Assembly: GCF_017051705.1 (NCBI RefSeq)
Contig: NZ_JAFIDJ010000001.1
Span: 1,393,786-1,457,785 of the forward strand
DNA length: 64,000 nucleotides
DNA from: Algoriphagus lutimaris
GTDB taxonomy: Bacteria > Bacteroidota > Bacteroidia > Cytophagales > Cyclobacteriaceae
Direction of reading: 5' to 3'
Part shown: positions 1 to 64,000 of the stretch, piece by piece
How positions within the stretch are numbered: the first letter of the stretch is position 1
How the letters are laid out: the number at the start of each line of letters is the position of its first letter
Made by a program: the position numbers and the translations under genes
The notes under the pieces: model-generated
Seen by the model: the letters and a program-made list of their open reading frames with translations, nothing else
Databases searched by the model: none
What the model was told of the DNA's origin: nothing

Positions 1-848
1 CCCATGCTTTGGGACATGTATTGCAAGGAGAAAATGACCGGAGGATCTCACTGATTCAGCGTGCCATTCAACACATCCTGAGCACTGTCAAATTCTCTAT
101 CTTTTATGGAAAAGGAAGAGATTCATATGATTTTCCTGGCAGAACGGCCCATGAAATCATATTCAATACCAACGATGGAAATTACCGATGTCCCAACTCC
201 CAGCAAGGATACACAGGGTTCAGTACATGGACCAGAGGGTTGGCCTGGGCTATTTGCGGACTTGGTGAAACACTAGAAATTCTGGATCAAATTGACGAAG
301 GTGATTATGCAATTATTATTTCTAAGAAAGCGCTAATTGAAGAGTTATTAGAAGCGGCAAAAGTTACCTCGGAATTTTACATGAAGAATACCCCGACAGA
401 TGGAATTCCCTACTGGGATACTGGTGCTCCTGGTCTGGTTTACATGGGCGATTATTTAAATCAACCTTCCAATCCTTACAACGAATTTGAACCTATTGAT
501 AGCTCTGCTGCCTGCATTGCAGCTCAAGGTTTAATTCGTATTGGAAATTTCATAAAAGACTCAGAACCTGATCTATATGACAAATACACCAAAGCAGGAC
601 TTCAAGTAGCACAATCACTCTTTCAGTCTCCTTATTTGTCTGAAGACAAATCACATCAGGGATTGATATTGCATAGTATTTACCATCAACCTAACGGATG
701 GGATTACAAGCCCGAAAAGAATAAGGCTCCCTATGGCGAATCTTGTATGTGGGGGGATTATCATGCTAGAGAACTTGCATTATTGATTCAAAGATCCATG
801 AATAAGGAAACATATTATAGCTTTTTCAACTGTATTCAAACATTATGA
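1..848 (+). CDS. GH88-like unsaturated glucuronyl hydrolase (5' end outside window)
   Basis: The reading frame is open to the left edge, so the N-terminus is missing and about 280 C-terminal residues are present. The sequence resembles glycoside hydrolase family 88 and related alpha/alpha-barrel enzymes, which remove an unsaturated glucuronyl group from oligosaccharides made by polysaccharide lyases. Supporting segments are GFSTWTRGLAWAICGLGETL, PYWDTGAP, DSSAACIAAQGL and ESCMWGDYHARELALL, matching the WxRGxAW and D-S/T-S-A-x-x-I-A-A patterns of that fold. The stop overlaps the next start as ATGA, so translation is probably coupled to the flavoprotein and SDR that follow. The exact substrate cannot be read from the sequence; a GH105-like or other alpha/alpha-barrel hydrolase is possible. 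Confidence 0.72.
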   Translation, partial: HALGHVLQGENDRRISLIQRAIQHILSTVKFSIFYGKGRDSYDFPGRTAHEIIFNTNDGNYRCPNSQQGYTGFSTWTRGLAWAICGLGETLEILDQIDEGDYAIIISKKALIEELLEAAKVTSEFYMKNTPTDGIPYWDTGAPGLVYMGDYLNQPSNPYNEFEPIDSSAACIAAQGLIRIGNFIKDSEPDLYDKYTKAGLQVAQSLFQSPYLSEDKSHQGLILHSIYHQPNGWDYKPEKNKAPYGESCMWGDYHARELALLIQRSMNKETYYSFFNCIQTL

Positions 849-2290
849 GTGAAGGAAAATACAAACCAGAATATCCAAGAGTTGCTCAACTGAAAACAGC
901 TGAAATTTTCCGGGATTACCTAAAAAAAGAAAATATAGACCTCGATTTTGTAGAGGAACTAAGTCAGGGAAGTAATTCGCCTTTTAACAATCCTCACCAA
1001 ACAAAAGCAGGTAATTCCATAGGCAATTCATTCTGTATACTTCCCATGGAAGGTTGGGATGGTACAACTGATGGAAAGCCCTCTGAATTGACCAAGAGAA
1101 GATGGAAAAACTTTGCGATCAGTGGGGCTAAATTACTTTGGGGATTTGAAGCGGTAGCTGTGAGGCATGAAGGCAGGGCTAACCCTAACCAGTTACTTCT
1201 CAATGATCAAAACCTAAGCGAGTTTGAAGGTCTGTATCAGATGGTTGAAAAAGAGCATCAAGAGGCCTTTGGAAACACCAAGGATCTATTGACCGGTCTT
1301 CAATTAACTCACAGTGGAAGGTTTTGCAAACCGAACAGCAAAACCAAAATGGAACCAAAAATACTCTATCCACACCCTATTTTAAACAAGAAATTTGGGT
1401 TGCCGGATGATTATCCGGTGATGACAGACGATGATATCTCATCCTTAATCGACGATTATATTAGTGCCTCCGTAAGAGCACAAAAAGCTGGATTCAAGTT
1501 CGTGGATATCAAGCATTGCCATGGATATTTGGGACATGAGTTTTTGAGTGCCTATGACAGGGAAGGAAAGTATGGAAAATCTCTCGAAAACCGAAGTCGG
1601 TTTTTAAAGGAAATTGTTGCCGGAATAAGGGCTGAGGCCCCAGGGTTAGAGATTGGAGTTAGAATGAGCATTTTTGACTGGGTACCTTTTCAGGAAGGAC
1701 CAGATGGAAAAGGTATTCCTTCCAGTCAAGGGAATTATACTTATGCCTTTGGAGGTGATTCTTCTGGGATACATGAAAATTTAAATGAGACATTTGAGTT
1801 TCTGGATGAATTAAAAAAATTGAGCATAGAGTTATTATGTACCACAGCCGGAAGCCCCTATTACAATCCCCATATTCAAAGGCCCGCGATTTTCCCTCCA
1901 TCAGATGGGTACAATCCTCCAGAGGACCCATTACATGGAGTAGCAAGACAGATTAAAGCCACAGCTGCAATCAAAGAGGCCTACCCTGAATTTTATGTAG
2001 TTGGATCTGCTTATTCCTACCTTCAGGAATGGCTTCCTCATGTGGGAGAGTTTGTATTGAATGCGAAAATGGCTGATTCCATAGGATTAGGAAGAATGGT
2101 ATTGAGTTACCCAGATTTACCGGCCGATATTTTGGCTGGAAATAACATGAAACGTCCTAAGATTTGTCGAACCTTCTCAGATTGTACGACAGCCCCCAGA
2201 AATGGAATCATTTCAGGCTGCTACCCACTAGATCCGTTTTACAAAAAGATGGAAGAACACGATCAACTTAAAGCTGCAAAAAACAAATGA
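845..2290 (+). CDS. NADH:flavin oxidoreductase, old yellow enzyme-like TIM barrel
   Basis: This 481-residue protein belongs to the FMN-binding old-yellow-enzyme superfamily. Visible hallmarks are QLTHSGRF (substrate/flavin loop), HCHGYLGHEFLSAYDREGKYG followed by ENRSRFLKEIVAGIR, and GVRMS on a late barrel strand. The C-terminal segment has three cysteines (KICRTFSDC, then GCYPLD) reminiscent of iron-sulfur ligands in 2,4-dienoyl-CoA reductase relatives, but no full four-Cys motif is evident. There is no second NAD(P)H domain. It sits between a GH88-like hydrolase and an SDR with 4-bp ATGA overlaps on both sides, which suggests a redox step on a sugar or sugar acid released by the hydrolase. 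That role is inference; the family assignment is firm. Confidence 0.8.
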   Translation: MSEGKYKPEYPRVAQLKTAEIFRDYLKKENIDLDFVEELSQGSNSPFNNPHQTKAGNSIGNSFCILPMEGWDGTTDGKPSELTKRRWKNFAISGAKLLWGFEAVAVRHEGRANPNQLLLNDQNLSEFEGLYQMVEKEHQEAFGNTKDLLTGLQLTHSGRFCKPNSKTKMEPKILYPHPILNKKFGLPDDYPVMTDDDISSLIDDYISASVRAQKAGFKFVDIKHCHGYLGHEFLSAYDREGKYGKSLENRSRFLKEIVAGIRAEAPGLEIGVRMSIFDWVPFQEGPDGKGIPSSQGNYTYAFGGDSSGIHENLNETFEFLDELKKLSIELLCTTAGSPYYNPHIQRPAIFPPSDGYNPPEDPLHGVARQIKATAAIKEAYPEFYVVGSAYSYLQEWLPHVGEFVLNAKMADSIGLGRMVLSYPDLPADILAGNNMKRPKICRTFSDCTTAPRNGIISGCYPLDPFYKKMEEHDQLKAAKNK

Positions 2291-3057
2291 AACCAGTTGC
2301 GTTAATTACAGGAGGTTCTCGAGGAATTGGATTAGGCATCGCCAAAAAACTGGCTGAAGCTGGATATGACTTGGGAATCAATGGTGTAAGACCTGAGTCT
2401 GACGCCAAAGAAAACTTAGATGCTTTAAAATCTCTGGGTTCAAATGTGGTCTATCTCCAAGGAAATATTGCAGGGAAATCTGACCGTGAGACCATTGTCC
2501 AAGGAATGAAAAATAATTTCGGTAAAATTGATGTGCTGGTCAACAATGCTGGAGTAGCCCCTAGAAACAGATGTGATGTCTTGGAGGTCACCGAGGAGGA
2601 TTACGATCATTTAATGAACATCAATGAGAAAGGCACCTTTTTCTTGACACAGGAAATTGCTAAATGGATGTTGGAATTAAAAGGCTCTCATCCAGATTGG
2701 GAAGGTTATATCATCAATATCACCTCGGTCTCAGCTGAATTGGCATCCCCTACAAGAGCAGCATATTGCATGTCCAAAGCTAGTTTATCCATGTTTTCCA
2801 AAACTATGGCAGTTCGAATGGCTCCCCACGGGATTTCAGTTTATGAAATCCGACCTGGATTCGTGGATACAGACATGATTGAAAAAGTCCGTGCCACTTA
2901 TTTGGAGTTGGTTAAGACCGGTGCGACCCTTGAACCTAGAATTGGCAAACCAGAAGATATAGGGAAGGTGGTAGCATCTTTGGTGAAAGGAGGACTCCCC
3001 TATTCAACAGGACAAATCATCAATGTTGATGGAGGCTTAACAATCGAAAGAATGTAA
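2287..3057 (+). CDS. SDR oxidoreductase, FabG-like
   Basis: A classical short-chain dehydrogenase/reductase of 256 residues. The N-terminal TGGSRGIGLGIA dinucleotide-binding motif, the NNAGVAPR segment, catalytic Ser in ITSVSAE and the AAYCMSKAS (Tyr-x3-Lys) pair are all present, and the C-terminus ends with a typical INVDGGLT strand. Such proteins are often labelled 3-ketoacyl-ACP reductase, but the operon with a GH88-like hydrolase and a flavin oxidoreductase makes a sugar or keto-acid substrate more likely than a fatty acid. The start overlaps the previous stop (ATGA). The stop directly abuts that of the convergent 924-codon gene, with no spacer and no visible terminator. Confidence 0.85.
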   Translation: MKPVALITGGSRGIGLGIAKKLAEAGYDLGINGVRPESDAKENLDALKSLGSNVVYLQGNIAGKSDRETIVQGMKNNFGKIDVLVNNAGVAPRNRCDVLEVTEEDYDHLMNINEKGTFFLTQEIAKWMLELKGSHPDWEGYIINITSVSAELASPTRAAYCMSKASLSMFSKTMAVRMAPHGISVYEIRPGFVDTDMIEKVRATYLELVKTGATLEPRIGKPEDIGKVVASLVKGGLPYSTGQIINVDGGLTIERM

Positions 3058-5832
3058 TTAATTTAAATGGAGAGGGAAGGTTTTCCAAAATGGAATTCCT
3101 TCTTCAGTTACCCCTTCAATTCTTATATTGATTTTACTCACACCATTTGGAACATAGATTTTGAAACTTGAACTAGTACCTTCTAGTTTGAAATTAGGAT
3201 TCCAATACAAAGATGGTTTGGGTACTACAGACCTATTTAATGAGGGCTCATTCAAAAATGAATTAACCTCAGCAAAACCACGTATTGGAAATTTCTGAAA
3301 ACCTGTATCATTAAATTTCTTATCACTTGTCGCTGAAAACCTTTCTCCTCTTTTTGTTTCAATCATAATGACCCCCGCAAATCCAGCTAAACCAAAAGAA
3401 TTGGCATTGAGCGTATAAACTGCCATGGATATTACTTCATCGGTGAGGATATTTTGAAGCACATCTTTAGCAGTTTCATCTTCATTGTAAGCATATCTTG
3501 CACCATCTAAAATTATAAGTGGCTCACCTTCCTCCAGTCCATAATTATAATTCCCCATAGCACCATTTCCGAACCGCATGCCAATTATTTGATCAAGAGA
3601 ATTGCCAGGCCAATTGTCTAAATCCTCTCGAGAATAAACCTGGTCTGGCTCTCCATATCCATAGAATCGATCTGCAAGCGATTCGATTTTCTCATCCTCG
3701 GCAACAAACTCTTCAAGGAGAATATAGTCTTCGTAAGAATCATAATACATTTGACGATCATTGACCTGATAGATGCTATATCTCAATTTTGGGAAAGACC
3801 CTCGTACTAAAGGGCTAGTTTTTTCTTTCAGATTAATGCTTCCATACGCCTTACCCCTATTATCAAGAGCTGCGAATGAAAGAGTATCCATTTCAAAAAA
3901 ATACAATCCAGTTGCTCTGAAAAAACCGGTAGAATCTGTTTTAACTACGCCATAATCTGCCAAATCACCTCTTACGATTGTAATGGGATTGATATCCGGC
4001 TGACGTTTTTTATCTTTTTCAAAATTCCCGGAAATTGAAACTCCATATTCTATATCGAATTTTGGAATCACTGAAAGCGGGTTCTTTTCCTCTTGATTCA
4101 GCCATTCATAGGCTTCAATGAAATTCGATTGTCCTTTCATATCTGAAACGAGTTCTGGGTTGGTTGCAGAAATCATCATTTCAGCATTCACTAGTTCATC
4201 AAGGGCATCTTTAATCGAAAGCTCCATCTCCAAAACTTGTTGATTCGACTCAAAATAGATGGAATCCTTCATTTGAAATTCCAAATCACCCAAAAAATCA
4301 AACTGCTCGACGTCTTGACTTTCAATGTTTAGACCTTTGCCTAAAACAGGAAAAGCCCTCAAATAAAAATCTCTCTCAGGGTAATTTCTCATCCATTCAG
4401 TATATGCCCTAATGAAATAATCTCCTTGTGGCAAGGAATCTGGTAAAGAAATTGAGCCTGAAAACCCACCATTTTCTATTGGATATTGATTTGATAAAAC
4501 CACCTCAGATCCTTCGCTGATAAGATCTACATGTAAAACTCTGCTAAGGGTATCCTGATAAAACTGATTTTTATAAAGCATCTTGCCTCCAAACCAAACG
4601 GTTTCTCCCGGATAATAATAGGGTTTGTTGGTCATCAAATAAGGAGACTCTCTTAGATTTTCCCATTTGTTAATCAAGCCTTTAAGCAAATCCACTTCTG
4701 CGGCAAGGTTTTCAAAAGTTTCGGATGGGAAATAATCATGTGGCAGAGACCGGCCCATTCTAGGACGACCAATATAGCCCGACAGTACAACCTGAGTAGG
4801 ATGAATTGGAACTCCATTCCTGTCAATATCAAAATACCCCAACGGGGCTTCTACCCAACCAACTGGATGATAGATGTCCAGATAATAATCGTTTCTATAA
4901 TTCTTTTTCAAAAAATGAACCTCCACTCTTTGTGGCCAAATTATTCTGAAATTCCCATTACGAAGCGGAATTCTTCTTATGGAATCTTGGGAAATAGGCA
5001 CAATGGATTCACCTAATTCTATGGTGTAAGTATTGGTACGTCGACGATTCATTTGCTCAGGAAAGGTTTCGTAAAGACTAAACCCTTGTTCGGGTACTTG
5101 CTGAAGCAAAATAGATCTCATCAAATGCTTAATCGATCCCAGATAACTGGTTTGTTTATTTAGAAGATATTCAGCTGATTGGGCACTATCTTTTGACATT
5201 TTGTTTTCAAAAAATGCTAGACCATAAAAACTGGACTTGAAATTGTAAAACTTATAATCCTGTAAATAGTAAGTCACCTTATAGCCCAACGCATCATTTT
5301 CCAAAATAAGAGGTTCCTGAGCGCTTGCCTGTATGTAATTTGGACCTTTGTCAGTTTTAACTTTTTCAAATTCTAAAACCCAAGGATTGGTTATCTCTAA
5401 TTCCCCTGCAATAGGATCATCTGATACGGCTAAAAAGACATCTTGGAATCGCTTTAAATGTCTTTCCCAAGGTTTATCTCTTCGACTTTTAAGCTCAATT
5501 TCAGATAAAACTGACTCTAATGGAATCAATAAAAAATCCACACTTTTTGTTTCTCCTTCACCTATAGAAACCTCTATACTACTTGTGGAGTACCCGACAA
5601 ATGAAGCAACCAATTGAAAAGTACCTGGCAAATCAGGTCTGCTTAGTGTATAACTCCCTTCCTCATTAGTCGTGGTACCAATGGTAGTATTATTGATAAA
5701 AACATTGGTGAACTGAAGTGGTTCTTTGGTCTTTGAATCAATTACTTTACCCCTTATTGTTTGAGCATTTACCTGCAGAATAAACTGGACTTGAAAAAAC
5801 AGAAATATAACCTGTAAAGGCCTGAAAAACAT
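3058..5832 (-). CDS. CarboxypepD_reg-like / macroglobulin-like / TonB plug-like surface protein
   Basis: A 924-residue exported protein with an N-terminal signal peptide ending near VNAQT. Residues about 24-110 form a carboxypeptidase-regulatory-like beta domain (TIRGKVIDSKTKEPLQF, TIGTTTNEEGSYTL). The middle (about 395-500) looks like an alpha-2-macroglobulin MG domain (NKPYYYPGETVWFGGKM, GDYFIRAYTEWM). Near residues 740-830 lies a TonB plug-like stretch (EGEPLIILDGARY, FAGVIMIETKRGE). No beta-barrel follows, so it is not a complete TonB-dependent receptor. Such proteins are common in Bacteroidota and have no settled function; a role in the outer membrane or in binding is inference. It ends flush against the SDR gene on the other strand, and a TAGATTTG element lies about 39 bases upstream. 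Confidence 0.75.
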   Translation of the reverse strand: MFFRPLQVIFLFFQVQFILQVNAQTIRGKVIDSKTKEPLQFTNVFINNTTIGTTTNEEGSYTLSRPDLPGTFQLVASFVGYSTSSIEVSIGEGETKSVDFLLIPLESVLSEIELKSRRDKPWERHLKRFQDVFLAVSDDPIAGELEITNPWVLEFEKVKTDKGPNYIQASAQEPLILENDALGYKVTYYLQDYKFYNFKSSFYGLAFFENKMSKDSAQSAEYLLNKQTSYLGSIKHLMRSILLQQVPEQGFSLYETFPEQMNRRRTNTYTIELGESIVPISQDSIRRIPLRNGNFRIIWPQRVEVHFLKKNYRNDYYLDIYHPVGWVEAPLGYFDIDRNGVPIHPTQVVLSGYIGRPRMGRSLPHDYFPSETFENLAAEVDLLKGLINKWENLRESPYLMTNKPYYYPGETVWFGGKMLYKNQFYQDTLSRVLHVDLISEGSEVVLSNQYPIENGGFSGSISLPDSLPQGDYFIRAYTEWMRNYPERDFYLRAFPVLGKGLNIESQDVEQFDFLGDLEFQMKDSIYFESNQQVLEMELSIKDALDELVNAEMMISATNPELVSDMKGQSNFIEAYEWLNQEEKNPLSVIPKFDIEYGVSISGNFEKDKKRQPDINPITIVRGDLADYGVVKTDSTGFFRATGLYFFEMDTLSFAALDNRGKAYGSINLKEKTSPLVRGSFPKLRYSIYQVNDRQMYYDSYEDYILLEEFVAEDEKIESLADRFYGYGEPDQVYSREDLDNWPGNSLDQIIGMRFGNGAMGNYNYGLEEGEPLIILDGARYAYNEDETAKDVLQNILTDEVISMAVYTLNANSFGLAGFAGVIMIETKRGERFSATSDKKFNDTGFQKFPIRGFAEVNSFLNEPSLNRSVVPKPSLYWNPNFKLEGTSSSFKIYVPNGVSKINIRIEGVTEEGIPFWKTFPLHLN

Positions 5833-5870
5833 GGGTATTTTGGGTTATAACTAAATCCAATATAGCATTT

Positions 5871-5878
5871 CAAATCTA
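5871..5878 (-). promoter_or_regulatory. Candidate -7 element (TAGATTTG)
   Basis: On the minus strand this reads TAGATTTG, an exact match to the Bacteroidota -7 consensus TAnnTTTG, about 39 bases upstream of the 924-residue surface protein. No clear TTG element is seen at the usual -33 spacing, where the arginine decarboxylase terminator lies. Confidence 0.4.
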
Positions 5879-5890
5879 TTTTTAAGCATA

Positions 5891-5918
5891 AAAAAACCGC
5901 CTTAAAAAGGCGGTTTTG
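5891..5918 (-). terminator. Intrinsic terminator of arginine decarboxylase gene
   Basis: A perfect 9-bp stem (arms 5893-5901 and 5910-5918 approximately, core ACCGCC/GGCGGT) with an A/T loop, followed on the minus strand by a run of Ts. It starts just beyond the stop codon of the decarboxylase and separates it from the downstream surface-protein gene. Confidence 0.85.
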
Positions 5919-5922
5919 GTTT

Positions 5923-7311
5923 TTAGTATCCCAATGTTTTCAACATACTCTCCTCTGTTTGGTCCTCTCTAAAGAGTCGGTGGGTAACATTTCCTTCTTC
6001 ATCTCGATCGATCAACACGTGTTTTGGAGCAGGAATCAAGCAATGTTGAATTCCCCCATAACCTCCTAAAGATTCCTGATAAGCACCAGTATGGAAAAAG
6101 CCTAGGAATTGTTTCTTACCATTCTCCGGTTTTGGAAGATAAATATTGAACTGATGTGCTTCAGAATTATAATAATCCATGCTATCACAAGTCAATCCTC
6201 CCAAGTTGATATTATGATAGGTCTCGTCCCAGTTATTGATCGCTAGCATGATATATTTTTGATTCAACCCCCAGCTGTCTGGCAATTGAGTAATAAAAGA
6301 CCCATCGATCATGTACCAAAGTTCCTTATCATTTTGGAGTTTTTCATCCAAGACAGAATAGAGCACAGCTCCACTCTCTCCTACTGTATATGAACCAAAT
6401 TCAGTAAAAATATTGGGCTCAGTGGTATTGTTTTTGGCACACATCCATTTGATGTTTTTGACAATTTGATCAGCCATATACTGGTAGTCATAATCGAAAA
6501 ACACATTGGTCTTGATAGGCCATCCGCCTCCGATATCCATGGTATCCAAAGTTGGTGCTACTTTTTTCAAGTCCACATATTTTTGGATAAATCGAGTCAA
6601 TTCAGACCAATAATAAGCTGTATCCTTGATCCCCGAGTTGATGAAAAAATGAAGCATTTTCAAGCTCACCAAAGGATGATCCTTGATCTTTTCTTCATAT
6701 AAACGGATAATATCATTATACCTCACCCCCAATCTAGAAGTATAGAATCCGAACTTGGGTTCCTCGTCTGCGGCTATTCTAATCCCCACTTGGAACGGGA
6801 CTTTGACATGCTCTAAGTAATAATCTATCTCACTTAAATTATCCAGGATTGGTACGCAATTCACAAAACCATCATTGAGTAATTCAGAAATATATTGTTT
6901 ATACAACTCTCTCTTAAAGCCATTGCAAATGATATAGGTGTCTTTGGTAATTTTACCTTTTGCATATAGGCTTCTTACCAATGGGATATCAAAGGTCGAA
7001 GAAGTTTCAATGTGGATATCATTTTTTAATGCCTCATCCAGTACAAAACTAAAATGAGAGGACTTGGTACAATAGCAATAGGTATATTTCCCTTGGTAAT
7101 CATGCGCCTTAATCGCATTGTTAAAATAGGTCTTCGCTTTCTGAATATTCTCAGAGATCTTCGGAAGATAAGTGAGCTTTAGAGGGGTACCATATTCATT
7201 GATGATATCCATCATATTTACCCCGTTAAAAAATAATTCATTGTTTTCAACATGGAACTCTTTGGTAGGAAAATCAAAAGTCTGTTGAATTAAATCAATG
7301 TATCTATTCAT
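5923..7311 (-). CDS. Arginine decarboxylase (PLP fold III, Bacteroidota type)
   Basis: A 462-residue group IV (alanine-racemase-fold) PLP decarboxylase. The PLP-lysine segment is YCYCTKSSHFSFVLDEAL, and the glycine loop DIGGGWPI, the FTEFGSYTVG segment and CDSMDYY (Cys-Asp of the active site) follow in the order of the ornithine/diaminopimelate/arginine decarboxylase family. It is shorter than the 630-660-residue SpeA of Escherichia coli but like the arginine decarboxylases annotated in Bacteroidota, which convert arginine to agmatine for polyamine synthesis. An arginase gene and argS lie a few kilobases away. Substrate choice between arginine and another diamino acid rests on family resemblance. 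The gene has its own terminator. Confidence 0.8.
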   Translation of the reverse strand: MNRYIDLIQQTFDFPTKEFHVENNELFFNGVNMMDIINEYGTPLKLTYLPKISENIQKAKTYFNNAIKAHDYQGKYTYCYCTKSSHFSFVLDEALKNDIHIETSSTFDIPLVRSLYAKGKITKDTYIICNGFKRELYKQYISELLNDGFVNCVPILDNLSEIDYYLEHVKVPFQVGIRIAADEEPKFGFYTSRLGVRYNDIIRLYEEKIKDHPLVSLKMLHFFINSGIKDTAYYWSELTRFIQKYVDLKKVAPTLDTMDIGGGWPIKTNVFFDYDYQYMADQIVKNIKWMCAKNNTTEPNIFTEFGSYTVGESGAVLYSVLDEKLQNDKELWYMIDGSFITQLPDSWGLNQKYIMLAINNWDETYHNINLGGLTCDSMDYYNSEAHQFNIYLPKPENGKKQFLGFFHTGAYQESLGGYGGIQHCLIPAPKHVLIDRDEEGNVTHRLFREDQTEESMLKTLGY

Positions 7312-7379
7312 TCTTGACGTATTTAAACCGTGTTAGTCGAGTACAAAAATTGTTCTTTCTTGGAGATATTCAAATGATA

Positions 7380-7409
7380 AAGGGACAAATCCAGATGGAA
7401 TTGTCCCTT
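7380..7409 (-). terminator. Hairpin downstream of the 144-aa ORFan gene, weak terminator
   Basis: Nine-base perfect arms (7380-7388 and 7401-7409, core AGGGACAA/TTGTCCCT) enclose a 12-base loop. It lies between the stop of the 144-residue gene and the start of the decarboxylase gene. The T-run is on the plus-strand side, where no gene reads in, while the minus-strand side has only short T runs, so it may be a weak terminator or an RNA leader structure. Confidence 0.4.
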
Positions 7410-7438
7410 AATTTTTTAAAAACTTGTTTTTAATGTAT

Positions 7439-7873
7439 TTAATCTGCCAAAAGTGACGAATGAAGTAAGCTTTGCTCTGCTCTAAACCTTTGTCTATTTT
7501 CAATTATTTCTTTCAACACCTTTTTAAATCTTACTTCTTTTCTGAGCAAGGATAGTACTTTGGAAATAAACTTTTCTACCTCAACTTCTTTTCTTGAATC
7601 GAATGAGAAGAAAATAGACTTTTCTTCATTGGAATAAGAAATATCCAAACCATTTGGTTTTCCTAAACTGACCATTCCTTTGAAAAGTGGAAACAAAGAA
7701 TCAAAACCCTCCTCCAGTTTGCATATACCCTGAATCATATTTCCAGATCTTTGATTAAAGATCTTGACCATTTCCTGATGTCCAACGGAAATTTCTGAAA
7801 ATTTAGATCTGCTTCCCAAAGTAAGCGACACGGGGCTAGAGGGAGCTAACGTTTGATAGGATACTGCACTCAT
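7439..7873 (-). CDS. Hypothetical protein, 144 aa
   Basis: I do not recognise this protein. It has no signal peptide or membrane segment. The N-terminal third is Ser/Thr-rich with few charges, and the C-terminal half is strongly basic and predicted helical (KEVEVEKFISKVLSLLRKEV, KKVLKEIIENRQRF), so a soluble, perhaps nucleic-acid-binding or protein-binding role is possible but unsupported. A TACATTTG promoter-like element sits about 30 bases upstream of the ATG and a hairpin lies downstream, suggesting a single-gene transcription unit. The coding call rests on length, frame and flanking signals rather than homology. Confidence 0.6.
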   Translation of the reverse strand: MSAVSYQTLAPSSPVSLTLGSRSKFSEISVGHQEMVKIFNQRSGNMIQGICKLEEGFDSLFPLFKGMVSLGKPNGLDISYSNEEKSIFFSFDSRKEVEVEKFISKVLSLLRKEVRFKKVLKEIIENRQRFRAEQSLLHSSLLAD

Positions 7874-7902
7874 ATGTTTGTCAGTTTTAATTTCTAATGC
7901 TT

Positions 7903-7910
7903 CAAATGTA
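7903..7910 (-). promoter_or_regulatory. Candidate -7 element (TACATTTG)
   Basis: Reads TACATTTG on the minus strand, an exact TAnnTTTG match 30 bases upstream of the 144-residue gene. No matching -33 TTG is visible; beyond it lies an A/T-rich region with overlapping dyads. Confidence 0.45.
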
Positions 7911-8003
7911 AAAGCTTTTTTATTATATTCCTATAATCCCTATTATTTTTATAGGGTTTATATAGTTAAATATTATAAACCATTAAATAACAGGTATTTA
8001 ATT

Positions 8004-9155
8004 TTAAAATAATTTTGAATTCTTTATGATTTTTATTGCCTTTTCTAATTCATCATCGGATTTAGCAAAGCAAAACCGAAGGATTTTATGGTCATTCTTT
8101 TCCTTAAAAAAGACAGAAATCGGAATACTGGCAACTCCTATTTCTTTGGTCCACCGTACCGCTAAGTCAAAATCTCCTTCCTTACTTAAATGACCATAGG
8201 AAACCTGTTGAAAGAAACTGCCTTGAGCAGGTGTAAACAATAGTTCAGTTTCCTTCAAGCCTTCACAAAACAAGTCCCGCTTCTTTTGATAAAATGCTGG
8301 TAGACCTAAGTAGTGATTTTCGTCCTCTAAATATTCCGCAAGGGCATATTGTAAAGGAGTGGCTGTACTAAAAGTAACAAACTGGTGTACCTTTCGAAAT
8401 TCCTTGGTCATTTCTTCAGGAGCCAAACAATAGCCGATTTTCCAACCCGTCACATGAAAGGTTTTACCAAATGATCCGCATACAAAAGTTCGCTCTTTAA
8501 GAACAGGATGGGTCATGAGGGACAAATGCTTCCTCCCGTCAAAAGTAATATGTTCATACACCTCATCACTAATCACATAAATATCCTTATCTAGGATAAG
8601 CTGTGCTAAACTTTCTAAATCCTCCTTGGTCCACATGTATCCGGAAGGATTATGGGGAGTATTGACCATAATTAATCTTGTCTTTTCAGAGAAGGCTTCC
8701 TTCACTGAATTCCAATGGATCGAAAAATCAGGAAGATTTAAAGGAACATAAACTGGAATTCCTCCACATAATTCAATGGCTGGCGCATAACAATCATAAG
8801 CAGGTTCCAAAAGAATTACTTCATCTCCAGGTTTTACTATCGCTGTGACTGCAGAATATATGGCGTCAGTAGCCCCAGATACAATAGTTACCTCCGATTC
8901 TGAATCATAGTCAACATCATACACTCTTTTCGTTTTCTCCACCAGTTTTTCTCTTAAAAACGGCACCCCACTCATAGGAGCATACTGGTTTTTCCCTTCC
9001 TTCATGTATTTATAAACCAATTCAATAAGATTTGGATCACAATTGAACCCTGGATAACCCTGGGATAAATTTATGGCTTGATAGTCCGATGCCATTTTGG
9101 ACATAATGGTAAAAATCGTAGTACCAACTTCCGGGAGTTTGGATTGTATAGGCAT
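8004..9155 (-). CDS. Methionine-type aminotransferase (YbdL/kynurenine aminotransferase-like)
   Basis: A class I/II fold-type-I aminotransferase of 383 residues. SQGYPGF near residue 31, the NTPHNPSGYMW substrate/PLP segment, SDEVYEHITFDG, and the PLP lysine K231 in CGSFGKTFHVTGWKIGY are all present, as is the carboxylate-binding Arg in KILRFCFAK near the end. The pattern fits the methionine/glutamine/kynurenine aminotransferase subgroup (YbdL, MtnE-like) that uses 2-oxo acids. It stands alone, with about 130 A/T-rich bases before the next gene and a palindromic AATATC-GT-GATATT site upstream. Exact amino-donor specificity is inferred. Confidence 0.82.
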   Translation of the reverse strand: MPIQSKLPEVGTTIFTIMSKMASDYQAINLSQGYPGFNCDPNLIELVYKYMKEGKNQYAPMSGVPFLREKLVEKTKRVYDVDYDSESEVTIVSGATDAIYSAVTAIVKPGDEVILLEPAYDCYAPAIELCGGIPVYVPLNLPDFSIHWNSVKEAFSEKTRLIMVNTPHNPSGYMWTKEDLESLAQLILDKDIYVISDEVYEHITFDGRKHLSLMTHPVLKERTFVCGSFGKTFHVTGWKIGYCLAPEEMTKEFRKVHQFVTFSTATPLQYALAEYLEDENHYLGLPAFYQKKRDLFCEGLKETELLFTPAQGSFFQQVSYGHLSKEGDFDLAVRWTKEIGVASIPISVFFKEKNDHKILRFCFAKSDDELEKAIKIIKNSKLF

Positions 9156-9183
9156 GAGATGGTTTGTTATTTCAGGTTTTCTT

Positions 9184-9197
9184 AATATCGTGATATT
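9184..9197. promoter_or_regulatory. Short palindrome upstream of aminotransferase
   Basis: Perfect 6-base arms AATATC/GATATT separated by GT, 29 bases upstream of the aminotransferase start. It is placed where a repressor operator could act, but no regulator is nearby and a single short AT-rich dyad can arise by chance. Confidence 0.25.
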
Positions 9198-9355
9198 GTA
9201 CGAGATGAAAAGTCAATCTATTTAATAAAGCTTGTTTTCTAAAATTTGACAATCCTTGTTTTAAAAGTTGAATTCAAGAAGGACAAAAAATTTTATCCCA
9301 AATTTCACTAGTTTTACGGGCTTTAAATCCCCAAATAACTTGAAATTAAAAGTAA

Positions 9356-10306
9356 ATGAGAGATATTAAATTAGTAGAAGTTAGGTCAGAACTTGCTGCA
9401 GGAACCCGAGGTGCAAGTATGGGAATCGATGCCTTAAAAGTGGCTAGCCTGGACTTAAAATCAGACTTTTTCACTCAATTTGATCCCATTAACGTACCTG
9501 ATGCCAATAATTACCTTTGGAAAGGAAATAAATTTCCTCATGCCAAATATGCTGATGGAGTATATCAAGTTTTAAAAAATGTCTTTAGCACCATTGAATC
9601 TCTTAGAATGGAGAAGAAATTCCCGATCGTTCTTGCCGGTGATCATAGTACGGCTGCGGGCACCATCATGGGAATTAAAGCTGCAGACCCTAGCAAAAGA
9701 CTTGGTGTTATTTGGATAGACGCGCATGCAGACCTTCACACTCCATTCACTACTCCATCAGGAAACATGCATGGAATGCCTTTGGCTATGTGCGCGAGGA
9801 TTGACAACATAGAATGTCAGGTCAATGAACCCTCTGAGGAGACCTTAATTTATTGGAATAAAATAAAAAACATTGGAGGTGAATTTCCAAAAATCGATCT
9901 CCAGGATATTGTTTTTATTTCGGTAAGGGACACAGAAAAACCTGAAGATCACTTGATCAAAGAACACGGAATCAGAAACTTTAAAACAAAAGAAGTCAGA
10001 GAGCAAGGGGTAGCTTCCATTGCTAAGCAAGCTTTGGATGTTTTAAAAGATTGTGATCAGATTTATATCTCCTTCGATGTGGATAGCTTAGATAGTTCTA
10101 TTTCTGTGGGAACAGGGACTCCGGTTGCGGATGGTCTCACTGTAGAAGAAGCTATTCAATTGAATGCCGAATTAATAAAAGACAAGAGAGTTTGTTGTTG
10201 GGAAATCGTGGAAGTAAACCCTACCCTAGACTCTGAAAATCGAATGGCCGAAAATGCCTTTGAAGTCCTAGAAACTACCACCAAGTCTTTGGTGGATAAT
10301 TTCTAG
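9356..10306 (+). CDS. rocF: Arginase (ureohydrolase family)
   Basis: A 316-residue Mn-dependent ureohydrolase. Metal ligands appear in GDHS (residues 95-98), DAHAD (122-126) and SFDVDSLD (239-246), with SGNMHGMPLA between them and a distal Glu in EIVEVNPTLD. The EVNP ending and the SGNMHG loop favour arginase (arginine to ornithine plus urea) over agmatinase, though formiminoglutamase-like members share these motifs. It lies between arginine decarboxylase and argS, all touching arginine, but on its own transcription unit. ATG at 9356 gives a full-length N-terminus. Confidence 0.8.
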   Translation: MRDIKLVEVRSELAAGTRGASMGIDALKVASLDLKSDFFTQFDPINVPDANNYLWKGNKFPHAKYADGVYQVLKNVFSTIESLRMEKKFPIVLAGDHSTAAGTIMGIKAADPSKRLGVIWIDAHADLHTPFTTPSGNMHGMPLAMCARIDNIECQVNEPSEETLIYWNKIKNIGGEFPKIDLQDIVFISVRDTEKPEDHLIKEHGIRNFKTKEVREQGVASIAKQALDVLKDCDQIYISFDVDSLDSSISVGTGTPVADGLTVEEAIQLNAELIKDKRVCCWEIVEVNPTLDSENRMAENAFEVLETTTKSLVDNF

Positions 10307-10431
10307 ATTTGCAATTGAAAGTAGAATATTTAAAAACTCAAAGTAGGTTGTTGGAATTGCTTTAAAGAGAACAATCCTCCTCCTATGCTAACCTTTGTGT
10401 AACGGAGTAATCCTAGCGGTTATTATTAAAA

Positions 10432-12222
10432 ATGAATATACAAGAATCAATAATTACCGGCATTCAGCTGGCTTTTCAAAATATATACAATCACGATGTA
10501 TCTATGGACCAATTGAGTTTGGCCCCAACAAGGAGAGAGTTTGAAGGAACCTACACCTTTGTAGTATTTCCCTATCTAAAAGTCACTCAATCTACTCCTG
10601 AGGCAACCGCAAATCAGATTGGAGAATATTTGAAAGCCAATGTAGCTGTTATTTCTGGCTTCAATGTGGTCAAAGGATTCTTAAATCTTGAATTGAACCA
10701 GTTAATCTGGTTAGAGGTATTCAAGGAATTATACACCAATAAAGCACTTGGACAGTTACCTGCTAATGGACAAAAAGTGATGGTCGAATATTCTTCGCCC
10801 AACACCAATAAACCCTTACACCTGGGACATTTAAGGAATAATTTTTTAGGGTTTTCAGTTGCTGAAATATTAAAGGCAAATGGCTATGAAGTCACCAAAG
10901 CCAACTTGGTCAATGATCGTGGAATACATATCTGTAAATCCATGGTCGCTTATCAGCACTGGGGGAATGGAGAGACTCCTGATTCTTCTGGATTAAAGGG
11001 TGACCACTTAGCAGGAAAGTACTATGTGATTTTCGATAAAGAATACAAAAAGGAAATTGAAGGTCTAGTTGCTTTAGGTCAATCTCAGGAGGATGCAAAA
11101 AAGAATGCCCCGTTACTTTTGGAAGCACAGGAAATGCTTAGAAAATGGGAAGCTAATGACGAGGAGGTAGTCACTCTTTGGAAACAAATGAACTCCTGGG
11201 TTTATGAAGGATTTGCCAAAACCTATGAAAAAATGGGAGTGGATTTTGATAAATTTTATTACGAATCCGATACCTACCTTTTAGGAAAAGATATTGTAGA
11301 AGAAGGTCTGGAAAAAGGAATCTTTTTCAAAAAAGAGAATGGTTCTGTTTGGGTAGACCTTACTGAAGAAGGTTTAGATGAAAAATTAGTACTAAGAGGA
11401 GACGGAACCTCCGTGTACATCACCCAAGACATGGGAACTGCTGATTTAAAATACAATGATTTCAAATTGGATAAATCAGTCTATGTGGTAGGGAATGAAC
11501 AAGATTACCATTTTGATGTGCTCTTCAAAATCATGAAAAAACTAGGGCGCCCTTATGGGAAAGGTTTATATCACCTGTCCTATGGAATGGTAGATTTACC
11601 TTCTGGAAAAATGAAATCCAGAGAAGGGACTGTTGTAGACGCCGATGATTTAATGCAGGAAATGGTGGACACTGCAGCACATCATACCAAAGAACTTGGA
11701 AAGATTGATGGATTTAATGAGGAGCAGGCAGATGAACTTTATGAGACGTTGGGTTTAGGTGCACTGAAATACTTCCTCTTGAAGGTAGATCCTAAGAAAA
11801 GAATGCTATTCAACCCAGAGGAGTCCATTGAATTTCAAGGAAATACTGGACCATTCATTCAATATTCCCATGCAAGGATCAAATCCATAATGAGAAAAGC
11901 AGAACAAATTGGTGTGGATTACGAAAACCCTGATTTTTCTGACATCACTTCCTTAGAAGAGTCAGAATCAAGTTTGATTTTCTTATTGGGAGAATTCCAT
12001 AAAAAAATTAAAATGGCAGGAGAAGAATACTCTCCAGCTGTGATTGCTCAGTATTTATTTGATTTAGCGAAGGAATACAATCGTTTTTATGCAGACCTTC
12101 CTATATTTCATGAAGACAATCATTCCATTCTCGCCTTCCGTGTTGCTTTATCAGCATTAACTGCTGCAACAATCAAGAAAGGAATGAGTTTATTAGGTAT
12201 TAATGTACCAGAAAGAATGTAA
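10432..12222 (+). CDS. argS: Arginyl-tRNA synthetase
   Basis: A full-length class I synthetase of 596 residues that charges tRNA-Arg. The N-terminal additional domain covers about residues 1-110. The HIGH equivalent is HLGH at 130-133 within SSPNTNKPLHLGHLRNN, the KMSK-equivalent is GKMKSREG at about 392-399, and the C-terminal DALR anticodon-binding helical domain ends at INVPERM. The glutathione peroxidase start follows only one base after the stop, so the two are probably co-transcribed. No Arg-rich leader peptide was found upstream. Confidence 0.97.
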   Translation: MNIQESIITGIQLAFQNIYNHDVSMDQLSLAPTRREFEGTYTFVVFPYLKVTQSTPEATANQIGEYLKANVAVISGFNVVKGFLNLELNQLIWLEVFKELYTNKALGQLPANGQKVMVEYSSPNTNKPLHLGHLRNNFLGFSVAEILKANGYEVTKANLVNDRGIHICKSMVAYQHWGNGETPDSSGLKGDHLAGKYYVIFDKEYKKEIEGLVALGQSQEDAKKNAPLLLEAQEMLRKWEANDEEVVTLWKQMNSWVYEGFAKTYEKMGVDFDKFYYESDTYLLGKDIVEEGLEKGIFFKKENGSVWVDLTEEGLDEKLVLRGDGTSVYITQDMGTADLKYNDFKLDKSVYVVGNEQDYHFDVLFKIMKKLGRPYGKGLYHLSYGMVDLPSGKMKSREGTVVDADDLMQEMVDTAAHHTKELGKIDGFNEEQADELYETLGLGALKYFLLKVDPKKRMLFNPEESIEFQGNTGPFIQYSHARIKSIMRKAEQIGVDYENPDFSDITSLEESESSLIFLLGEFHKKIKMAGEEYSPAVIAQYLFDLAKEYNRFYADLPIFHEDNHSILAFRVALSALTAATIKKGMSLLGINVPERM

Positions 12223-12223
12223 T

Positions 12224-12814
12224 ATGAAAAAACTTGTATTTTTATTCGCACTTGTCACTCTTTTCTCTTGTCAAAAGACCCTTGAAAGACCTGAAGTCTT
12301 ACAGGCTGGTTTTTTTACTTCTACCTCTAAGACTATGGAAAGCACATTTTACGATTTTAAAATGAAAGATCTTGACGGCAAGGAAATAGACTTTAGCCAA
12401 TACAAAGGTGAGAAGCTATTGATTGTCAATGTAGCCTCTAAATGCGGCTATACCCCTCAATATGCTGCACTTCAGGAACTGAATGAGAAATATGGGGACA
12501 AAGTTCAAGTTTTAGGCTTTCCTGCAAACAACTTTGGTGGCCAAGAACCTGGCTCTAATGAAGAAATAAGGAGTTTCTGCTCTGAAAATTATGGCGTTAC
12601 CTTTCCTGTATTTGAAAAAATTTCAGTGAAAGGATTTGATAAGCATCCTTTGTACCGTTGGTTGAGTGATGAAAAAATGAATGGATGGAACAACCAAGAA
12701 CCTACCTGGAATTTTTGTAAATATTTAATTGATGAGAAAGGCGAACTTCTTAAGTTCTTTCCTTCTGCCGTAACCCCAATGGATGAAGAAATTCTAACAG
12801 CTATTGGAGCTTAA
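12224..12814 (+). CDS. Glutathione peroxidase-family lipoprotein
   Basis: The ATG at 12224 begins with MKKLVFLFALVTLFSC, a lipoprotein signal with the lipobox Cys at residue 16; the in-frame ATG seven codons upstream overlaps argS and would spoil the signal, so I chose the later start. The mature part is a thioredoxin-fold glutathione peroxidase: NVASKCGYTPQY carries the peroxidatic Cys (not selenocysteine), GFPANNFGGQEP supplies the Gln, and EPTWNFCKYL carries the Trp/Asn. It likely reduces peroxides with thioredoxin at the cell envelope. It starts one base after argS. Confidence 0.9.
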   Translation: MKKLVFLFALVTLFSCQKTLERPEVLQAGFFTSTSKTMESTFYDFKMKDLDGKEIDFSQYKGEKLLIVNVASKCGYTPQYAALQELNEKYGDKVQVLGFPANNFGGQEPGSNEEIRSFCSENYGVTFPVFEKISVKGFDKHPLYRWLSDEKMNGWNNQEPTWNFCKYLIDEKGELLKFFPSAVTPMDEEILTAIGA

Positions 12815-12829
12815 TCTGAATTTAGTTTA

Positions 12830-13741
12830 GTGAAAACAGCAATACAAACAAAAAAAGAAGCCTGGCTGCACGCAGTCAGGCTTCGCACTTTACCATTAGC
12901 ACTTGCCAGTATTTTTGCTGGATCGATTATCGCCAAATATAAGGACGTTTTCCGATGGGAAATTTTTGTTCTGGCCTCATTTACCACCATTTTTCTTCAA
13001 ATCCTTTCTAACCTGGCCAATGACTATGGAGACACCGTCAATGGGGCAGATCACCAAGAAAGACAAGGACCTGTTCGGGCTGTACAGTCTGGAATCATAT
13101 CACTGACAGAGATGAAAAAGGCTATGTACCTTTTTGCTGCACTATCCTTATTGTCTGGACTATTATTATTGTTTTTTGCCGTACAAAGCTGGACTTTGTT
13201 CTTCGTATTTCTAGGTCTGGGATTGGCTTCAATTTGGGCTGCTGTTTCTTACACTTCAGGAAGTAATCCCTATGGTTATTTAGGCTTGGGAGACATATCA
13301 GTCTTTTTGTTTTTTGGTTTGATAGGAGTGATAGGCACATATTTCCTACATAGTATAAACTTTGACTCAAGCGCAATTTGGATAGGTCTATCCTTAGGCT
13401 TTTTCAGTACTACCGTGCTTAATATCAATAATATTAGGGATATTGAATCCGACAAAAAAGCTGGTAAAAAGTCTATTCCTGTCCGAATCGGTAAAAGAGC
13501 TGCTGTTTCATACAATTGGACTTTGATCATCGGGGGATATGCTTCTCTCCTTGGCTTTTGCTTTTACACTCAAAGTTGGGGCAGTAGTTTGGCTTTTGTG
13601 GTATTCCCCTTGATGTTCAAAATCGGAATGAATGTAGCGAAAGCTAAAACTTCTGAGGAAACCGACCCCAATTTGAAGAAAATGGCTTTAGGTACCTTAC
13701 TTTGGGTGATCCTCTTTGGGATTGGCTTACTTTTTTTGTGA
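12830..13741 (+). CDS. menA: 1,4-dihydroxy-2-naphthoate polyprenyltransferase
   Basis: A 303-residue integral membrane prenyltransferase of the UbiA family, with about eight hydrophobic helices. It attaches a polyprenyl chain to dihydroxynaphthoate in menaquinone synthesis. Both Asp-rich motifs are visible: NDYGDTVNGAD on the first side and NNIRDIESDKKAGKKSIPVR on the second. The first codon is GTG at 12830, 15 bases after the peroxidase stop; no upstream ATG keeps the frame. Menaquinone is the usual respiratory quinone in Bacteroidota, and the gene appears to be the third member of an argS-led unit. Confidence 0.92.
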   Translation: MKTAIQTKKEAWLHAVRLRTLPLALASIFAGSIIAKYKDVFRWEIFVLASFTTIFLQILSNLANDYGDTVNGADHQERQGPVRAVQSGIISLTEMKKAMYLFAALSLLSGLLLLFFAVQSWTLFFVFLGLGLASIWAAVSYTSGSNPYGYLGLGDISVFLFFGLIGVIGTYFLHSINFDSSAIWIGLSLGFFSTTVLNINNIRDIESDKKAGKKSIPVRIGKRAAVSYNWTLIIGGYASLLGFCFYTQSWGSSLAFVVFPLMFKIGMNVAKAKTSEETDPNLKKMALGTLLWVILFGIGLLFL

Positions 13742-13811
13742 AAAGGAATGAAATTTCCTTATCCCCTACTGATTTTTTAGCTAATTTGGGTAAACATTAT
13801 CACTTTCCACT

Positions 13812-14663
13812 ATGATCAAAGTACTCGTACCTTACGATTTTTCAGAACAGGCTGAAAATGCCCTGAATTTCACTACTGGACTCGCAGATAAAATTGATGG
13901 GGTTCATGTAGAAGTCCTTCATGTTTTAGAAGTTCCATATGTATCAAGCATCGGTACCATGGGAGGAGGAGAAGTAATTCCTGAAATGGAAAATCAAATT
14001 TTCTTCATTGAGCTGATGGAGAAAAGAAAGAAACAAATCAATGATTTAAAAGAAAAGTATAGCAACAAAAATTTTGGGTTTGATGCAAAACTCAAACTAG
14101 GAAATGCATTCAAAAGTATTTCTGAATCAATTCTAGAAGAAAATCCTGATCTCGTAATAATGGGATCAAAAGGCTCTTCAGGGGTTGAAGAGGTACTTAT
14201 AGGAAGCAATACCGAAAAAGTAGTACGAACAGCTACTTGTCCAGTGATTACAGTTAAATCTGCAATTAATCCCAATACGCTTAAAAAAGTAGTATTTGCA
14301 AGTGATTTCAAGGAGGATACTGATGAAATTGCTCGAAGAATGAAAAACTTAAAAACATTGTTTGATGCACAACTGTATTTTGTAATTGTAAACACTCCTG
14401 CAGATTTTGAAACTACAAGAGATTCAATCAAACGAATTAAAATGTTTGCCAATAAATATGGGTTCGAAGGTGCCAAAGCTGAAATCTACAACTCGCTTTC
14501 AGAAGAATCCGGAATCCTTGAATTTGCGGAAGATATTGATGCTGATTTAATTGCAATGGCTACCCATGGTCGCACTGGGTTCTTACATTTGATTACTGGA
14601 AGCATCGCTGAAGATGTAGTAAACCATGCTAAACGACCAGTTTGGACGTTGAAAGTAAAATAA
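13812..14663 (+). CDS. Tandem universal stress protein (two UspA domains)
   Basis: The 283-residue protein holds two UspA domains in tandem. Domain 1 (about 1-145) ends with GSKGSSGVEEVLIGSNTEKV followed by PVITVK, and domain 2 (about 150-283) ends with ATHGRTGFLHLITGS and RPVWTLKVK. The G-2x-G-9x-G(S/T) ATP-binding signature is recognisable in both halves. UspA proteins bind ATP and respond to starvation or stress. A strong terminator follows. Confidence 0.92.
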   Translation: MIKVLVPYDFSEQAENALNFTTGLADKIDGVHVEVLHVLEVPYVSSIGTMGGGEVIPEMENQIFFIELMEKRKKQINDLKEKYSNKNFGFDAKLKLGNAFKSISESILEENPDLVIMGSKGSSGVEEVLIGSNTEKVVRTATCPVITVKSAINPNTLKKVVFASDFKEDTDEIARRMKNLKTLFDAQLYFVIVNTPADFETTRDSIKRIKMFANKYGFEGAKAEIYNSLSEESGILEFAEDIDADLIAMATHGRTGFLHLITGSIAEDVVNHAKRPVWTLKVK

Positions 14664-14681
14664 AAAGCCAAAATTTAAATT

Positions 14682-14709
14682 AAAGCCTGTCCTCAAGGGC
14701 GGGCTTTTT
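14682..14709 (+). terminator. Intrinsic terminator after UspA gene
   Basis: An 11-bp stem (arms 14682-14692 and 14697-14707, two G-U pairs) with a TCAA tetraloop and a run of Ts. It ends about 10 bases before the SUI1-family start, so that gene needs read-through or its own promoter. Confidence 0.85.
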
Positions 14710-14718
14710 CATGTACTT

Positions 14719-15072
14719 ATGGCAAAGCGAAATAACGACTGGAAAAAAAGAGATGGAGTGGTATACTCCACATCGGATGAGTTTGAATACCGACAAGAAG
14801 GAAGTGAGGAAATAGGCACCCTGGCTCCTGCTCAACAAAACCTCAAAGTCATGCTGGACAAGAAAGCAAGAGCAGGCAAAAAAGTAACGTTAGTAGATGG
14901 ATTTATTGGAACAGAAGATGATTTGAAAGAACTTGGAAAGATGCTGAAAAATAAGTGTGGAGTAGGCGGATCTGCAAAAGATGGAGAAATTCTGATTCAA
15001 GGTGATCACCGGGATAAAATAGTTCAGATTTTGCAATCCTCGGGTTACAAAGCCAAAAAGTCTGGTGGATGA
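14719..15072 (+). CDS. SUI1/YciH-family translation initiation factor
   Basis: A 117-residue member of the SUI1 (eIF1/YciH) family. The C-terminal domain shows GKKVTLVDGFIG, LKELGKMLKNKCGVGGSAKD and EILIQGDHRDKIVQILQSSGY, the typical basic hairpin and CGVGG turn. Bacterial YciH proteins are thought to influence start-codon fidelity or to act under stress. The gene is framed by terminators on both sides, so it forms its own small unit. Confidence 0.92.
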   Translation: MAKRNNDWKKRDGVVYSTSDEFEYRQEGSEEIGTLAPAQQNLKVMLDKKARAGKKVTLVDGFIGTEDDLKELGKMLKNKCGVGGSAKDGEILIQGDHRDKIVQILQSSGYKAKKSGG

Positions 15073-15095
15073 TCAATGTATTCCACTTAAATGAA

Positions 15096-15122
15096 AAAAG
15101 CCCTGAAATTCTGGGCTTTTCT
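15096..15122 (+). terminator. Intrinsic terminator after SUI1-family gene
   Basis: Eight-bp perfect stem (15096-15103 with 15113-15120, AAAAGCCC/GGGCTTTT) and a 9-base loop, ending in Ts, 24 bases after the SUI1-family stop. Confidence 0.8.
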
Positions 15123-15421
15123 ATTATTGTTATTCTTGGGAATAATTTGGAATCTTTGGGATTCTACCTACTTCCAGGATAGGTAAATTGGCTTCAGTAA
15201 GAATATAAATCACCTTTTATCTCTCAAATTCTGTTGTTGCCTCACCCGTAAATATGGGTGTTCGTCTTTTTTCCATTTTAGTTAGCAGGTTTTACCATGC
15301 CGCCCAAGGCAATTATCTGTTGAAAGTTATCAGGAAATACAATGAAGGTTGAGGAGACTTCCTACTTTTATTTTTTATTATTCGGGAAAGTGGCGTTTCA
15401 CTTTCAAAAAGTGTTTTACAA
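15123..15421. other. 300-bp non-coding stretch with several small hairpins
   Basis: No convincing gene lies between the SUI1-family terminator and the his promoter. Three dyads stand out: TTATTC-TTGG-GAATAA at 15130-15145; CACCC/GGGTG at 15243-15260 followed by TTCGTC and six Ts (terminator-like); and a 7-bp stem GAAAGTG/CACTTTC at 15386-15405. A short frame that starts at 15342 and runs into the leader peptide is best explained by the leader alone. A small RNA from this stretch is possible but unsupported. Confidence 0.4.
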
Positions 15422-15452
15422 TTTGTCAGTTTCAATTCCATCCCTATATTTG
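15422..15452 (+). promoter_or_regulatory. Promoter of his operon (TTTG-19-TATATTTG)
   Basis: A -33 element TTTG at 15422-15425 and a -7 element TATATTTG at 15445-15452 (exact TAnnTTTG) are separated by 19 bases, a good Bacteroidota promoter. Transcription would begin around 15457-15460, only a few bases before the leader-peptide ATG at 15462, so the leader would be translated from a nearly leaderless mRNA. This is inferred from motif and spacing only. Confidence 0.6.
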
Positions 15453-15461
15453 CCAACGGAA

Positions 15462-15539
15462 ATGAAAAACACCACTCAAAATATTGCTTTTTCTACTACT
15501 GCGCATGCTGTGCAGCATCATTTCCATCATTCCTCCTGA
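15462..15539 (+). CDS. hisL: Histidine operon leader peptide (His-rich)
   Basis: A 25-residue open frame whose end is HAVQHHFHHSS before a TGA stop: five His codons in nine, all CAT, at 15504, 15516, 15519, 15525 and 15528. It lies about 96 bases upstream of hisG with competing dyads in between, the classic arrangement of a translation-coupled attenuator: ribosomes stall at His codons when charged tRNA-His is scarce. An in-frame ATG 40 codons upstream exists, but the promoter at 15422-15452 lies downstream of it, so I chose 15462. It is functionally analogous to enterobacterial HisL, without needing sequence homology. Confidence 0.8.
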   Translation: MKNTTQNIAFSTTAHAVQHHFHHSS

Positions 15540-15592
15540 GGAATATTTTTACATACCCGGTGAAGCCGATGATAGGGATTCCGCTTTTCACC
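15505..15592 (+). promoter_or_regulatory. His attenuator-like leader RNA
   Basis: Alternative pairings are visible. Hairpin 1 pairs 15529-15534 with 15539-15544 (ATTCCT/AGGAAT, loop CCTG, then five Ts) right at the leader stop. The GGAAT at 15540-15544 can instead pair with ATTCC at 15578-15582. That would topologically exclude the larger hairpin 15559-15566 with 15583-15592 (GGTGAAGC with GC and TTCACC, two-base bulge). Stalling at the His codons would block the 5' arm of hairpin 1 and free the second pairing. The last hairpin lacks an immediate T tract, so which structure terminates is uncertain. A 5-bp hairpin also lies inside the codon run (15505-15509 with 15514-15518). Confidence 0.5.
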
Positions 15593-15635
15593 AAAAATTA
15601 TTTCAACCTTTTATTTCTTAGCGTAACTTGCCAAC

Positions 15636-16496
15636 ATGGAACAAATTATCCGTATTGCCGTGCAAAAAAGCGGCAGACTATCAGATGACTCTTTAGCACT
15701 CATCAAAGAGTGTGGAATCAAATTTTATAATGGAACTGGAAAACTAAAATCCACTTCCACCAACTTCCCCATAGAATTTCTTTTTCTTAGAGACGATGAC
15801 ATCCCAGGCTATGTCGCCGATGGGGTCGCAGACCTAGGAATTGTGGGAGAAAATGAGCTGGTCGAAAAAGACAAAGATGTACTCACTTTAAAAAAGCTAG
15901 GTTTCTCCAAATGCAGGCTATCTTTAGCAATCCCTAAAGGGCAGGATTATCCTGGCTTGGAATTTTTTCAAGGTAAAAATATAGCTACCTCCTACCCTAA
16001 GATTCTTGGCGACTATTTGACCTCCAAAGGAATCAAGGCAGACATACACGAGATCAGTGGCTCCGTTGAAATTGCACCTAGCATCGGTCTAGCTGAAGGT
16101 ATTTGTGATATTGTAAGCTCAGGATCCACTTTAATGATGAATGGACTGAAAGAGGTGGAAGAAATTTTCAAATCTGAAGCAGTTCTTATTTCCAATCATG
16201 ACCTAAATGAGGCAAAGAAATCAATAGTAGATAAGCTATTGTTTAGAATGAATGCTGTCCAAAAAGGCAAAATCAGTAAGTATGTGCTGATGAATGTTCC
16301 CAATGAGGCAATTGATAAAATCATTAAATTGATTCCGGGAATGAGAAGTCCTACCATATTGCCCTTGGCGCAAGAGGGCTGGTCATCAGTGCACTCTGTA
16401 TTAAATGAAGACACATTTTGGGAACATATTGAAGAATTGAGAGCTGCAGGTGCAGAAGGAATTCTTGTAGTTCCAATAGAAAAAATGATCCTTTAA
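15636..16496 (+). CDS. hisG: ATP phosphoribosyltransferase, long form
   Basis: First enzyme of histidine synthesis, joining ATP and PRPP. The 286-residue length and the C-terminal segment after about residue 210 (including MRSPTILPLAQEGWSSVHSV and GAEGILVVPIEKM) mark the long form, which carries its own ACT-like regulatory domain for histidine feedback and does not need HisZ. The catalytic core shows DDIPGYVADGVADLGIVGEN and the PRPP-binding EGICDIVSSGSTL. It is the first structural gene of the hisGDCB unit behind the His-rich leader. Confidence 0.97.
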   Translation: MEQIIRIAVQKSGRLSDDSLALIKECGIKFYNGTGKLKSTSTNFPIEFLFLRDDDIPGYVADGVADLGIVGENELVEKDKDVLTLKKLGFSKCRLSLAIPKGQDYPGLEFFQGKNIATSYPKILGDYLTSKGIKADIHEISGSVEIAPSIGLAEGICDIVSSGSTLMMNGLKEVEEIFKSEAVLISNHDLNEAKKSIVDKLLFRMNAVQKGKISKYVLMNVPNEAIDKIIKLIPGMRSPTILPLAQEGWSSVHSVLNEDTFWEHIEELRAAGAEGILVVPIEKMIL

Positions 16497-16533
16497 AACC
16501 GTTAAAGAACTTTCCTAAAAGAAATTCCAATTC

Positions 16534-17829
16534 ATGAAAATTCTTAAAAATCCAGATCCGGAAACTTGGACGAAAGAACTGGCTCGTCCCGTTCAGAAGA
16601 CGAAGCAAATAAATAAAACGGTAAAACCTATCTTTAGAAAGGTGAAGCGTAATGGGGATAAAGCGCTTATAAAATTTGCCTTAGAATATGATCATGTTCA
16701 CCTAGATCAATTGCTTGCTTCTCAAGAAGAAATAAAAGCTGCTGAATTACTCCTTTCGGCAGAACTAAAAGAAGCTATTCAAGTGGCTAAAGGAAACATT
16801 GAACGATTTCACCAAGCACAGAAAAGTGAAGAATTAGTTGAGGAAGTAATGCCTGGAGTAGTGTGCAAACGAAAAAGCATGCCTATCCAAAAAGTGGGAT
16901 TATATATTCCAGGAGGTACAGCTCCCCTATTTAGTACAGTTTTGATGCTTGGAGTTCCTGCCGTTATCGCTGGCTGTAAAGAAATCGTATTATGTACTCC
17001 ACCGGATCGTCATGGAGAAATCCACCCTGCCATCCTCTATACGGCAGACTTAATTGGAATTACCAAAATTGTCAAAGCAGGAGGAGCACAAGCTGTAGCT
17101 GCCATGACATTTGGTACCCAAACTGTGCCTAAAGTTGATAAGATTTTCGGACCAGGCAACCAATATGTAACTGCTGCCAAACAATTGGCCACCAAGTATG
17201 GAGTAGCCATTGACATGCCTGCGGGGCCTTCTGAGGTACTGGTCTATGCAGATAAAACTGCTGTTCCCTCCTTTGTCGCTGCAGATTTGCTTTCCCAAGC
17301 GGAGCATGGAGTAGATAGCCAAGTAGTCTTGGTGACTAGTTCAGAAAAATTTGCTCACAAAGTGCTGAAAGAAATTGAGCTACAAGTAGAAGAATTACCA
17401 AGAAAAGATATTGCCTTGAAAGCACTAAAAAATTCAAGAGCAGTTATTTTAAAGGATCAATCTGTGGCATTGGAACTGATCAATGAATATGCTCCAGAGC
17501 ACTTGATCATTTCTGTAGACAATGAAGAGGAAGTGGTAGATGCCATTTACAATGCAGGTTCTATATTCATTGGGAATTTCACTCCGGAATCTGCTGGTGA
17601 TTATGCCTCAGGAACGAATCATACTTTGCCTACTTATGGTTTTGCAAGGAATTATAGTGGGGTTTCACTGGATAGTTTCATCAAAAAAATGACCTACCAG
17701 AAGATCACTGAAGAGGGGCTCAAAAAATTAGGACCTACCATTGAAGTGATGGCTGAAAATGAATTGTTAGACGCCCACAAAAATGCAGTCTCAATTCGTC
17801 TTAATTACCTGAAAAGCAAGAAAATATGA
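16534..17829 (+). CDS. hisD: Histidinol dehydrogenase
   Basis: A 431-residue Zn- and NAD-dependent enzyme that performs the final two oxidations from histidinol to histidine. GLYIPGGTAPLFSTVLM, GPGNQYVTAAKQLA, DMPAGPSEVLVYAD, LLSQAEHGVDSQVVL and ASGTNHTLPT reproduce the conserved blocks, including the Zn-binding Gln/His of SQAEHG and the catalytic His pair downstream. It follows hisG by 37 bases and its stop overlaps the hisC start (ATGA). Confidence 0.97.
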   Translation: MKILKNPDPETWTKELARPVQKTKQINKTVKPIFRKVKRNGDKALIKFALEYDHVHLDQLLASQEEIKAAELLLSAELKEAIQVAKGNIERFHQAQKSEELVEEVMPGVVCKRKSMPIQKVGLYIPGGTAPLFSTVLMLGVPAVIAGCKEIVLCTPPDRHGEIHPAILYTADLIGITKIVKAGGAQAVAAMTFGTQTVPKVDKIFGPGNQYVTAAKQLATKYGVAIDMPAGPSEVLVYADKTAVPSFVAADLLSQAEHGVDSQVVLVTSSEKFAHKVLKEIELQVEELPRKDIALKALKNSRAVILKDQSVALELINEYAPEHLIISVDNEEEVVDAIYNAGSIFIGNFTPESAGDYASGTNHTLPTYGFARNYSGVSLDSFIKKMTYQKITEEGLKKLGPTIEVMAENELLDAHKNAVSIRLNYLKSKKI

Positions 17830-18887
17830 ACTTTGACCTAACTAAACTACTTAGGCCTCATATTGCTGAATTACAACCCTATACCTCTGCTCGGGATGAG
17901 TATACAGGGAAGATTGGAGTATTTTTAGATGCAAATGAAAATCCATATGGTTCTATTACGGATCAAGACTATAACCGATACCCTGACCCTTACCAGCAGG
18001 AGTTAAAGGAGAAAATTTCAGAAATTAAGAAAGTAGATCCCTCCCAGATTTTCTTAGGTAATGGTTCTGATGAAGCGATTGACCTATTATTTAGGGCATT
18101 TTGCAATCCCGGAAAGGATAATGTAATCCTTCTCCCTCCGACTTACGGAATGTATGAGGTAAGCGCATCTATTAATGACATTGAAACCAGAAAAGTTGCA
18201 CTAACCTCTGATTTTCAACTTCAACCTGAAAAGATTATTGGTGCTACGGACGAACGCAGCAAAATCATTTTTGTATGCTCTCCTAATAATCCTAGTGGGA
18301 ATAAAGTGAAAAGGGAAGAAATCAGATTTCTATTAAAAAATTTTACTGGGATTGTGGTCGTGGACGAGGCCTATATCGATTTCAATGACGAGCCAAGCTT
18401 TACCACAGAATTAGAGGAATTCCCAAATCTTCTAGTTATTCAAACTTTCTCTAAAGCTTGGGGACTTGCTTCCTTACGCTTAGGGATGGCCTTTGGTTCG
18501 AAAGAGATCATCCGGATACTCAACCGCATAAAGCCTCCTTATAATATTTCAGGCCTTACTCAAGAAACAGTTCTGAAGGCAATGAGTAATTACGGAAAAG
18601 TCAAAAAAATGATACAGGAGATTCTCATCGAGCGTGAATTTTTAAAGGAGAGATTAGAACAGCTCCCATTTATCCAACACATTTTCCCTTCTCACGCCAA
18701 TTTCTTATTGATAAAAATGCCGAATGCTACCGAAGTTTACAATGAGTTAATTGAGCAAAAAGTAATCGTCAGAAACCGCTCAAAAGTCCTTTTGTGTGAA
18801 GATTGCTTAAGAATATCAGTAGGAACCAGAAATGAAAATGAAGCCTTTTTAAAGGCTTTGAAAAAGGTGGTTTCAAAAACAGTTTAA
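17826..18887 (+). CDS. hisC: Histidinol-phosphate aminotransferase
   Basis: A 353-residue fold-type-I aminotransferase that makes histidinol phosphate from imidazole-acetol phosphate. Recognisable parts are [42 protein letters not shown], the PLP lysine K210 in [15 protein letters not shown] and the C-terminal Arg in LRISVGT. The start codon shares an ATGA overlap with hisD, implying coupled translation. Confidence 0.96.
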
Positions 18888-18904
18888 ACCTATTTATTCC
18901 TTTC

Positions 18905-20002
18905 ATGAAAAAGAAAGTATTATTCATAGATCGAGACGGAACGATCATTAAAGAGCCCCCTACCGACTTTCAAGTCGATAGTTTAGAAAAGCTTGAATTT
19001 TTACCCAAAGCCATTTCCAACCTTAGAAAAATCTCTGAAGAAATGGATTATGAATTGGTGATGGTAACCAATCAAGATGGCCTAGGTACAGACTCTTTCC
19101 CGGAAAACACCTTTTGGCCAGCACAATACAAGATGTTGAAAACCTTGGAACAAGAAAACATCTTCTTCACTGCAATCCATGTAGACCGGACTTTTGAACA
19201 TGAAAACGCGAATACCAGAAAGCCTAGAACAGGCCTACTTCAAGACTATTTTTCGGAAGAGTATGACCTAGCAAACAGTTATGTGATAGGAGACAGAACC
19301 ACAGATATTCAATTGGCGACTAATTTGGGCGCAAAAGCTATCTATATAGGAGAAAATCATGATCAAGCTGCTTTAAGTACTAAGGATTGGGATCAAATTT
19401 ATGCCTTCCTCAAAATGCCTCCCAGAACTTCAGAAATTAGAAGAACCACTTCTGAAACGGATATCTATATCAAACTTAATCTAGATGGATCAGGTCAAAG
19501 TGATATTTCCACAGGATTACACTTTTTTGATCACATGTTGGAACAATTAGGCAAGCATGGGAGTACGGATTTAGAAATTAAAGTGAAAGGCGATCTTCAT
19601 ATCGACGAACACCATACGATAGAAGATACCGCTTTAGCACTCGGTGAAGCCTATTTAAAAGCACTAGGTGATAAAAAAGGGATTTACAGGTATGGATTTC
19701 TTCTTCCAATGGATGACGTGCTCGCACAAGTAGCAATTGACTTCGGTGGAAGACCTTGGATCGTTTGGGATGTGAAATTTAAAAGAGAAAAAGTGGGTGA
19801 TATGCCAACAGAAATGGTCTATCATTTCTTTAAATCCTTTTCAGACACCTCTAAATGTAACTTAAATATAAAAGCAGAAGGAACCAACGAGCACCATAAG
19901 ATTGAGGCAATTTTCAAAGCTTTGGCAAGAGCAATTAAAATGGCCGTTACTCGGGATGTTCGAAACATCAATCAATTACCTAGTACCAAGGGAGTCCTTT
20001 AA
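18905..20002 (+). CDS. hisB: Bifunctional histidinol-phosphatase / imidazoleglycerol-phosphate dehydratase
   Basis: A 365-residue two-domain enzyme. The N-terminal HAD-family histidinol-phosphate phosphatase (about 1-165) carries FIDRDGTII with Asp 9 and 11, plus VTNQDG and a [10 protein letters not shown] motif. The C-terminal dehydratase (about 175-365) has [31 protein letters not shown] and ENEHHK-like [16 protein letters not shown], with the manganese-binding His clusters. The fused form is common in Bacteroidota and gamma-proteobacteria. It is the last gene before a strong terminator. Confidence 0.96.
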
Positions 20003-20034
20003 CACTCAAGTATTTAGGTCATACTTTATTTCAA

Positions 20035-20083
20035 AGGATTAGGAAAAATTCACATAAAAAATTTTTTCTAATCCTATTTTTTT
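20035..20083 (+). terminator. Strong terminator closing the hisGDCB operon
   Basis: A 16-bp stem (20035-20050 with 20060-20075, one G-U pair) with a 9-base loop, followed by an A and seven Ts. It lies 32 bases after the hisB stop and directly before the TPR lipoprotein gene, so the his transcription unit ends here without hisH, hisA, hisF and hisIE. Confidence 0.9.
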
Positions 20084-20096
20084 GTTTCATTTAGTT

Positions 20097-20894
20097 ATGG
20101 AACGAATTTTACATATTTTAACTATTTTATTAGTAATAAGTTTACTCAGCTCCTGCTCCAGTGATTTTCAAAAAATTGAAAATTTATATCAAGATGAAAA
20201 TTATGAAGCAGCAATAGAAGAGTTGGATAGTTATCTTTTCTTCCATGTTACCGACCTGAAAGCCTTTCATTTAAGAGCGAGAAGCTATGAGGAAATTGGA
20301 AATATTCCGATGGCAAAAAAGGATTATGAGCGAATCATTGCCCTGGATGATGAATATGCCCAAGCCTACGCAGGATTAGGTAAAATGGCATTTGAAGAAG
20401 AAAATTATGACTTAGCAGAATCTTATTTACTTCGTGCAGCTTCACTAGACACCAAAGACTTCGATATTATTTATTTGCTAGGAAGAACTCAATTAATGAC
20501 TAATAAGTATTCGTCCGCAGAAAACTTCTTCAAAATGGCGATTGAACTCAATCCAGAATTCCCTAAAGTATATTTCTACGAGGGAATGGCTCGAGCAATG
20601 CGAGGAGATGTATTAGGCTGTGCAGTTTCTTTTAATAAGTATGTTCAGTACGAACCAGATCAAATTGTAGGAAGATATAATAGGGGGTTTGCTTTGATGA
20701 GAGCGGGTTATTTAGGATTTGCTCTTGAAGATTTCGAAGAAATTCTCAAGACAAACCCTAATCATGTGGAAGCATTGGCAAAAAAAGGGTACTGCTTGGC
20801 TAAAATGGGAAAACCTGAAGGTTGCCAACTTTTACAAGAGGCAGCCTTCAAAGGAAGTGAGTACGCTCAGAATCAAAAAGAAGTTTGCATTTAA
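20097..20894 (+). CDS. TPR-repeat lipoprotein
   Basis: Starting at ATG 20097 the protein has a lipoprotein signal (HILTILLVISLLSSC, Cys lipidated); a TTG five codons upstream lies in the terminator T-run and is rejected. The rest of the 265 residues is a row of about six tetratricopeptide repeats, for example ALDDEYAQAYAGLGKMAFEE and AIELNPEFPKVYFYEGMARA. TPR lipoproteins usually scaffold envelope protein assemblies; no specific partner can be named. Its stop overlaps that of the convergent ATP-grasp gene by four bases. Confidence 0.85.
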   Translation: MERILHILTILLVISLLSSCSSDFQKIENLYQDENYEAAIEELDSYLFFHVTDLKAFHLRARSYEEIGNIPMAKKDYERIIALDDEYAQAYAGLGKMAFEEENYDLAESYLLRAASLDTKDFDIIYLLGRTQLMTNKYSSAENFFKMAIELNPEFPKVYFYEGMARAMRGDVLGCAVSFNKYVQYEPDQIVGRYNRGFALMRAGYLGFALEDFEEILKTNPNHVEALAKKGYCLAKMGKPEGCQLLQEAAFKGSEYAQNQKEVCI

Positions 20895-21760
20895 GCCAGC
20901 CTTTTGATCAAGGCATTTTTATAATTTGGAATGGCTGATTCATTGGAATCCAAAAACAAATAAGGTTCAATCAATTCAAGTTCCATTAAAAAAAACTCCC
21001 CATTAATTTCTACCCCATCTACCCTGGCATAGAGACTATCTGATGCAAATTGATCTACCAAGGCCTTCGCAGCTTGCCTCATTTTGGTACTAGGCATTAA
21101 AGATTTTATCGCTCCACCAAAATAATGTTGGACCCTAAAGTCTCCTAAAGCTGGAGTCTTCAATACAGCATGTGAAAACTCACCATTGAAAAACACCAAA
21201 GAATACTCTCCTACTTCCGCTACTTCTTTAACATAGGGCTGGATCAAGAAATCCTCATCTTGGATTAATTGTTGGATTTTTACTTCAAAATTATTCCATT
21301 GAGAACTTGGGATTTTCATGGTGTTTTTTGCTCCCCCACTTACCATAGGTTTAACTACCCAATCTCCTGATCCTAACGATTGATGAATTTCATCAAATGA
21401 AATCTTATCTCCTTTTTTTAAAGTAAACCCTGAAATGACCGGAAATCCTTTCTCTTTTATCTCTTCTAAATAGCCTTTGGTAGAATTCCATAAAATAGTA
21501 TCTAAATTATTTAATACTTTGATATTGAGTTTTTTGACATGATTTATCCAATTCAAAAACTCAGGATAATAATCAAAATAATCCCAGGTAGACTTGATTA
21601 AAAGCGTATCATATTTACTCCAATTCACCTGTTTATCTGACCAGGGGACAATCTCATGTTGAATTTTCAACTCACTTAAAATAGAGGACAGGATTTTATC
21701 CTCATCCACTGTATTGGCATCATAAGAACCAATGGAGATGTAACTAACAATAGCGATCAT
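20891..21760 (-). CDS. ATP-grasp domain protein (glutathione synthase/RimK-like)
   Basis: A 289-residue soluble protein with the ATP-grasp layout: an N-terminal Rossmann-like part (residues 1-90, with KSTWDYFDYYPEF), a central ATP-clasping region (DWVVKPMVSGGAKNTMKI, LIQPYVKEVAEVGEYSLVFF) and a C-terminal metal-binding end (YARVDGVEINGEFFLMELELIEP, where Asp, Glu and Glu bind Mg). The WDY-containing N-terminus matches the family often described as DcsG/cycloserine-ligase-like or prokaryotic glutathione-synthetase-like. It probably forms an amide or peptide bond on a small molecule; the substrate is unknown. A TAATTTTG promoter element lies 37 bases upstream. Confidence 0.75.
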   Translation of the reverse strand: MIAIVSYISIGSYDANTVDEDKILSSILSELKIQHEIVPWSDKQVNWSKYDTLLIKSTWDYFDYYPEFLNWINHVKKLNIKVLNNLDTILWNSTKGYLEEIKEKGFPVISGFTLKKGDKISFDEIHQSLGSGDWVVKPMVSGGAKNTMKIPSSQWNNFEVKIQQLIQDEDFLIQPYVKEVAEVGEYSLVFFNGEFSHAVLKTPALGDFRVQHYFGGAIKSLMPSTKMRQAAKALVDQFASDSLYARVDGVEINGEFFLMELELIEPYLFLDSNESAIPNYKNALIKRLA

Positions 21761-21796
21761 GGAATATTAATATTTCTCGCGAAAATACACTTTAAC

Positions 21797-21804
21797 CAAA
21801 ATTA
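21797..21804 (-). promoter_or_regulatory. Candidate -7 element (TAATTTTG)
   Basis: Minus-strand TAATTTTG, an exact TAnnTTTG match 37 bases upstream of the ATP-grasp gene, facing away from the element at 21840 that serves the glycosyltransferase. Confidence 0.45.
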
Positions 21805-21839
21805 TTTAGTCCATTTCTTCTTAAATCAACCCTAAACCT

Positions 21840-21847
21840 TACTTTTG
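21840..21847 (+). promoter_or_regulatory. Candidate -7 element (TACTTTTG)
   Basis: Exact TAnnTTTG match. Transcription from it would start near 21854, which places the in-frame TTG at 21845 upstream of the transcript and supports ATG 21866 as the glycosyltransferase start. Confidence 0.45.
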
Positions 21848-21865
21848 AGCTTTATTACCCCGAAG

Positions 21866-22636
21866 ATGCACCGTAAGCTAGTAATTATTCCTACCTATAA
21901 TGAGATTGAAAATATCCAAGAAATGATCCATTCCATCATGGGTCTGGAGGGGGATTTTGAGTTATTGATTATTGATGATGGCTCACCTGATGGCACCGCC
22001 AAAGTGGTTAAAGTCAACCAAATCAATTACCCAACAAGATTACATCTGATCGAGAGAAAGGGGAAATTAGGATTAGGAACAGCCTATTTAAAAGGTTTTG
22101 AATGGGCACTATCCAATGATTTCGATTATATTTTTGAGATGGATTGTGATTTTTCACATAATCCATATGATTTAATTCGCTTGTATTTAGCATGCCAAAA
22201 CAGAGAGTTTGACATGGCCATCGGATCACGATATATTACAGGGGTGAATGTAGTCAATTGGCCTATTGGAAGGGTTTTGATGTCCTATTTTGCCAGTGTT
22301 TATGTCAAATTTATTACAGGTTTGCCTATCAAAGATGCCACTGCGGGTTTTAAATGTTACCACAGATCCGTCTTGGAAGGTATTAATTTAAAAGAGGTGA
22401 AATTCATTGGATATGCTTTCCAGATTGAAATGAAATTTACTGCTTGGAAACTAGGCTTCAAACTTATAGAAGTCCCGATCATATTCACGGATCGTACCAA
22501 AGGCACTTCCAAAATGAGCTCAGGAATATTTAAAGAAGCTGTATTTGGCGTGATTTGGATGAAGATTAAAAGTATTTTTTCTCCTTACCGGCTTAATCAA
22601 AGCGAATCGATTTTATCGGGTCAACCCTCGAAATAA
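21866..22636 (+). CDS. Polyprenol-phosphate mannosyltransferase-like GT2
   Basis: A 256-residue family 2 glycosyltransferase. LVIIPTYNEIENI opens the GT-A fold, LLIIDDGSPDGTA gives the nucleotide-binding Asp pair, and FEMDCDFSHNP is the DxD-type metal site followed by SRYITG and DATAGFKCY. These features are those of dolichyl/polyprenol-phosphate mannose synthases, which load a sugar onto a lipid carrier at the inner membrane. It lacks C-terminal membrane helices, like the single-domain type. Its end overlaps the convergent permease gene by 44 bases. Confidence 0.85.
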   Translation: MHRKLVIIPTYNEIENIQEMIHSIMGLEGDFELLIIDDGSPDGTAKVVKVNQINYPTRLHLIERKGKLGLGTAYLKGFEWALSNDFDYIFEMDCDFSHNPYDLIRLYLACQNREFDMAIGSRYITGVNVVNWPIGRVLMSYFASVYVKFITGLPIKDATAGFKCYHRSVLEGINLKEVKFIGYAFQIEMKFTAWKLGFKLIEVPIIFTDRTKGTSKMSSGIFKEAVFGVIWMKIKSIFSPYRLNQSESILSGQPSK

Positions 22637-23810
22637 CCATCACTGGAATAAAAAGTACGATGGCGGTGAGCACCGTAATACCCAAATTGATTAATAAAAA
22701 CAAAGGCCAGTTCCATTCAATTGGGACATAGGACATGTAATAACTGGCAGGGTCAAGAGGAATTAATTTGAATTTATCCTGTAACAGCCCAAAACCTAAG
22801 CCTATAGCATTCCCAATGAGTAATCCCCTTAAGAGAATGTTAATACCATTCCAGAAAAAGATTCTTTGAATCTGCTTATTTGCAGCTCCAATTGCTTTCA
22901 ATAATCCAATCATCTGAGTTCGCTCCATGATCAATATAAAAAGGATTGCCCCCATATTGAATATTGCAACAAATGCAATCAGCCCAACAAACACATAGAC
23001 ATTGGTATCCAATAGGGTCAACCAATCAAAAATCTCCAGGAATTTATTTTTGCTGGCAATCAGTTTCAAATCAAAATCCATGATTTGCTCCAACTGGGGA
23101 GTATATTGATCAATCTTTTTAGAATCATCTACAAAAACTTCAAGCCCACCCACCTGATCTTCCGCCCAGCCATTCAAATTTCTAATGGTTTGCAGTTCTC
23201 CGATGATTATTTTGTCGTCGAAATTCTCTAAATACGTTTCAAAAATACCCACTACCTCTACCCTCCTAAACCTTGGAGGATCCTGAACGAAATACAAGGT
23301 CACCTTATCTCCTACTTTGAGCAGCAATTTATTTGCAATTACCTGGCTCAAAATCACTTCATTACTGGTCCCTTTCTCAGGGATATGCAGCATTCGACCT
23401 TCTTTTAAATATTTTTGAAAGGATAGAGAATCAAAATCCTGCCCCACTCCTTTTACTAGAATCCCTTCTACTTCATTTTCTCCTTTGATCAGCGCAGCTT
23501 TATGGGCGAAAGATTCAATTCTCTGAACAAAAGGTAACTGGCCGTATTCTTGCGCAAACTCACTATTCAGGGAAAAAGGTGCTTCTTCAAAAGCATTGCT
23601 CATAGTAAAACGTTGCACCTGGTAATGCCCCGTAAACCCATAAACTTTATCTGATACAGTTTGTTGAAAACCTCCCAGAACCATAAATGAAAGCAAAGAG
23701 ACAGCTAAGCCAATACCTAAACTGCCTACTGCAATTTTATGGATAGTCGCTGAGAATCCACCAGCTCTTTTAAAGCTGATTCTTTTAGCGATGAAATAGG
23801 AAAGGTTCAA
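22593..23810 (-). CDS. LolC/LolE-type ABC transporter permease
   Basis: A 405-residue permease with one N-terminal helix (KIAVGSLGIGLAVSLLSFMV), a large periplasmic MacB-like domain (about 45-265) and three C-terminal helices in an FtsX domain (VYVFVGLIAFVAIFNMGAIL, LIGNAIGLGFGLL, LFLLINLGITVLTAIVLF). The short loop GLLKAIGAANKQIQRIF is the coupling segment to an ATPase. The family exports lipoproteins from the inner membrane (Lol) or works in related mechanotransmission systems; no ATPase gene is nearby. The start lies 39 bases from the divergent NamZ gene. Confidence 0.85.
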   Translation of the reverse strand: MNLSYFIAKRISFKRAGGFSATIHKIAVGSLGIGLAVSLLSFMVLGGFQQTVSDKVYGFTGHYQVQRFTMSNAFEEAPFSLNSEFAQEYGQLPFVQRIESFAHKAALIKGENEVEGILVKGVGQDFDSLSFQKYLKEGRMLHIPEKGTSNEVILSQVIANKLLLKVGDKVTLYFVQDPPRFRRVEVVGIFETYLENFDDKIIIGELQTIRNLNGWAEDQVGGLEVFVDDSKKIDQYTPQLEQIMDFDLKLIASKNKFLEIFDWLTLLDTNVYVFVGLIAFVAIFNMGAILFILIMERTQMIGLLKAIGAANKQIQRIFFWNGINILLRGLLIGNAIGLGFGLLQDKFKLIPLDPASYYMSYVPIEWNWPLFLLINLGITVLTAIVLFIPVMVISRVDPIKSIRFD

Positions 23811-23849
23811 TGGACTGCTTTAATTTGTTGTAATTGACCGCAAAATAGC

Positions 23850-25040
23850 ATGAACCAAACGAATCTCTTATCCTTTAGTCATATTTTGAGCATGATGCTC
23901 ATTTTTTTCTTAACCTCCTTCAAACTAAGTGCCCAGTCCTCTTCAATCCTGCCTGGTGCAGAACGTCCTGAATTGTATGTAGACCTTTTGAAAGGAAAAT
24001 CTGTGGGAATTGTGGCAAATCAAACGAGTATCATGCCACGAGAAGGGAATAAGCATGTAGTTGACTACTTATTGGAACAGGGAGTAGCTGTAAAAAAAGT
24101 ATTTGTACCAGAACATGGATTTCGTGGCGATGTGGATGCAGGTGCCAAAGTGAATAGTTCTGTGGATTCCAAAACAGGATTACCTATTATATCATTATAT
24201 GGAAACAATAAAAAACCCACCGCCGCACAAGTTTCCGATTTAGACATAATCATTTTTGATTTACAAGATGTGGGTATTCGGTTTTACACCTACATCAGTA
24301 CCATGCATTATGTGATGGAAGCTGCAGCAGAAAATGGAAAACAGGTGATAATTTTTGACCGCCCCAATCCGAATGGGGATTACATTGATGGACCTGTCTT
24401 AAAAAAAGGTTTTGAAAGCTTCGTGGGAATGCATCCTATCCCTGTGGTGCACGGCCTGACTGTGGGTGAATTAGCCAAAATGATCAATGGTGAAAAATGG
24501 CTGAAAGGCGGTTTGACATGCGATCTAGAAGTGATACCAGTTGCGAACTGGAACCACAAAATGCCCTATAAGTTACCGGTAAAACCCTCTCCAAATTTGC
24601 CCAATGACCTCTCTATTCGCCTCTATCCAAGCACCTGTTTCTTTGAAGGCTCTATTTTCTCTCTGGGAAGAGGAACAGAATTCCCTTTTCAAGTGTATGG
24701 ATACCCTGATGAAAATATAGGAACATTCACTTTTACCCCGGTTAGCATTCCAGGTATGTCCACCAATCCTCCATATAAAGATCAGGTTTGTTATGGGGTA
24801 GACCTGAGAAATGAATCTCTTTCCCACCAGTTTACCATTAAGTACATTATCGATGCATTGGCCAAATCCGGTAAAGGTGAATCCTTCTTTAAAGGGTATT
24901 TCAACACTCTTGCAGGAACGGATGAATTGAAGAAACAATTACTTGCTGGAAAAAGCGAAGATGAAATCAAAAAAAGCTGGCAAGAAGACTTAAAGAGTTA
25001 TCAAATAATAAGATCCAATTATTTGATTTATGAAGATTAA
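23850..25040 (+). CDS. namZ: Exo-beta-N-acetylmuramidase NamZ-like (DUF1343)
   Basis: A 396-residue protein of the DUF1343 family. The N-terminal hydrophobic stretch (ILSMMLIFFLTSFKLSAQ) is a signal peptide. Diagnostic segments include GKSVGIVANQTSI, KKVFVPEHGFRGDVDAGAKV, DLQDVGIRFYTYISTMHYVM, FDRPNPNG and PSPNLPNDLSIRLYPSTCFF with EGSIFSLGRGTEFPFQ. Characterised members (NamZ in Bacillus and Tannerella) remove terminal MurNAc from peptidoglycan fragments, so a periplasmic role in cell-wall recycling is likely. An in-frame ATG 14 codons later would still leave a signal peptide, so the start is slightly uncertain. Confidence 0.85.
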   Translation: MNQTNLLSFSHILSMMLIFFLTSFKLSAQSSSILPGAERPELYVDLLKGKSVGIVANQTSIMPREGNKHVVDYLLEQGVAVKKVFVPEHGFRGDVDAGAKVNSSVDSKTGLPIISLYGNNKKPTAAQVSDLDIIIFDLQDVGIRFYTYISTMHYVMEAAAENGKQVIIFDRPNPNGDYIDGPVLKKGFESFVGMHPIPVVHGLTVGELAKMINGEKWLKGGLTCDLEVIPVANWNHKMPYKLPVKPSPNLPNDLSIRLYPSTCFFEGSIFSLGRGTEFPFQVYGYPDENIGTFTFTPVSIPGMSTNPPYKDQVCYGVDLRNESLSHQFTIKYIIDALAKSGKGESFFKGYFNTLAGTDELKKQLLAGKSEDEIKKSWQEDLKSYQIIRSNYLIYED

Positions 25041-25105
25041 ACCTCTTAAAAATCGTGTTAAATACGATTTGAAATACAAAAAGTAAACTGAGTCCCTCTC
25101 TAGAA

Positions 25106-26032
25106 ATGAAAAAGAACCTTAAAATCATATACATGGGTACCCCGGAATTTGCAGTTCCGGCATTTGAAAAATTAGTAGATAATGGCTGGAATGTAGTAGC
25201 AGTGATCACTGCTCCAGACAAACCAAAAGGCAGGGGTCAAAAGCTTATTCCTTCTCCGGTAAAGGAGTCCGCTTTGAAATATAACATTCCAGTTCTTCAA
25301 CCTACCAACTTAAAAGACCCTGCTTTTCAGTTGGAATTAAGGAGCTATCGAGCAGACCTTCAAATTGTCGTTGCCTTTAGGATGCTTCCCGAATCTGTTT
25401 GGAATATGCCTCCTATAGGAACATTTAATTTACATGCCTCCTTATTGCCTAATTACAGAGGTGCAGCCCCCATTAACTGGGCTATCATCAATGGCGAAAA
25501 AGAAACAGGAGTTACTACTTTTTTCTTAAAGCATGAAATTGATACGGGTAGCATCATTTTCCAGGAAAAAGTTCCAATACTTGACGAAGATGATCTTGGG
25601 TCTGTTTATGAAAAATTAATGAACAAAGGAGCTGAATTAGTCCTTAAAACAGTAGAAGCAATTTCGAAAGATGAGGTTACCCCTATACCTCAAGATGAAT
25701 CCCTTGCCAAACATCATGCTCCAAAAATTTTTAAAGAAACCGGAAAGATCGATTGGAATAAGCCTGCTATTCAGATTCATAATTTGGTAAGAGGATTATC
25801 CCCCTACCCTGCTGCTTGGACAGAATTAGACGGTAAAAATTGCAAAATTTTCAAAACGCGTGTACAACCTGGAGATTCTCAGCCCCATTCTCCTGGAATT
25901 TTTGATTCAGATGGCAAAAGCTATTTGAAATTTCAAACCGGGAATGGTGTACTGGAGGTATTAGAGTTACAAATGGAGGGTAAAAAAAGAATGAAAGTAG
26001 AGGATTTCCTAAGAGGGTATAAACTCTCCTAA
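25106..26032 (+). CDS. fmt: Methionyl-tRNA formyltransferase
   Basis: A 308-residue enzyme that formylates initiator Met-tRNA with 10-formyltetrahydrofolate. KIIYMGTPEFAVPAFEKL opens the hydrolase-fold domain, FNLHASLLPNYRGAAPINWA carries the catalytic His and SLLPxYRG signature, and HEIDTGSII completes the active site. The C-terminal OB-like domain begins around residue 205. An inverted repeat AAATCGT/ACGATTT (25050-25070) lies upstream, without T-tract. Confidence 0.95.
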   Translation: MKKNLKIIYMGTPEFAVPAFEKLVDNGWNVVAVITAPDKPKGRGQKLIPSPVKESALKYNIPVLQPTNLKDPAFQLELRSYRADLQIVVAFRMLPESVWNMPPIGTFNLHASLLPNYRGAAPINWAIINGEKETGVTTFFLKHEIDTGSIIFQEKVPILDEDDLGSVYEKLMNKGAELVLKTVEAISKDEVTPIPQDESLAKHHAPKIFKETGKIDWNKPAIQIHNLVRGLSPYPAAWTELDGKNCKIFKTRVQPGDSQPHSPGIFDSDGKSYLKFQTGNGVLEVLELQMEGKKRMKVEDFLRGYKLS

Positions 26033-26120
26033 AATTAATAGCTTAATTCTTTTCATATCTCTTTGATTTTTAGGAAATTGAATTAAATTAATATTTAATA
26101 CAATTTTTAAATGCTAAGCC

Positions 26121-27056
26121 ATGAAATATTTTATAAAATCTATTTTCTTCTGCATTCTATTTTTCTTAGTATCCACTTCAAGTCAAGGACAATTCATCAA
26201 TAAAATAAAAAAGGCTGCCAGCAGAGGGGCTGAAAAGGCCATTGAGAAAAAAGTCGAAGAGGAAGCCAACAAAATGGTTCAAAAACAGCTGGAAAAGCAA
26301 TTTGAAGGCATCTTTGGAGCGGATGGCGAATCCAGTAGTCCTGTTTCCATCGACATAAATGAAATCATGAAAGGATTAGGAGAAGAAGTCTCTACCGAAG
26401 AACGATATGATTTCTTTGGACATGTGGTAATGGAGATGAAAGCCACGGATAAAAAAGGAAAAGAGCAAGAACCTACCCTATTAAAGTCCTATTTGGCGAA
26501 GACATCAGACTACACGGGAATGGAAATAACCGACCCTAAAAATGAAAAGTCAGTGATGACCATGGTCTATGATTTACCTAATCAAGCTTCCATATTGCTT
26601 ATGGATAATGATGGATCCAAAAGCAGTTTTGCTTATAAAATTGATATCAATGAGGTGGTTAATGAAGCCACGGAAGACATAGAAGACTCCATGGAGGATT
26701 CTGAGTTGATGATTGAAAAGACCGGAAAAACTAAAGATATTCTTGGATATCAATGCGATGAATACCATGTAAAAAGTAAAGATGGAGAAGGTACTTATTG
26801 GGTAACAGAAGAGCCAATTGGAGGTTATACTTCATTTTGGGGCACCAATAGTCCATTTGCCTCGGGAAAAGACCAGAGCAAATACGCTGAATATTTTAAT
26901 GACTTTCCACAAGGAAATTTTATGGAAATGACATTTATTTCTGAAGATGACGGAACCAAAGTGGAATTAAAAGTAATAGAGATAAATGACTCAGAATCAA
27001 AATCATTCCTCATGAGTGATTATCCAAATGTCATGACCCAAGCTTCTCAAAATTAA
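26121..27056 (+). CDS. DUF4412 exported protein
   Basis: A 311-residue secreted protein with signal peptide (SIFFCILFFLVSTSSQGQ). A short charged helical region (about 30-70, KKAASRGAEKAIEKKVEEE) precedes the DUF4412 domain, seen from the YDFFGHVVMEMKATD and GKTKDILGYQCDEYHVK segments, a module common in Bacteroidota and thought to be periplasmic or outer-membrane associated. It is rich in Asp and Glu. No catalytic motif is known for the family and its function is not established. Confidence 0.8.
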   Translation: MKYFIKSIFFCILFFLVSTSSQGQFINKIKKAASRGAEKAIEKKVEEEANKMVQKQLEKQFEGIFGADGESSSPVSIDINEIMKGLGEEVSTEERYDFFGHVVMEMKATDKKGKEQEPTLLKSYLAKTSDYTGMEITDPKNEKSVMTMVYDLPNQASILLMDNDGSKSSFAYKIDINEVVNEATEDIEDSMEDSELMIEKTGKTKDILGYQCDEYHVKSKDGEGTYWVTEEPIGGYTSFWGTNSPFASGKDQSKYAEYFNDFPQGNFMEMTFISEDDGTKVELKVIEINDSESKSFLMSDYPNVMTQASQN

Positions 27057-27127
27057 GTTTGGCCTTATTTTTTGTTTTTTCTCATGCCAAAGCCTAGTAT
27101 CTTCAAGGAATTGAAGAATTAAAATCT

Positions 27128-27634
27128 ATGAGGATACTATTAATAGCTGCTGTTGCTAAAAATGGAGTAATCGGCAAAGAAAATGACTTGGTTTGGAGGA
27201 TACCTACAGATTTCAAAAGATTTAAAGCACTTACCTCTGAAAATTATATTCTGATGGGTAGGAAAACCTTTGAATCTTTAGGAAAACCACTTCCAAACAG
27301 AACTCATTTAGTGATTACCAGAAACCCTCAATATACAGTTCCAGAAGGACACCATGTATTTAAAAGTGTAGAAGATGCCTTTATTTATTGTAACAAAATC
27401 GGGGTAAATAAATTATACATCATTGGTGGTGGTGAAATTTATAAACAAACCATTTCACTAGCTGATGAATTAGTAATCACAGAGGTAGATGCAAGTCCTG
27501 AAGGAGATACTTATTTTCCAGAAATTGACCCTGAAATATGGAAAATAGTCAGTAAGGAAGACCATCCTGCAGATGAAAAGAATGAATATCCTTTTTCATT
27601 TATTGATTACGAAAGAAAAAAACCACTGCTATGA
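27128..27634 (+). CDS. folA: Dihydrofolate reductase
   Basis: A 168-residue enzyme reducing dihydrofolate to tetrahydrofolate with NADPH. Recognisable elements are AAVAKNGVIGKENDLVWRIP (Met20-loop region), the catalytic acidic residue in TDFKRFKALT, LMGRKTFESLG, LVITRNPQY and LYIIGGGEIYKQTI, with TEVDASPEGDTYFPEI at the end. The gene overlaps the next by 4 bases (ATGA), so the SDR is translated with it. Confidence 0.95.
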   Translation: MRILLIAAVAKNGVIGKENDLVWRIPTDFKRFKALTSENYILMGRKTFESLGKPLPNRTHLVITRNPQYTVPEGHHVFKSVEDAFIYCNKIGVNKLYIIGGGEIYKQTISLADELVITEVDASPEGDTYFPEIDPEIWKIVSKEDHPADEKNEYPFSFIDYERKKPLL

Positions 27635-28416
27635 CAAAGCCTGTCATTTGGATTACCGGAGCATCTGCTGGAATTGGAGCTGCTACTGCCAAAAAATTTT
27701 CTAAAGAAGGGTATTTTGTAATTCTATCTTCTAGAAAAGAAGAGGATTTAAAAAAAGTGAGGAGTGAATGTGAATACCCTGAAGATTGTGCCATTTTACC
27801 TTTGGACCTTGCCGATCCTGATAGTATGGTATCAAAGGTAGAAGAAGCTATTCAATTTTTCGGTTCTATTGATATATTATTCCATAATGGAGGGATCAGT
27901 CAAAGATCCCTTGCCATGGAAACCAAGCTTGAAGTGGATCGTCAAATTATGGAAGTAAACTTTTTTGGGACAATCGCATTAACTAAAGCGATCTTACCAT
28001 ATTTCAAAAGTAGAAAATCAGGGCATTTTGCGATCACAAGCTCACTGGTAGGAATTATAGGATCACCTTATAGATCTTCTTACGCTGCTTCAAAACATGC
28101 CCTGCATGGATATTTTGATTCTTTACGGGCAGAACACTACGAAGATCAAATTGCGGTCACGATCATTTGTCCGGGATTTATTAAAACCAATATCTCTGTC
28201 AATGCTGTTACTGCAGATGGAAATCCCTTGAACCAAATGGATGATGCCCAGGCCAATGGAATGAGCGCTGAAGCATGTGCGTCAAAAATATTTAAGGGAA
28301 TCAAGAAAAAAAAAGAAGAACTTTATATCGGAGGCAAAGAGGTCATGGCTATATACCTAAAAAGATTTGTGCCCGGCATATTTTCAAAAATCCTTCTAAA
28401 AGCAAAAGTTCGATAA
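27631..28416 (+). CDS. SDR-family oxidoreductase (DHRS7-like)
   Basis: A 261-residue classical short-chain dehydrogenase. TGASAGIGAATAKKF binds the dinucleotide, HNGGISQRS is the NAG-like motif, Ser in AITSSLVG and SSYAASKHAL (Tyr-x3-Lys) form the catalytic set. The C-terminus is basic (KGIKKKKEEL, VRFG-like ending KAKVR) and may contact a membrane, as in DHRS7-type enzymes. It overlaps folA by an ATGA. Substrate unknown; translation coupling to folA probably reflects expression only. Confidence 0.85.
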   Translation: MTKPVIWITGASAGIGAATAKKFSKEGYFVILSSRKEEDLKKVRSECEYPEDCAILPLDLADPDSMVSKVEEAIQFFGSIDILFHNGGISQRSLAMETKLEVDRQIMEVNFFGTIALTKAILPYFKSRKSGHFAITSSLVGIIGSPYRSSYAASKHALHGYFDSLRAEHYEDQIAVTIICPGFIKTNISVNAVTADGNPLNQMDDAQANGMSAEACASKIFKGIKKKKEELYIGGKEVMAIYLKRFVPGIFSKILLKAKVR

Positions 28417-28435
28417 ACCTAGCATACAACCTCGA

Positions 28436-29686
28436 ATGAAGACTGTAAAAGCAGAAATTATAGCAATCGGAGATGAATTGCTATATGGTCAGATAATAGA
28501 TACCAATAGCCACTGGATTAGTCAGGAATTAGATTTAATCGGTGTCAGAGTAGTTAGGAGAACTACTGTCGGTGATAATAGAGATGATATTTTGGAGGCA
28601 TTTTCCAAGGCTGAGCAGCGGGCAGATATTGTGTTGATTACAGGAGGGCTTGGCCCCACTCAGGATGATTTAACCAAGCCTTTAATGGCTGAATATTTCA
28701 ATTGCCCCATTGTGGAATTTCCTGAGGCGGTGGAAGCAGTTACCAGTTTCTTCCAACGAAGAGGTAGGGAAATCACCCCCCTAAATATCCTGCAAGGACA
28801 CCTTCCCTCTTGCTGTACTTACGTTCCTAATGAAGTAGGAACTGCTCCTGGAATGTGGTTTGAAGAGAACAATACCTACTGGATGTCAATGCCCGGCGTT
28901 CCGCATGAGATGAAAAAGCTAATGACAGACTTCGTCATTCCGAAGCTTGCAGAACTTTTCAAACTTCCGGTAATTGTTCACCAAGTGATTAAAACAGTAG
29001 GAATAGGCGAAAGCTGGTTGGCGGACTTGATCAGAGATTGGGAAAATGCTTTGCCTTCACATATCAAATTAGCCTATTTACCTTCCTTGGGGCATGTGAA
29101 ACTAAGATTAACAGGATTTGGTGATGATCAAGTATTACTAAAGAAGGAAATCCAAAATCAAATTGACTTGGTTTATCCACTAATCAAGGACTATATCTAT
29201 GGTTACAATGATGAAAGCTTAGAATCAGCTATTGGTAAGCTTTTGAAGAAAAGCAATAAAACCCTAGCTTTGGCTGAGAGCTGTACCGGTGGATATATAT
29301 CACATTTAGTAACTAGTATATCAGGAAGTAGTGCTTATTTTCAAGGTGCACTGGTTCCCTACCACAATCAGTTCAAGCACGAAATATTAGGAGTAAGTAA
29401 TGCAACTCTTGAAGAATTTGGGGCTGTAAGTGAGCAAACAGTAGTTGAGATGTCCAAAGGAATTAAAAATCTATTCCAATCTGACTTTGGTCTAGCCAGT
29501 AGCGGAATAGCCGGGCCTGATGGTGGAACTGAGGCAAAGCCTGTAGGAACCATTTGGATCGCTTGCGCAGGAGATGGTTTCGTAGAAACAAAAAAATTAC
29601 AACTTACACAAGATAGGTTGCTTAATATCCAATTGACTGCGGTAGCCGTATTAAATCTATTGAGAATTTGTTTTTCTAAAAAATAG
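28436..29686 (+). CDS. cinA: CinA-family nicotinamide-nucleotide amidase
   Basis: The 416-residue protein has the two CinA domains. The N-terminal molybdopterin-binding-like (COG1058, ADP-ribose pyrophosphatase) part covers about 1-250, with IGDELLYGQIIDTNSHWIS and LITGGLGPTQDDLT. The C-terminal PncC deamidase (about 255-416) shows LALAESCTGGYISHLVTSI and SSGIAGPDGGTEAKPVGT. It recycles nicotinamide mononucleotide to nicotinate mononucleotide. It lies 19 bases after the SDR, probably in the folA operon. Confidence 0.93.
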   Translation: MKTVKAEIIAIGDELLYGQIIDTNSHWISQELDLIGVRVVRRTTVGDNRDDILEAFSKAEQRADIVLITGGLGPTQDDLTKPLMAEYFNCPIVEFPEAVEAVTSFFQRRGREITPLNILQGHLPSCCTYVPNEVGTAPGMWFEENNTYWMSMPGVPHEMKKLMTDFVIPKLAELFKLPVIVHQVIKTVGIGESWLADLIRDWENALPSHIKLAYLPSLGHVKLRLTGFGDDQVLLKKEIQNQIDLVYPLIKDYIYGYNDESLESAIGKLLKKSNKTLALAESCTGGYISHLVTSISGSSAYFQGALVPYHNQFKHEILGVSNATLEEFGAVSEQTVVEMSKGIKNLFQSDFGLASSGIAGPDGGTEAKPVGTIWIACAGDGFVETKKLQLTQDRLLNIQLTAVAVLNLLRICFSKK

Positions 29687-29780
29687 CAAATAAAATTTTA
29701 ATCAAAAGACTTGGGTTGATTGATAATAAAATTTAATTTTAAAAGTCGAATATACACCCAATTTAATTATTTTGAAGATT

Positions 29781-31082
29781 ATGGCAAGTGTAGAAATGCT
29801 AATGCCCAAAATGGGCGAAAGTATCATAGAGGGAACCATCCTAAGTTGGCTTAAAAAAGAAGGCGAAAAAATAGAACAGGATGAATCTGTTTTAGAGGTA
29901 GCCACTGATAAAGTAGATACCGAGGTCCCGTCTACGCATGCAGGAGTATTGAAAAAAATCTTGGTTAAAGAAGGGGATGTAGTGGCAGTTGGGGCTCCAA
30001 TCGCAGTCATTGAGACTGAAGGAGAAGTAGAAAACGCTGCAAAAGATAAAGAATCAGAAGAAATTAATTCCAAAGAAGAGTTACTTGCTGCAGCTCCTGA
30101 AAATACCGCTTCTTTAATTTCTCCTTCAGCTGCCTCTACTCCTCTGCAGGAAATTTCGGATGATCGATTCTACTCCCCTCTTGTTCAGAGTATTGCAAAG
30201 GAGGAAGCGATCTCAAAAGAGGAATTATCTAAAATTCCAGGTACTGGAAAAGATGGTCGTGTCACCAAAAATGACATGCTAAACTACCTAGAGAAAAGAA
30301 GTAAAAATGGAAAAGCTTCAAGCATTGAAGTACCATCCATATCACAACCAAAAGCCCAAGTAAGTATTTCGGCCTCAGACGAAATCATTGAAATGGACAG
30401 AATGAGGAAGATGATCGCTCAAAGAATGGTCGATTCCAAAAGAATTTCTGCTCATGTGACTTCATTTGTTGAGGCGGACATGACCAACATAGTTCTTTGG
30501 CGTGAGAAAAATAAAATGGCTTACAAAGCTAAATTTGGAGAATCAATTACCTATACACCATTCTTTATTGAGGCCATTTCAAAGGCGATTAGAGATTTTC
30601 CGATGATTAATATTTCTATTGATGGAGATAAAATAATCAAGAAGAAAGACATCAATATAGGGATGGCAGTAGCTTTACCAAGTGGTAATTTAATAGTCCC
30701 TGTAATTAAAAAAGCGGATCAGTTAAACCTGGTAGGAATCTCCAAACAAGTAAATGATTTGGCAAACAGAGCTAGAAACAACAAACTCAGTGCTGATGAC
30801 CTAAGTGGAGGAACCTATACCGTTTCGAATGTAGGCTCTTTTGGAAATGTGATGGGCACTCCTATCATAATGCAACCCCAAGTGGCTATCATGGCGGTTG
30901 GAGCTATTGTCAAAAAACCTGCAGTGGTAGAAACACCAACTGGAGATGTAATTGCAATCCGACATAAAATGTTTTTATCACACTCTTATGATCATCGCGT
31001 TGTTGATGGTTCCTTAGGAGGAATGTTTGTCAAACGAGTTGCTGATTATTTGGCAGACTTTGATTTAAACACATCATTATAA
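29781..31082 (+). CDS. 2-oxo acid dehydrogenase E2 (dihydrolipoamide acyltransferase)
   Basis: A 433-residue E2 subunit. ATG 29781 gives MASVEMLMPKMGES, the classic E2 start; a TTG three codons earlier is less likely. The lipoyl domain (about 1-76) carries the lipoyl Lys 44 in EVATDKVDTEVPS, an E3/E1-binding domain is near residues 125-165 (SPLVQSIAKEEAISKEEL, GTGKDGRVTKNDML), and the acyltransferase core ends with LSHSYDHRVVDGSLGG (catalytic His). Complex type (branched-chain versus 2-oxoglutarate) cannot be settled because E1 and E3 genes are not adjacent. A bidirectional terminator follows. Confidence 0.92.
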   Translation: MASVEMLMPKMGESIIEGTILSWLKKEGEKIEQDESVLEVATDKVDTEVPSTHAGVLKKILVKEGDVVAVGAPIAVIETEGEVENAAKDKESEEINSKEELLAAAPENTASLISPSAASTPLQEISDDRFYSPLVQSIAKEEAISKEELSKIPGTGKDGRVTKNDMLNYLEKRSKNGKASSIEVPSISQPKAQVSISASDEIIEMDRMRKMIAQRMVDSKRISAHVTSFVEADMTNIVLWREKNKMAYKAKFGESITYTPFFIEAISKAIRDFPMINISIDGDKIIKKKDINIGMAVALPSGNLIVPVIKKADQLNLVGISKQVNDLANRARNNKLSADDLSGGTYTVSNVGSFGNVMGTPIIMQPQVAIMAVGAIVKKPAVVETPTGDVIAIRHKMFLSHSYDHRVVDGSLGGMFVKRVADYLADFDLNTSL

Positions 31083-31086
31083 CACT

Positions 31087-31115
31087 AAAAAACCAGGTTG
31101 ATCACCTGGTTTTTT
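31087..31115. terminator. Bidirectional terminator between E2 and histidine kinase genes
   Basis: A 12-bp perfect stem (31087-31098 with 31104-31115) and 5-base loop, with A/T flanks on both sides. It serves the plus-strand E2 gene and overlaps the stop codon of the minus-strand kinase gene. Confidence 0.88.
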
Positions 31116-33967
31116 TATGCCTTTAGCTTTGCTTTTTTATCATAGAAGAGCATCAATTTTTTTGCCAAGGCCATTAAACGAATCGGCTTGGTTAAATAAT
31201 CATCCATTCCACTTTCAAATGCCTTCTTTTGATCCTCATCAAAAACGTTGGCAGATAATCCTATAATGAAAAGATTTTCCATATTAGGTGTCTCCCTGAT
31301 TCTCTTAGTAGCCTCCAAACCATTCATTACTGGCATTTGAACATCCATCAATACCAAGTCAAATTCCTGATTCATGACCATATCTAAAGCTTCTAAACCA
31401 TTTCTTGCAATTTCAAATGAGTATCCCAACTGATCCAGCATCAAATCCATTAATTGAAGATTCAAATCGTTATCCTCTGCCAGTAAGATTCTTAAAGGAT
31501 ACTCACCCCCCATTCCAAACCAGTTTTCCCTTTCATCAGCTGATGCATTGATCTCCTCGGTAAACTCTGCATCCACTTTTGTAAGTAATATGGAGAAAGC
31601 GAAGGTGGAACCCTCACCTATCGTACTGGAGATATTAAGTTCACCTCCCATCAATTCAATGATTTTTTTGGCAATTGCCAATCCCAAGCCTGTTCCTTGA
31701 AAACTTCTGGTACTTGAGCTTTCCACCTGGAAAAACGGATCCGTCAAGGAAGGAATCAATTCTTCCGGAATTCCTATTCCGCTATCCTTTACCTCAGTTT
31801 TTAAATAATATAAATCTCCTTCAATATGCTCTACATCCATGGAGACAGAAACTACTCCTCCTACTGGCGTAAACTTAATAGCATTTCCTACTAGATTAAT
31901 AATCACTTGATTAATCCGCAGATAATCAGATTCAAACTGCTCGTATGCTTTAGAACTGATATGTTTATTTATCTTAATATTTTTCTTTTGAGCTAGTCCA
32001 TAAAAAATTTGTATCTGTTTCTCAAGTTCTTCTGCTGGTTTGGTCGGAAAAGGATTGATATCAATTTTTCCTGCTTCGATTTTCGAATAATCCAGAATGT
32101 CCTTGATAATTCCCAACAATGAATTTCCGGAATTCTTGATGATCTCAAGGTACTCTTTCTGATCATTATTGAGTTTGGTCAACTCCAATAGATCAATGAT
32201 TCCCAACAAACCGTTCATAGGAGTCCTGATCTCATGGCTCATGTTAGCCAGGAACTCTGATTTGGCACGACTAGCTTCATCCGCAGCACTCATTGCTTCA
32301 ATCAAGCCTTTCTCCCAGATTTTTTGACTGGTGATATCTTTAGCCACCGACATCATTCTATTTTCATCTAATGGGAAATACCTCAGTTCAAAATACTTGG
32401 AACCATTCGGAAGCTCCAACTTCCTATTCACAGATTGAATGGTACCGGTATTTCTTGCGGTATTAAAAGCTTGGAGCGTTTCTTCTTTTTGATCCTCTGG
32501 AAGCAAATCGGCAAGGTTTTTACCTAATGCTGAATCATCCCATCCCGGAATTTTATCCTTGACATGAAAATCAATTACTTTCCCCTTATTGTCATAAATA
32601 AAAATGATGTCAGGAATATTTTCTAATACTGTTCTTAGTCGATTTTCACTTTGAACTAATTCCTGACTTGCCTCAAATTGGGAGGTAATATCAGTACAAA
32701 TACCCAACCCCCCTTTAAATCTTCCTTTCTTATCAAAAATTAACTTTTCAAATATTTTTAGACGAATCTTTTTTTGATCAGGCCTGGTGTAATCATATTC
32801 AAAATCCAAAACTGACTTTTTGGAATCTAATGCTTCACTTACTATTTCCTGCAGTTCTGTTACCTCCTGAATGGAACTATTGGGTAAAAATGCCTTTATA
32901 AATTCATCTTTGGTACTGCCAAGGATGTTCTCTACTTCATCACTGACACTTGTCATTTCTCCTCTATGGTTATGGAAATAGACAAAGCCTTTCAGTTCTT
33001 TTAAAAGTAGATTTTGCTGATCAAAAAGCTCCGATATCTCCTTAGAGCTTTTTTCAAGTTGATTCTGAGATTTTAAGTTGTTATGTAAAGAAAGAATAAA
33101 AAATACGATCGTACCAAACAACAATAGTATCAATACAAAAAACAGCCATAAGTAAGTATTATAGACTCCCTCTGTAAGCTCTTCTGTTTCAATAAAAAAT
33201 ACCATAGAGGCATTTTCGAGAATCCCTCCAAAATCAAAAGGGTATTGAACTAAAACTCCACTAATAGATTCACTATTATAATTCCAAGTCACCTCATAAA
33301 TCCCCTTTAAGCCTATGGCTATATCATTTTTAATAACCTGAAGATCTTTGTCTTGAAACTCAATTGTATTTGCAGGTTTACCGGCGCTAATATTAATCAA
33401 TTGATCGCCTAGTAATAAAAATTTCCCCCCTCCTTCATTCAAATAATAATTAGAAACAAAACGGCGACTAAAATCCTCCAATTTTAAAAGGAACAGCATT
33501 TCCAGACCATCTGGATTACTTCTATAAAGACTGGAGTTTTCTTTAAACTTACTTCTAATGAATCCATCAAAAGGCTGTGAAATAAAATCATTCCGGTCCG
33601 TCATGGTAAAAAATGAGGAGGATTCAGGAAAGTTAACCCAAACCGTATCCACTAACCCAGGGAAATTATTCATTAATTTTCTGATGGCCATTGGAAGATC
33701 TATTTGAAAATCCTCTTCATCTAAATCTTCGTCTTCAAGGAATGAAAAAAGGCTACTTGCATCTTCCTCAAACCGAAAGATTTCAAGTTCGAGCTCTCTG
33801 GCCGCTAATTCTGTTTGTTTGGTTAGGAATACTTTTCTAGATGCTAATTGGGCATCCGAAATAGCAAGATAAAAGCTAACACCTAAGGCAATGACTAATA
33901 GGACTAGAAAAATACCTAGAGCAGTCGTAAGTAAAAAACTAAGGTTATTTATCTTTCTAGTCCACAT
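31115..33967 (-). CDS. Hybrid sensor histidine kinase (periplasmic sensor, two PAS, REC)
   Basis: A 950-residue hybrid kinase. Two membrane helices (about 12-38 and 270-293) bracket a 230-residue periplasmic domain of Cache-like size. Then follow a PAS-like region (about 320-430), a second PAS (about 440-550), the HisKA domain with phospho-His 578 in NMSHEIRTPMNG, the ATPase domain (N box NLVGNAIKFT, G boxes DSGIGI and GTGLGLAI) and a receiver at 825-945 with DD in LAEDND, phospho-Asp 875 and Lys 927. No output domain is seen, so phosphorylation probably goes on to a separate phosphotransfer protein. The start follows the stop of the upstream lipoprotein gene directly (TAAATG), indicating one operon. 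Confidence 0.9.
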   Translation of the reverse strand: MWTRKINNLSFLLTTALGIFLVLLVIALGVSFYLAISDAQLASRKVFLTKQTELAARELELEIFRFEEDASSLFSFLEDEDLDEEDFQIDLPMAIRKLMNNFPGLVDTVWVNFPESSSFFTMTDRNDFISQPFDGFIRSKFKENSSLYRSNPDGLEMLFLLKLEDFSRRFVSNYYLNEGGGKFLLLGDQLINISAGKPANTIEFQDKDLQVIKNDIAIGLKGIYEVTWNYNSESISGVLVQYPFDFGGILENASMVFFIETEELTEGVYNTYLWLFFVLILLLFGTIVFFILSLHNNLKSQNQLEKSSKEISELFDQQNLLLKELKGFVYFHNHRGEMTSVSDEVENILGSTKDEFIKAFLPNSSIQEVTELQEIVSEALDSKKSVLDFEYDYTRPDQKKIRLKIFEKLIFDKKGRFKGGLGICTDITSQFEASQELVQSENRLRTVLENIPDIIFIYDNKGKVIDFHVKDKIPGWDDSALGKNLADLLPEDQKEETLQAFNTARNTGTIQSVNRKLELPNGSKYFELRYFPLDENRMMSVAKDITSQKIWEKGLIEAMSAADEASRAKSEFLANMSHEIRTPMNGLLGIIDLLELTKLNNDQKEYLEIIKNSGNSLLGIIKDILDYSKIEAGKIDINPFPTKPAEELEKQIQIFYGLAQKKNIKINKHISSKAYEQFESDYLRINQVIINLVGNAIKFTPVGGVVSVSMDVEHIEGDLYYLKTEVKDSGIGIPEELIPSLTDPFFQVESSSTRSFQGTGLGLAIAKKIIELMGGELNISSTIGEGSTFAFSILLTKVDAEFTEEINASADERENWFGMGGEYPLRILLAEDNDLNLQLMDLMLDQLGYSFEIARNGLEALDMVMNQEFDLVLMDVQMPVMNGLEATKRIRETPNMENLFIIGLSANVFDEDQKKAFESGMDDYLTKPIRLMALAKKLMLFYDKKAKLKA

Positions 33968-34972
33968 TTAATACGGGTTTATTTCTATCAAATACCAATC
34001 GGTAAAATTAAATGGAACTGCTATTGCTTCTTTTAAGTCATTCTCATTTTCAAACAAGAATCTATTTTCCTTTTTAAACAAAAACTCTTGTCCCATTTCC
34101 CTCACTTGTCTACTCTTACTGTTAAAAAGATTAAAATCAGAAATGCGGAAATTATCGGCCTTAATTGTTTCCCTATAAACATAATTTTTTAATGGTGGAA
34201 AACTTAGTGCTTCAATGGCTGTTGATTTGCCAGAAACAATATCCCCAATTCCATTTACAATTAATAAGTTTCCGTCCTCCTGCTCCAAAAAACGATGCAA
34301 TATCTCCTCCACAGTGATATCTATTCCTAAAACAGCAAATAAATCATCTCCATCATATACTGGGTAAACTAATGACATAATCCAACCTTTACCTGCTGGA
34401 TCAGCATATACCTCAGGGAGCCAAATTGGTTCTTTTTGAGGATTGTGCTCCAAGTCCCCCTCATAAAAGAAATTAAATGTAACCAAATCAATATCTGGAT
34501 CCATTAAATTTTTCGCATCGTAAGGTGGGTAAACCCTTGAAACCTGCATTGAGGAATTAGAATATACCTGAGCAATGATAGGATGCTTTTCATAAACGGC
34601 TTTAAAAGCGGAGTCTAGTATATTCGTAAACAATACCTCTTCCATGGATTTCTCCGGATCCGGAGATTTGGTAGACAGGATTAACTTACTAAGTTCCTCC
34701 CCCTGAACAGGTATATTATCGGAAAATGAACCCTCAAAAGTATACCTCGACTTATCTGCAGTTTCCAAAAGGGAATCCCTATTTGCTAATACATATTGGT
34801 AAAAATCCCCAAGACTAACGATCTCTTTATTCAAGGTCAGAAATTCCTCCTCCATATTTTTCACCAATTGGGCTAATCTTTGGTCCACGGGAAGTTTTTC
34901 CGAACTTCTCTGCCCTTTACATGAAAAAAATGACAGGGAAATAATAAAAAAGAATCTTAATCTAATTTTCAT
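33968..34972 (-). CDS. Cache-like periplasmic sensor lipoprotein
   Basis: A 334-residue lipoprotein: signal FFIISLSFFSC with lipobox Cys and mature start CKGQRSSEK. The remainder looks like a double-Cache-type ligand-binding domain: a long N-terminal helix (QRLAQLVKNMEEEFLTLNKE), VYSNSSMQVSRVYPPYDA, GWIMSLVYPVYDGDDLFAVLGIDITVEEIL, a common Cache second-lobe pattern, and NLLIVNGIGDIVSGKS. It abuts the hybrid kinase with no gap. Cache domains normally sit inside a transmembrane sensor, so a separate lipoprotein-linked Cache is unusual and could deliver ligand information to the kinase. The fold assignment is by eye and moderately sure. Confidence 0.7.
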   Translation of the reverse strand: MKIRLRFFFIISLSFFSCKGQRSSEKLPVDQRLAQLVKNMEEEFLTLNKEIVSLGDFYQYVLANRDSLLETADKSRYTFEGSFSDNIPVQGEELSKLILSTKSPDPEKSMEEVLFTNILDSAFKAVYEKHPIIAQVYSNSSMQVSRVYPPYDAKNLMDPDIDLVTFNFFYEGDLEHNPQKEPIWLPEVYADPAGKGWIMSLVYPVYDGDDLFAVLGIDITVEEILHRFLEQEDGNLLIVNGIGDIVSGKSTAIEALSFPPLKNYVYRETIKADNFRISDFNLFNSKSRQVREMGQEFLFKKENRFLFENENDLKEAIAVPFNFTDWYLIEINPY

Positions 34973-34995
34973 AGGTAAAACACTTAGTACGGAAA

Positions 34996-35235
34996 TTATA
35001 AATTTTCCAACTGTGCACGAAAGATTTTACCCATTTCTTCAAATCTAAATTTTACTTTTTCAAAAAAATCATCCTTCCAGAATACTTCTAAAGCACTCTC
35101 CTCCAAGACATCCATTTCGCTTACTTTGAAGGTTTGCTCCAAAGGTCCCAGTTCATATTTAATGATATATTTATTGTTCCAGGAGAAAACACTGATGCGT
35201 ATTTCCTCCTGAACAAATTCATTTACAACTCTCAT
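34996..35235 (-). CDS. Hypothetical protein, 79 aa
   Basis: A small acidic, soluble protein with hydrophobic beta-strands (ISVFSWNNKYIIKYELG) followed by helices (ESALEVFWKDDFFEKVKF). Its ATG overlaps the OsmC stop by 4 bases, so it is translated with OsmC. I recognise no domain; such short proteins next to OsmC occur in Bacteroidota but have no assigned role. Confidence 0.65.
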   Translation of the reverse strand: MRVVNEFVQEEIRISVFSWNNKYIIKYELGPLEQTFKVSEMDVLEESALEVFWKDDFFEKVKFRFEEMGKIFRAQLENL

Positions 35236-35648
35236 GATGGCCTTTTAACAATATATGAGTAGGTGATTTTGGGATTTAATGAAGAAGCTACCGAACAATA
35301 TTTATCCACAGAAAGTGCCACCACTTTACCGAATTCCGTTTCATTAGCATCAGGAGAAACCAAGGTAAAAGACAAATGGATATCCGTGTAATAAGCGGGG
35401 ATTCCATCATTCCTTAACCCTTCTACATCCACTGTAAATGATTCGATGGTTTTTCTTTTTTTCTTCATCATGAGTACCGCATCTACTGAAGCACATCCCC
35501 CTAACGCAGAAAGAATTAAATCCATAGGAGACTGAGCTCGTTTTTCTGGAGCATCGTACATATCAATCTGTACTACATTTCCCTGAGGATTTACTGCTTC
35601 GTACTCATAGTCCGCTTTCATGCGAACAGTTACATTTCTCTTTGACAT
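35232..35648 (-). CDS. OsmC-family peroxidase-like protein
   Basis: A 138-residue OsmC/Ohr-family protein. The two conserved cysteines sit in ALGGCASVDAVL and SVDKYCSVASSL, and the SPMDLILSALGGC helix start is typical. These proteins detoxify organic hydroperoxides with dithiol reductants. The C-terminal strand KITYSYIVK is complete. It overlaps the 79-residue gene downstream (ATGA). Confidence 0.9.
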   Translation of the reverse strand: MSKRNVTVRMKADYEYEAVNPQGNVVQIDMYDAPEKRAQSPMDLILSALGGCASVDAVLMMKKKRKTIESFTVDVEGLRNDGIPAYYTDIHLSFTLVSPDANETEFGKVVALSVDKYCSVASSLNPKITYSYIVKRPS

Positions 35649-35705
35649 GGTAGTTATAATTAAACTTTTCTTGCTTTCCTTTTATCTTTTCCTTGAAGGA
35701 TTGAT

Positions 35706-38700
35706 TTACATGTTTCTTCTATATTGCCCCCCTACTTCATACAAAGCATGGGTTATTTGACCTAGCGAACAATATTTGACCGCTTCCATCAATTCTGCAA
35801 AAATATTCTCATTTTTCACAGCCACCTTTTTTAACGATTGAAGATGCTCTTCAACAAGTTTCGGGTGAGATTGATTCAAATTTTTCAATGTTGTAATCTG
35901 TGATTCTTTTTCCTCTTTTGTGGCTCGAATCACCTCCCCAGGAGTAACTGTTGGAGAACCTTCTGATGACAAGAAGGTATTTACACCAATGATTGGGTAT
36001 TCACCTGTATGTTTCAACATTTCATAATGAAGACTTTCTTCCTGAATCTTACCCCGTTGATACATAGTTTCCATAGCTCCCAATACCCCACCACGCTCGG
36101 TAATTCTGTCAAATTCAAGATAAATCGCCTCTTCCACCAAGTCTGTTAATTCCTCAATGATAAAAGCTCCCTGCAATGGATTTTCATTTTTGGCCAACCC
36201 GAGTTCTTTATTGATAATCAACTGGATCGCCATTGCTCTTCTTACAGAGGCTTCTGTAGGAGTAGTAATTGCCTCATCATAGGCATTGGTATGCAAGGAA
36301 TTACAATTATCATATATCGCGTATAAAGCTTGAAGGGTAGTACGGATATCATTAAAGTCAATTTCTTGAGCATGCAAAGACCTACCTGAGGTTTGTATAT
36401 GGTATTTAAGCATTTGAGAACGCTCATTTGCCCCATATTTCAATTTCATTGCCTTTGCCCACACTCTTCGAGCCACTCTTCCTATGACTGCATATTCTGG
36501 ATCAATACCATTGGAAAAGAAGAAGGATAAATTGGGCGCAAATTTATTGATATCCATCCCCCTACTTACATAATATTCTACATAAGTAAATCCATTGGAT
36601 AGGGTCAGGGCTAATTGGGTGATGGGGTTAGCCCCTGCCTCGGCAATATGGTACCCTGAGATAGAAACTGAATAGAAATTTCGGATACTATTTTCAATAA
36701 AATACTGCTGCACATCACCCATCAACCTAAGTGAGAACTCTGTAGAGAATATACAGGTGTTTTGAGCTTGATCTTCTTTCAGAATATCTGCCTGTACAGT
36801 ACCTCTAACTCTAGCTACAGTATCGGCTTTGATCTTATTATACACCTCTTGTGGAAGTACCTGATCACCAGTTACTCCCAAAAGCATCAAACCTAGGCCA
36901 TCGTTTCCTTCGGGAATTGTACCGTTGTAGGAAGGTCTCACTAAACCTTTTTTCTGGTAGATTTCCTCAATCTTTTGATTTACATCCTTCTCTAGACCAT
37001 TTTCTTTGATATATACCTCACATTGTTGATCGATCGCGGCATTCATGAAAAAGGCAGTCATGGTAGCTGCAGGTCCATTAATGGTCATAGAAACCGATGT
37101 CATCGGGTCTACCAAATTGAATCCAGAGTAGAGTTTCTTAGCATCGTCCAGACAACATACATTTACTCCGGAATTACCAATTTTTCCATAGATATCCGGT
37201 CTATAATCAGGATCTTCTCCATATAAGGTTACCGAATCAAAAGCAGTTGAAAGCCTCTTGGCAGGCATATCCTTTGACACATAGTGAAACCTTTTATTGG
37301 TTCTTTCAGGGCTTCCCTCTCCAGCAAACATTCTGGTGGGGTCCTCTCCTTCTCGTTTGAATGGAAATACTCCGGCAGTGTAAGGGAATTTACCCGGTAC
37401 ATTTTCACGTAATCCCCACTTCAATAAATCTCCCCAAGCCTCATACTTTGGAAGTGAAATTTTAGGAATCTTAGATTCTGAAAGTGAAGTATAAAAAGTC
37501 TTCACTTTAATTTCTTTATCTCTGACTTTAAATACATAAAAGTCTTCTCCATACCTCGCTGCTTCCTGAGGCCATTCTTCTATCCACTTTTTGTTTTTGG
37601 GATCAAGGTTCAATTCAACCTGAGCATACACTTCTTCAAGTTCCTTCAACAAACGATCCTGATCAGCTACCTGAAGGGATTCAATTGCCTCCATGGATTT
37701 TTTGATACTAAAAAGTTGTTGAGCAATCTCTTTTTGCTCTTCTACCCATGAATCATAGTTTCTATTTGTTTCTGATATTTCTGATAAGTAGCGAGTTCTT
37801 GCCGGTGGAATGATATAGATTTTTTCGGAGGTTCCTGCTGATAATTCAAAATTGCTGTCCCAACCGGGATGATCTTCATTAATCTTGGAGATCAATGCTT
37901 TGTACAACTGATTCATACCTGGATCATTAAATTGGGATGCAATTGTTCCAAAAACAGGGATCTCTTCATCCTGGATATCCCAGAGATTATGATTTCTTTT
38001 GAATTGTTTTTTTACATCCCGGATTGCATCCAAAGCACCTCTCTTATCAAATTTGTTCAATGCAATCACATCCGCAAAATCCAGCATATCAATTTTTTCC
38101 AATTGGGATGCTGCTCCATATTCAGGAGTCATCACATACAGAGATAAGTCCGAATGCTCAATAATCTCGGTATCCGATTGTCCAATTCCTGAAGTTTCCA
38201 GAATCACCAAATCAAACCCTGCTGCCTTAACGGTGTCGACCGCATCCTGAACATATTTAGATAGGGCAAGATTTGATTGTCTAGTAGCCAGTGAGCGCAT
38301 ATACACTCTTGGGTGATGAATGGCATTCATACGAATCCTGTCTCCCAATAAGGCTCCACCCGTTTTTCTTTTGGAAGGATCTACCGAAATTATAGCCAAA
38401 GTTTTACCTTCAAAATCGATCAAAAACCTTCTCACTAATTCATCTACTAGAGAAGACTTACCTGCTCCACCAGTTCCTGTAATTCCCAAAACAGGAGTCT
38501 TGGAATTTTTACTTTCAAGTCTAACCTGATTCAATAAAGACTGAGACTTTGCAGGAAAATTTTCAAAAGCAGAAATAGCCCTTCCTACGAAAGCTTTATT
38601 CGTTTTGTTCAACTCAAAACCTTCTTGGAATGTATCCCCAATTGGAAAATCTGACTTTTCTACTAGATCATTAATCATTCCTTGTAAACCCATGGCTCGG

Positions 38701-39083
38701 CCGTCGTCTGGCGCATAAATTCGGGCAATCCCATAGCCATGAAGTTCTTGAATTTCTTCTTGAAGGATTGTTCCCCCTCCTCCTCCAAATATCTTAATAT
38801 GACCAGCACCTTTTTCCTGAAGTAAATCATACATGTATTTAAAAAATTCCACATGCCCTCCTTGATAAGAAGTGATAGCAATTGCCTGCACATCTTCCTG
38901 AATGGCACAATCCACAATCTCCTGAACCGACCTATTATGTCCTAAATGAATCACTTCACATCCAGTAGATTGAATGATTCTCCTCATAATGTTTATTGCA
39001 GCATCATGACCATCAAACAAAGATGCGGCAGTAACTATTCGAATATGATTTTTGGGTTTATAAATCTCGGTGGATCCAGTCAT
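35706..39083 (-). CDS. icmF: Fused isobutyryl-CoA mutase with its G-protein chaperone
   Basis: A single 1125-residue polypeptide combines all parts of an adenosylcobalamin-dependent mutase. The B12-binding domain is N-terminal ([12 protein letters not shown] at about 22-33 with the base-displacing His 26; [11 protein letters not shown]). A MeaB-like GTPase follows, with P-loop [16 protein letters not shown] near 200-215 and NKFD for guanine specificity (NKFDKRG). The substrate-binding TIM barrel comes last (about 550-1100, with [15 protein letters not shown] and [20 protein letters not shown]). IcmF interconverts isobutyryl- and n-butyryl-CoA, and some variants use pivalyl-CoA. The complete chaperone motif set suggests an active enzyme. 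A CoA-transferase gene diverges from its start. Confidence 0.93.
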
Positions 39084-39287
39084 AAAATCGGGTTTAATTC
39101 TTATTTTACAAGAGAAAAACGCTATTCATTCAATAAAATAGGGTTTCTTTTTATGCTTGCGAATATACGCAAAAGCCCCAAGATGACCTTCAATTATTGG
39201 ATCATAAACAAAATATTATTTGGTCACCTATGATGAATAATCTCTTGTAGACTGACCTATATCATCTTTTTTGAAAACGTTGAAATC

Positions 39288-39295
39288 TACTTTTG
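39288..39295 (+). promoter_or_regulatory. Candidate -7 element (TACTTTTG)
   Basis: Exact TAnnTTTG match 23 bases before the CoA-transferase ATG. A TTTG at 39270-39273 is only 14 bases away, shorter than the usual spacer, so the -33 assignment is weak. Confidence 0.4.
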
Positions 39296-39317
39296 CCTGA
39301 ACCTAAATCAAGAATTT

Positions 39318-40613
39318 ATGTCTCTTTCCTATATAAGCCCTGAACAGGCGGTAAGCTTAATTGAAAGTCATCAAAGAGTCTTTGTACATGGAAGTGCTGC
39401 TACTCCTACTCGACTATTAAAAGCTTTGGCAGAACGAAAAAATGACTTAAGAAATGTAGAAATCGTTGCCATTACTACACTTGGGGAAATGCCATTGGTT
39501 AAACCTGAATGCCAGAATGCCTTTTACATGAATTCCCTTTTTGTTTCCGAAAATGTAAGGAAGGCTGTCAATTCCGATTATGGAGGATACGTACCAATTT
39601 TTTTAAGCGAAATTGGACACCTCTTCAGAAATAAAATACTAGGCATTGATGTAGCATTAATTCAAGTATCTGAACCTGATGCCCATGGATTTTGCACCCT
39701 AGGCACTTCAGTGGATATTGCAAAACCAGCCGTCGAAACTGCAAGAATCATTATTGCCCAAGTCAATAAAAAAATGCCAAGAACTCATGGAGATGGGCAT
39801 ATTCATATCTCAAAATTCTCAGCAGCCATTCATGTAGACGATGATTTGCCAGAAATCAATTATGCAAAAAAAATCACGGAACGGGAAATTCAGATTGGGC
39901 AACACATTTCTTCTCTAATTGAAGATCGATCCACCCTTCAAATGGGGATAGGTGCGATTCCTGATGCCGTGTTGAATTCGTTACATCACCATAAGGATTT
40001 AGGAGTTCATACGGAAATGTTTTCTAATGGAATCTTGGAATTGATGAAGTCTGGAGCTGTCACCAATTCATTTAAGAAAAAACATCCTGGAAAAGTAGTT
40101 TCCTCCTTTGCCGCAGGAACCAGAGAGCTATATGATACTGTAAATGACAATCCTGAATTCTCTTTCCATGAAGCAGCCTATGTAAATGATACTGCTGTCA
40201 TTCGAAAAAACCCAAAGGTCATATCCATCAATAGTTGTGTTGAATTGGATTTAACTGGACAGGTTTGTGCAGATTCAATAGGAAGTTATCATTATTCAGG
40301 AGTCGGTGGTCAAATGGACTTTATGAGAGGAGCGGCTCTTTCTGTGGGTGGAAAACCTATTATGGCTTTACCTTCAACCACAAAAAAAGGGAATTCCAAA
40401 ATTGTTCCGTTTTTAAAGGAAGGTGCAGGAGTAGTCACTACACGTGCTCACATGCAATACGTGGTCACAGAATTTGGAATTGCCAACCTTTATGGTAAAA
40501 ACCTAAGACAAAGAGCTTATGAGTTAATGCGAATTGCCCACCCTGACCATCAGGAATCATTGGAAAAAGCGATCGTTGAAAGGTTTGGAAGCTATATTTA
40601 CCCTTTCAGGTAA
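39318..40613 (+). CDS. Acetyl-CoA hydrolase/transferase (CoA transferase family I)
   Basis: A 431-residue family I CoA transferase of the Ach1/4-hydroxybutyrate CoA-transferase type. MGIGAIPDAVL, GVHTEMFSNG with the catalytic Glu 233 that forms the CoA thioester, SSFAAGTRELYDT and VVTEFGIANLYGKNLRQRA reproduce the conserved motifs. It exchanges CoA between short carboxylates. It diverges from the isobutyryl-CoA mutase gene across 234 bases, so both may handle short or branched acyl-CoAs; that link is inference. Confidence 0.88.
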   Translation: MSLSYISPEQAVSLIESHQRVFVHGSAATPTRLLKALAERKNDLRNVEIVAITTLGEMPLVKPECQNAFYMNSLFVSENVRKAVNSDYGGYVPIFLSEIGHLFRNKILGIDVALIQVSEPDAHGFCTLGTSVDIAKPAVETARIIIAQVNKKMPRTHGDGHIHISKFSAAIHVDDDLPEINYAKKITEREIQIGQHISSLIEDRSTLQMGIGAIPDAVLNSLHHHKDLGVHTEMFSNGILELMKSGAVTNSFKKKHPGKVVSSFAAGTRELYDTVNDNPEFSFHEAAYVNDTAVIRKNPKVISINSCVELDLTGQVCADSIGSYHYSGVGGQMDFMRGAALSVGGKPIMALPSTTKKGNSKIVPFLKEGAGVVTTRAHMQYVVTEFGIANLYGKNLRQRAYELMRIAHPDHQESLEKAIVERFGSYIYPFR

Positions 40614-40658
40614 CAAGCGGAAAAATTTCATTTTTATTTATTAGTCTTATCGTTAGTT

Positions 40659-40666
40659 TAGCTTTG
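40659..40666 (+). promoter_or_regulatory. Candidate -7 element (TAGCTTTG)
   Basis: Exact TAnnTTTG match 19 bases before the sugar-porter ATG; transcription would begin about 12 bases ahead of the start codon. No distinct -33 TTG. Confidence 0.45.
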
Positions 40667-40684
40667 CGATAACCCAAAATATTC

Positions 40685-42016
40685 ATGTCTTCAAAAAACT
40701 ATGCATTCTTTGTCTCGATTACTGCCGCTTTAGGTGGATTTCTGTTTGGATTTGACACGGCTGTAATTTCCGGTGCCGAGCGAGCGATTCAAGAAACTTG
40801 GAGGTTAAGTGATTGGATGCATGGATTAGCGATTGCTTCCGCCTTATACGGTACAGTAATTGGAGCCTTATTTGGAGGAATTCCGGCAGATAAATTTGGA
40901 CGACAAAAAAGTCTACTTTGGATCGGACTGTTTTACCTGATTTCGGCACTGGGTTCAGGTTTAGCATGGGATGTTACTTCTTTCACCTTTTTCCGGTTTT
41001 TGGGCGGATTGGGAGTTGGAGCTTCATCCGTAGTTGCCCCTATGTATATCTCTGAAATTGCGCCAGCTAAAAATCGTGGACTGTTGGTGGCTCTGTATCA
41101 GTTTAACATTGTCTTTGGAATCGTCATGGCCTATGTCTCCAATTACCTAATCGGTACAGCAGAGCTAGCACAAGATTGGCGATGGATGTTGGGTGCCGAG
41201 GCCATTCCTGCACTACTTTACTCTATTTTGATTTTCAGAATCCCAGAAAGCCCAAGATGGTTAATAGGAAAAAGAAATGATGAAGTTCAAGCCAGAGCTA
41301 TATTGACAAGAACAGACCCTGAAGGAGTGGATGAAGCAATCCGTCTGGCTTTAGAAGAGGAAAAGAAAATCAAACAAAAAGGAAGTTTTTCAGCCATCTT
41401 CAAAAAGCGGTTTTTGCCTACTACACTCATGGCAATTATGATTGCCTTTTTCAACCAGGTGTCTGGTATCAATGCAATCATTTATTTTGCTCCTAGAATA
41501 TTTGAAATGGCTGGGATTTCTACCGAATCTGCCTTAATATCTACTATTGGAATAGGAGTAGTAAATCTATTTGCAACCTTCCTCGGACTATATTTGATAG
41601 ATAGAATAGGAAGAAAAAAATTGATGTACATTGGTTCTATGGGGTATATAGTGTCACTTTCTTTAATGGCATACAATTTCCTAGGTCCCGGGATCCCTAC
41701 ATTCTGGCTACCTATATTCGTATTTGCCTTTATCGCTTCACATGCTGTCGGGCAAGGATCCGTCATTTGGGTATTTATTTCAGAAATGTTCCCCAATGAT
41801 CTTAGAGCTTACGGCCAATCAACTGGCTCATTTACTCATTGGATCTTGGCAGCCATAATTGCCAATGTATTTCCATTTTTTGCAAATCAATTTGGACCTG
41901 GATATATCTTTTCATTCTTTGCTGTGATGATGGTATGGCAACTATTATGGGTAAGATTTAAGATGCCAGAAACAAAAGGAAGGTCATTAGAAGAGATTCA
42001 TCAAAATATTCACTGA
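40685..42016 (+). CDS. MFS sugar porter (GLUT/XylE-like)
   Basis: A 443-residue, 12-helix major-facilitator transporter of the sugar porter subfamily. GGFLFGFDTAVISGAE starts the protein, followed by GGIPADKFGRQK, the loop motif PESPRWLIGK, a second-half DRIGRKK and the end motif PETKGRSLEEI. These are the classical monosaccharide-H+ symporter signatures. A fructokinase starts three bases downstream, so fructose is the likely substrate. Confidence 0.92.
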   Translation: MSSKNYAFFVSITAALGGFLFGFDTAVISGAERAIQETWRLSDWMHGLAIASALYGTVIGALFGGIPADKFGRQKSLLWIGLFYLISALGSGLAWDVTSFTFFRFLGGLGVGASSVVAPMYISEIAPAKNRGLLVALYQFNIVFGIVMAYVSNYLIGTAELAQDWRWMLGAEAIPALLYSILIFRIPESPRWLIGKRNDEVQARAILTRTDPEGVDEAIRLALEEEKKIKQKGSFSAIFKKRFLPTTLMAIMIAFFNQVSGINAIIYFAPRIFEMAGISTESALISTIGIGVVNLFATFLGLYLIDRIGRKKLMYIGSMGYIVSLSLMAYNFLGPGIPTFWLPIFVFAFIASHAVGQGSVIWVFISEMFPNDLRAYGQSTGSFTHWILAAIIANVFPFFANQFGPGYIFSFFAVMMVWQLLWVRFKMPETKGRSLEEIHQNIH

Positions 42017-42019
42017 GGA

Positions 42020-42892
42020 ATGATCAATAAAGTAGTTGTATTTGGAGAAATGCTATGGGATTGCCTTCCCAATGGAGCTGTTCCAGGAGGTGCTCCCATG
42101 AACGTTGCACTTAACCTTCACCAGTTAGGGCTTGATTCAAAGCTGATATCTGCCGTAGGAAAAGATAATGACGGGAAAAAACTACTAGATTTTCTAAATT
42201 CTTTTCAATTCCAGACGAACCTTATTCAACAGCTAGAAGAGTATGGAACGTCCAAAGTCCTTGTGGATGACAGTGATCCTGAAAACATAAAATACGATAT
42301 CATATCGCCTGTTGCCTGGGATTTTATTAAGTGGAATAAAAACATGGACCAATTAGTGGCGGAGTCAGATGCTTTTGTCTTTGGCACCTTAGGGGTAAGA
42401 AATCCTGAAAGTCTCACCACCCTCTTGAAGCTTCTTCATCACGAAACCTTGCGTTTTTTTGACGCCAATTTACGTTCGCCTTATTATGATTTTGAAATAA
42501 TTGAAACGCTACTGGGTTTTGCCGACGTATTAAAAATCAATGAAGATGAGTTGGTGATTTTCGCAGACTTTTTTAATGTTAAACCAACTATTAAGTCGGT
42601 CTGTTACCATTTAGATCAACATTTCCCAATGGATTTAATCTGTGTGACCAAGGGATCAGCAGGTGCTTTAATTTATAAAAAGGGAGAAATTATCGAACAT
42701 CCTGGTTACAAAGTAAAGGTCGCTGATAGTATTGGGGCAGGTGATGCATTTCTAAGTGGGTTTATCAAAGGCTACCTTGAGAATAAACCGCTAAGTGAAA
42801 CACTTGATTTTGCCTGTAAACTGGGGGCTTTTGTGGCTTCCAAAAAGGGAGGAACTCCCAACTACTCCATCTCTGATCTAGAAGCTATGTGA
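42020..42892 (+). CDS. PfkB-family carbohydrate kinase, probably fructokinase
   Basis: A 290-residue ribokinase-fold sugar kinase. It starts with VVVFGEMLWDCLPNGAVPGGAPMNVA, the PfkB N-terminal motif, and has the C-terminal catalytic segment DSIGAGDAFLSGF with Asp 242 as base. The FGEMLWDCLP start is common to fructokinases. It lies directly after the sugar porter and thus traps the imported hexose as a phosphate. A terminator follows. Confidence 0.85.
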   Translation: MINKVVVFGEMLWDCLPNGAVPGGAPMNVALNLHQLGLDSKLISAVGKDNDGKKLLDFLNSFQFQTNLIQQLEEYGTSKVLVDDSDPENIKYDIISPVAWDFIKWNKNMDQLVAESDAFVFGTLGVRNPESLTTLLKLLHHETLRFFDANLRSPYYDFEIIETLLGFADVLKINEDELVIFADFFNVKPTIKSVCYHLDQHFPMDLICVTKGSAGALIYKKGEIIEHPGYKVKVADSIGAGDAFLSGFIKGYLENKPLSETLDFACKLGAFVASKKGGTPNYSISDLEAM

Positions 42893-42915
42893 TCGAAGTT
42901 CTTCACTGCACAAAA

Positions 42916-42940
42916 AAAGCTGACTCTTCCTAGTCAGCTT
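42916..42940. terminator. Terminator between fructokinase and HIT genes
   Basis: A perfect 9-bp stem (42917-42925 with 42932-42940, AAGCTGACT/AGTCAGCTT) and 6-base loop. Seven As flank it on the left, giving T-runs for the minus-strand HIT gene; the plus-strand tail (ATATATTTT) is weaker but serves the fructokinase unit. Confidence 0.82.
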
Positions 42941-42960
42941 ATATATTTTGGAGGTTTAAC

Positions 42961-43353
42961 TTAAAAACCACTTTTGATCACTTCTGCAATTTCTGCCAAT
43001 TCTTCTGGAGTCAATTTCAACTTTGGTCTACCAAAATTAATGTCATCCATACTTCTTAAAGGAACCAAGTGAACATGTACATGAGGCACTTCCAAACCTA
43101 TTACTGCTACCCCTACTCTGGTGCACTTGATGGTTCTATCTATTGCCTTTGCTACTTTTTGCGCAAATACATGCAAGCCTGCCAAAACTTCCGGTTCCAA
43201 ATCAAAAATGTAATCCACTTCTTGTTTTGGGACCACTAGGATATGTCCTTTTACCAAAGGCATGATATCCAGAAAAGCAATGTAATTTTCATCCTCAGCT
43301 ACTATATGAGCGGGAATTTCTCTGTTAATAATCTTGGTGAAAATTGAAGCCAT
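42961..43353 (-). CDS. HIT-family nucleotide hydrolase
   Basis: A 130-residue histidine-triad protein. HVHVHLVPL near residue 95 is the HxHxHxx catalytic triad, preceded by GHILVVPKQEVDYIFD and FTKIINREIPAHIVAEDE. It likely hydrolyses adenosine-5'-phosphoramidates or dinucleotides. It sits downstream of greA on the same strand, but a terminator lies between the two. Confidence 0.93.
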   Translation of the reverse strand: MASIFTKIINREIPAHIVAEDENYIAFLDIMPLVKGHILVVPKQEVDYIFDLEPEVLAGLHVFAQKVAKAIDRTIKCTRVGVAVIGLEVPHVHVHLVPLRSMDDINFGRPKLKLTPEELAEIAEVIKSGF

Positions 43354-43369
43354 AGTGTTGAGAAAAAAA

Positions 43370-43387
43370 ATCCCGGAATACCGGGAT
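43370..43387 (-). terminator. Terminator after greA
   Basis: A 7-bp stem ATCCCGG/CCGGGAT (43370-43376 with 43381-43387) with a 4-base loop; on the minus strand it is followed by eight Ts. It lies just after the greA stop. Confidence 0.85.
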
Positions 43388-43393
43388 CTATAA

Positions 43394-43867
43394 TTAATAA
43401 GAAATATCTAAAATTTCGAATTGGAGTACACCAGCAGGTGCATTGATCTCTGCTACCTCGCCCTTCTTCTTTCCTACCAATCCTTTTCCGAATGGAGAAC
43501 CCAAAGAAATTTTTCCAGCTTTCAAATCAGCCTCTTCTTCAGACACCAACGTGTAAGAAACGGTCATCCCATTTTTTACATTTTTAATTTTTACAGTACT
43601 TAGTATTCCCACTTTGGAAGTATCCATCTGAGAATTATCAAATACGCGTGCATTTCCGACTACTGCTTCCAGTTTAGCGATCTTCAATTCCAAATGACCT
43701 TGAGCATCTTTGGCAGCATCATACTCTGCATTTTCACTCAAATCACCTTTATCCCTTGCTTCAGCAATTTGCTTAGCAATATCGGTACGACCTCTCGTCT
43801 TAAGATCTTGAAGTTCGTCCTTCAATTTCTTCAATCCTTCTTCTGTGTAGTATTGTACTTTTCCCAT
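43394..43867 (-). CDS. greA: Transcription elongation factor GreA
   Basis: A 157-residue GreA. The N-terminal coiled-coil (about 1-75) shows YTEEGLKKLKDELQDLKTR and the acidic loop ARDKGDLSENAEYDAAKDAQ; the C-terminal FKBP-like domain begins near 78 and ends at LQFEILDISY with ISLGSPFGKGLVGKKKGE. It stimulates transcript cleavage by backtracked RNA polymerase. Adjacent HIT and greA genes are common in the phylum. Confidence 0.96.
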   Translation of the reverse strand: MGKVQYYTEEGLKKLKDELQDLKTRGRTDIAKQIAEARDKGDLSENAEYDAAKDAQGHLELKIAKLEAVVGNARVFDNSQMDTSKVGILSTVKIKNVKNGMTVSYTLVSEEEADLKAGKISLGSPFGKGLVGKKKGEVAEINAPAGVLQFEILDISY

Positions 43868-43896
43868 AATTTAACTCAATTAGAAAGGCACCAAAA

Positions 43897-43934
43897 ACAA
43901 AGTAACGGTCGCGTTTGGGTGACCGTTACTTTGT
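43897..43934 (-). terminator. Long inverted repeat, terminator of the ksgA-mgtE-dehydrogenase unit
   Basis: A perfect 14-bp stem ACAAAGTAACGGTC/GACCGTTACTTTGT (43897-43910 with 43921-43934) and 10-base loop. On the minus strand it is followed by GTTTTTGG, suiting a terminator for the 2-hydroxyacid dehydrogenase unit just upstream of greA. Confidence 0.75.
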
Positions 43935-44029
43935 CAGATGTCTTTATTTGATGCTCAAAGATAATAAACCAAATGCTACAAAACAATTACATGCAATGGT
44001 CAAAAATATCTATTAAAGTCTTAAAACGG

Positions 44030-44959
44030 CTATTTAAAAGCTTTTGTTATTTTCTTCACTAAGACTTTATTTATTTTTTTGTACGACTCAAATGTCCAGC
44101 CAGCTACATGCGGACTAAAGAGCACATTTTCCCTTGAAGAGAGCTTTTCAAACTCTTCTTTTTGCTCCACAGTAAACTTTTGGAACTTTTCATTTTCCAA
44201 AACATCCAATACTGCTCCTAATAATATACCGCGATCCAATGCTTCATTCAAGGTTTTGAAACTAATCACTTCACCCCTTGCAGTATTGATCAACCAAAAA
44301 GGATGAGCAAAACTTTCCAACTCTTGAATGGTTAGGAAATTTCTGGTTTCTGGAGTCAAAGGGACATGAATACTTAAGATATCCGCTTCAGCTTTCAGCT
44401 TTTCCCAAATTACTTCTTTCACTTCTCTGGTCCCGAAGTTCAATTTATACTTATCGTAAGCATAGATGTCCACTCCAAAACCTCTGAGTCGTTTAGCGAA
44501 AGATTTTCCCATATTGCCATAACCCATGATCCCCACAGTTTTGCCCATCAACTCATGTCCACGGTTACCTTCACGATCCCAAATACCTTTTCTGACCTCA
44601 GCATCTGACTTTTTAATATGATTAAAAAGCGCCAATAACATGGCCATCGCATGTTCAGCCACTGCATCTCGATTCCCTTTGGCTGCATGAAACAGTTTGA
44701 TTCCTCTGTTTACTAAATAATCCAAATCAATTTGATCAAGCCCAGCGCCGGCTCTTCCAATAAATTTCAAATTGACAGCTTTCTCCAACAGGGGTTGATC
44801 CATCGGAGTTTTGGATCGGATAATCAACCCATCATATGCAGATACTTGATCTAATATTTCTTCTCTGGTAATTTTTGGAGAATAGGTAACCTGATGACCT
44901 TTCTTTTCCAGCATAGAGATGATACTCTTATGCATTTTGTCAATTATCAATATTTTCAT
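44030..44959 (-). CDS. D-2-hydroxyacid dehydrogenase (phosphoglycerate dehydrogenase-like)
   Basis: A 309-residue NAD-dependent dehydrogenase. KTVGIMGYGNMGKSFAKRL is the dinucleotide-binding loop, HVPLTPETRNF and WLINTARGEVI supply the substrate Arg, and FSPHVAGWTFES has the catalytic His. An upstream AGAGLDQIDLDY block is also typical. It lacks the C-terminal ACT domain of SerA, so serine-pathway use is possible but another 2-hydroxyacid is equally likely. It lies 9 bases downstream of mgtE. Confidence 0.85.
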   Translation of the reverse strand: MKILIIDKMHKSIISMLEKKGHQVTYSPKITREEILDQVSAYDGLIIRSKTPMDQPLLEKAVNLKFIGRAGAGLDQIDLDYLVNRGIKLFHAAKGNRDAVAEHAMAMLLALFNHIKKSDAEVRKGIWDREGNRGHELMGKTVGIMGYGNMGKSFAKRLRGFGVDIYAYDKYKLNFGTREVKEVIWEKLKAEADILSIHVPLTPETRNFLTIQELESFAHPFWLINTARGEVISFKTLNEALDRGILLGAVLDVLENEKFQKFTVEQKEEFEKLSSRENVLFSPHVAGWTFESYKKINKVLVKKITKAFK

Positions 44960-44968
44960 GGAATCCTC

Positions 44969-46336
44969 TTAAATATGTAAAAGAGACATGGCCACTAAAA
45001 AATATACGGCAAGTCCCAGTAAATCATTGGCTGTAGTAATAAACGGGCCTGAGGCTAGGGCAGGGTTTATTCCTATTTTATCTAAAAGAATTGGGGTAAT
45101 CGTCCCCATAAAAGATGACAGTAATACCACTGAAAACAAGGCTATGGAAACGACCAAAGCAAAAGAGACTTCACTTTGATAAAATAAGACTACCACTGCA
45201 AAAACAAAGGTGGCCAAAATCAATCCGTTGATGACCGCAACCGAAAGTACCTTAAGAAATCTCTTGGAAAAAGAATCGTCAAATGCAGATTTACTAGCTA
45301 AGGATTGAACTACCAAAGAAGAGGATTGGATCCCTACATTCCCTCCTGTAGCAGTGATCAAAGGAATGAAAAATGCCAACGCAGTCACTTTGCTTAATCC
45401 TTCCTCAAAAAAACCGATAAACCCGGCACCTAAAAGCCCCCCTACAATCCCGATCAACAACCAAGGAAGTCGGGCTTTAGTCAAACGGATCACGCTATCA
45501 TATTCATCTACTGTATCCGAAATACCAGTCATAGCCTGAATATCTTCTTCTGCTTCTTCTCGGATAATATCCAAAATATCATCAAAGGTAATTCGACCCA
45601 CCAGCTTGTTTTTCACGTTTACTACAGGAACAGTTTCCAAATCATACCTACGCATAATTTCCGCTACTTCCTCCTGATCCATGTAAGTGGGTACGGAGAT
45701 CACTTCATCTTCATAAATATCCTCGATTTTGGTTTGCTCAGATGCAAGGACAATTCTCTTTAATGAAACCCTTCCTAGTAGCTGCTGCTTATTATCAACT
45801 ACATAAATGGAGAAGATTTTATCTACATTTTCGGCTTGTCTTCTGATTTCATTGATGGTCTGAACCACATTCCAGTTTTTATTAGCTCGAATGTATTCCT
45901 TCGCCATAATACCACCGGCTGTATCCTCTTCGTAGCGTAATAGCTCCAGAATTTGCTCTGATTTCTGCCGATCTGTAAAATACCCGATGACTTCTTCCCT
46001 CTCCCGAAGAGAAAGCAAGTTTAAAATATCTGCTCCATCATCAGAGTCCATGCATTCAATTAAGCTGGCTATTTCAGGATTTTCCATTTCCTTCAACACC
46101 TTGGTCAAGGTATCTTCATCCAGCTCAATAAGAATATCAGCAGAAAACTGATTATCCAGAAGTCGAAGCACATAGATAGATTCCTCCATGGAGAGCTCGT
46201 CCAAAATGGCAGCCACGTCAGCCACATTTGCTCCTTCTAAAGAATCTTGGATAAAGGCAATATTCTCCTCCTCTATCCCCAGTCTGAGGCTCTCTAAATA
46301 TTCTTTCGAAAGTTCAAATTGCTTAATGATTTCCAC
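44969..46336 (-). CDS. mgtE: Magnesium transporter MgtE
   Basis: A 455-residue MgtE channel. The N-terminal superhelical domain spans about 1-130 (many acidic helices, DILIELDEDTLTKVLKEM), two CBS domains cover about 135-260 (SVPTYMDQEEVAEIMRRYD and NKLVGRITFDDIL), and five C-terminal helices (from about 285) include FFIPLITATGGNVGIQSSS and the pore region with GPFITTANDLLGLAVYF. Cytoplasmic Mg2+ closes the channel. The start overlaps the end of ksgA by 14 bases. Confidence 0.94.
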   Translation of the reverse strand: MEIIKQFELSKEYLESLRLGIEEENIAFIQDSLEGANVADVAAILDELSMEESIYVLRLLDNQFSADILIELDEDTLTKVLKEMENPEIASLIECMDSDDGADILNLLSLREREEVIGYFTDRQKSEQILELLRYEEDTAGGIMAKEYIRANKNWNVVQTINEIRRQAENVDKIFSIYVVDNKQQLLGRVSLKRIVLASEQTKIEDIYEDEVISVPTYMDQEEVAEIMRRYDLETVPVVNVKNKLVGRITFDDILDIIREEAEEDIQAMTGISDTVDEYDSVIRLTKARLPWLLIGIVGGLLGAGFIGFFEEGLSKVTALAFFIPLITATGGNVGIQSSSLVVQSLASKSAFDDSFSKRFLKVLSVAVINGLILATFVFAVVVLFYQSEVSFALVVSIALFSVVLLSSFMGTITPILLDKIGINPALASGPFITTANDLLGLAVYFLVAMSLLHI

Positions 46337-47108
46337 GGGAAGCTTCTATTTGTTGAGCTATAAAAACAAAATCTGATACGTCCAATTGCTCGGCACGCTT
46401 ATCCATTAAAGGGTTGGTCTTTAAATCTTCTGGAAGTTGGAAGGATTTCAATGAATTCCTCAACGTTTTCCTTCTATTTCCAAAACCTCCTTTTACCACC
46501 TGAAAAAATAATTTTTCATTACAGTCCAGGTTCTTCACTTTATTCCTAACCAATCGGATTACACCTGAGTTCACTCTTGGAGGAGGATCAAATACTTCAG
46601 GAGGAACAGAAAAAAGGTATTCTATATCATAATAAGCCTGAAGAAGCACAGACAAAATTCCGTAATCTTTATTCCCTTTTGGAGATGCAATTCTTTCTGC
46701 TACCTCTTTTTGGAGCATACAAACCACTTCTGTTACTTGATCTCTCACTTCCAGAACCTTAAAGAAAATCTGTGAAGAAATATTGTATGGAAAGTTTCCT
46801 GCTATGGCATATTGATCTGGAATTACTTTTTTAAAATCGTATTTCAAATAATCCCCATAGATAATTCTATCGCCAAGCTCAGGATATTTCTTATTTAAGT
46901 ACTCTATTGACTCTTTATCAATATCAATAAGGTACAACTCGAGGTCTGATTTTAGTAAATAATCTGTGAGCACACCCATTCCAGGCCCAATTTCCAAGAC
47001 CTTGGTCACTCCTCCATGCCCTTTGACCGCCAAAGCTATTCGCTCTGCTATACTTAAATCGGTCAAAAAGTGCTGGCCAAGATGTTTTTTGGCTCTGACT
47101 TTTTCCAT
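46323..47108 (-). CDS. rsmA: 16S rRNA dimethyladenosine transferase
   Basis: A 261-residue KsgA/RsmA. KKHLGQHFLTD, the SAM-binding LEIGPGMGVLTDYLL and the catalytic NFPYNISSQIF (N-F-P-Y) are clear, as is the C-terminal region with PRVNSGVIRLV. It dimethylates two adenines near the 3' end of 16S rRNA. It overlaps mgtE by 14 bases. Confidence 0.96.
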   Translation of the reverse strand: MEKVRAKKHLGQHFLTDLSIAERIALAVKGHGGVTKVLEIGPGMGVLTDYLLKSDLELYLIDIDKESIEYLNKKYPELGDRIIYGDYLKYDFKKVIPDQYAIAGNFPYNISSQIFFKVLEVRDQVTEVVCMLQKEVAERIASPKGNKDYGILSVLLQAYYDIEYLFSVPPEVFDPPPRVNSGVIRLVRNKVKNLDCNEKLFFQVVKGGFGNRRKTLRNSLKSFQLPEDLKTNPLMDKRAEQLDVSDFVFIAQQIEASRGNH

Positions 47109-47144
47109 CGGTTAGCTCTGATTATTTTTTATAAATTGCAGCTT

Positions 47145-47152
47145 CAAAAATA
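47145..47152 (-). promoter_or_regulatory. Candidate -7 element (TATTTTTG)
   Basis: Minus-strand TATTTTTG, an exact TAnnTTTG match, 37 bases upstream of ksgA and likely driver of the ksgA-mgtE-dehydrogenase unit. The A/T-rich context reduces its weight. Confidence 0.4.
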
Positions 47153-47227
47153 AGAGAATATTCCTAAAGGACTACAGTGTACTTTGGCATGCAATTAAAA
47201 GCCAATTATCGCAAAGCCCAAAATTAT

Positions 47228-48250
47228 ATGAACATAAGAAAGAGTAAACCCATCATTGGGATAAGTATCGGAGATATTAACGGAGTCGGGATTGAAGTAA
47301 CGCTCAAGGCTTTATCTGATAATCGTATCTTCAAAAACTTTACCCCTCTCATTTATGGGCATGGCAAAGCAATCTCATTCTATAAGAAGATCCTGAATAT
47401 TGATGATTTTAATTTTGTTCAGATTAAATCCATGAATGAAATCCAACACAAGCGTGTCAATGTCATCAACGTCATGGAGGAATGTCCAGAAGTGATACCA
47501 GGAGTAGAAACGCAAGAAGCTGGAAAAATGGCTATCGAGGCGATTTCTCAAGCTTTGGAGGATCTTAAAAATGGTCATATTCAAGCCTTGGTAACTGCTC
47601 CAGTCAATAAAAATAACATCAATTCAGAGGAATTGCATTTTGTGGGACATACTGAATACATCACAGCCTCCGTTGGAGCAAAAGAAAGTTTGATGTTAAT
47701 GGTTTCGGACTCACTTCGAGTAGGATTGGTAACAGGCCATATTCCTTTGGCACAAGTCGCTCAAGCAGTGACCAAAGAAAAGATCATTCAAAAATCGAAT
47801 TTGCTATTAAACACCTTGGTAAAGGATTTTGGCATTACCAAACCGAAGATTGCGATCCTAGGATTGAACCCACATGCTGGAGAAGATGGATTACTGGGCA
47901 AAGAAGAGGAAGAAATCATCAAACCTGCCATTCGTGAATTGAAAGACCAAAATAAAATGGTGTTTGGACCTTATCCTTCGGATGGATTCTTTGGAATGAT
48001 GCACCAATCAAAATTTGACGGGGTTTTGGCCATGTACCACGATCAAGGCTTAATCCCTTTCAAATCCATTGCATTCAGTTCTGGAGTGAATTTCACTTCG
48101 GGCTTGCCGATCATAAGAACTTCCCCTGATCACGGAACTGCCTATAATATTGCAGGCAAAAATGTGGCGGATGAAGGTTCGATGAGGGCGGCAATTTTCC
48201 TTGCATCAGACATTATTTCCCAGCATGAACAGGAAAACCAAGAGAGTTAG
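47228..48250 (+). CDS. pdxA: 4-hydroxythreonine-4-phosphate dehydrogenase
   Basis: A 340-residue PdxA of vitamin B6 synthesis. I chose ATG 47228 (MNIRKSKPIIGISIGDINGVG), matching the family N-terminus; a GTG 17 codons upstream would overlap a TACTTTG-like promoter at 47180. Conserved blocks are LVTAPVNKNNI, HFVGHTEYIT, VTGHIPLAQV, AILGLNPHAGEDGLLGKEE, PSDGFFG, YHDQGLIPFKSIAF and RTSPDHGTAYNIAGK, containing the metal-binding His residues. Confidence 0.93.
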   Translation: MNIRKSKPIIGISIGDINGVGIEVTLKALSDNRIFKNFTPLIYGHGKAISFYKKILNIDDFNFVQIKSMNEIQHKRVNVINVMEECPEVIPGVETQEAGKMAIEAISQALEDLKNGHIQALVTAPVNKNNINSEELHFVGHTEYITASVGAKESLMLMVSDSLRVGLVTGHIPLAQVAQAVTKEKIIQKSNLLLNTLVKDFGITKPKIAILGLNPHAGEDGLLGKEEEEIIKPAIRELKDQNKMVFGPYPSDGFFGMMHQSKFDGVLAMYHDQGLIPFKSIAFSSGVNFTSGLPIIRTSPDHGTAYNIAGKNVADEGSMRAAIFLASDIISQHEQENQES

Positions 48251-48326
48251 ATAAAAAATTGGCTAGATTTCCGCAGCTAACCAAATATTATTTTACAATC
48301 TATTTTATCCTATTTAAATAATTCCC

Positions 48327-48334
48327 TAAATTTG
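48327..48334 (+). promoter_or_regulatory. Candidate -7 element (TAAATTTG)
   Basis: Exact TAnnTTTG match 26 bases before the DUF177 start codon, suitable to drive DUF177-rpmF. No clear -33 TTG was seen. Confidence 0.45.
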
Positions 48335-48346
48335 CGGTCTTAAATC

Positions 48347-48357
48347 GAGAGGAGGAA
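48347..48357 (+). promoter_or_regulatory. Strong Shine-Dalgarno for GTG-start DUF177 gene
   Basis: GAGAGGAGGAA, a near-perfect anti-16S complement, ends two to four bases before GTG 48360. Bacteroidota rarely rely on such sites, so it may compensate for the GTG start and fixes the start choice. Confidence 0.55.
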
Positions 48358-48359
48358 TC

Positions 48360-48926
48360 GTGAAATTCTGGAGAACCTTTGATATTGAGGTAATTAAGTT
48401 CGTTGAGGGAAGACACGAAATCGACTTCGAAATCGACGATTCGTTCTTTCAACATTTTGAAGACAATCATCTTGTCGAAAAAGGCAATTTGACCGTACGG
48501 GTCAATATGAAAAAAGGTGCCAATTTGATAGAAATGGATTTCCTTATTCAAGGAAAAGTCAGACTGACTTGTGACAGAAGTCTTGAGGAGTATGACCAGC
48601 CCTTAGATATTCGTGAAACCATGATCTATAAATATGGTAGTGAAGAAGTAGAAATCAATGAAGATGTCATAATGATTACGAGGGACACTCCTTCAGTCAA
48701 TGTGGCTCAATTGATCTATGAATTCATTCTGATCAACCTTCCTGCAAAAAAAATCCATCCTGATTACCGTAATGAATTGGATGATGATGATTTTGAAGGA
48801 GAAGGTGGAATTGTCTATTTGGATGATGATTTTGACGAAGATGAACTTGAGGACAACTCAGAAGAAGAAACAAAAGAAATTGATCCCCGCTGGGCATCAT
48901 TAAAAAATTTAAAAAACAAGGAATAA
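48360..48926 (+). CDS. DUF177 (YceD-like) protein
   Basis: A 188-residue protein of the DUF177 family, always found next to rpmF and needed for 23S rRNA maturation in several bacteria. The conserved core includes LIQGKVRLTCDRSLEEYDQPLDIRE-like residues (the Cys-containing strand) and the DVIMITRD and VNVAQLIYEFILINLPAKKI segments. The C-terminal tail is extremely acidic. It begins with GTG 48360 under a strong Shine-Dalgarno. rpmF follows after 18 bases. Confidence 0.88.
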   Translation: MKFWRTFDIEVIKFVEGRHEIDFEIDDSFFQHFEDNHLVEKGNLTVRVNMKKGANLIEMDFLIQGKVRLTCDRSLEEYDQPLDIRETMIYKYGSEEVEINEDVIMITRDTPSVNVAQLIYEFILINLPAKKIHPDYRNELDDDDFEGEGGIVYLDDDFDEDELEDNSEEETKEIDPRWASLKNLKNKE

Positions 48927-48944
48927 TCATAAACCACATATAAA

Positions 48945-49136
48945 ATGGCACATCCTAAACGAAAAATTTCGAAAACCAGAAGAGATAAAAGAAGAACTCA
49001 TTATAAATTAGAGGCTCCTGGTTTGGCTAAATGCCCAACTACTGGCGAAATGCACTTGCCGCACAGAGCGTTCTGGTTGGACGGTAAATTGTACTACAAA
49101 GGACAAGTTATCATTGAAAAAGAAGTACTAGCTTAA
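48945..49136 (+). CDS. rpmF: 50S ribosomal protein L32
   Basis: The 63-residue protein starts [16 protein letters not shown] and ends with ALP-type residues. Only one Cys ([13 protein letters not shown]) is seen, so it is a zinc-poor L32 variant that keeps the GEMHLPHRA loop. The DUF177-rpmF pair is a conserved ribosome-assembly neighbourhood. A terminator follows. Confidence 0.95.
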
Positions 49137-49156
49137 TAAGCTATTTCAGTAATATT

Positions 49157-49189
49157 AAAATCCATTCTTGGTTTAAGAATGGATTTTTT
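49157..49189 (+). terminator. Terminator after rpmF
   Basis: A perfect 13-bp stem (49157-49169 with 49175-49187) with a 5-base loop and T-tail, 20 bases after the rpmF stop. It separates rpmF from fabH. Confidence 0.88.
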
Positions 49190-49332
49190 GTTTTAATAGG
49201 AATTCAATTCCCTGTCTTTCAGTATATTGATAACCGTTGGTAGTTTTTGTTTTGGTGGTCAGAGACAATTATAATATTTTTGGCAATTCCCAAAGGAAGT
49301 ACACCAACCTTTCATCCCATTTTAAGGAGTTT

Positions 49333-49340
49333 TATATTTG
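49333..49340 (+). promoter_or_regulatory. Candidate -7 element of fabH (TATATTTG)
   Basis: Exact TAnnTTTG match; a weak TTTC lies 19 bases upstream. Transcription would begin near 49347, so the in-frame upstream codons from 49247 are untranslated and ATG 49367 is the start. Confidence 0.5.
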
Positions 49341-49366
49341 GGGCTCCTTACTATAACCAAAAAATA

Positions 49367-50365
49367 ATGGACAAAATCAGAGCCATGGTAACCGGAGTTC
49401 AAGGATATGTTCCTGAATACCGTTTAACCAATAAAGAACTTGAAACTCTGGTAGATACCAACGACGAGTGGATTTACACAAGAACAGGCATTAAAGAGAG
49501 AAGAATCCTTAAAGGTGAAAACCAAGGTACTTCTGTCATGGCAGTAGAAGCAATCAAAGGCTTGCTTGAAAAAACGCAAACCGATCCTCTAGATATTGAT
49601 TTGATTATTTGTGCTACAGTTACTCCTGACATGCCTTTCCCGGCAACTGCAAATATTATTGCAGACAAAGTCGGTGCAAAAAATAGCTTCAGCTTTGATA
49701 TTGCAGCTGCTTGTTCTGGCTTCCTGTATGCTATGCAGGTAGGAAGTCAGTTTATCCAAACTGGTCAACACAAAAAGGTAATCGTGGTAGGGGCTGATAA
49801 AATGTCTTCTATAGTGAATTACGAAGACAGGACTACCTGTATTCTTTTTGGTGATGGAGCTGGTGCTATTTTATTGGAACCTACCACTGAAGAACTTGGA
49901 ATAATGGATGCCTTGCTTCACGCTGATGGATCAGGAGCTCCTTATCTCAATATGAAAGCAGGAGGAAGCATGAAACCTGCCACCCATGAAACTGTAGATG
50001 CGAGAGAGCATTTCGCAGCCCAAGAAGGGTCTACAGTTTTCAAATTTGCGGTAACCAATATGGCTGATGTTAGTGCTGAAGTAATGGAGAGAAATAACCT
50101 TACCAGTGATGATGTTGCTTGGCTGGTACCACATCAAGCAAACAAGAGAATCATTGATGCGACCTCAAGCAGAATGGGCATCGGATCTGACAAAGTGATG
50201 ATGAACATTGAAAAGTATGGCAATACTACTGCAGCTACACTTCCGCTTTGTCTTTGGGACTACGAAAGCCAATTGAAAAAAGGAGATAATTTGATTCTTG
50301 CTGCATTTGGAGGCGGCTTTACTTGGGGTGCACTTTATTTGAAATGGGCTTACGACCCTAAGTAA
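49367..50365 (+). CDS. fabH: Beta-ketoacyl-ACP synthase III
   Basis: A 332-residue FabH that starts fatty-acid synthesis by condensing acetyl- or branched acyl-CoA with malonyl-ACP. The catalytic Cys 116 lies in [12 protein letters not shown], with His in [10 protein letters not shown] and Asn in [25 protein letters not shown] is the typical CoA-binding start. The longer frame back to 49247 has no resemblance to FabH and contains a promoter, so ATG 49367 is preferred; an ATG six codons later is possible. Confidence 0.94.
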
Positions 50366-50394
50366 ATTGATTAATAAATATAATAATTGAATAT

Positions 50395-50958
50395 ATGGCT
50401 AGTACTGCAGATTTTAAAAATGGGCTTTGTCTGGTAATGAACAATGAAATTTATTCCATTGTTGATTTCCAGCACGTAAAACCTGGAAAAGGTGCTGCTT
50501 TTGTGAGAACAAAATTGAAAGGATTGACCAATGGTAAAACCTTGGATAAGACTTTTAATGCTGGTGAAAAAGTAGAAACTGCGAGAGTTGAAAAAAGACC
50601 TCATCAGTTCTTGTACAAGGATGATATGGGGTACCATTTCATGGATACCAACACCTTCGAGCAAATACCTATTGAGGAGAAATTGATCGAAAGACCAGAT
50701 TTATTGAAAGATGGACAAATGGTTGATATCCTTATTCATGATGAAACTGAAACTCCTATTTCTGTGGAATTACCTCCTTTCGTAGAATTAATGATTACCT
50801 ACACAGAACCAGGGATTAAAGGAGATACTGCAACCAACGCGCTTAAACCGGCTACCCTAGAAACTGGAGCAACTGTAATGGTTCCTTTATTTGTAGAACA
50901 GGATATCATGATTAAAGTGGATACCAGAGATGGATCCTATTCTGAAAGAGTAAAATAA
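50395..50958 (+). CDS. efp: Elongation factor P
   Basis: A 187-residue EF-P that rescues ribosomes stalled at polyproline. Three OB-like domains are present. The tip loop carries Lys 32 in [14 protein letters not shown], and [22 protein letters not shown] and [20 protein letters not shown] reproduce the middle and last domains. The Ala/Pro-rich linker of AccB next door would be a client in principle. A strong terminator follows. Confidence 0.96.
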
Positions 50959-50964
50959 TTAACT

Positions 50965-51001
50965 TAGCTGAAATCAATACTGATTGAATTCAGCTATTTT
51001 T
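50965..51001 (+). terminator. Terminator after efp
   Basis: A 14-bp stem with one mismatch (50965-50978 with 50983-50996, TAGCTGAA.../...TTCAGCTA), loop ACTG, followed by five Ts. The accB-accC unit starts after it. Confidence 0.87.
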
Positions 51002-51021
51002 ATTTAAACCCAATTCTGAAC

Positions 51022-51033
51022 TGTCCTAGGACA
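51022..51033. promoter_or_regulatory. 12-bp perfect palindrome upstream of accB
   Basis: TGTCCTAGGACA, self-complementary over 12 bases, ending 19 bases before the accB ATG and 21 bases after the efp terminator T-tail. Position suggests an operator in the accBC promoter; no regulator family can be named. Confidence 0.4.
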
Positions 51034-51052
51034 TTCTTTAAAAAACGAGACT

Positions 51053-51526
51053 ATGAAACCTAAAGAGATTCAAGAGCTAATCGATTATATCTCAAATTCA
51101 GGCTTAGCTGAAGTAAAAATTAAAACAGATGAGTTTGAGTTGTCTATTAAAAAAGATTCATCCAATGTACGTGTAGTGGAAGCTGCTCCAGCTCCTGCAC
51201 CAGTTGCAGCTGCGCCTACCCCAGCACCAGCTGCTGCACCGGCACCTTCTGCACCGGCACCTGCGCCTACAGAAAACTCTAATTTAGTTGAAATAAAATC
51301 ACCAATGATTGGTACCTTTTATTTGACTCCTAACCCAGACTCTCCTGCATTTGTTAATGTTGGAGACACTGTGAAACCTGGACAAACAGTTTGTATTATC
51401 GAAGCAATGAAACTTTTCAATGAAATTGAATCTGAAGTTTCAGGAAAAATTGTAAAAATCTTGGTTACTAACTCTACTCCTGTAGAGTATGATCAACCTT
51501 TATTCCTAGTAGATCCTGCTGGTTAA
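51053..51526 (+). CDS. accB: Acetyl-CoA carboxylase biotin carboxyl carrier protein
   Basis: A 157-residue BCCP. The N-terminal domain (about 1-42) is followed by an Ala/Pro linker (about 43-75) and the biotinyl domain with biotin Lys 120 in [34 protein letters not shown] is the BCCP thumb region typical of AccB. Paired with accC 27 bases downstream. Confidence 0.96.
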
Positions 51527-51553
51527 TAATTTTTCCAACTAAACTATAAAACC

Positions 51554-52903
51554 GTGTTTAACAAGATACTTATTGCCAATAGAGGTGAAATAGCATTACG
51601 AGTGATCCGAACTTGCAAGGAAATGGGGATCAAAACGGTTGCTGTTTATTCTACTGCTGACAAAGACAGTCTTCATGTAAGATTCGCTGACGAAGCGGTT
51701 TGCATAGGTCCTGCTCCAAGTCGGGATTCTTATTTGAACATACCAAGAATCATTGCTGCTGCAGAAATCACCAATGCAGACGCCATACATCCAGGCTATG
51801 GATTCCTTTCAGAAAATGCTGAGTTTTCCAGAATTTGTGAAGAATATGGTATTAAATTCATTGGTGCCAGCCCTGAAATGATTGGCAAAATGGGTGACAA
51901 GGCTACTGCCAAAGCTACTATGAGAGAAGCTGGTGTGCCAACTGTCCCAGGTTCTGAAGGACTATTGGAATCCATTGAGCAAGGTATAAAGCTTGCAAAT
52001 GAAATGGGATACCCTGTAATTCTAAAAGCTACTGCTGGTGGCGGTGGCCGAGGAATGAGAATTGTCAAAGAAGAAAGCGGCTTCAAAAAAGCTTGGGATG
52101 ATGCAAGAATGGAATCAGGTGCTGCCTTCGGAAATGATGGTCTTTACTTGGAAAAATTCGTAGAAGAACCAAGACATATTGAAATCCAGATCATTGGTGA
52201 TAAAAATGGAAGAGCTTGTCACCTTTCCGAGAGAGATTGTTCTATTCAAAGAAGACATCAAAAACTGGTAGAAGAAACTCCTTCTCCATTTATCACTGAT
52301 GAATTAAGAAAAGCCATGGGTGAAGCGGCTATCAAAGGCGCCGAAGCAATAGGCTATGAAGGAGCCGGAACCATTGAGTTTTTAGTGGACAAAAACCGCA
52401 ACTTCTACTTCATGGAGATGAATACCAGGATTCAGGTAGAACATCCGATTACCGAGGAAGTAACAGATTTTGATTTGATCAAAGAACAAATCAAGGTGGC
52501 TGCAGGAGATGTCATTAGTGGCAAAAACTACATTCCTAAACTTTATGCCATGGAATGTCGAATCAATGCAGAAGATCCTGCGAATGGATTCAGACCTAGC
52601 CCGGGAAGAATTCAAAACTTACATATCCCTGGAGGTAGAGGAGTCAGAGTGGATTCACATGTTTATGCTGGGTATGTAATCCCTCCTAACTATGATTCCA
52701 TGATTGCTAAACTTATTGTAAGCGGTCAGTCTAGAGAAGAGGTAATTGTTAGAATGAAAAGAGCCTTGGAGGAGTTTGTCATTGATGGTATCAAAACCAC
52801 CATTCCTTTCCACTTGGCCCTATTGGAAGACCCTGAGTTCAAAGCAGGGAATTTCACCACCAAATTCCTGGAAACATTTGATTTCTCTGTGATAAAAAAA
52901 TAA
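51554..52903 (+). CDS. accC: Acetyl-CoA carboxylase, biotin carboxylase subunit
   Basis: A 449-residue ATP-grasp biotin carboxylase that carboxylates the biotin on Acc[34 protein letters not shown], the glycine-rich ATP loop [66 protein letters not shown] and RINAEDP are conserved. The start is GTG 51554, fixed by the family N-terminus. Confidence 0.97.
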
Positions 52904-52922
52904 ACCAACCTTTTACCAAGTA

Positions 52923-52949
52923 AAAAGCTGTCCACAGGGCAGCTTTTTT
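52923..52949. terminator. Terminator between accC and convergent lipoprotein gene
   Basis: An 11-bp stem (52923-52933 with 52937-52947, one G-U pair) and 3-base loop with six Ts at its 3' side and As on the left. It ends the accBC unit and probably also the minus-strand lipoprotein pair. Confidence 0.85.
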
Positions 52950-52964
52950 GTTTACTTGATATAT

Positions 52965-53432
52965 TTAAATACCAGAAAAACCCACGTCGAAAGTAATTGT
53001 TTTGCTCCAAAGCCAAAGTACTAATGGGACGGAAATCACAGTCAGCAATGTAGCACCCTTATTCAACTTCTTTACTTTTATCATATTGATTTCAGAAATA
53101 GGAACACCTGTTTCAATCGGAACTCTTAATCTTTTATTGTTTTTCTGTGTAAATAAACCTTGGATTGAATCATTTCTAACTTCGGAATAGGTAATATCAT
53201 AACTGACACTATCCTTGGTTAGAACAAACAAGTCATCGCCTTCAGAAATACGTGAGAGTTGTCTTGGCTCAAAATACTTGCTCCTTTCTTCTACGGCTAG
53301 ATTTGGTTTGATCCAATCTACCTTCTGATAAGTTTTGCATGAGGTTCCAACTAAAAACACCATCAAAAAGAGCCCCATTTGGCATCTAAAAGGGAACAGT
53401 CTAAATCGATATTTAGGAAGATTAAATGTCAT
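52965..53432 (-). CDS. Tandem paralogous lipoprotein B
   Basis: A 155-residue hypothetical lipoprotein, paralogous to the upstream gene. It has a lipobox ending MVFLVGTSC and a mature start CKTYQKVDWIKP, followed by EERSKYFEPRQLSRISEGDD, DSIQGLF and a C-terminal hydrophobic helix (GATLLTVISVPLVLWLW). The start at 53432 overlaps the upstream gene by 11 bases; an ATG at 53378 gives a shorter and more typical signal peptide. No domain family is recognised. Confidence 0.7.
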   Translation of the reverse strand: MTFNLPKYRFRLFPFRCQMGLFLMVFLVGTSCKTYQKVDWIKPNLAVEERSKYFEPRQLSRISEGDDLFVLTKDSVSYDITYSEVRNDSIQGLFTQKNNKRLRVPIETGVPISEINMIKVKKLNKGATLLTVISVPLVLWLWSKTITFDVGFSGI

Positions 53433-53877
53433 CTAAATAATCTACTAGATCAGACATACCTTGATTAAATATCACTCCCCAAAAAATAAATAAAGACATC
53501 ACTGGCACCCCAATACCTACTCCTAAAGTTGTACCCAAATTAAACTTTCTAACTCTTAACTCTTCTATTTCCGAAAATGCAACCCTTCTGGAGCTCGGAA
53601 ATTCAATAGTTTGATTTTCAAACTTCCAAAATAATCCTTGAATGGAATCATTTACCGATTCAGAATAGATCAAATAGTATTTTTTAGAATTACTGGCTAT
53701 CACCTTTAAGCTATCTCCTTCCTTGATTCTTGAAATCTGTCTAGGTTCAAAAGACACACTCCTTTCTTCTTTTGGTACCTTGGGTTTGATCCAATCGATA
53801 TTCTGATACGTCTTGCAATTGGAAAAGCAAAATACCAAAAGAATTGACATACAATATTTTGAAAATATAGGACGCAT
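53422..53877 (-). CDS. Tandem paralogous lipoprotein A
   Basis: A hypothetical lipoprotein. I chose ATG 53877 (MRPIFSKYCMSILLVFCFSNC, lipobox Cys) because the frame upstream is poor in coding signal and contains a long inverted repeat. The mature start CKTYQNIDWIKPKVP, then EERSVSFEPRQISRIKEGD, ESVNDSIQGLFW and a C-terminal membrane-type helix (LGVGIGVPVMSLFIFWGVIF) all match the downstream gene in order, showing a tandem duplication. Function unknown. Confidence 0.7.
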   Translation of the reverse strand: MRPIFSKYCMSILLVFCFSNCKTYQNIDWIKPKVPKEERSVSFEPRQISRIKEGDSLKVIASNSKKYYLIYSESVNDSIQGLFWKFENQTIEFPSSRRVAFSEIEELRVRKFNLGTTLGVGIGVPVMSLFIFWGVIFNQGMSDLVDYLDDI

Positions 53878-53911
53878 ATTTTTCCTTTGGATAAAGCTCG
53901 AAAAATGTCTC

Positions 53912-53970
53912 AAAAGCTTAAAATTTTTGATTTTAATTTTTTTGTAATTCTTACTAAAATCAAGCTTTTT
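53912..53970. repeat. Bipartite inverted repeat in the lipoprotein/cytochrome intergenic region
   Basis: AAAAGCTT (53912-53919) and GATTTTA (53929-53935) mirror TAAAATC (53955-53961) and AAGCTTTT (53962-53969), giving 15 paired bases with a 9-base bulge. On the plus strand a T follows. It lies in the 223-base gap between two divergent units, where an A/T hairpin (54058-54076) also precedes the cytochrome gene. No clear promoter could be marked. Confidence 0.4.
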
Positions 53971-54100
53971 ATTAGGCAAAAACACTAATTTCCAATACAT
54001 TAGACAATAAAAAAATGAATTCAATTATTCTTTTTTTTATTAAAAATCAACCGACTTTTATAAAAATTTTTTATAACTTAAGGCCGTAAAACTTTCTCAA

Positions 54101-56416
54101 ATGACCATTAAAAAGTCACATATTCTGGCTTTCCTGCCGATTTTCGCACTGTTTTTTTCCTGTCAGGAAAAAAACAAAGAAGCTAGCTCTTTGGCCAAAA
54201 TCGATCAAGTCAGTTATAATTTTCATGTCCGTCCCATTCTTTCTGATAAGTGTTTTGCTTGCCACGGTCCCGATGCAAACAAAAGGGAGGCAGATTTAAG
54301 ATTAGATACAGAAGAAGGTGCCTTTGCAGCTTTAAAAGAAAGTCCGGGGAAATTCGCCCTTGTTTCAGGAAAAATTGAAGAATCGGAAGTGTATCACCGG
54401 ATCACTTCTGAAGATCCTGGTGAACTGATGCCTCCTCCGGAGTCTAATCTAGCATTGACTGAAAATGAAATTGCGCTTATCAAAAGATGGATCGAAGAAG
54501 GGGCTCAGTACGAACCTCACTGGGCATTTACAAGGGCGGAAAAACCTGTCGTTCCTAAAGCAACTGAATGGGCCAACAATGAAATAGACCAGTTCATTTA
54601 TAATAAATTGCTCGAGAAGGGGTTGAAACCGAACCCTAAGGCTCAACCCTATGAATTGATCAAAAGGGCAAGTTTGGATTTGACAGGATTACCTCCTAGT
54701 CCAGAAGTATTGGATAGATTTAAGGATTTTTCAGGAGAATATTCTTACGAAGATTTATTAGATGGACTTTTATCAGATCCTTCCTATGGGGAAAAACTAG
54801 CCGTACTATGGATGGATATTTCTAGATATGCGGATAGCTATGGGTACCAAGATGATAATATTAGAACCCAATGGCCTTATCGGGATTGGGTGATCCATGC
54901 ATTTAATGAAAACCTTCCCTATGATGATTTTATCACTTGGCAGCTAGCCGGTGATCTATTGCCCAATGCAAACAAAGAACAAATTCTTGCTACCGCATTT
55001 AACCGAAATCATAAATACACAGAAGAAGGTGGTGTGATCGACGAGGAGTATAGAATAGAATACGTGCTAGATAAAACCAATACCTTCAGTAAGGGTATTT
55101 TAGGCATTACAATGGAATGTGCCCAGTGCCATGATCATAAATATGATCCTTTTTCCCAAAAAGACTATTACGAGTTTTTTGCCTTCTTCAACAATACTCC
55201 TGAAAAAGGATATGAAGGAGATGTTTCGATTTCCAAACCTGCCAAAACTCCAGTTTTATGGATGGATCATGAAGACCTTTCAGGGATCATGGAATTTATT
55301 AATTACCAAGACAGCTCTAAACTTAGCGTTTCTGTGATGGGGGAATTGGAAGGAGAGGAAAAAAGGACCACTTATATCCTAGATAGGGGAGTTTATGATG
55401 CTCCAACCATTCCGGTTTCTGCTTCTACACCCGCTTCTATACTTGAGTTTCCAGAGGATTTAGAGGCAAATAGACTTGGATTAGCAAAATGGACAGTAAA
55501 TAGAGACAATCCATTGACAGCAAGAGTATTTGTTAATTTAATTTGGCAAGAAATCTTTGGTACGGGAATCGTAAAATCAGCAGGTGATTTTGGAATGCAA
55601 GGGGATTTACCGAGTCATCCTGAACTTCTAGATTGGTTGGCTGTGGACTTTATGGAAAATGGTTGGGACATCAAGCGATTACTGAAACAAATCTTAAGTT
55701 CCGCTACCTATCAGCAATCTGCTGAAATCACAAAAGAACACCTATCGATTGACCCCGAAAACATTTATTTGGCGAGAGCACCAAGATTGAGACTCACTGC
55801 GGAAAATATTCAAGACCTGGTTTTGGCAAGTAGCGGACTCTTACATCAAGAACTGGGTGGACCAAGTGTTAAACCATACCAACCTGAAGGAGTATGGGAA
55901 GCGGCATCTTCCGGAAGAGGAGTCTTGGCAACTTATATTCAAGACACCGGTAAAAATCTTTATAGAAGAGGCCTTTACAACTTCATCAAACTAACCGTTC
56001 CTCCTCCAAAAGCTATCATTTTTGATGCCAGTAATCGGGATCAATGCGAAGTAGGAAGAGGAAGAACCAATACCCCATTGCAAGCCTTGGTGATGCTCAA
56101 TGATCCTATGGTTTTGGAAGCATCCAGAGTACTCGCAATGAACCTTGGATCTCAATACGACAATGACTTGGAGGCCATCGAAAACGCATTTAAAAGAATC
56201 CTATGCAGAAACATGAAATCTGAGGAAAAAGATCTTTTGGAATCTTATTTTGAGGATCAATTAGAGCGATTTGAGAACAATAAAGACCAGATAAAGCCCA
56301 CCTTGGAAGTTGGGGAATATCCTATTGATCCTAGTCAGGAAACCGCGAGAAACGCTGCTTTAATGCAAGTGATAGTTAGCTTATATAATTTGGAAGAAAC
56401 GATTACAAAGATTTAA
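54101..56416 (+). CDS. Di-haem PSCyt1-DUF1549-DUF1553 (PSD1) lipoprotein
   Basis: A 771-residue protein of the planctomycete-type cytochrome family. The lipobox FALFFSC at 15-21 predicts a lipoprotein. A PSCyt1 domain carries CFACH at 51-55 and MPPPES with a possible axial Met. DUF1549 (PSCyt2) spans about 160-370 with a second CxxCH, CAQCH at 340-344 (HDHKYDPFSQ follows). DUF1553 (PSD1) spans about 470-740 (LTARVFVNLIWQEIFGTGIV, GRTNTPLQALVMLNDPM). It lacks the lectin-like insert of many longer homologues. The DUF1501 gene follows by one base. The family is thought to sit outside the inner membrane in electron transfer, with unknown substrate. Confidence 0.85.
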   Translation: MTIKKSHILAFLPIFALFFSCQEKNKEASSLAKIDQVSYNFHVRPILSDKCFACHGPDANKREADLRLDTEEGAFAALKESPGKFALVSGKIEESEVYHRITSEDPGELMPPPESNLALTENEIALIKRWIEEGAQYEPHWAFTRAEKPVVPKATEWANNEIDQFIYNKLLEKGLKPNPKAQPYELIKRASLDLTGLPPSPEVLDRFKDFSGEYSYEDLLDGLLSDPSYGEKLAVLWMDISRYADSYGYQDDNIRTQWPYRDWVIHAFNENLPYDDFITWQLAGDLLPNANKEQILATAFNRNHKYTEEGGVIDEEYRIEYVLDKTNTFSKGILGITMECAQCHDHKYDPFSQKDYYEFFAFFNNTPEKGYEGDVSISKPAKTPVLWMDHEDLSGIMEFINYQDSSKLSVSVMGELEGEEKRTTYILDRGVYDAPTIPVSASTPASILEFPEDLEANRLGLAKWTVNRDNPLTARVFVNLIWQEIFGTGIVKSAGDFGMQGDLPSHPELLDWLAVDFMENGWDIKRLLKQILSSATYQQSAEITKEHLSIDPENIYLARAPRLRLTAENIQDLVLASSGLLHQELGGPSVKPYQPEGVWEAASSGRGVLATYIQDTGKNLYRRGLYNFIKLTVPPPKAIIFDASNRDQCEVGRGRTNTPLQALVMLNDPMVLEASRVLAMNLGSQYDNDLEAIENAFKRILCRNMKSEEKDLLESYFEDQLERFENNKDQIKPTLEVGEYPIDPSQETARNAALMQVIVSLYNLEETITKI

Positions 56417-56417
56417 G

Positions 56418-57872
56418 ATGGAAAAGGAACTATTAGAGCAAGGATTAAATCTTAATAGAAGAAAATTTTTGTCCAAGTTGAGCTTGGGTGTAGGAAGTGC
56501 TGCTTTAGGATCACTCCTTATACCGGATTTATTCAAAGGGGGAAGTCCTGACGAGGAAGCCATTATGGCTGCCCTCCCCCATTTTGCGCCAAAAGCAAAA
56601 CGGGTAATTTATTTATTTCAAAATGGTGCCCCAAGCCAATTGGAATCTTTTGACTACAAGCCACTTCTCAATAAAAATATGGGACAGGAACTTCCTGAGT
56701 CCATTCGAAAAGGGCAACGTTTGACCGGAATGACGGCTGGGCAAAGCTCTTTCCCTTTAGTTGGTTCTTATTTCAAATTCAATCAATACGGAGAATCCAG
56801 GGCCTGGATTTCTGAAATATTCCCCCATACAGCAAGTGTCGTAGATGATATTTGTATTGTCAAATCCATGCATACAGAAGCGATCAATCACGATCCTGCA
56901 CTTACCTTTTTTCAAACAGGAGCCCAAGTAGGGAACAGACCTAGTATGGGTTCATGGTTGAGCTATGGATTAGGAAGTGAAAACAGCAATCTACCTGCAT
57001 TTTGTGTACTTCTCAGTAGAGGAAAAGGGAATGGTCAAGGAGTTTACTCTAAACTATGGAGTAATGGATTTTTAGATGCCACCCATCAGGGAGTCCAATT
57101 TTCAAATTCAGAAGATCCTGTATTGTATTTAAAAGACCCTAAATCCATGTCTAGAGATGAGCGAAGAAAAATGCTCGATCAAATCTCTGCCATGAATGAT
57201 TTGAGTTATAGGGAATTTAACGATCCTGCCATCAGTGCAAAAATCCAGCAATACGAAATGGCTTTCAGAATGCAAACGGCGGTACCTGAAATGACTGATG
57301 TTTCCAAAGAACCGGATAGCATTATTAAAATGTATGGACCAGATTGCTTAGTTCCCGGCACCTATGCTGCCAACTGTCTTTTGGCGAGAAAACTATCCGA
57401 AAGTGGAGTTCGATTTGTGCAATTATATCATCAAGGATGGGACCAACATGGGGACTTACCAGACCAAATGGCCATGCAAGCCAAAGATGTAGACCAAGCT
57501 TCAGCTGCACTCATCAAGGATCTTAAGCAACGTGGTTTGTTAGATGAAACCCTGGTGATCTGGGGAGGAGAATTTGGTAGAACCAATTATTGCCAAGGTA
57601 AAATCCAGCCAAACAATTATGGTAGAGACCATCACCCTAGAGCCTTCTCTATCTGGATGGCTGGCGGCGGAGTTAAGTCAGGAATGGTATATGGAGAAAC
57701 TGATGAATTTGGATATAACATTACAGAAAACCCTGTACATGTACATGACTTTCAAGCTACCATGCTCCATTTAATGGGAATAGATCATGAAAGGCTTACC
57801 TACAAACACTTGGGAAGGAGATATCGATTGACAGATGTTTCTGGAAAGGTTGTCAAAGATTTACTTGCCTAA
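56418..57872 (+). CDS. DUF1501 protein (Tat-exported, alkaline-phosphatase-like fold)
   Basis: A 484-residue protein that nearly always accompanies the DUF1549/DUF1553 cytochromes. The N-terminus carries a twin-arginine signal (NRRKFLSKLSLGVGSAALGS), so it is exported folded, consistent with a metal-binding protein. Segments VIYLFQNGAPSQLESFDYKP, AGGGVKSGMVYGETDEFGY, HVHDFQATMLHLMGIDH and the WGGEFGRTN motif resemble the alkaline phosphatase/sulfatase superfamily, of which DUF1501 is a member. The catalytic reaction is not established. It is one base behind the cytochrome and six bases ahead of the third gene. Confidence 0.85.
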   Translation: MEKELLEQGLNLNRRKFLSKLSLGVGSAALGSLLIPDLFKGGSPDEEAIMAALPHFAPKAKRVIYLFQNGAPSQLESFDYKPLLNKNMGQELPESIRKGQRLTGMTAGQSSFPLVGSYFKFNQYGESRAWISEIFPHTASVVDDICIVKSMHTEAINHDPALTFFQTGAQVGNRPSMGSWLSYGLGSENSNLPAFCVLLSRGKGNGQGVYSKLWSNGFLDATHQGVQFSNSEDPVLYLKDPKSMSRDERRKMLDQISAMNDLSYREFNDPAISAKIQQYEMAFRMQTAVPEMTDVSKEPDSIIKMYGPDCLVPGTYAANCLLARKLSESGVRFVQLYHQGWDQHGDLPDQMAMQAKDVDQASAALIKDLKQRGLLDETLVIWGGEFGRTNYCQGKIQPNNYGRDHHPRAFSIWMAGGGVKSGMVYGETDEFGYNITENPVHVHDFQATMLHLMGIDHERLTYKHLGRRYRLTDVSGKVVKDLLA

Positions 57873-57878
57873 CCCCTT

Positions 57879-60002
57879 ATGATTCATACAAAACGCTTTC
57901 AACAACTTCTCGAAAACGCTCTTTTCGTATGGTTAGGGTTGGCATTGATATTATCAATTGCAGGTACCCATTTATTAATTCCCGGCTGGCTTCAAGTAAT
58001 TGGAAGAGCTCATCCGCTTTTACTCCATTTCCCAATTGTATTGATACTTATGGGTATTGTGTTTTTTTGGATTCCGAATATTAAAGAGGAATTCAAAAAA
58101 GTTGGGACCTACTGCTTGTTGATAGGTAGTAATTTTGCAGGCATCACGGTGATCGCGGGTCTCATTCTAGCACAAGAAGATTATGAAGGTGCTGAACTCA
58201 ACTGGCATCAATGGATGGGTTTTGCAGCCTATTTACTTTCTGTATTGATCTATTTCCTTAGTCAAAAGAAAGGCCCAATTTTCAAACCACTTTCTTTCAT
58301 ATTGGCTGGAACGGTAGTTCTTACAGGACATTTTGGTGCCAATTTGACCCACGGTAGTGATTTCCTCCTGGCCCCTATCAAAACTGATGAAGTCCCTCAA
58401 GTTCAATTAGCGGATGCCCAAGTCTTTAGGGACATGGTTCAACCCATATTGGAAGCTAAATGCCAAAGCTGTCATAAAGAAGGAAAGATAAAAGGCGAAT
58501 TGCGCCTAGATCATCTGGAAGGGATACAAAAAGGCGGTAAATCTGGACCATTCATATTACCCGGTGACGTGAATGAATCCATGCTAACACAACGAATTCA
58601 CCTTCCAAAGGAGGAAGAAGAACATATGCCTCCTAAAAATAAGGAGCAACTAACTGATGAAGAAATTGAAATTCTCACAGCCTGGGTTCTTTATGGCGCT
58701 GATTTTGACAAAAAAGTAGTCGAATTAGCTCCAGAAAACGAGCTATTTGTCTTTGCTTCAGAAAAATTCAGTAAAACAAAAACTTATTCTTTCAAAGCTG
58801 CAGATCCTGAACTTATTCAAGAACTCAATAACTTTTTCAGGAAAGTGAATCCGATTTATCCAGAATCTCCGGCTTTGGAAGTATCCTATTTTGGAATTTC
58901 AGCATTTGATCCGGAATCACTCATAGATTTAAAAAAGGTAAAAGAACAAGTGGTAAAACTCAACTTGAATAAAATGCCTTTGGAAAATGTAGACTTTTCA
59001 TTTTTAAGTGATTTCAAAAATCTGGAAGAAATCCAGCTAAATTTTGCTGACATATCCAACTCACAAATCGAAAGTCTGACAAAAGTAGAAAACCTTCAAA
59101 GCTTAGCCATCTCTGGGAATCGTGTGGGAGATGAAGCCATTCCAAGTTTGTTAAAACTTAAAAACTTGAGGAGCTTATATGCTTGGCAAACAGATTTTAC
59201 GGAAAATGGGAAAAGGCAGTTGTTGGATAATTTAAAAGAAGTAACCATAGATTTTGGTTTTGATGCAACCGGTCTTGTTTATGAATTGAATGCTCCCAAA
59301 TTAATATTTGATAAAGTATTATTTCAGGATAGCACCTTGTTAGAAATCAAGCATCCAATAGGTACAGTAGACATCCGTTATACATTAGATGGTTCCGAGC
59401 CTGATAGTATACAAAGTCCAATGTATACTGAACCTATTTGGATCAGCAATACCTCAAAAATTTCAGCTAGAGTATTTGCCAATGATTGGAAAGGAAGTGA
59501 TACAGAAAGTATCCTACTCTTCAAATCAGGAGTTCATCCTTCCGATATCATATTGTTAAAGAGCCCGAAAGAAAAATATAGTGCAAATGGCGGGGCCACA
59601 TTAAAAGATCAAATTAAAGGAAAAAACAACCACACTACAGGAGAATGGCTTGGCTATCAAGATGATCCTGCTGATTTTGTGGTCAAATTTCCAGGTGACA
59701 AACATATTTCTAGAATTGTTCTTAGTCTTCTTTATAATGAAAGTGCCTACATATTCCCTCCTAGTCTGGCAGAAATTTGGGTTAAAAAAGGAGATGATTG
59801 GACCTTAGTAAAAAAAGAGGTTCCTACTCAAAGCGAAGAAATTAAGTTGCCTAGATTGGAAGCTCTTGCATTCGATCTTCCAAAGGAATCATTTGAGGAA
59901 ATTCGAGTAAGACTCACTCCTATTCCAAGACTTCCTAAATGGCATCCAGGAGCAGGAGAAAAAGGATGGGTATTCATTGATGAAGTATTGTTAGAAGAAT
60001 AA
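57879..60002 (+). CDS. DUF2231-type membrane / cytochrome c / LRR / chitobiase-like fusion protein
   Basis: A 707-residue multidomain protein. Residues about 15-160 hold four or five helices including the DUF2231-like HPLLLHFPIVLILMG. A c-type haem domain follows, with CQSCH at 195-199 and likely Met 250 (EHMPPK). About 365-465 are leucine-rich repeats (SFLSDFKNLEEIQLNFADIS), about 480-560 is a chitobiase/hexosaminidase C-terminal-like strand set (DIRYTLDGSEPDSIQSPMY), and the rest resembles an F5/8-type beta-sandwich. It probably anchors electron transfer in the inner membrane and exposes binding modules to the periplasm. Last gene of the triad, before a terminator. Confidence 0.78.
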   Translation: MIHTKRFQQLLENALFVWLGLALILSIAGTHLLIPGWLQVIGRAHPLLLHFPIVLILMGIVFFWIPNIKEEFKKVGTYCLLIGSNFAGITVIAGLILAQEDYEGAELNWHQWMGFAAYLLSVLIYFLSQKKGPIFKPLSFILAGTVVLTGHFGANLTHGSDFLLAPIKTDEVPQVQLADAQVFRDMVQPILEAKCQSCHKEGKIKGELRLDHLEGIQKGGKSGPFILPGDVNESMLTQRIHLPKEEEEHMPPKNKEQLTDEEIEILTAWVLYGADFDKKVVELAPENELFVFASEKFSKTKTYSFKAADPELIQELNNFFRKVNPIYPESPALEVSYFGISAFDPESLIDLKKVKEQVVKLNLNKMPLENVDFSFLSDFKNLEEIQLNFADISNSQIESLTKVENLQSLAISGNRVGDEAIPSLLKLKNLRSLYAWQTDFTENGKRQLLDNLKEVTIDFGFDATGLVYELNAPKLIFDKVLFQDSTLLEIKHPIGTVDIRYTLDGSEPDSIQSPMYTEPIWISNTSKISARVFANDWKGSDTESILLFKSGVHPSDIILLKSPKEKYSANGGATLKDQIKGKNNHTTGEWLGYQDDPADFVVKFPGDKHISRIVLSLLYNESAYIFPPSLAEIWVKKGDDWTLVKKEVPTQSEEIKLPRLEALAFDLPKESFEEIRVRLTPIPRLPKWHPGAGEKGWVFIDEVLLEE

Positions 60003-60040
60003 AATCTGAAAAAACGATCTCCTTCAACTTCAAAAAAACA

Positions 60041-60075
60041 AAACCCCCAGCTATTTGCCGGGGGTTTCGTTTTTA
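60041..60075. terminator. Bidirectional terminator after the cytochrome triad
   Basis: An 8-bp stem AAACCCCC/GGGGGTTT (60041-60048 with 60060-60067), with a T-tail (CGTTTTTA) on the plus strand and a run of eight As on the left giving Ts for the minus-strand subtilase. Confidence 0.85.
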
Positions 60076-60091
60076 TAAACCTAATCCAATT

Positions 60092-61360
60092 TTATCTAGA
60101 TGCTATTTTATAGCTGATACCGTTGATTGTAATAGTTCCGGAGGATCTTGGAGCACCTCGGGTGGCATGCACAATTCCAGCCATTATTCCAGCAGACATA
60201 GAGGTTCCCGACATGATTTGATACACATTTTGTCCATCTCCATTTTGACTTGGCCAAGTTGAAAATACCTTTGAACCTGGCACAAAATAATCAACCCCTG
60301 AGCCAAAGTTAGACGCATCATATTTGCTTCCTAAAGCACCACAGCTGAAATCTAAGGCTCCTACAGTGAAAATGTTAGGGCCATTGATACATCCAGGCAA
60401 ATTTTGAGCGGCATTTCCATTGTCGTTTCCAGCAGACATAACCACAAACATTCCACTATCAGCTATTGTCCTAATAGCTGATGTTAACTGAGGGTTAGAA
60501 GTAGCACAATTGGACACATCAAAACTACCCAAACTCATTAAAACCACATCCCCAGGTTGGCCATAATTTGCAATATGATCCAAAGCCAAAAGTATTTTAG
60601 CCCAACTACTAATCCCATTATTGTCAAACACTTTTATAGGAATAATTTCTGCTCCAGAAGACACTCCAGTGGCAGATAAACTTCCTGATCCTTTTCCTGC
60701 TGCCAACCCAGCTACATGGGTACCATGTCCCAATACGTCATTAAATGGTTGGCCATCTACAAAGGAAATTGCAAGTCGAGAAGACTGATTCACATTCAAA
60801 TCCCTATGGTTGGCATCCACCCCTGTATCAATCACCCAAATACTTTCTCTCCTGTTATTACTATCTGTTGAACCATTCACTAGGGCTATTGCGCAACTGG
60901 CTTTATTCCCTTCATCATATAGCCAAGAAGATTCAATTTCATCGGATTGCATAATTGGTCTTCCTTGCATAATCGGCCTTCCTTGAGAATCAGGTATACC
61001 TTGCATAATTGGCCTACCTTGAGTCTCAATATCTTCGTCCACGCTTTCTACCTGGGGATCATTCAATAGACTCTCTCGCTCCTGGTCTGTCAAGGGTGCA
61101 ACAAAGCCTACTTTTAGATCAAAAAATTGATTTTTGACATTTCTGATTCCTTTGTTATTAAGGAATTCCTGGAGTCTTGCTTTTTTCTGATTTCTCCTAT
61201 CTTCATTTAAATCAGATTGCCTGATTCTATCAGAATTTGTTGCCCGGTTTTCAAAAACTGGAACTTCGAAAGAAGCTTTCATGGTGACCACATAGGTTTT
61301 TTGACTATAACCTGTTAGGCAAATCATAAAAAATAAGAATGCAATCAATAACTTTTTCAT
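60092..61360 (-). CDS. S8 subtilisin-like serine protease with GRPIMQ repeats
   Basis: A 422-residue secreted subtilase. ATG 61360 gives MKKLLIAFLFFMICLTGYSQ, a good signal peptide; eight codons further upstream add nothing. An inhibitor-I9-like propeptide spans about 25-110. The catalytic triad is Asp 178 (WVIDTGVDANH), His 215 (GHGTHVAGLAA) and Ser 387 (MSGTSMSAGIMAGI), with Asn 312 (SAGND) as oxyanion residue. Between propeptide and catalytic domain lie three GRPIMQ copies (about 115-120, 127-132, 133-138), probably the activation-site linker. There is no C-terminal domain or secretion tag, so it is probably released or periplasmic. Confidence 0.9.
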   Translation of the reverse strand: MKKLLIAFLFFMICLTGYSQKTYVVTMKASFEVPVFENRATNSDRIRQSDLNEDRRNQKKARLQEFLNNKGIRNVKNQFFDLKVGFVAPLTDQERESLLNDPQVESVDEDIETQGRPIMQGIPDSQGRPIMQGRPIMQSDEIESSWLYDEGNKASCAIALVNGSTDSNNRRESIWVIDTGVDANHRDLNVNQSSRLAISFVDGQPFNDVLGHGTHVAGLAAGKGSGSLSATGVSSGAEIIPIKVFDNNGISSWAKILLALDHIANYGQPGDVVLMSLGSFDVSNCATSNPQLTSAIRTIADSGMFVVMSAGNDNGNAAQNLPGCINGPNIFTVGALDFSCGALGSKYDASNFGSGVDYFVPGSKVFSTWPSQNGDGQNVYQIMSGTSMSAGIMAGIVHATRGAPRSSGTITINGISYKIASR

Positions 61361-61705
61361 AGGGTATATGTTAAAACAATACAAAATCAGCTCAAATGAG
61401 TAATGCCAAAATACTCTTTTTATTGTTTAAAATACATTTATATGGTAAATAAAATAGTGTACCTTGAATAATTTCAAGAATCGGAATAAATTGATTCTTC
61501 AATTTGATTTAATTCAGCAGAATTTACAAAAAGTAACTAACACAAATTGCTATTTTATGAATGTATATATTGAATGATTGAACAAAATCTTTTAACAAGC
61601 CCATATAATTCCCGTATTATTATTTCAAATACAACTTTATTTCGCTTAGTTTAATTGGCTGGGAAAAAATGCAAACTACAAAGACCCCAACTTCTGTAAT
61701 TTTTT
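61361..61705. other. 345-base intergenic region between divergent subtilase and cyclase genes
   Basis: No open frame of interest. It is A/T-rich and contains small dyads: TTGAA/TTCAA at 61464-61477 and AAGAATC/GATTCTT at 61476-61499 (10-base loop). Neither start has a TAnnTTTG exact match nearby, so the promoters remain unmarked. Confidence 0.4.
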
Positions 61706-63910
61706 ATGGATCAAGTTTTAAATAGGAAACATTCAATCGTCTACTTTTCTGATATTGTCGGATATACCCTTTTGATGGGTCAAGATGAAGATCATGCCTT
61801 CGAATTAATGAAGCAGAATTTGGTTCTTCACTCAAAGGTATTCGAAAAATATCAGGGTGAAATCATCAAAGAACTTGGTGATGGAATTTTGGCAATTTTT
61901 GAAACTGCAGAGGACGCGTTAGCAGCCAGCCTAGAAATACAAAAAGAATGGGGGAAATCAAGTGAATTAGAGCTTAGAATTGGTCTTCATTGTGGCGGTA
62001 TTATCCTTGACCACGGAGACGTCTATGGGGATGCGGTCAATATTGCTTCTAGAATTCAAAGCATTGGGGTTCCCTCCTGTGTTTTATTCTCATCAGATGT
62101 ATTAGCCAACCTCCCAAAACAAACCAGATTTACACATATTAATTTAGGACTTTTCCGACTGAAAAATGTCGCGAAAGAATTGGAACTACATGCTCTGACC
62201 AATGCTCCTTTGGCCACTCCAAAAAGGGCCGATATGATCAAGAAGGTGAAAATCCAAGAGCGGGAACCTTGGAAATTCTGGGTGGCTCTGGCTTCTATCC
62301 TTACCATTCTTTTATTTTTAATTTATTCCCTGTTATGGAACAATTATACATGGGAAAAAGAAAAATCCGTGGCCGTTTTACCTTTTACCAATATTATAGC
62401 CAATCCAGATCAAGCATTTTTTGCAGAGGGTCTTACTGAGGATGTAATTTCTCATATTTCTAAAATTGAAAGTATTAAAGTAATTGACAAGCAATCAGTC
62501 TATGCCTTTGAAAACTCCAAAAGCCCTCTTGATTCCATCGCTAGAGTCTTAGATGTAAGCACTATTTTAAAAGGGTCGATACAATGGATAGGAGATAATA
62601 TTCGAATTGATATTCAATTAATAGACCCTATTGAAAATAAGAATCTCTGGAATCAAACCTATAATAGAGAAGTTAAGGACATTTTTAAAGTTCAAGCTGA
62701 AATAGCCTCAAAAATTGCCAATGTGCTTAATAGTAATTTAAGTTCAGAGGAGAAAGCTCAAATTTCAAAAGAACAAACTATTAGTTTTGATGCATACGAA
62801 CTCTATCTCAAAGGGAAAGAGAGTTATGGATTAAATAATGTTTCTGAAACTTTAAATGCGATTGACTATTTCAAAAAAGCATTGGATATCGACCCGAATT
62901 ATGCCGCAGCTTACATTGGTTTAGCAGATTCCTATGCTAGGCTAAGTTTTTATGGCGAAGGTGAAAAATGGCTTGATTCAAGTTTTAATGCGAGTGAAAA
63001 AGCTTTATCCATCGACCCGTATTATGAAGGTGCCTACAAATCCAGAGGAACCGTATTTTATTATAATGGGCAAATTGAATATGCCAGAATCTCTTTGGAA
63101 AAAGCACTGGTACTAAACCCTAATTTCAGTAGTGCAATGGGTAATTTGGCTACTGTTTACATGACTCAAGGAAATCTGGTTAAAGCACTTCAGCTTCAAA
63201 TAAAATCCAGCATGTATAATCCTGCAGTATACATACCATTTCAAATTACTGGTTGGATTTATAGAATCCTAGGACAACCCAAAGAAGCTTTGGACTGGCT
63301 GGATCAAGCCAATTCCATCACCTATGATGCAGTGACTTCAGAACAGAAAGGTTACTTGTTGCTGGACCAAGGAAAATCGTCGGAAGCGATTCAATTAATT
63401 CAGGAAATTTTAATAAGTGATTCCTCTGACTTTGGAAAAACTTCTGCTGGTTACCTAGCTTTTTACGCCAATCAGCATGAACTATCTACCACCATATTAG
63501 ATGAAGTACTACAAAACAACCCGGATGCTTTGTATGACAGATATAGTTCCGCACCAATATATCAAGCATTCAATTATCAATTATTAGGGAATCAAACTCA
63601 AGCAGACATTTATATAAAATCTGCCCTATCTGTTCGGGAAGAAGAAGCTAGGAATGTATCTGATGATTTTAATTTATGGTTAGATCTTGCTCAGCTTGAA
63701 TCCTTAAAAGGAAACAAAACTAAGGCCCTAGATTATTTGACTTTAGCAATAGACAATGGTTTTAGAGATGAATTTATTTTAAGATTTAATCCAATCTTTA
63801 AGACGTACCTTCAAAATGGTGACTTGACTCCTTTTATAAACAAATTGGAAAACATCCGTTTTGAACTTAATAAAGAATTAGAAACTTTTGATCTACAGCG
63901 TGCAAATTAA
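61706..63910 (+). CDS. Class III adenylate/guanylate cyclase with TolB-like and TPR domains
   Basis: A 734-residue membrane protein. The N-terminal cyclase domain (about 8-165) keeps metal Asp 16 (FSDIVGY), Lys 55 and Asp 59 (IKELGDGILAIF) and the transition-state Asn 112/Arg 116 (VNIASRI), so it looks active. One membrane helix at about 190-211 follows. A TolB-like/FlgO domain (about 218-340, VAVLPFTNIIANPDQAFFAEGL) lies outside, and the rest (from about 360) is a long series of TPRs. This is the 'adenylate cyclase plus TolB plus TPR' layout common in Rhizobiales and Bacteroidota; whether the product is cAMP or cGMP cannot be read with certainty. Confidence 0.85.
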   Translation: MDQVLNRKHSIVYFSDIVGYTLLMGQDEDHAFELMKQNLVLHSKVFEKYQGEIIKELGDGILAIFETAEDALAASLEIQKEWGKSSELELRIGLHCGGIILDHGDVYGDAVNIASRIQSIGVPSCVLFSSDVLANLPKQTRFTHINLGLFRLKNVAKELELHALTNAPLATPKRADMIKKVKIQEREPWKFWVALASILTILLFLIYSLLWNNYTWEKEKSVAVLPFTNIIANPDQAFFAEGLTEDVISHISKIESIKVIDKQSVYAFENSKSPLDSIARVLDVSTILKGSIQWIGDNIRIDIQLIDPIENKNLWNQTYNREVKDIFKVQAEIASKIANVLNSNLSSEEKAQISKEQTISFDAYELYLKGKESYGLNNVSETLNAIDYFKKALDIDPNYAAAYIGLADSYARLSFYGEGEKWLDSSFNASEKALSIDPYYEGAYKSRGTVFYYNGQIEYARISLEKALVLNPNFSSAMGNLATVYMTQGNLVKALQLQIKSSMYNPAVYIPFQITGWIYRILGQPKEALDWLDQANSITYDAVTSEQKGYLLLDQGKSSEAIQLIQEILISDSSDFGKTSAGYLAFYANQHELSTTILDEVLQNNPDALYDRYSSAPIYQAFNYQLLGNQTQADIYIKSALSVREEEARNVSDDFNLWLDLAQLESLKGNKTKALDYLTLAIDNGFRDEFILRFNPIFKTYLQNGDLTPFINKLENIRFELNKELETFDLQRAN

Positions 63911-63921
63911 CTACGCAACAT

Positions 63922-64000
63922 TTATTCCTTAATTTCCTGTTTTGCATACATCAATTCCCAATTTTCCCAATTGGATAAGAAGGGTCTGGATCTCCAGGTG
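63922..64000 (-). CDS. Possible C-terminus of a gene running off the right edge
   Basis: On the minus strand a frame is open from the window edge to a TAA at 63922-63924, with the last residues WENWELMYAKQEIKE. The composition is protein-like and it converges on the cyclase gene with an 11-base gap, but only 25 codons are visible, so no family can be named. Confidence 0.3.
   Translation of the reverse strand, partial: TWRSRPFLSNWENWELMYAKQEIKE

Follow-up and report, generated by a model that had tools for sequence, protein, structure and literature searches.

An exported three-gene cytochrome set of Bacteroidota and the DUF2231-cytochrome c protein that may join it to the membrane

Three closely spaced genes in a 4.7 Mb Bacteroidota genome raise the question of whether their products form a single exported redox module, and of how such a module might be connected to the membrane and to a substrate. 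The genes lie in the window, by which we mean the whole 64,000-nucleotide stretch of DNA analyzed here (G000:C1:1393786-1457785). All three are on the plus strand, with gaps of 1 base (P1-P2) and 6 bases (P2-P3), and both this layout and the domains assigned by an earlier sequence-only reading were borne out by the open reading frames and by Pfam:

54101..56416, plus strand: P1, exported di-haem protein with PSCyt1, DUF1549 (PSCyt2) and DUF1553 (PSD1), 771 aa (ORF and Pfam)
56418..57872, plus strand: P2, Tat-type DUF1501 protein, 484 aa (ORF, Pfam and NCBIfam)
57879..60002, plus strand: P3, DUF2231-PSCyt1-LRR-chitobiase-like protein, 707 aa (ORF and Pfam)

Promoter and terminator scans of positions 53800-60200 returned about as many sites as shuffled sequences (14 versus 16.6 and 6 versus 5.7), so that the operon structure rests on spacing and conservation.

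The first two genes are of a known kind. P1 matches PSCyt1 (E 1e-17), PSCyt2/DUF1549 (5e-81) and PSD1/DUF1553 (5e-95), all over the Pfam cut-offs, and the combination of PSCyt1, DUF1549 and DUF1553 in one protein with an adjoining DUF1501 gene is what defines the PSCyt/PSD1-DUF1501 pairs. Passages of PMC2754498 and PMC5615132 describe such pairs from Planctomycetota and Verrucomicrobiota, and the 'DUF1501 module' of Kamneva et al. 2012 is cited in passages of PMC4452313 and PMC4960237. These pairs share the P1 domains found here, and DUF1501 also adjoins in the one planctomycete locus examined, L127. That locus holds two P1-P2 pairs without a third gene, whereas a DUF2231-cytochrome-LRR gene is near-constant in the loci described here. 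The trio is real and conserved, and P3, the putative membrane adapter, is its interesting part.

The named genomes were scanned with P3, which gave at least 569 relatives, and the best 80 loci, chosen by similarity to P3, were kept. P1, P2 and P3 follow each other in this order on one strand in 77 of the 80, with all three complete in 73 and one cut by a contig end in four (L031, L075, L080 and L081). As for the others, L033 and L063 start too near a contig end to be judged, and L090 has a DUF1501 fragment 9 kb from P3. Genera with trio loci include Algoriphagus, Cyclobacterium, Dyadobacter, Spirosoma, Runella, Mucilaginibacter, Pedobacter, Chitinophaga and Arenibacter. When the first start codon was taken as the gene start, median gaps were 4 bases (P1-P2) and 13 bases (P2-P3), and the P2-P3 gap exceeded 400 bases in 17 of 73 loci. 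Apart from those of P1, P2 and P3, each gene cluster recurs in at most 20 of the 80.

Since choosing loci by P3 biases these counts, we surveyed 118 Bacteroidota genomes, each 90% or more complete, as an unbiased test (E <=1e-20 for PSD1, E <=1e-30 for P3). PSD1 was found in six genomes and full-length P3 in six, and these were the same six, from four families; if the two were independent, the chance of such an exact match would be 3e-10, a value that ignores relatedness (three of the six belong to one genus). Co-occurrence, the check that the sequence-only reading had set for the trio, thus held for P1 and P3, and together with gene order (73 complete trios in 80 loci) and the fusions described below it indicates that the three genes are one set, as had been claimed. 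Among 38 relatives, PSD1 was present in 26 and full-length P3 in the same 26, and seven others gave only partial P3 matches. The 83 PSD1 matches in these relatives comprise 50 with a separate same-strand P3 within 6 kb, 20 that look fused (as judged by equal ORF length of the PSD1 and P3 matches) and 13 with no same-strand P3 in that range; two of the 13 (G008 and G020) run off the contig start by their coordinates, and one is locus L006 of the window genome. Five P3 matches in the relatives have no PSD1 within 6 kb. At L130, P3 lies beside a gene with sub-cut-off glycoside-hydrolase matches, and at L131 DUF1501 adjoins P3 before the contig ends. An optional fourth part, a Tat-like NHL propeller, was observed as 17 genes in 16 of the 80 loci, and both Catenovulum plasmids carry relatives of it.

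P1 carries two candidate sites for haem c:

54251..54265, plus strand: P1 haem c site 1, C51-x-x-C54-H55, invariant in alignment A5 (33 sequences)
55118..55132, plus strand: P1 haem c site 2, C340-x-x-C343-H344, within DUF1549, invariant in A5

These motifs predict covalent haem at both positions, and exactly two CxxCH are present in all 76 complete (over 700 aa), unfused P1 proteins of loci L013-L092. M110, which is also invariant in the 33 sequences of A5, is a possible axial ligand of the haem at site 1. P1 had been described as a di-haem lipoprotein; the two motifs stood up in the 76 relatives, and the lipoprotein assignment proved weaker, with a plausible lipobox visible by eye in the window protein and a loose lipobox pattern fitting 39 of 76. 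In the PDB, P1 matched in its cytochrome region only, with FoxE as best match, plus one antibody chain at E 0.31.

P2 is a DUF1501 protein (Pfam E 4e-156, over cut-off), a family in which CxxCH was found in 0 of 87 members from loci L013-L092. Its export signal is the following:

56454..56471, plus strand: P2 twin-arginine motif NRRKFL (sequence; NCBIfam Tat-signal model)

The score of P2 against the NCBIfam model is exactly the cut-off (16.7 bits). A twin-arginine pattern fits 85 of the same 87 proteins, and R14 and R15 are present in all members of a set of 98 DUF1501 sequences, among them two planctomycete and three gammaproteobacterial ones. Likewise invariant in 98 of 98 are H158, D342, H344, E385, R388 and H405; in a smaller alignment, A7, the invariant residue is the neighbouring H406 and not H405. 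Such an invariant H/D/H/E/H set suggests a metal enzyme. Two proteins of the same genome, both Pfam sulfatases, align with DUF1501 in its C-terminal half (hhalign E 3e-6, probability 88%), and PDB sulfatase matches are weak. A formylglycine motif (C-x-[PA]-x-R or S-x-P-x-R) was found in none of the 98 DUF1501 sequences and in both control sulfatases; a looser pattern fits 5 of 98. In the alignment, DUF1501 reads Glu-Phe at the sulfatase Asp-Asn position, which we take to be the metal site. Our reading is that P2 is probably a metal enzyme of another kind than the sulfatases. The Tat signal claimed earlier for P2 is thus upheld, and the 'phosphatase superfold' claimed with it has sequence support in the C-terminal half only. 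P2 is the most conserved of the three proteins (median identity 0.75, versus 0.59 for P1 and 0.36 for P3), which marks it as the likely catalytic part of the module.

The third protein combines a membrane domain, a haem c domain and two further regions:

57990..58373, plus strand: DUF2231 membrane domain of P3, with H45, H50, H110, H151 and H158 (Pfam, alignments)
58461..58475, plus strand: P3 haem c site, C195-x-x-C198-H199, invariant in alignment A6 (54 sequences)
58959..59252, plus strand: P3 leucine-rich repeat region (sub-cut-off Pfam LRR_4; PDB LRR structures)
59331..59993, plus strand: P3 C-terminal module, homologous to the beta-hexosaminidase tail of PDB 6q63 (phmmer, profile)

PSCyt1 (3e-13), Fn3_assoc (4e-11), CHB_HEX_C_1 (1e-9) and DUF2231 (7e-7) are over the Pfam cut-offs in P3. 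LRR_4 falls below its own (24.2 of 27 bits), and LRR structures of the PDB match the same stretch. The last 220 residues matched 6q63 with an E value of 5.6e-17 by phmmer alone and 2e-40 with a profile. Exactly one CxxCH is present in 78 of 78 P3 proteins of loci L013-L092, and M250, invariant in the 54 sequences of A6, is a possible axial ligand of this haem. The third haem motif, the LRR and the sugar-binding-like module attributed to P3 on first reading were therefore all recovered, and the view that P3 ties the set to a membrane is supported. Among the matches listed, the closest named relatives of P3 come from strains of Algoriphagus, with 70-73% identity across its first 470 residues.

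Five histidines distinguish the membrane domain. H45, H50, H110, H151 and H158 are invariant across the 54 P3 proteins of A6, at least 98.5% conserved in 74 P3 proteins, and invariant in a ten-sequence set that includes fused, Catenovulum and DUF1552-linked forms. Search patterns for H151/H158 (fitting 36 of 85 proteins) and for H45/H50 (failing in three) were too narrow, as the alignments show the histidines to be conserved. By hydropathy, H45, H50 and H151 of the window protein lie inside segments and H158 just after one; H110 lies inside a scored segment in some P3 relatives only. DUF2231 itself was matched in 72 of the 118 Bacteroidota genomes at E <=0.001, with 54 over the curated cut-off. 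The control set was drawn from the stand-alone DUF2231 loci with the best scores in the 72 positive genomes and comprises 31 ORFs at 30 loci; one of these ORFs is a spurious second reading of L153. H45 (30 of 31), H50 (29 of 31) and H110 (30 of 31) are common to stand-alone and P3 forms, whereas H151 and H158 are each present in 2 of 31 stand-alone proteins versus 38 of 39 cytochrome-fused forms, with one gap. No stand-alone DUF2231 protein contains CxxCH, and the approximately 3.4 kb around each of their genes held two short CxxCH ORFs overall, one of them antisense to the DUF2231 gene. Thus, H151 and H158, being nearly confined to the fused forms, come with the haem c domain. Two stand-alone proteins have such histidines with no fused cytochrome: L139 carries both, and L158 the one equivalent to H158. 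Their loci, of approximately 3.4 kb, showed no ORF with CxxCH.

These residues point to a possible haem b or quinone site in the DUF2231 domain of P3. The membrane part of the P3 paralogue L007 gives sub-cut-off matches to Ferric_reduct (E 0.0016) and cytochrome b561 (E 0.016), and it is alone in this: a Pfam scan of the window P3 to E 0.1 gave no match to a haem-b family, and the DUF2231 profile matched no haem-b protein among solved structures. Homology between DUF2231 and cytochrome b561 was not supported, the hhalign probability against the Saccharobesus b561 being 1%.

Paralogues and fusions in the host genome, and the company that P3 keeps elsewhere, bear on its role. The window genome has five DUF1501 and five PSD1 matches, in adjoining pairs. 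A separate P3-type gene accompanies the window pair, L007 and L008; the L008 DUF2231 scores 20.3 bits, under the Pfam cut-off of 26.4, but aligns with the other copies. At L009, DUF2231, PSCyt1, DUF1549 and DUF1553 are joined in one 825-aa protein followed by DUF1501, and the same single-chain fusion was found at L036. The L006 pair has no P3 within 6 kb and two sulfatase genes nearby. Among the P3 forms of this genome, only that of the window has the hexosaminidase-type tail. In another family, genome G027 has two of the five P3 genes that lack a nearby PSD1, and they adjoin those for a PSD3-PSD5-PSD4-PSCyt3-PSD2 protein with two CxxCH and for a DUF1552 protein; a DUF1552 search of seven genomes returned two genes, both in G027 beside P3. 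P3 therefore accompanies two kinds of di-haem protein, the second in one genome only, and with its front half also fused to P1 it looks like a membrane electron-transfer adapter.

Several minor features of these loci were recorded. In seven loci (L036, L038, L054, L055, L068, L070 and L075), the unfused trio is immediately preceded, in tandem, by a DUF2231-PSCyt1-DUF1549-DUF1553-type fusion gene and a DUF1501 gene, with three CxxCH in six of the fused proteins and two in one. An AP_endonuc_2 gene (xylose-isomerase-like TIM barrel, by Pfam) lies between DUF1501 and P3 at L008:10474-11349, and homologues 38-41% identical occupy this place in L087, L091 and L092. TIR-domain proteins flank the L006 pair (L006:5448-6371 and 11426-12589), the second of which is over the ThsB_TIR (Thoeris) cut-off. 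In Saccharobesus, a DUF1549-DUF1553 protein without PSCyt1 is followed by DUF1501, a 141-aa CKSCH protein, cytochrome c' and cytochrome b561; here unrelated proteins may supply the absent haem c domain and membrane partner, or, this being a single locus, the b561 and c' genes could be bystanders.

Comparison with other systems places the trio further. The PSCyt3/PSD2-5-DUF1552 sister system also has a di-haem protein and, by eye, a twin-arginine partner, and stands beside the P3 type in one Bacteroidota genome; its domain families are different, however, and the N-terminal cytochrome parts alone align. Homology between DUF1501 and DUF1552 was not retained: an SE/GEF motif is alike by eye, and hhalign gave 2% with two DUF1552 sequences only. 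Passages of PMC8981238 describe Cbp2D of Cellvibrio japonicus as having DUF1587, a quinone-binding-type domain and CBM2, with one cytochrome domain that reduces LPMOs, and report slower growth on cellulose after knockout of cbp2D and cbp2E. Like the trio, Cbp2D is a multi-domain cytochrome with a carbohydrate-binding module, and it shares DUF1587 with the sister system; unlike the trio, it is not associated in those passages with DUF2231, DUF1549, DUF1553 or DUF1501. Cytochrome b561 joined to a c-type cytochrome would be a functional parallel to the role proposed for P3, a membrane haem protein coupled to a c-type cytochrome, without hhalign homology. In the open-licence literature, of which most subscription papers are no part, DUF2231 is named in text on cysteine annotation, and no description of a DUF2231 partner or five-histidine adapter was found under that name.

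We consider it possible, at slightly less than even probability, that the five-histidine DUF2231-cytochrome c is a new kind of membrane electron carrier, which would plug two 'planctomycete cytochrome' systems into the respiratory chain through a haem-b or quinone site made with the two added histidines. With a membrane partner of its own and a specific histidine pair that can be mutated, an uncharacterized cytochrome would become a testable electron-transfer chain, and one genome suggests that two cytochrome systems share this partner. Were the adapter reading true, DUF2231, with its wide occurrence, would gain a functional hypothesis, and P3 would connect a large, uncharacterized 'planctomycete' haem protein family to respiration.

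Domains, haem motifs, linkage, fusion, the occurrence of P3 next to another system in a single genome, and the histidine pattern were all computed for the trio. That the three genes form one exported redox module with the following roles, and likely oligosaccharide oxidation, seems to us an evenly balanced proposition. P2 would be exported folded by Tat and act as the conserved catalytic protein, with a presumed metal; P1, with two c-type haems, would pass electrons between P2 and P3; and the haem c of P3 would have both P1 and the five-histidine DUF2231 helix bundle as electron-exchange partners. Through a putative haem-b-type or quinone-reactive site, this bundle would connect the module with the respiratory chain, while the LRR and hexosaminidase-type tail would keep the complex close to a substrate that is most likely an oligosaccharide oxidized in the periplasm, with substrate and electron direction both conjectural.

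The direction could be reversed, with quinol feeding P3 and P1 and then an oxygen- or peroxide-using step at P2, the second P1 haem or a partner enzyme. This would resemble the LPMO activation suggested for Cbp2D, whose DUF1587 the sister system here also has, and passages of PMC5615132 indicate a tendency to higher PSCyt gene density in genomes from the epilimnion. A search found no LPMO_10 gene, the candidate LPMO partner, in the window genome, however; nor does any gene cluster beyond P1-P2-P3 recur in more than 20 of 80 loci. We regard reverse flow as rather unlikely. P2 might instead be a sulfatase- or phosphatase-like hydrolase, with haem proteins that merely sense or anchor, as the sulfatase alignment and weak PDB matches would allow; the absence of the formylglycine motif from all 98 sequences and the Glu-Phe replacement argue against it, and we judge it highly improbable.

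The substrate is a separate matter, since a membrane-linked redox module might serve a core envelope or small-molecule function. This is an unlikely reading, to which three observations lend weight: draft genomes of the genus, 2.2-2.8 Mb in size and 67-91% complete, have the window-type copy; 12 of 80 loci share upstream neighbours (clusters 8-10, including EF-P, biotin carboxyl carrier and biotin carboxylase in the window); and glycan families are scattered. In 302 neighbour genes from 37 of the 80 loci, counts from the top 25 of 144, 132 and 98 families gave SusD at least 9, SIS_2 at least 6, GH20 at least 4 and sulfatase at least 2, so each glycan family among those listed reaches at most 9 of 302. 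Against a non-glycan substrate stand the hexosaminidase-type tail and the SusD genes: in 14 of 80 loci one precedes a P1-type gene by at most 1 kb on the same strand, a raw count, uncorrected for background, that includes six before a fused copy and two (L061 and L067) before a second P1 gene and not the trio. Of the 80 loci, 10 have GH20 homologues and 16 have homologues of SIS_2 (families named from cluster representatives). Glycoside hydrolase genes also surround related loci: on Catenovulum adriaticum plasmids, one trio plus propeller gene lies near GH115, GH98, GH43 and GH88 and another beside fucP, and the Saccharobesus locus is near GH88 and a pectate lyase. Passages of PMC5615132 report sulfatase neighbourhoods and CBM fusions in Verrucomicrobia. 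The glycan link suggested by the sequence-only reading is thus partly sustained, by the tail and by relatives, some of which have the SusC/SusD and CAZyme neighbours expected of a polysaccharide utilisation locus; around the window trio, the genes scanned at 47.2-63.9 kb (the 188-aa ORF 48360-48926 excepted) held no SusC/SusD or CAZyme gene.

The neighbours of the window trio are genes for EF-P, biotin carboxyl carrier, biotin carboxylase, two unassigned proteins, an S8 peptidase and a cyclase. Upstream, on the minus strand, 52965-53432 and 53422-54024 are two adjoining small lipoprotein-like paralogues, 46% identical over 133 residues and with no Pfam family over cut-off. After the trio come a subtilase with an I9 propeptide (60092-61384, minus strand) and a nucleotide-cyclase-TPR protein (61706-63910, plus strand), and both have homologues close to the trio in L013-L017, with best matches of 45-69% and 43-61% identity, respectively. 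Approximately 11 kb upstream, a Sugar_tr transporter (40685-42016, plus strand) adjoins a PfkB-family carbohydrate kinase (42020-42892, plus strand), and 35706-39083 on the minus strand encodes a single-chain methylmalonyl-CoA-mutase-type protein that includes B12-binding and MeaB-type GTPase domains.
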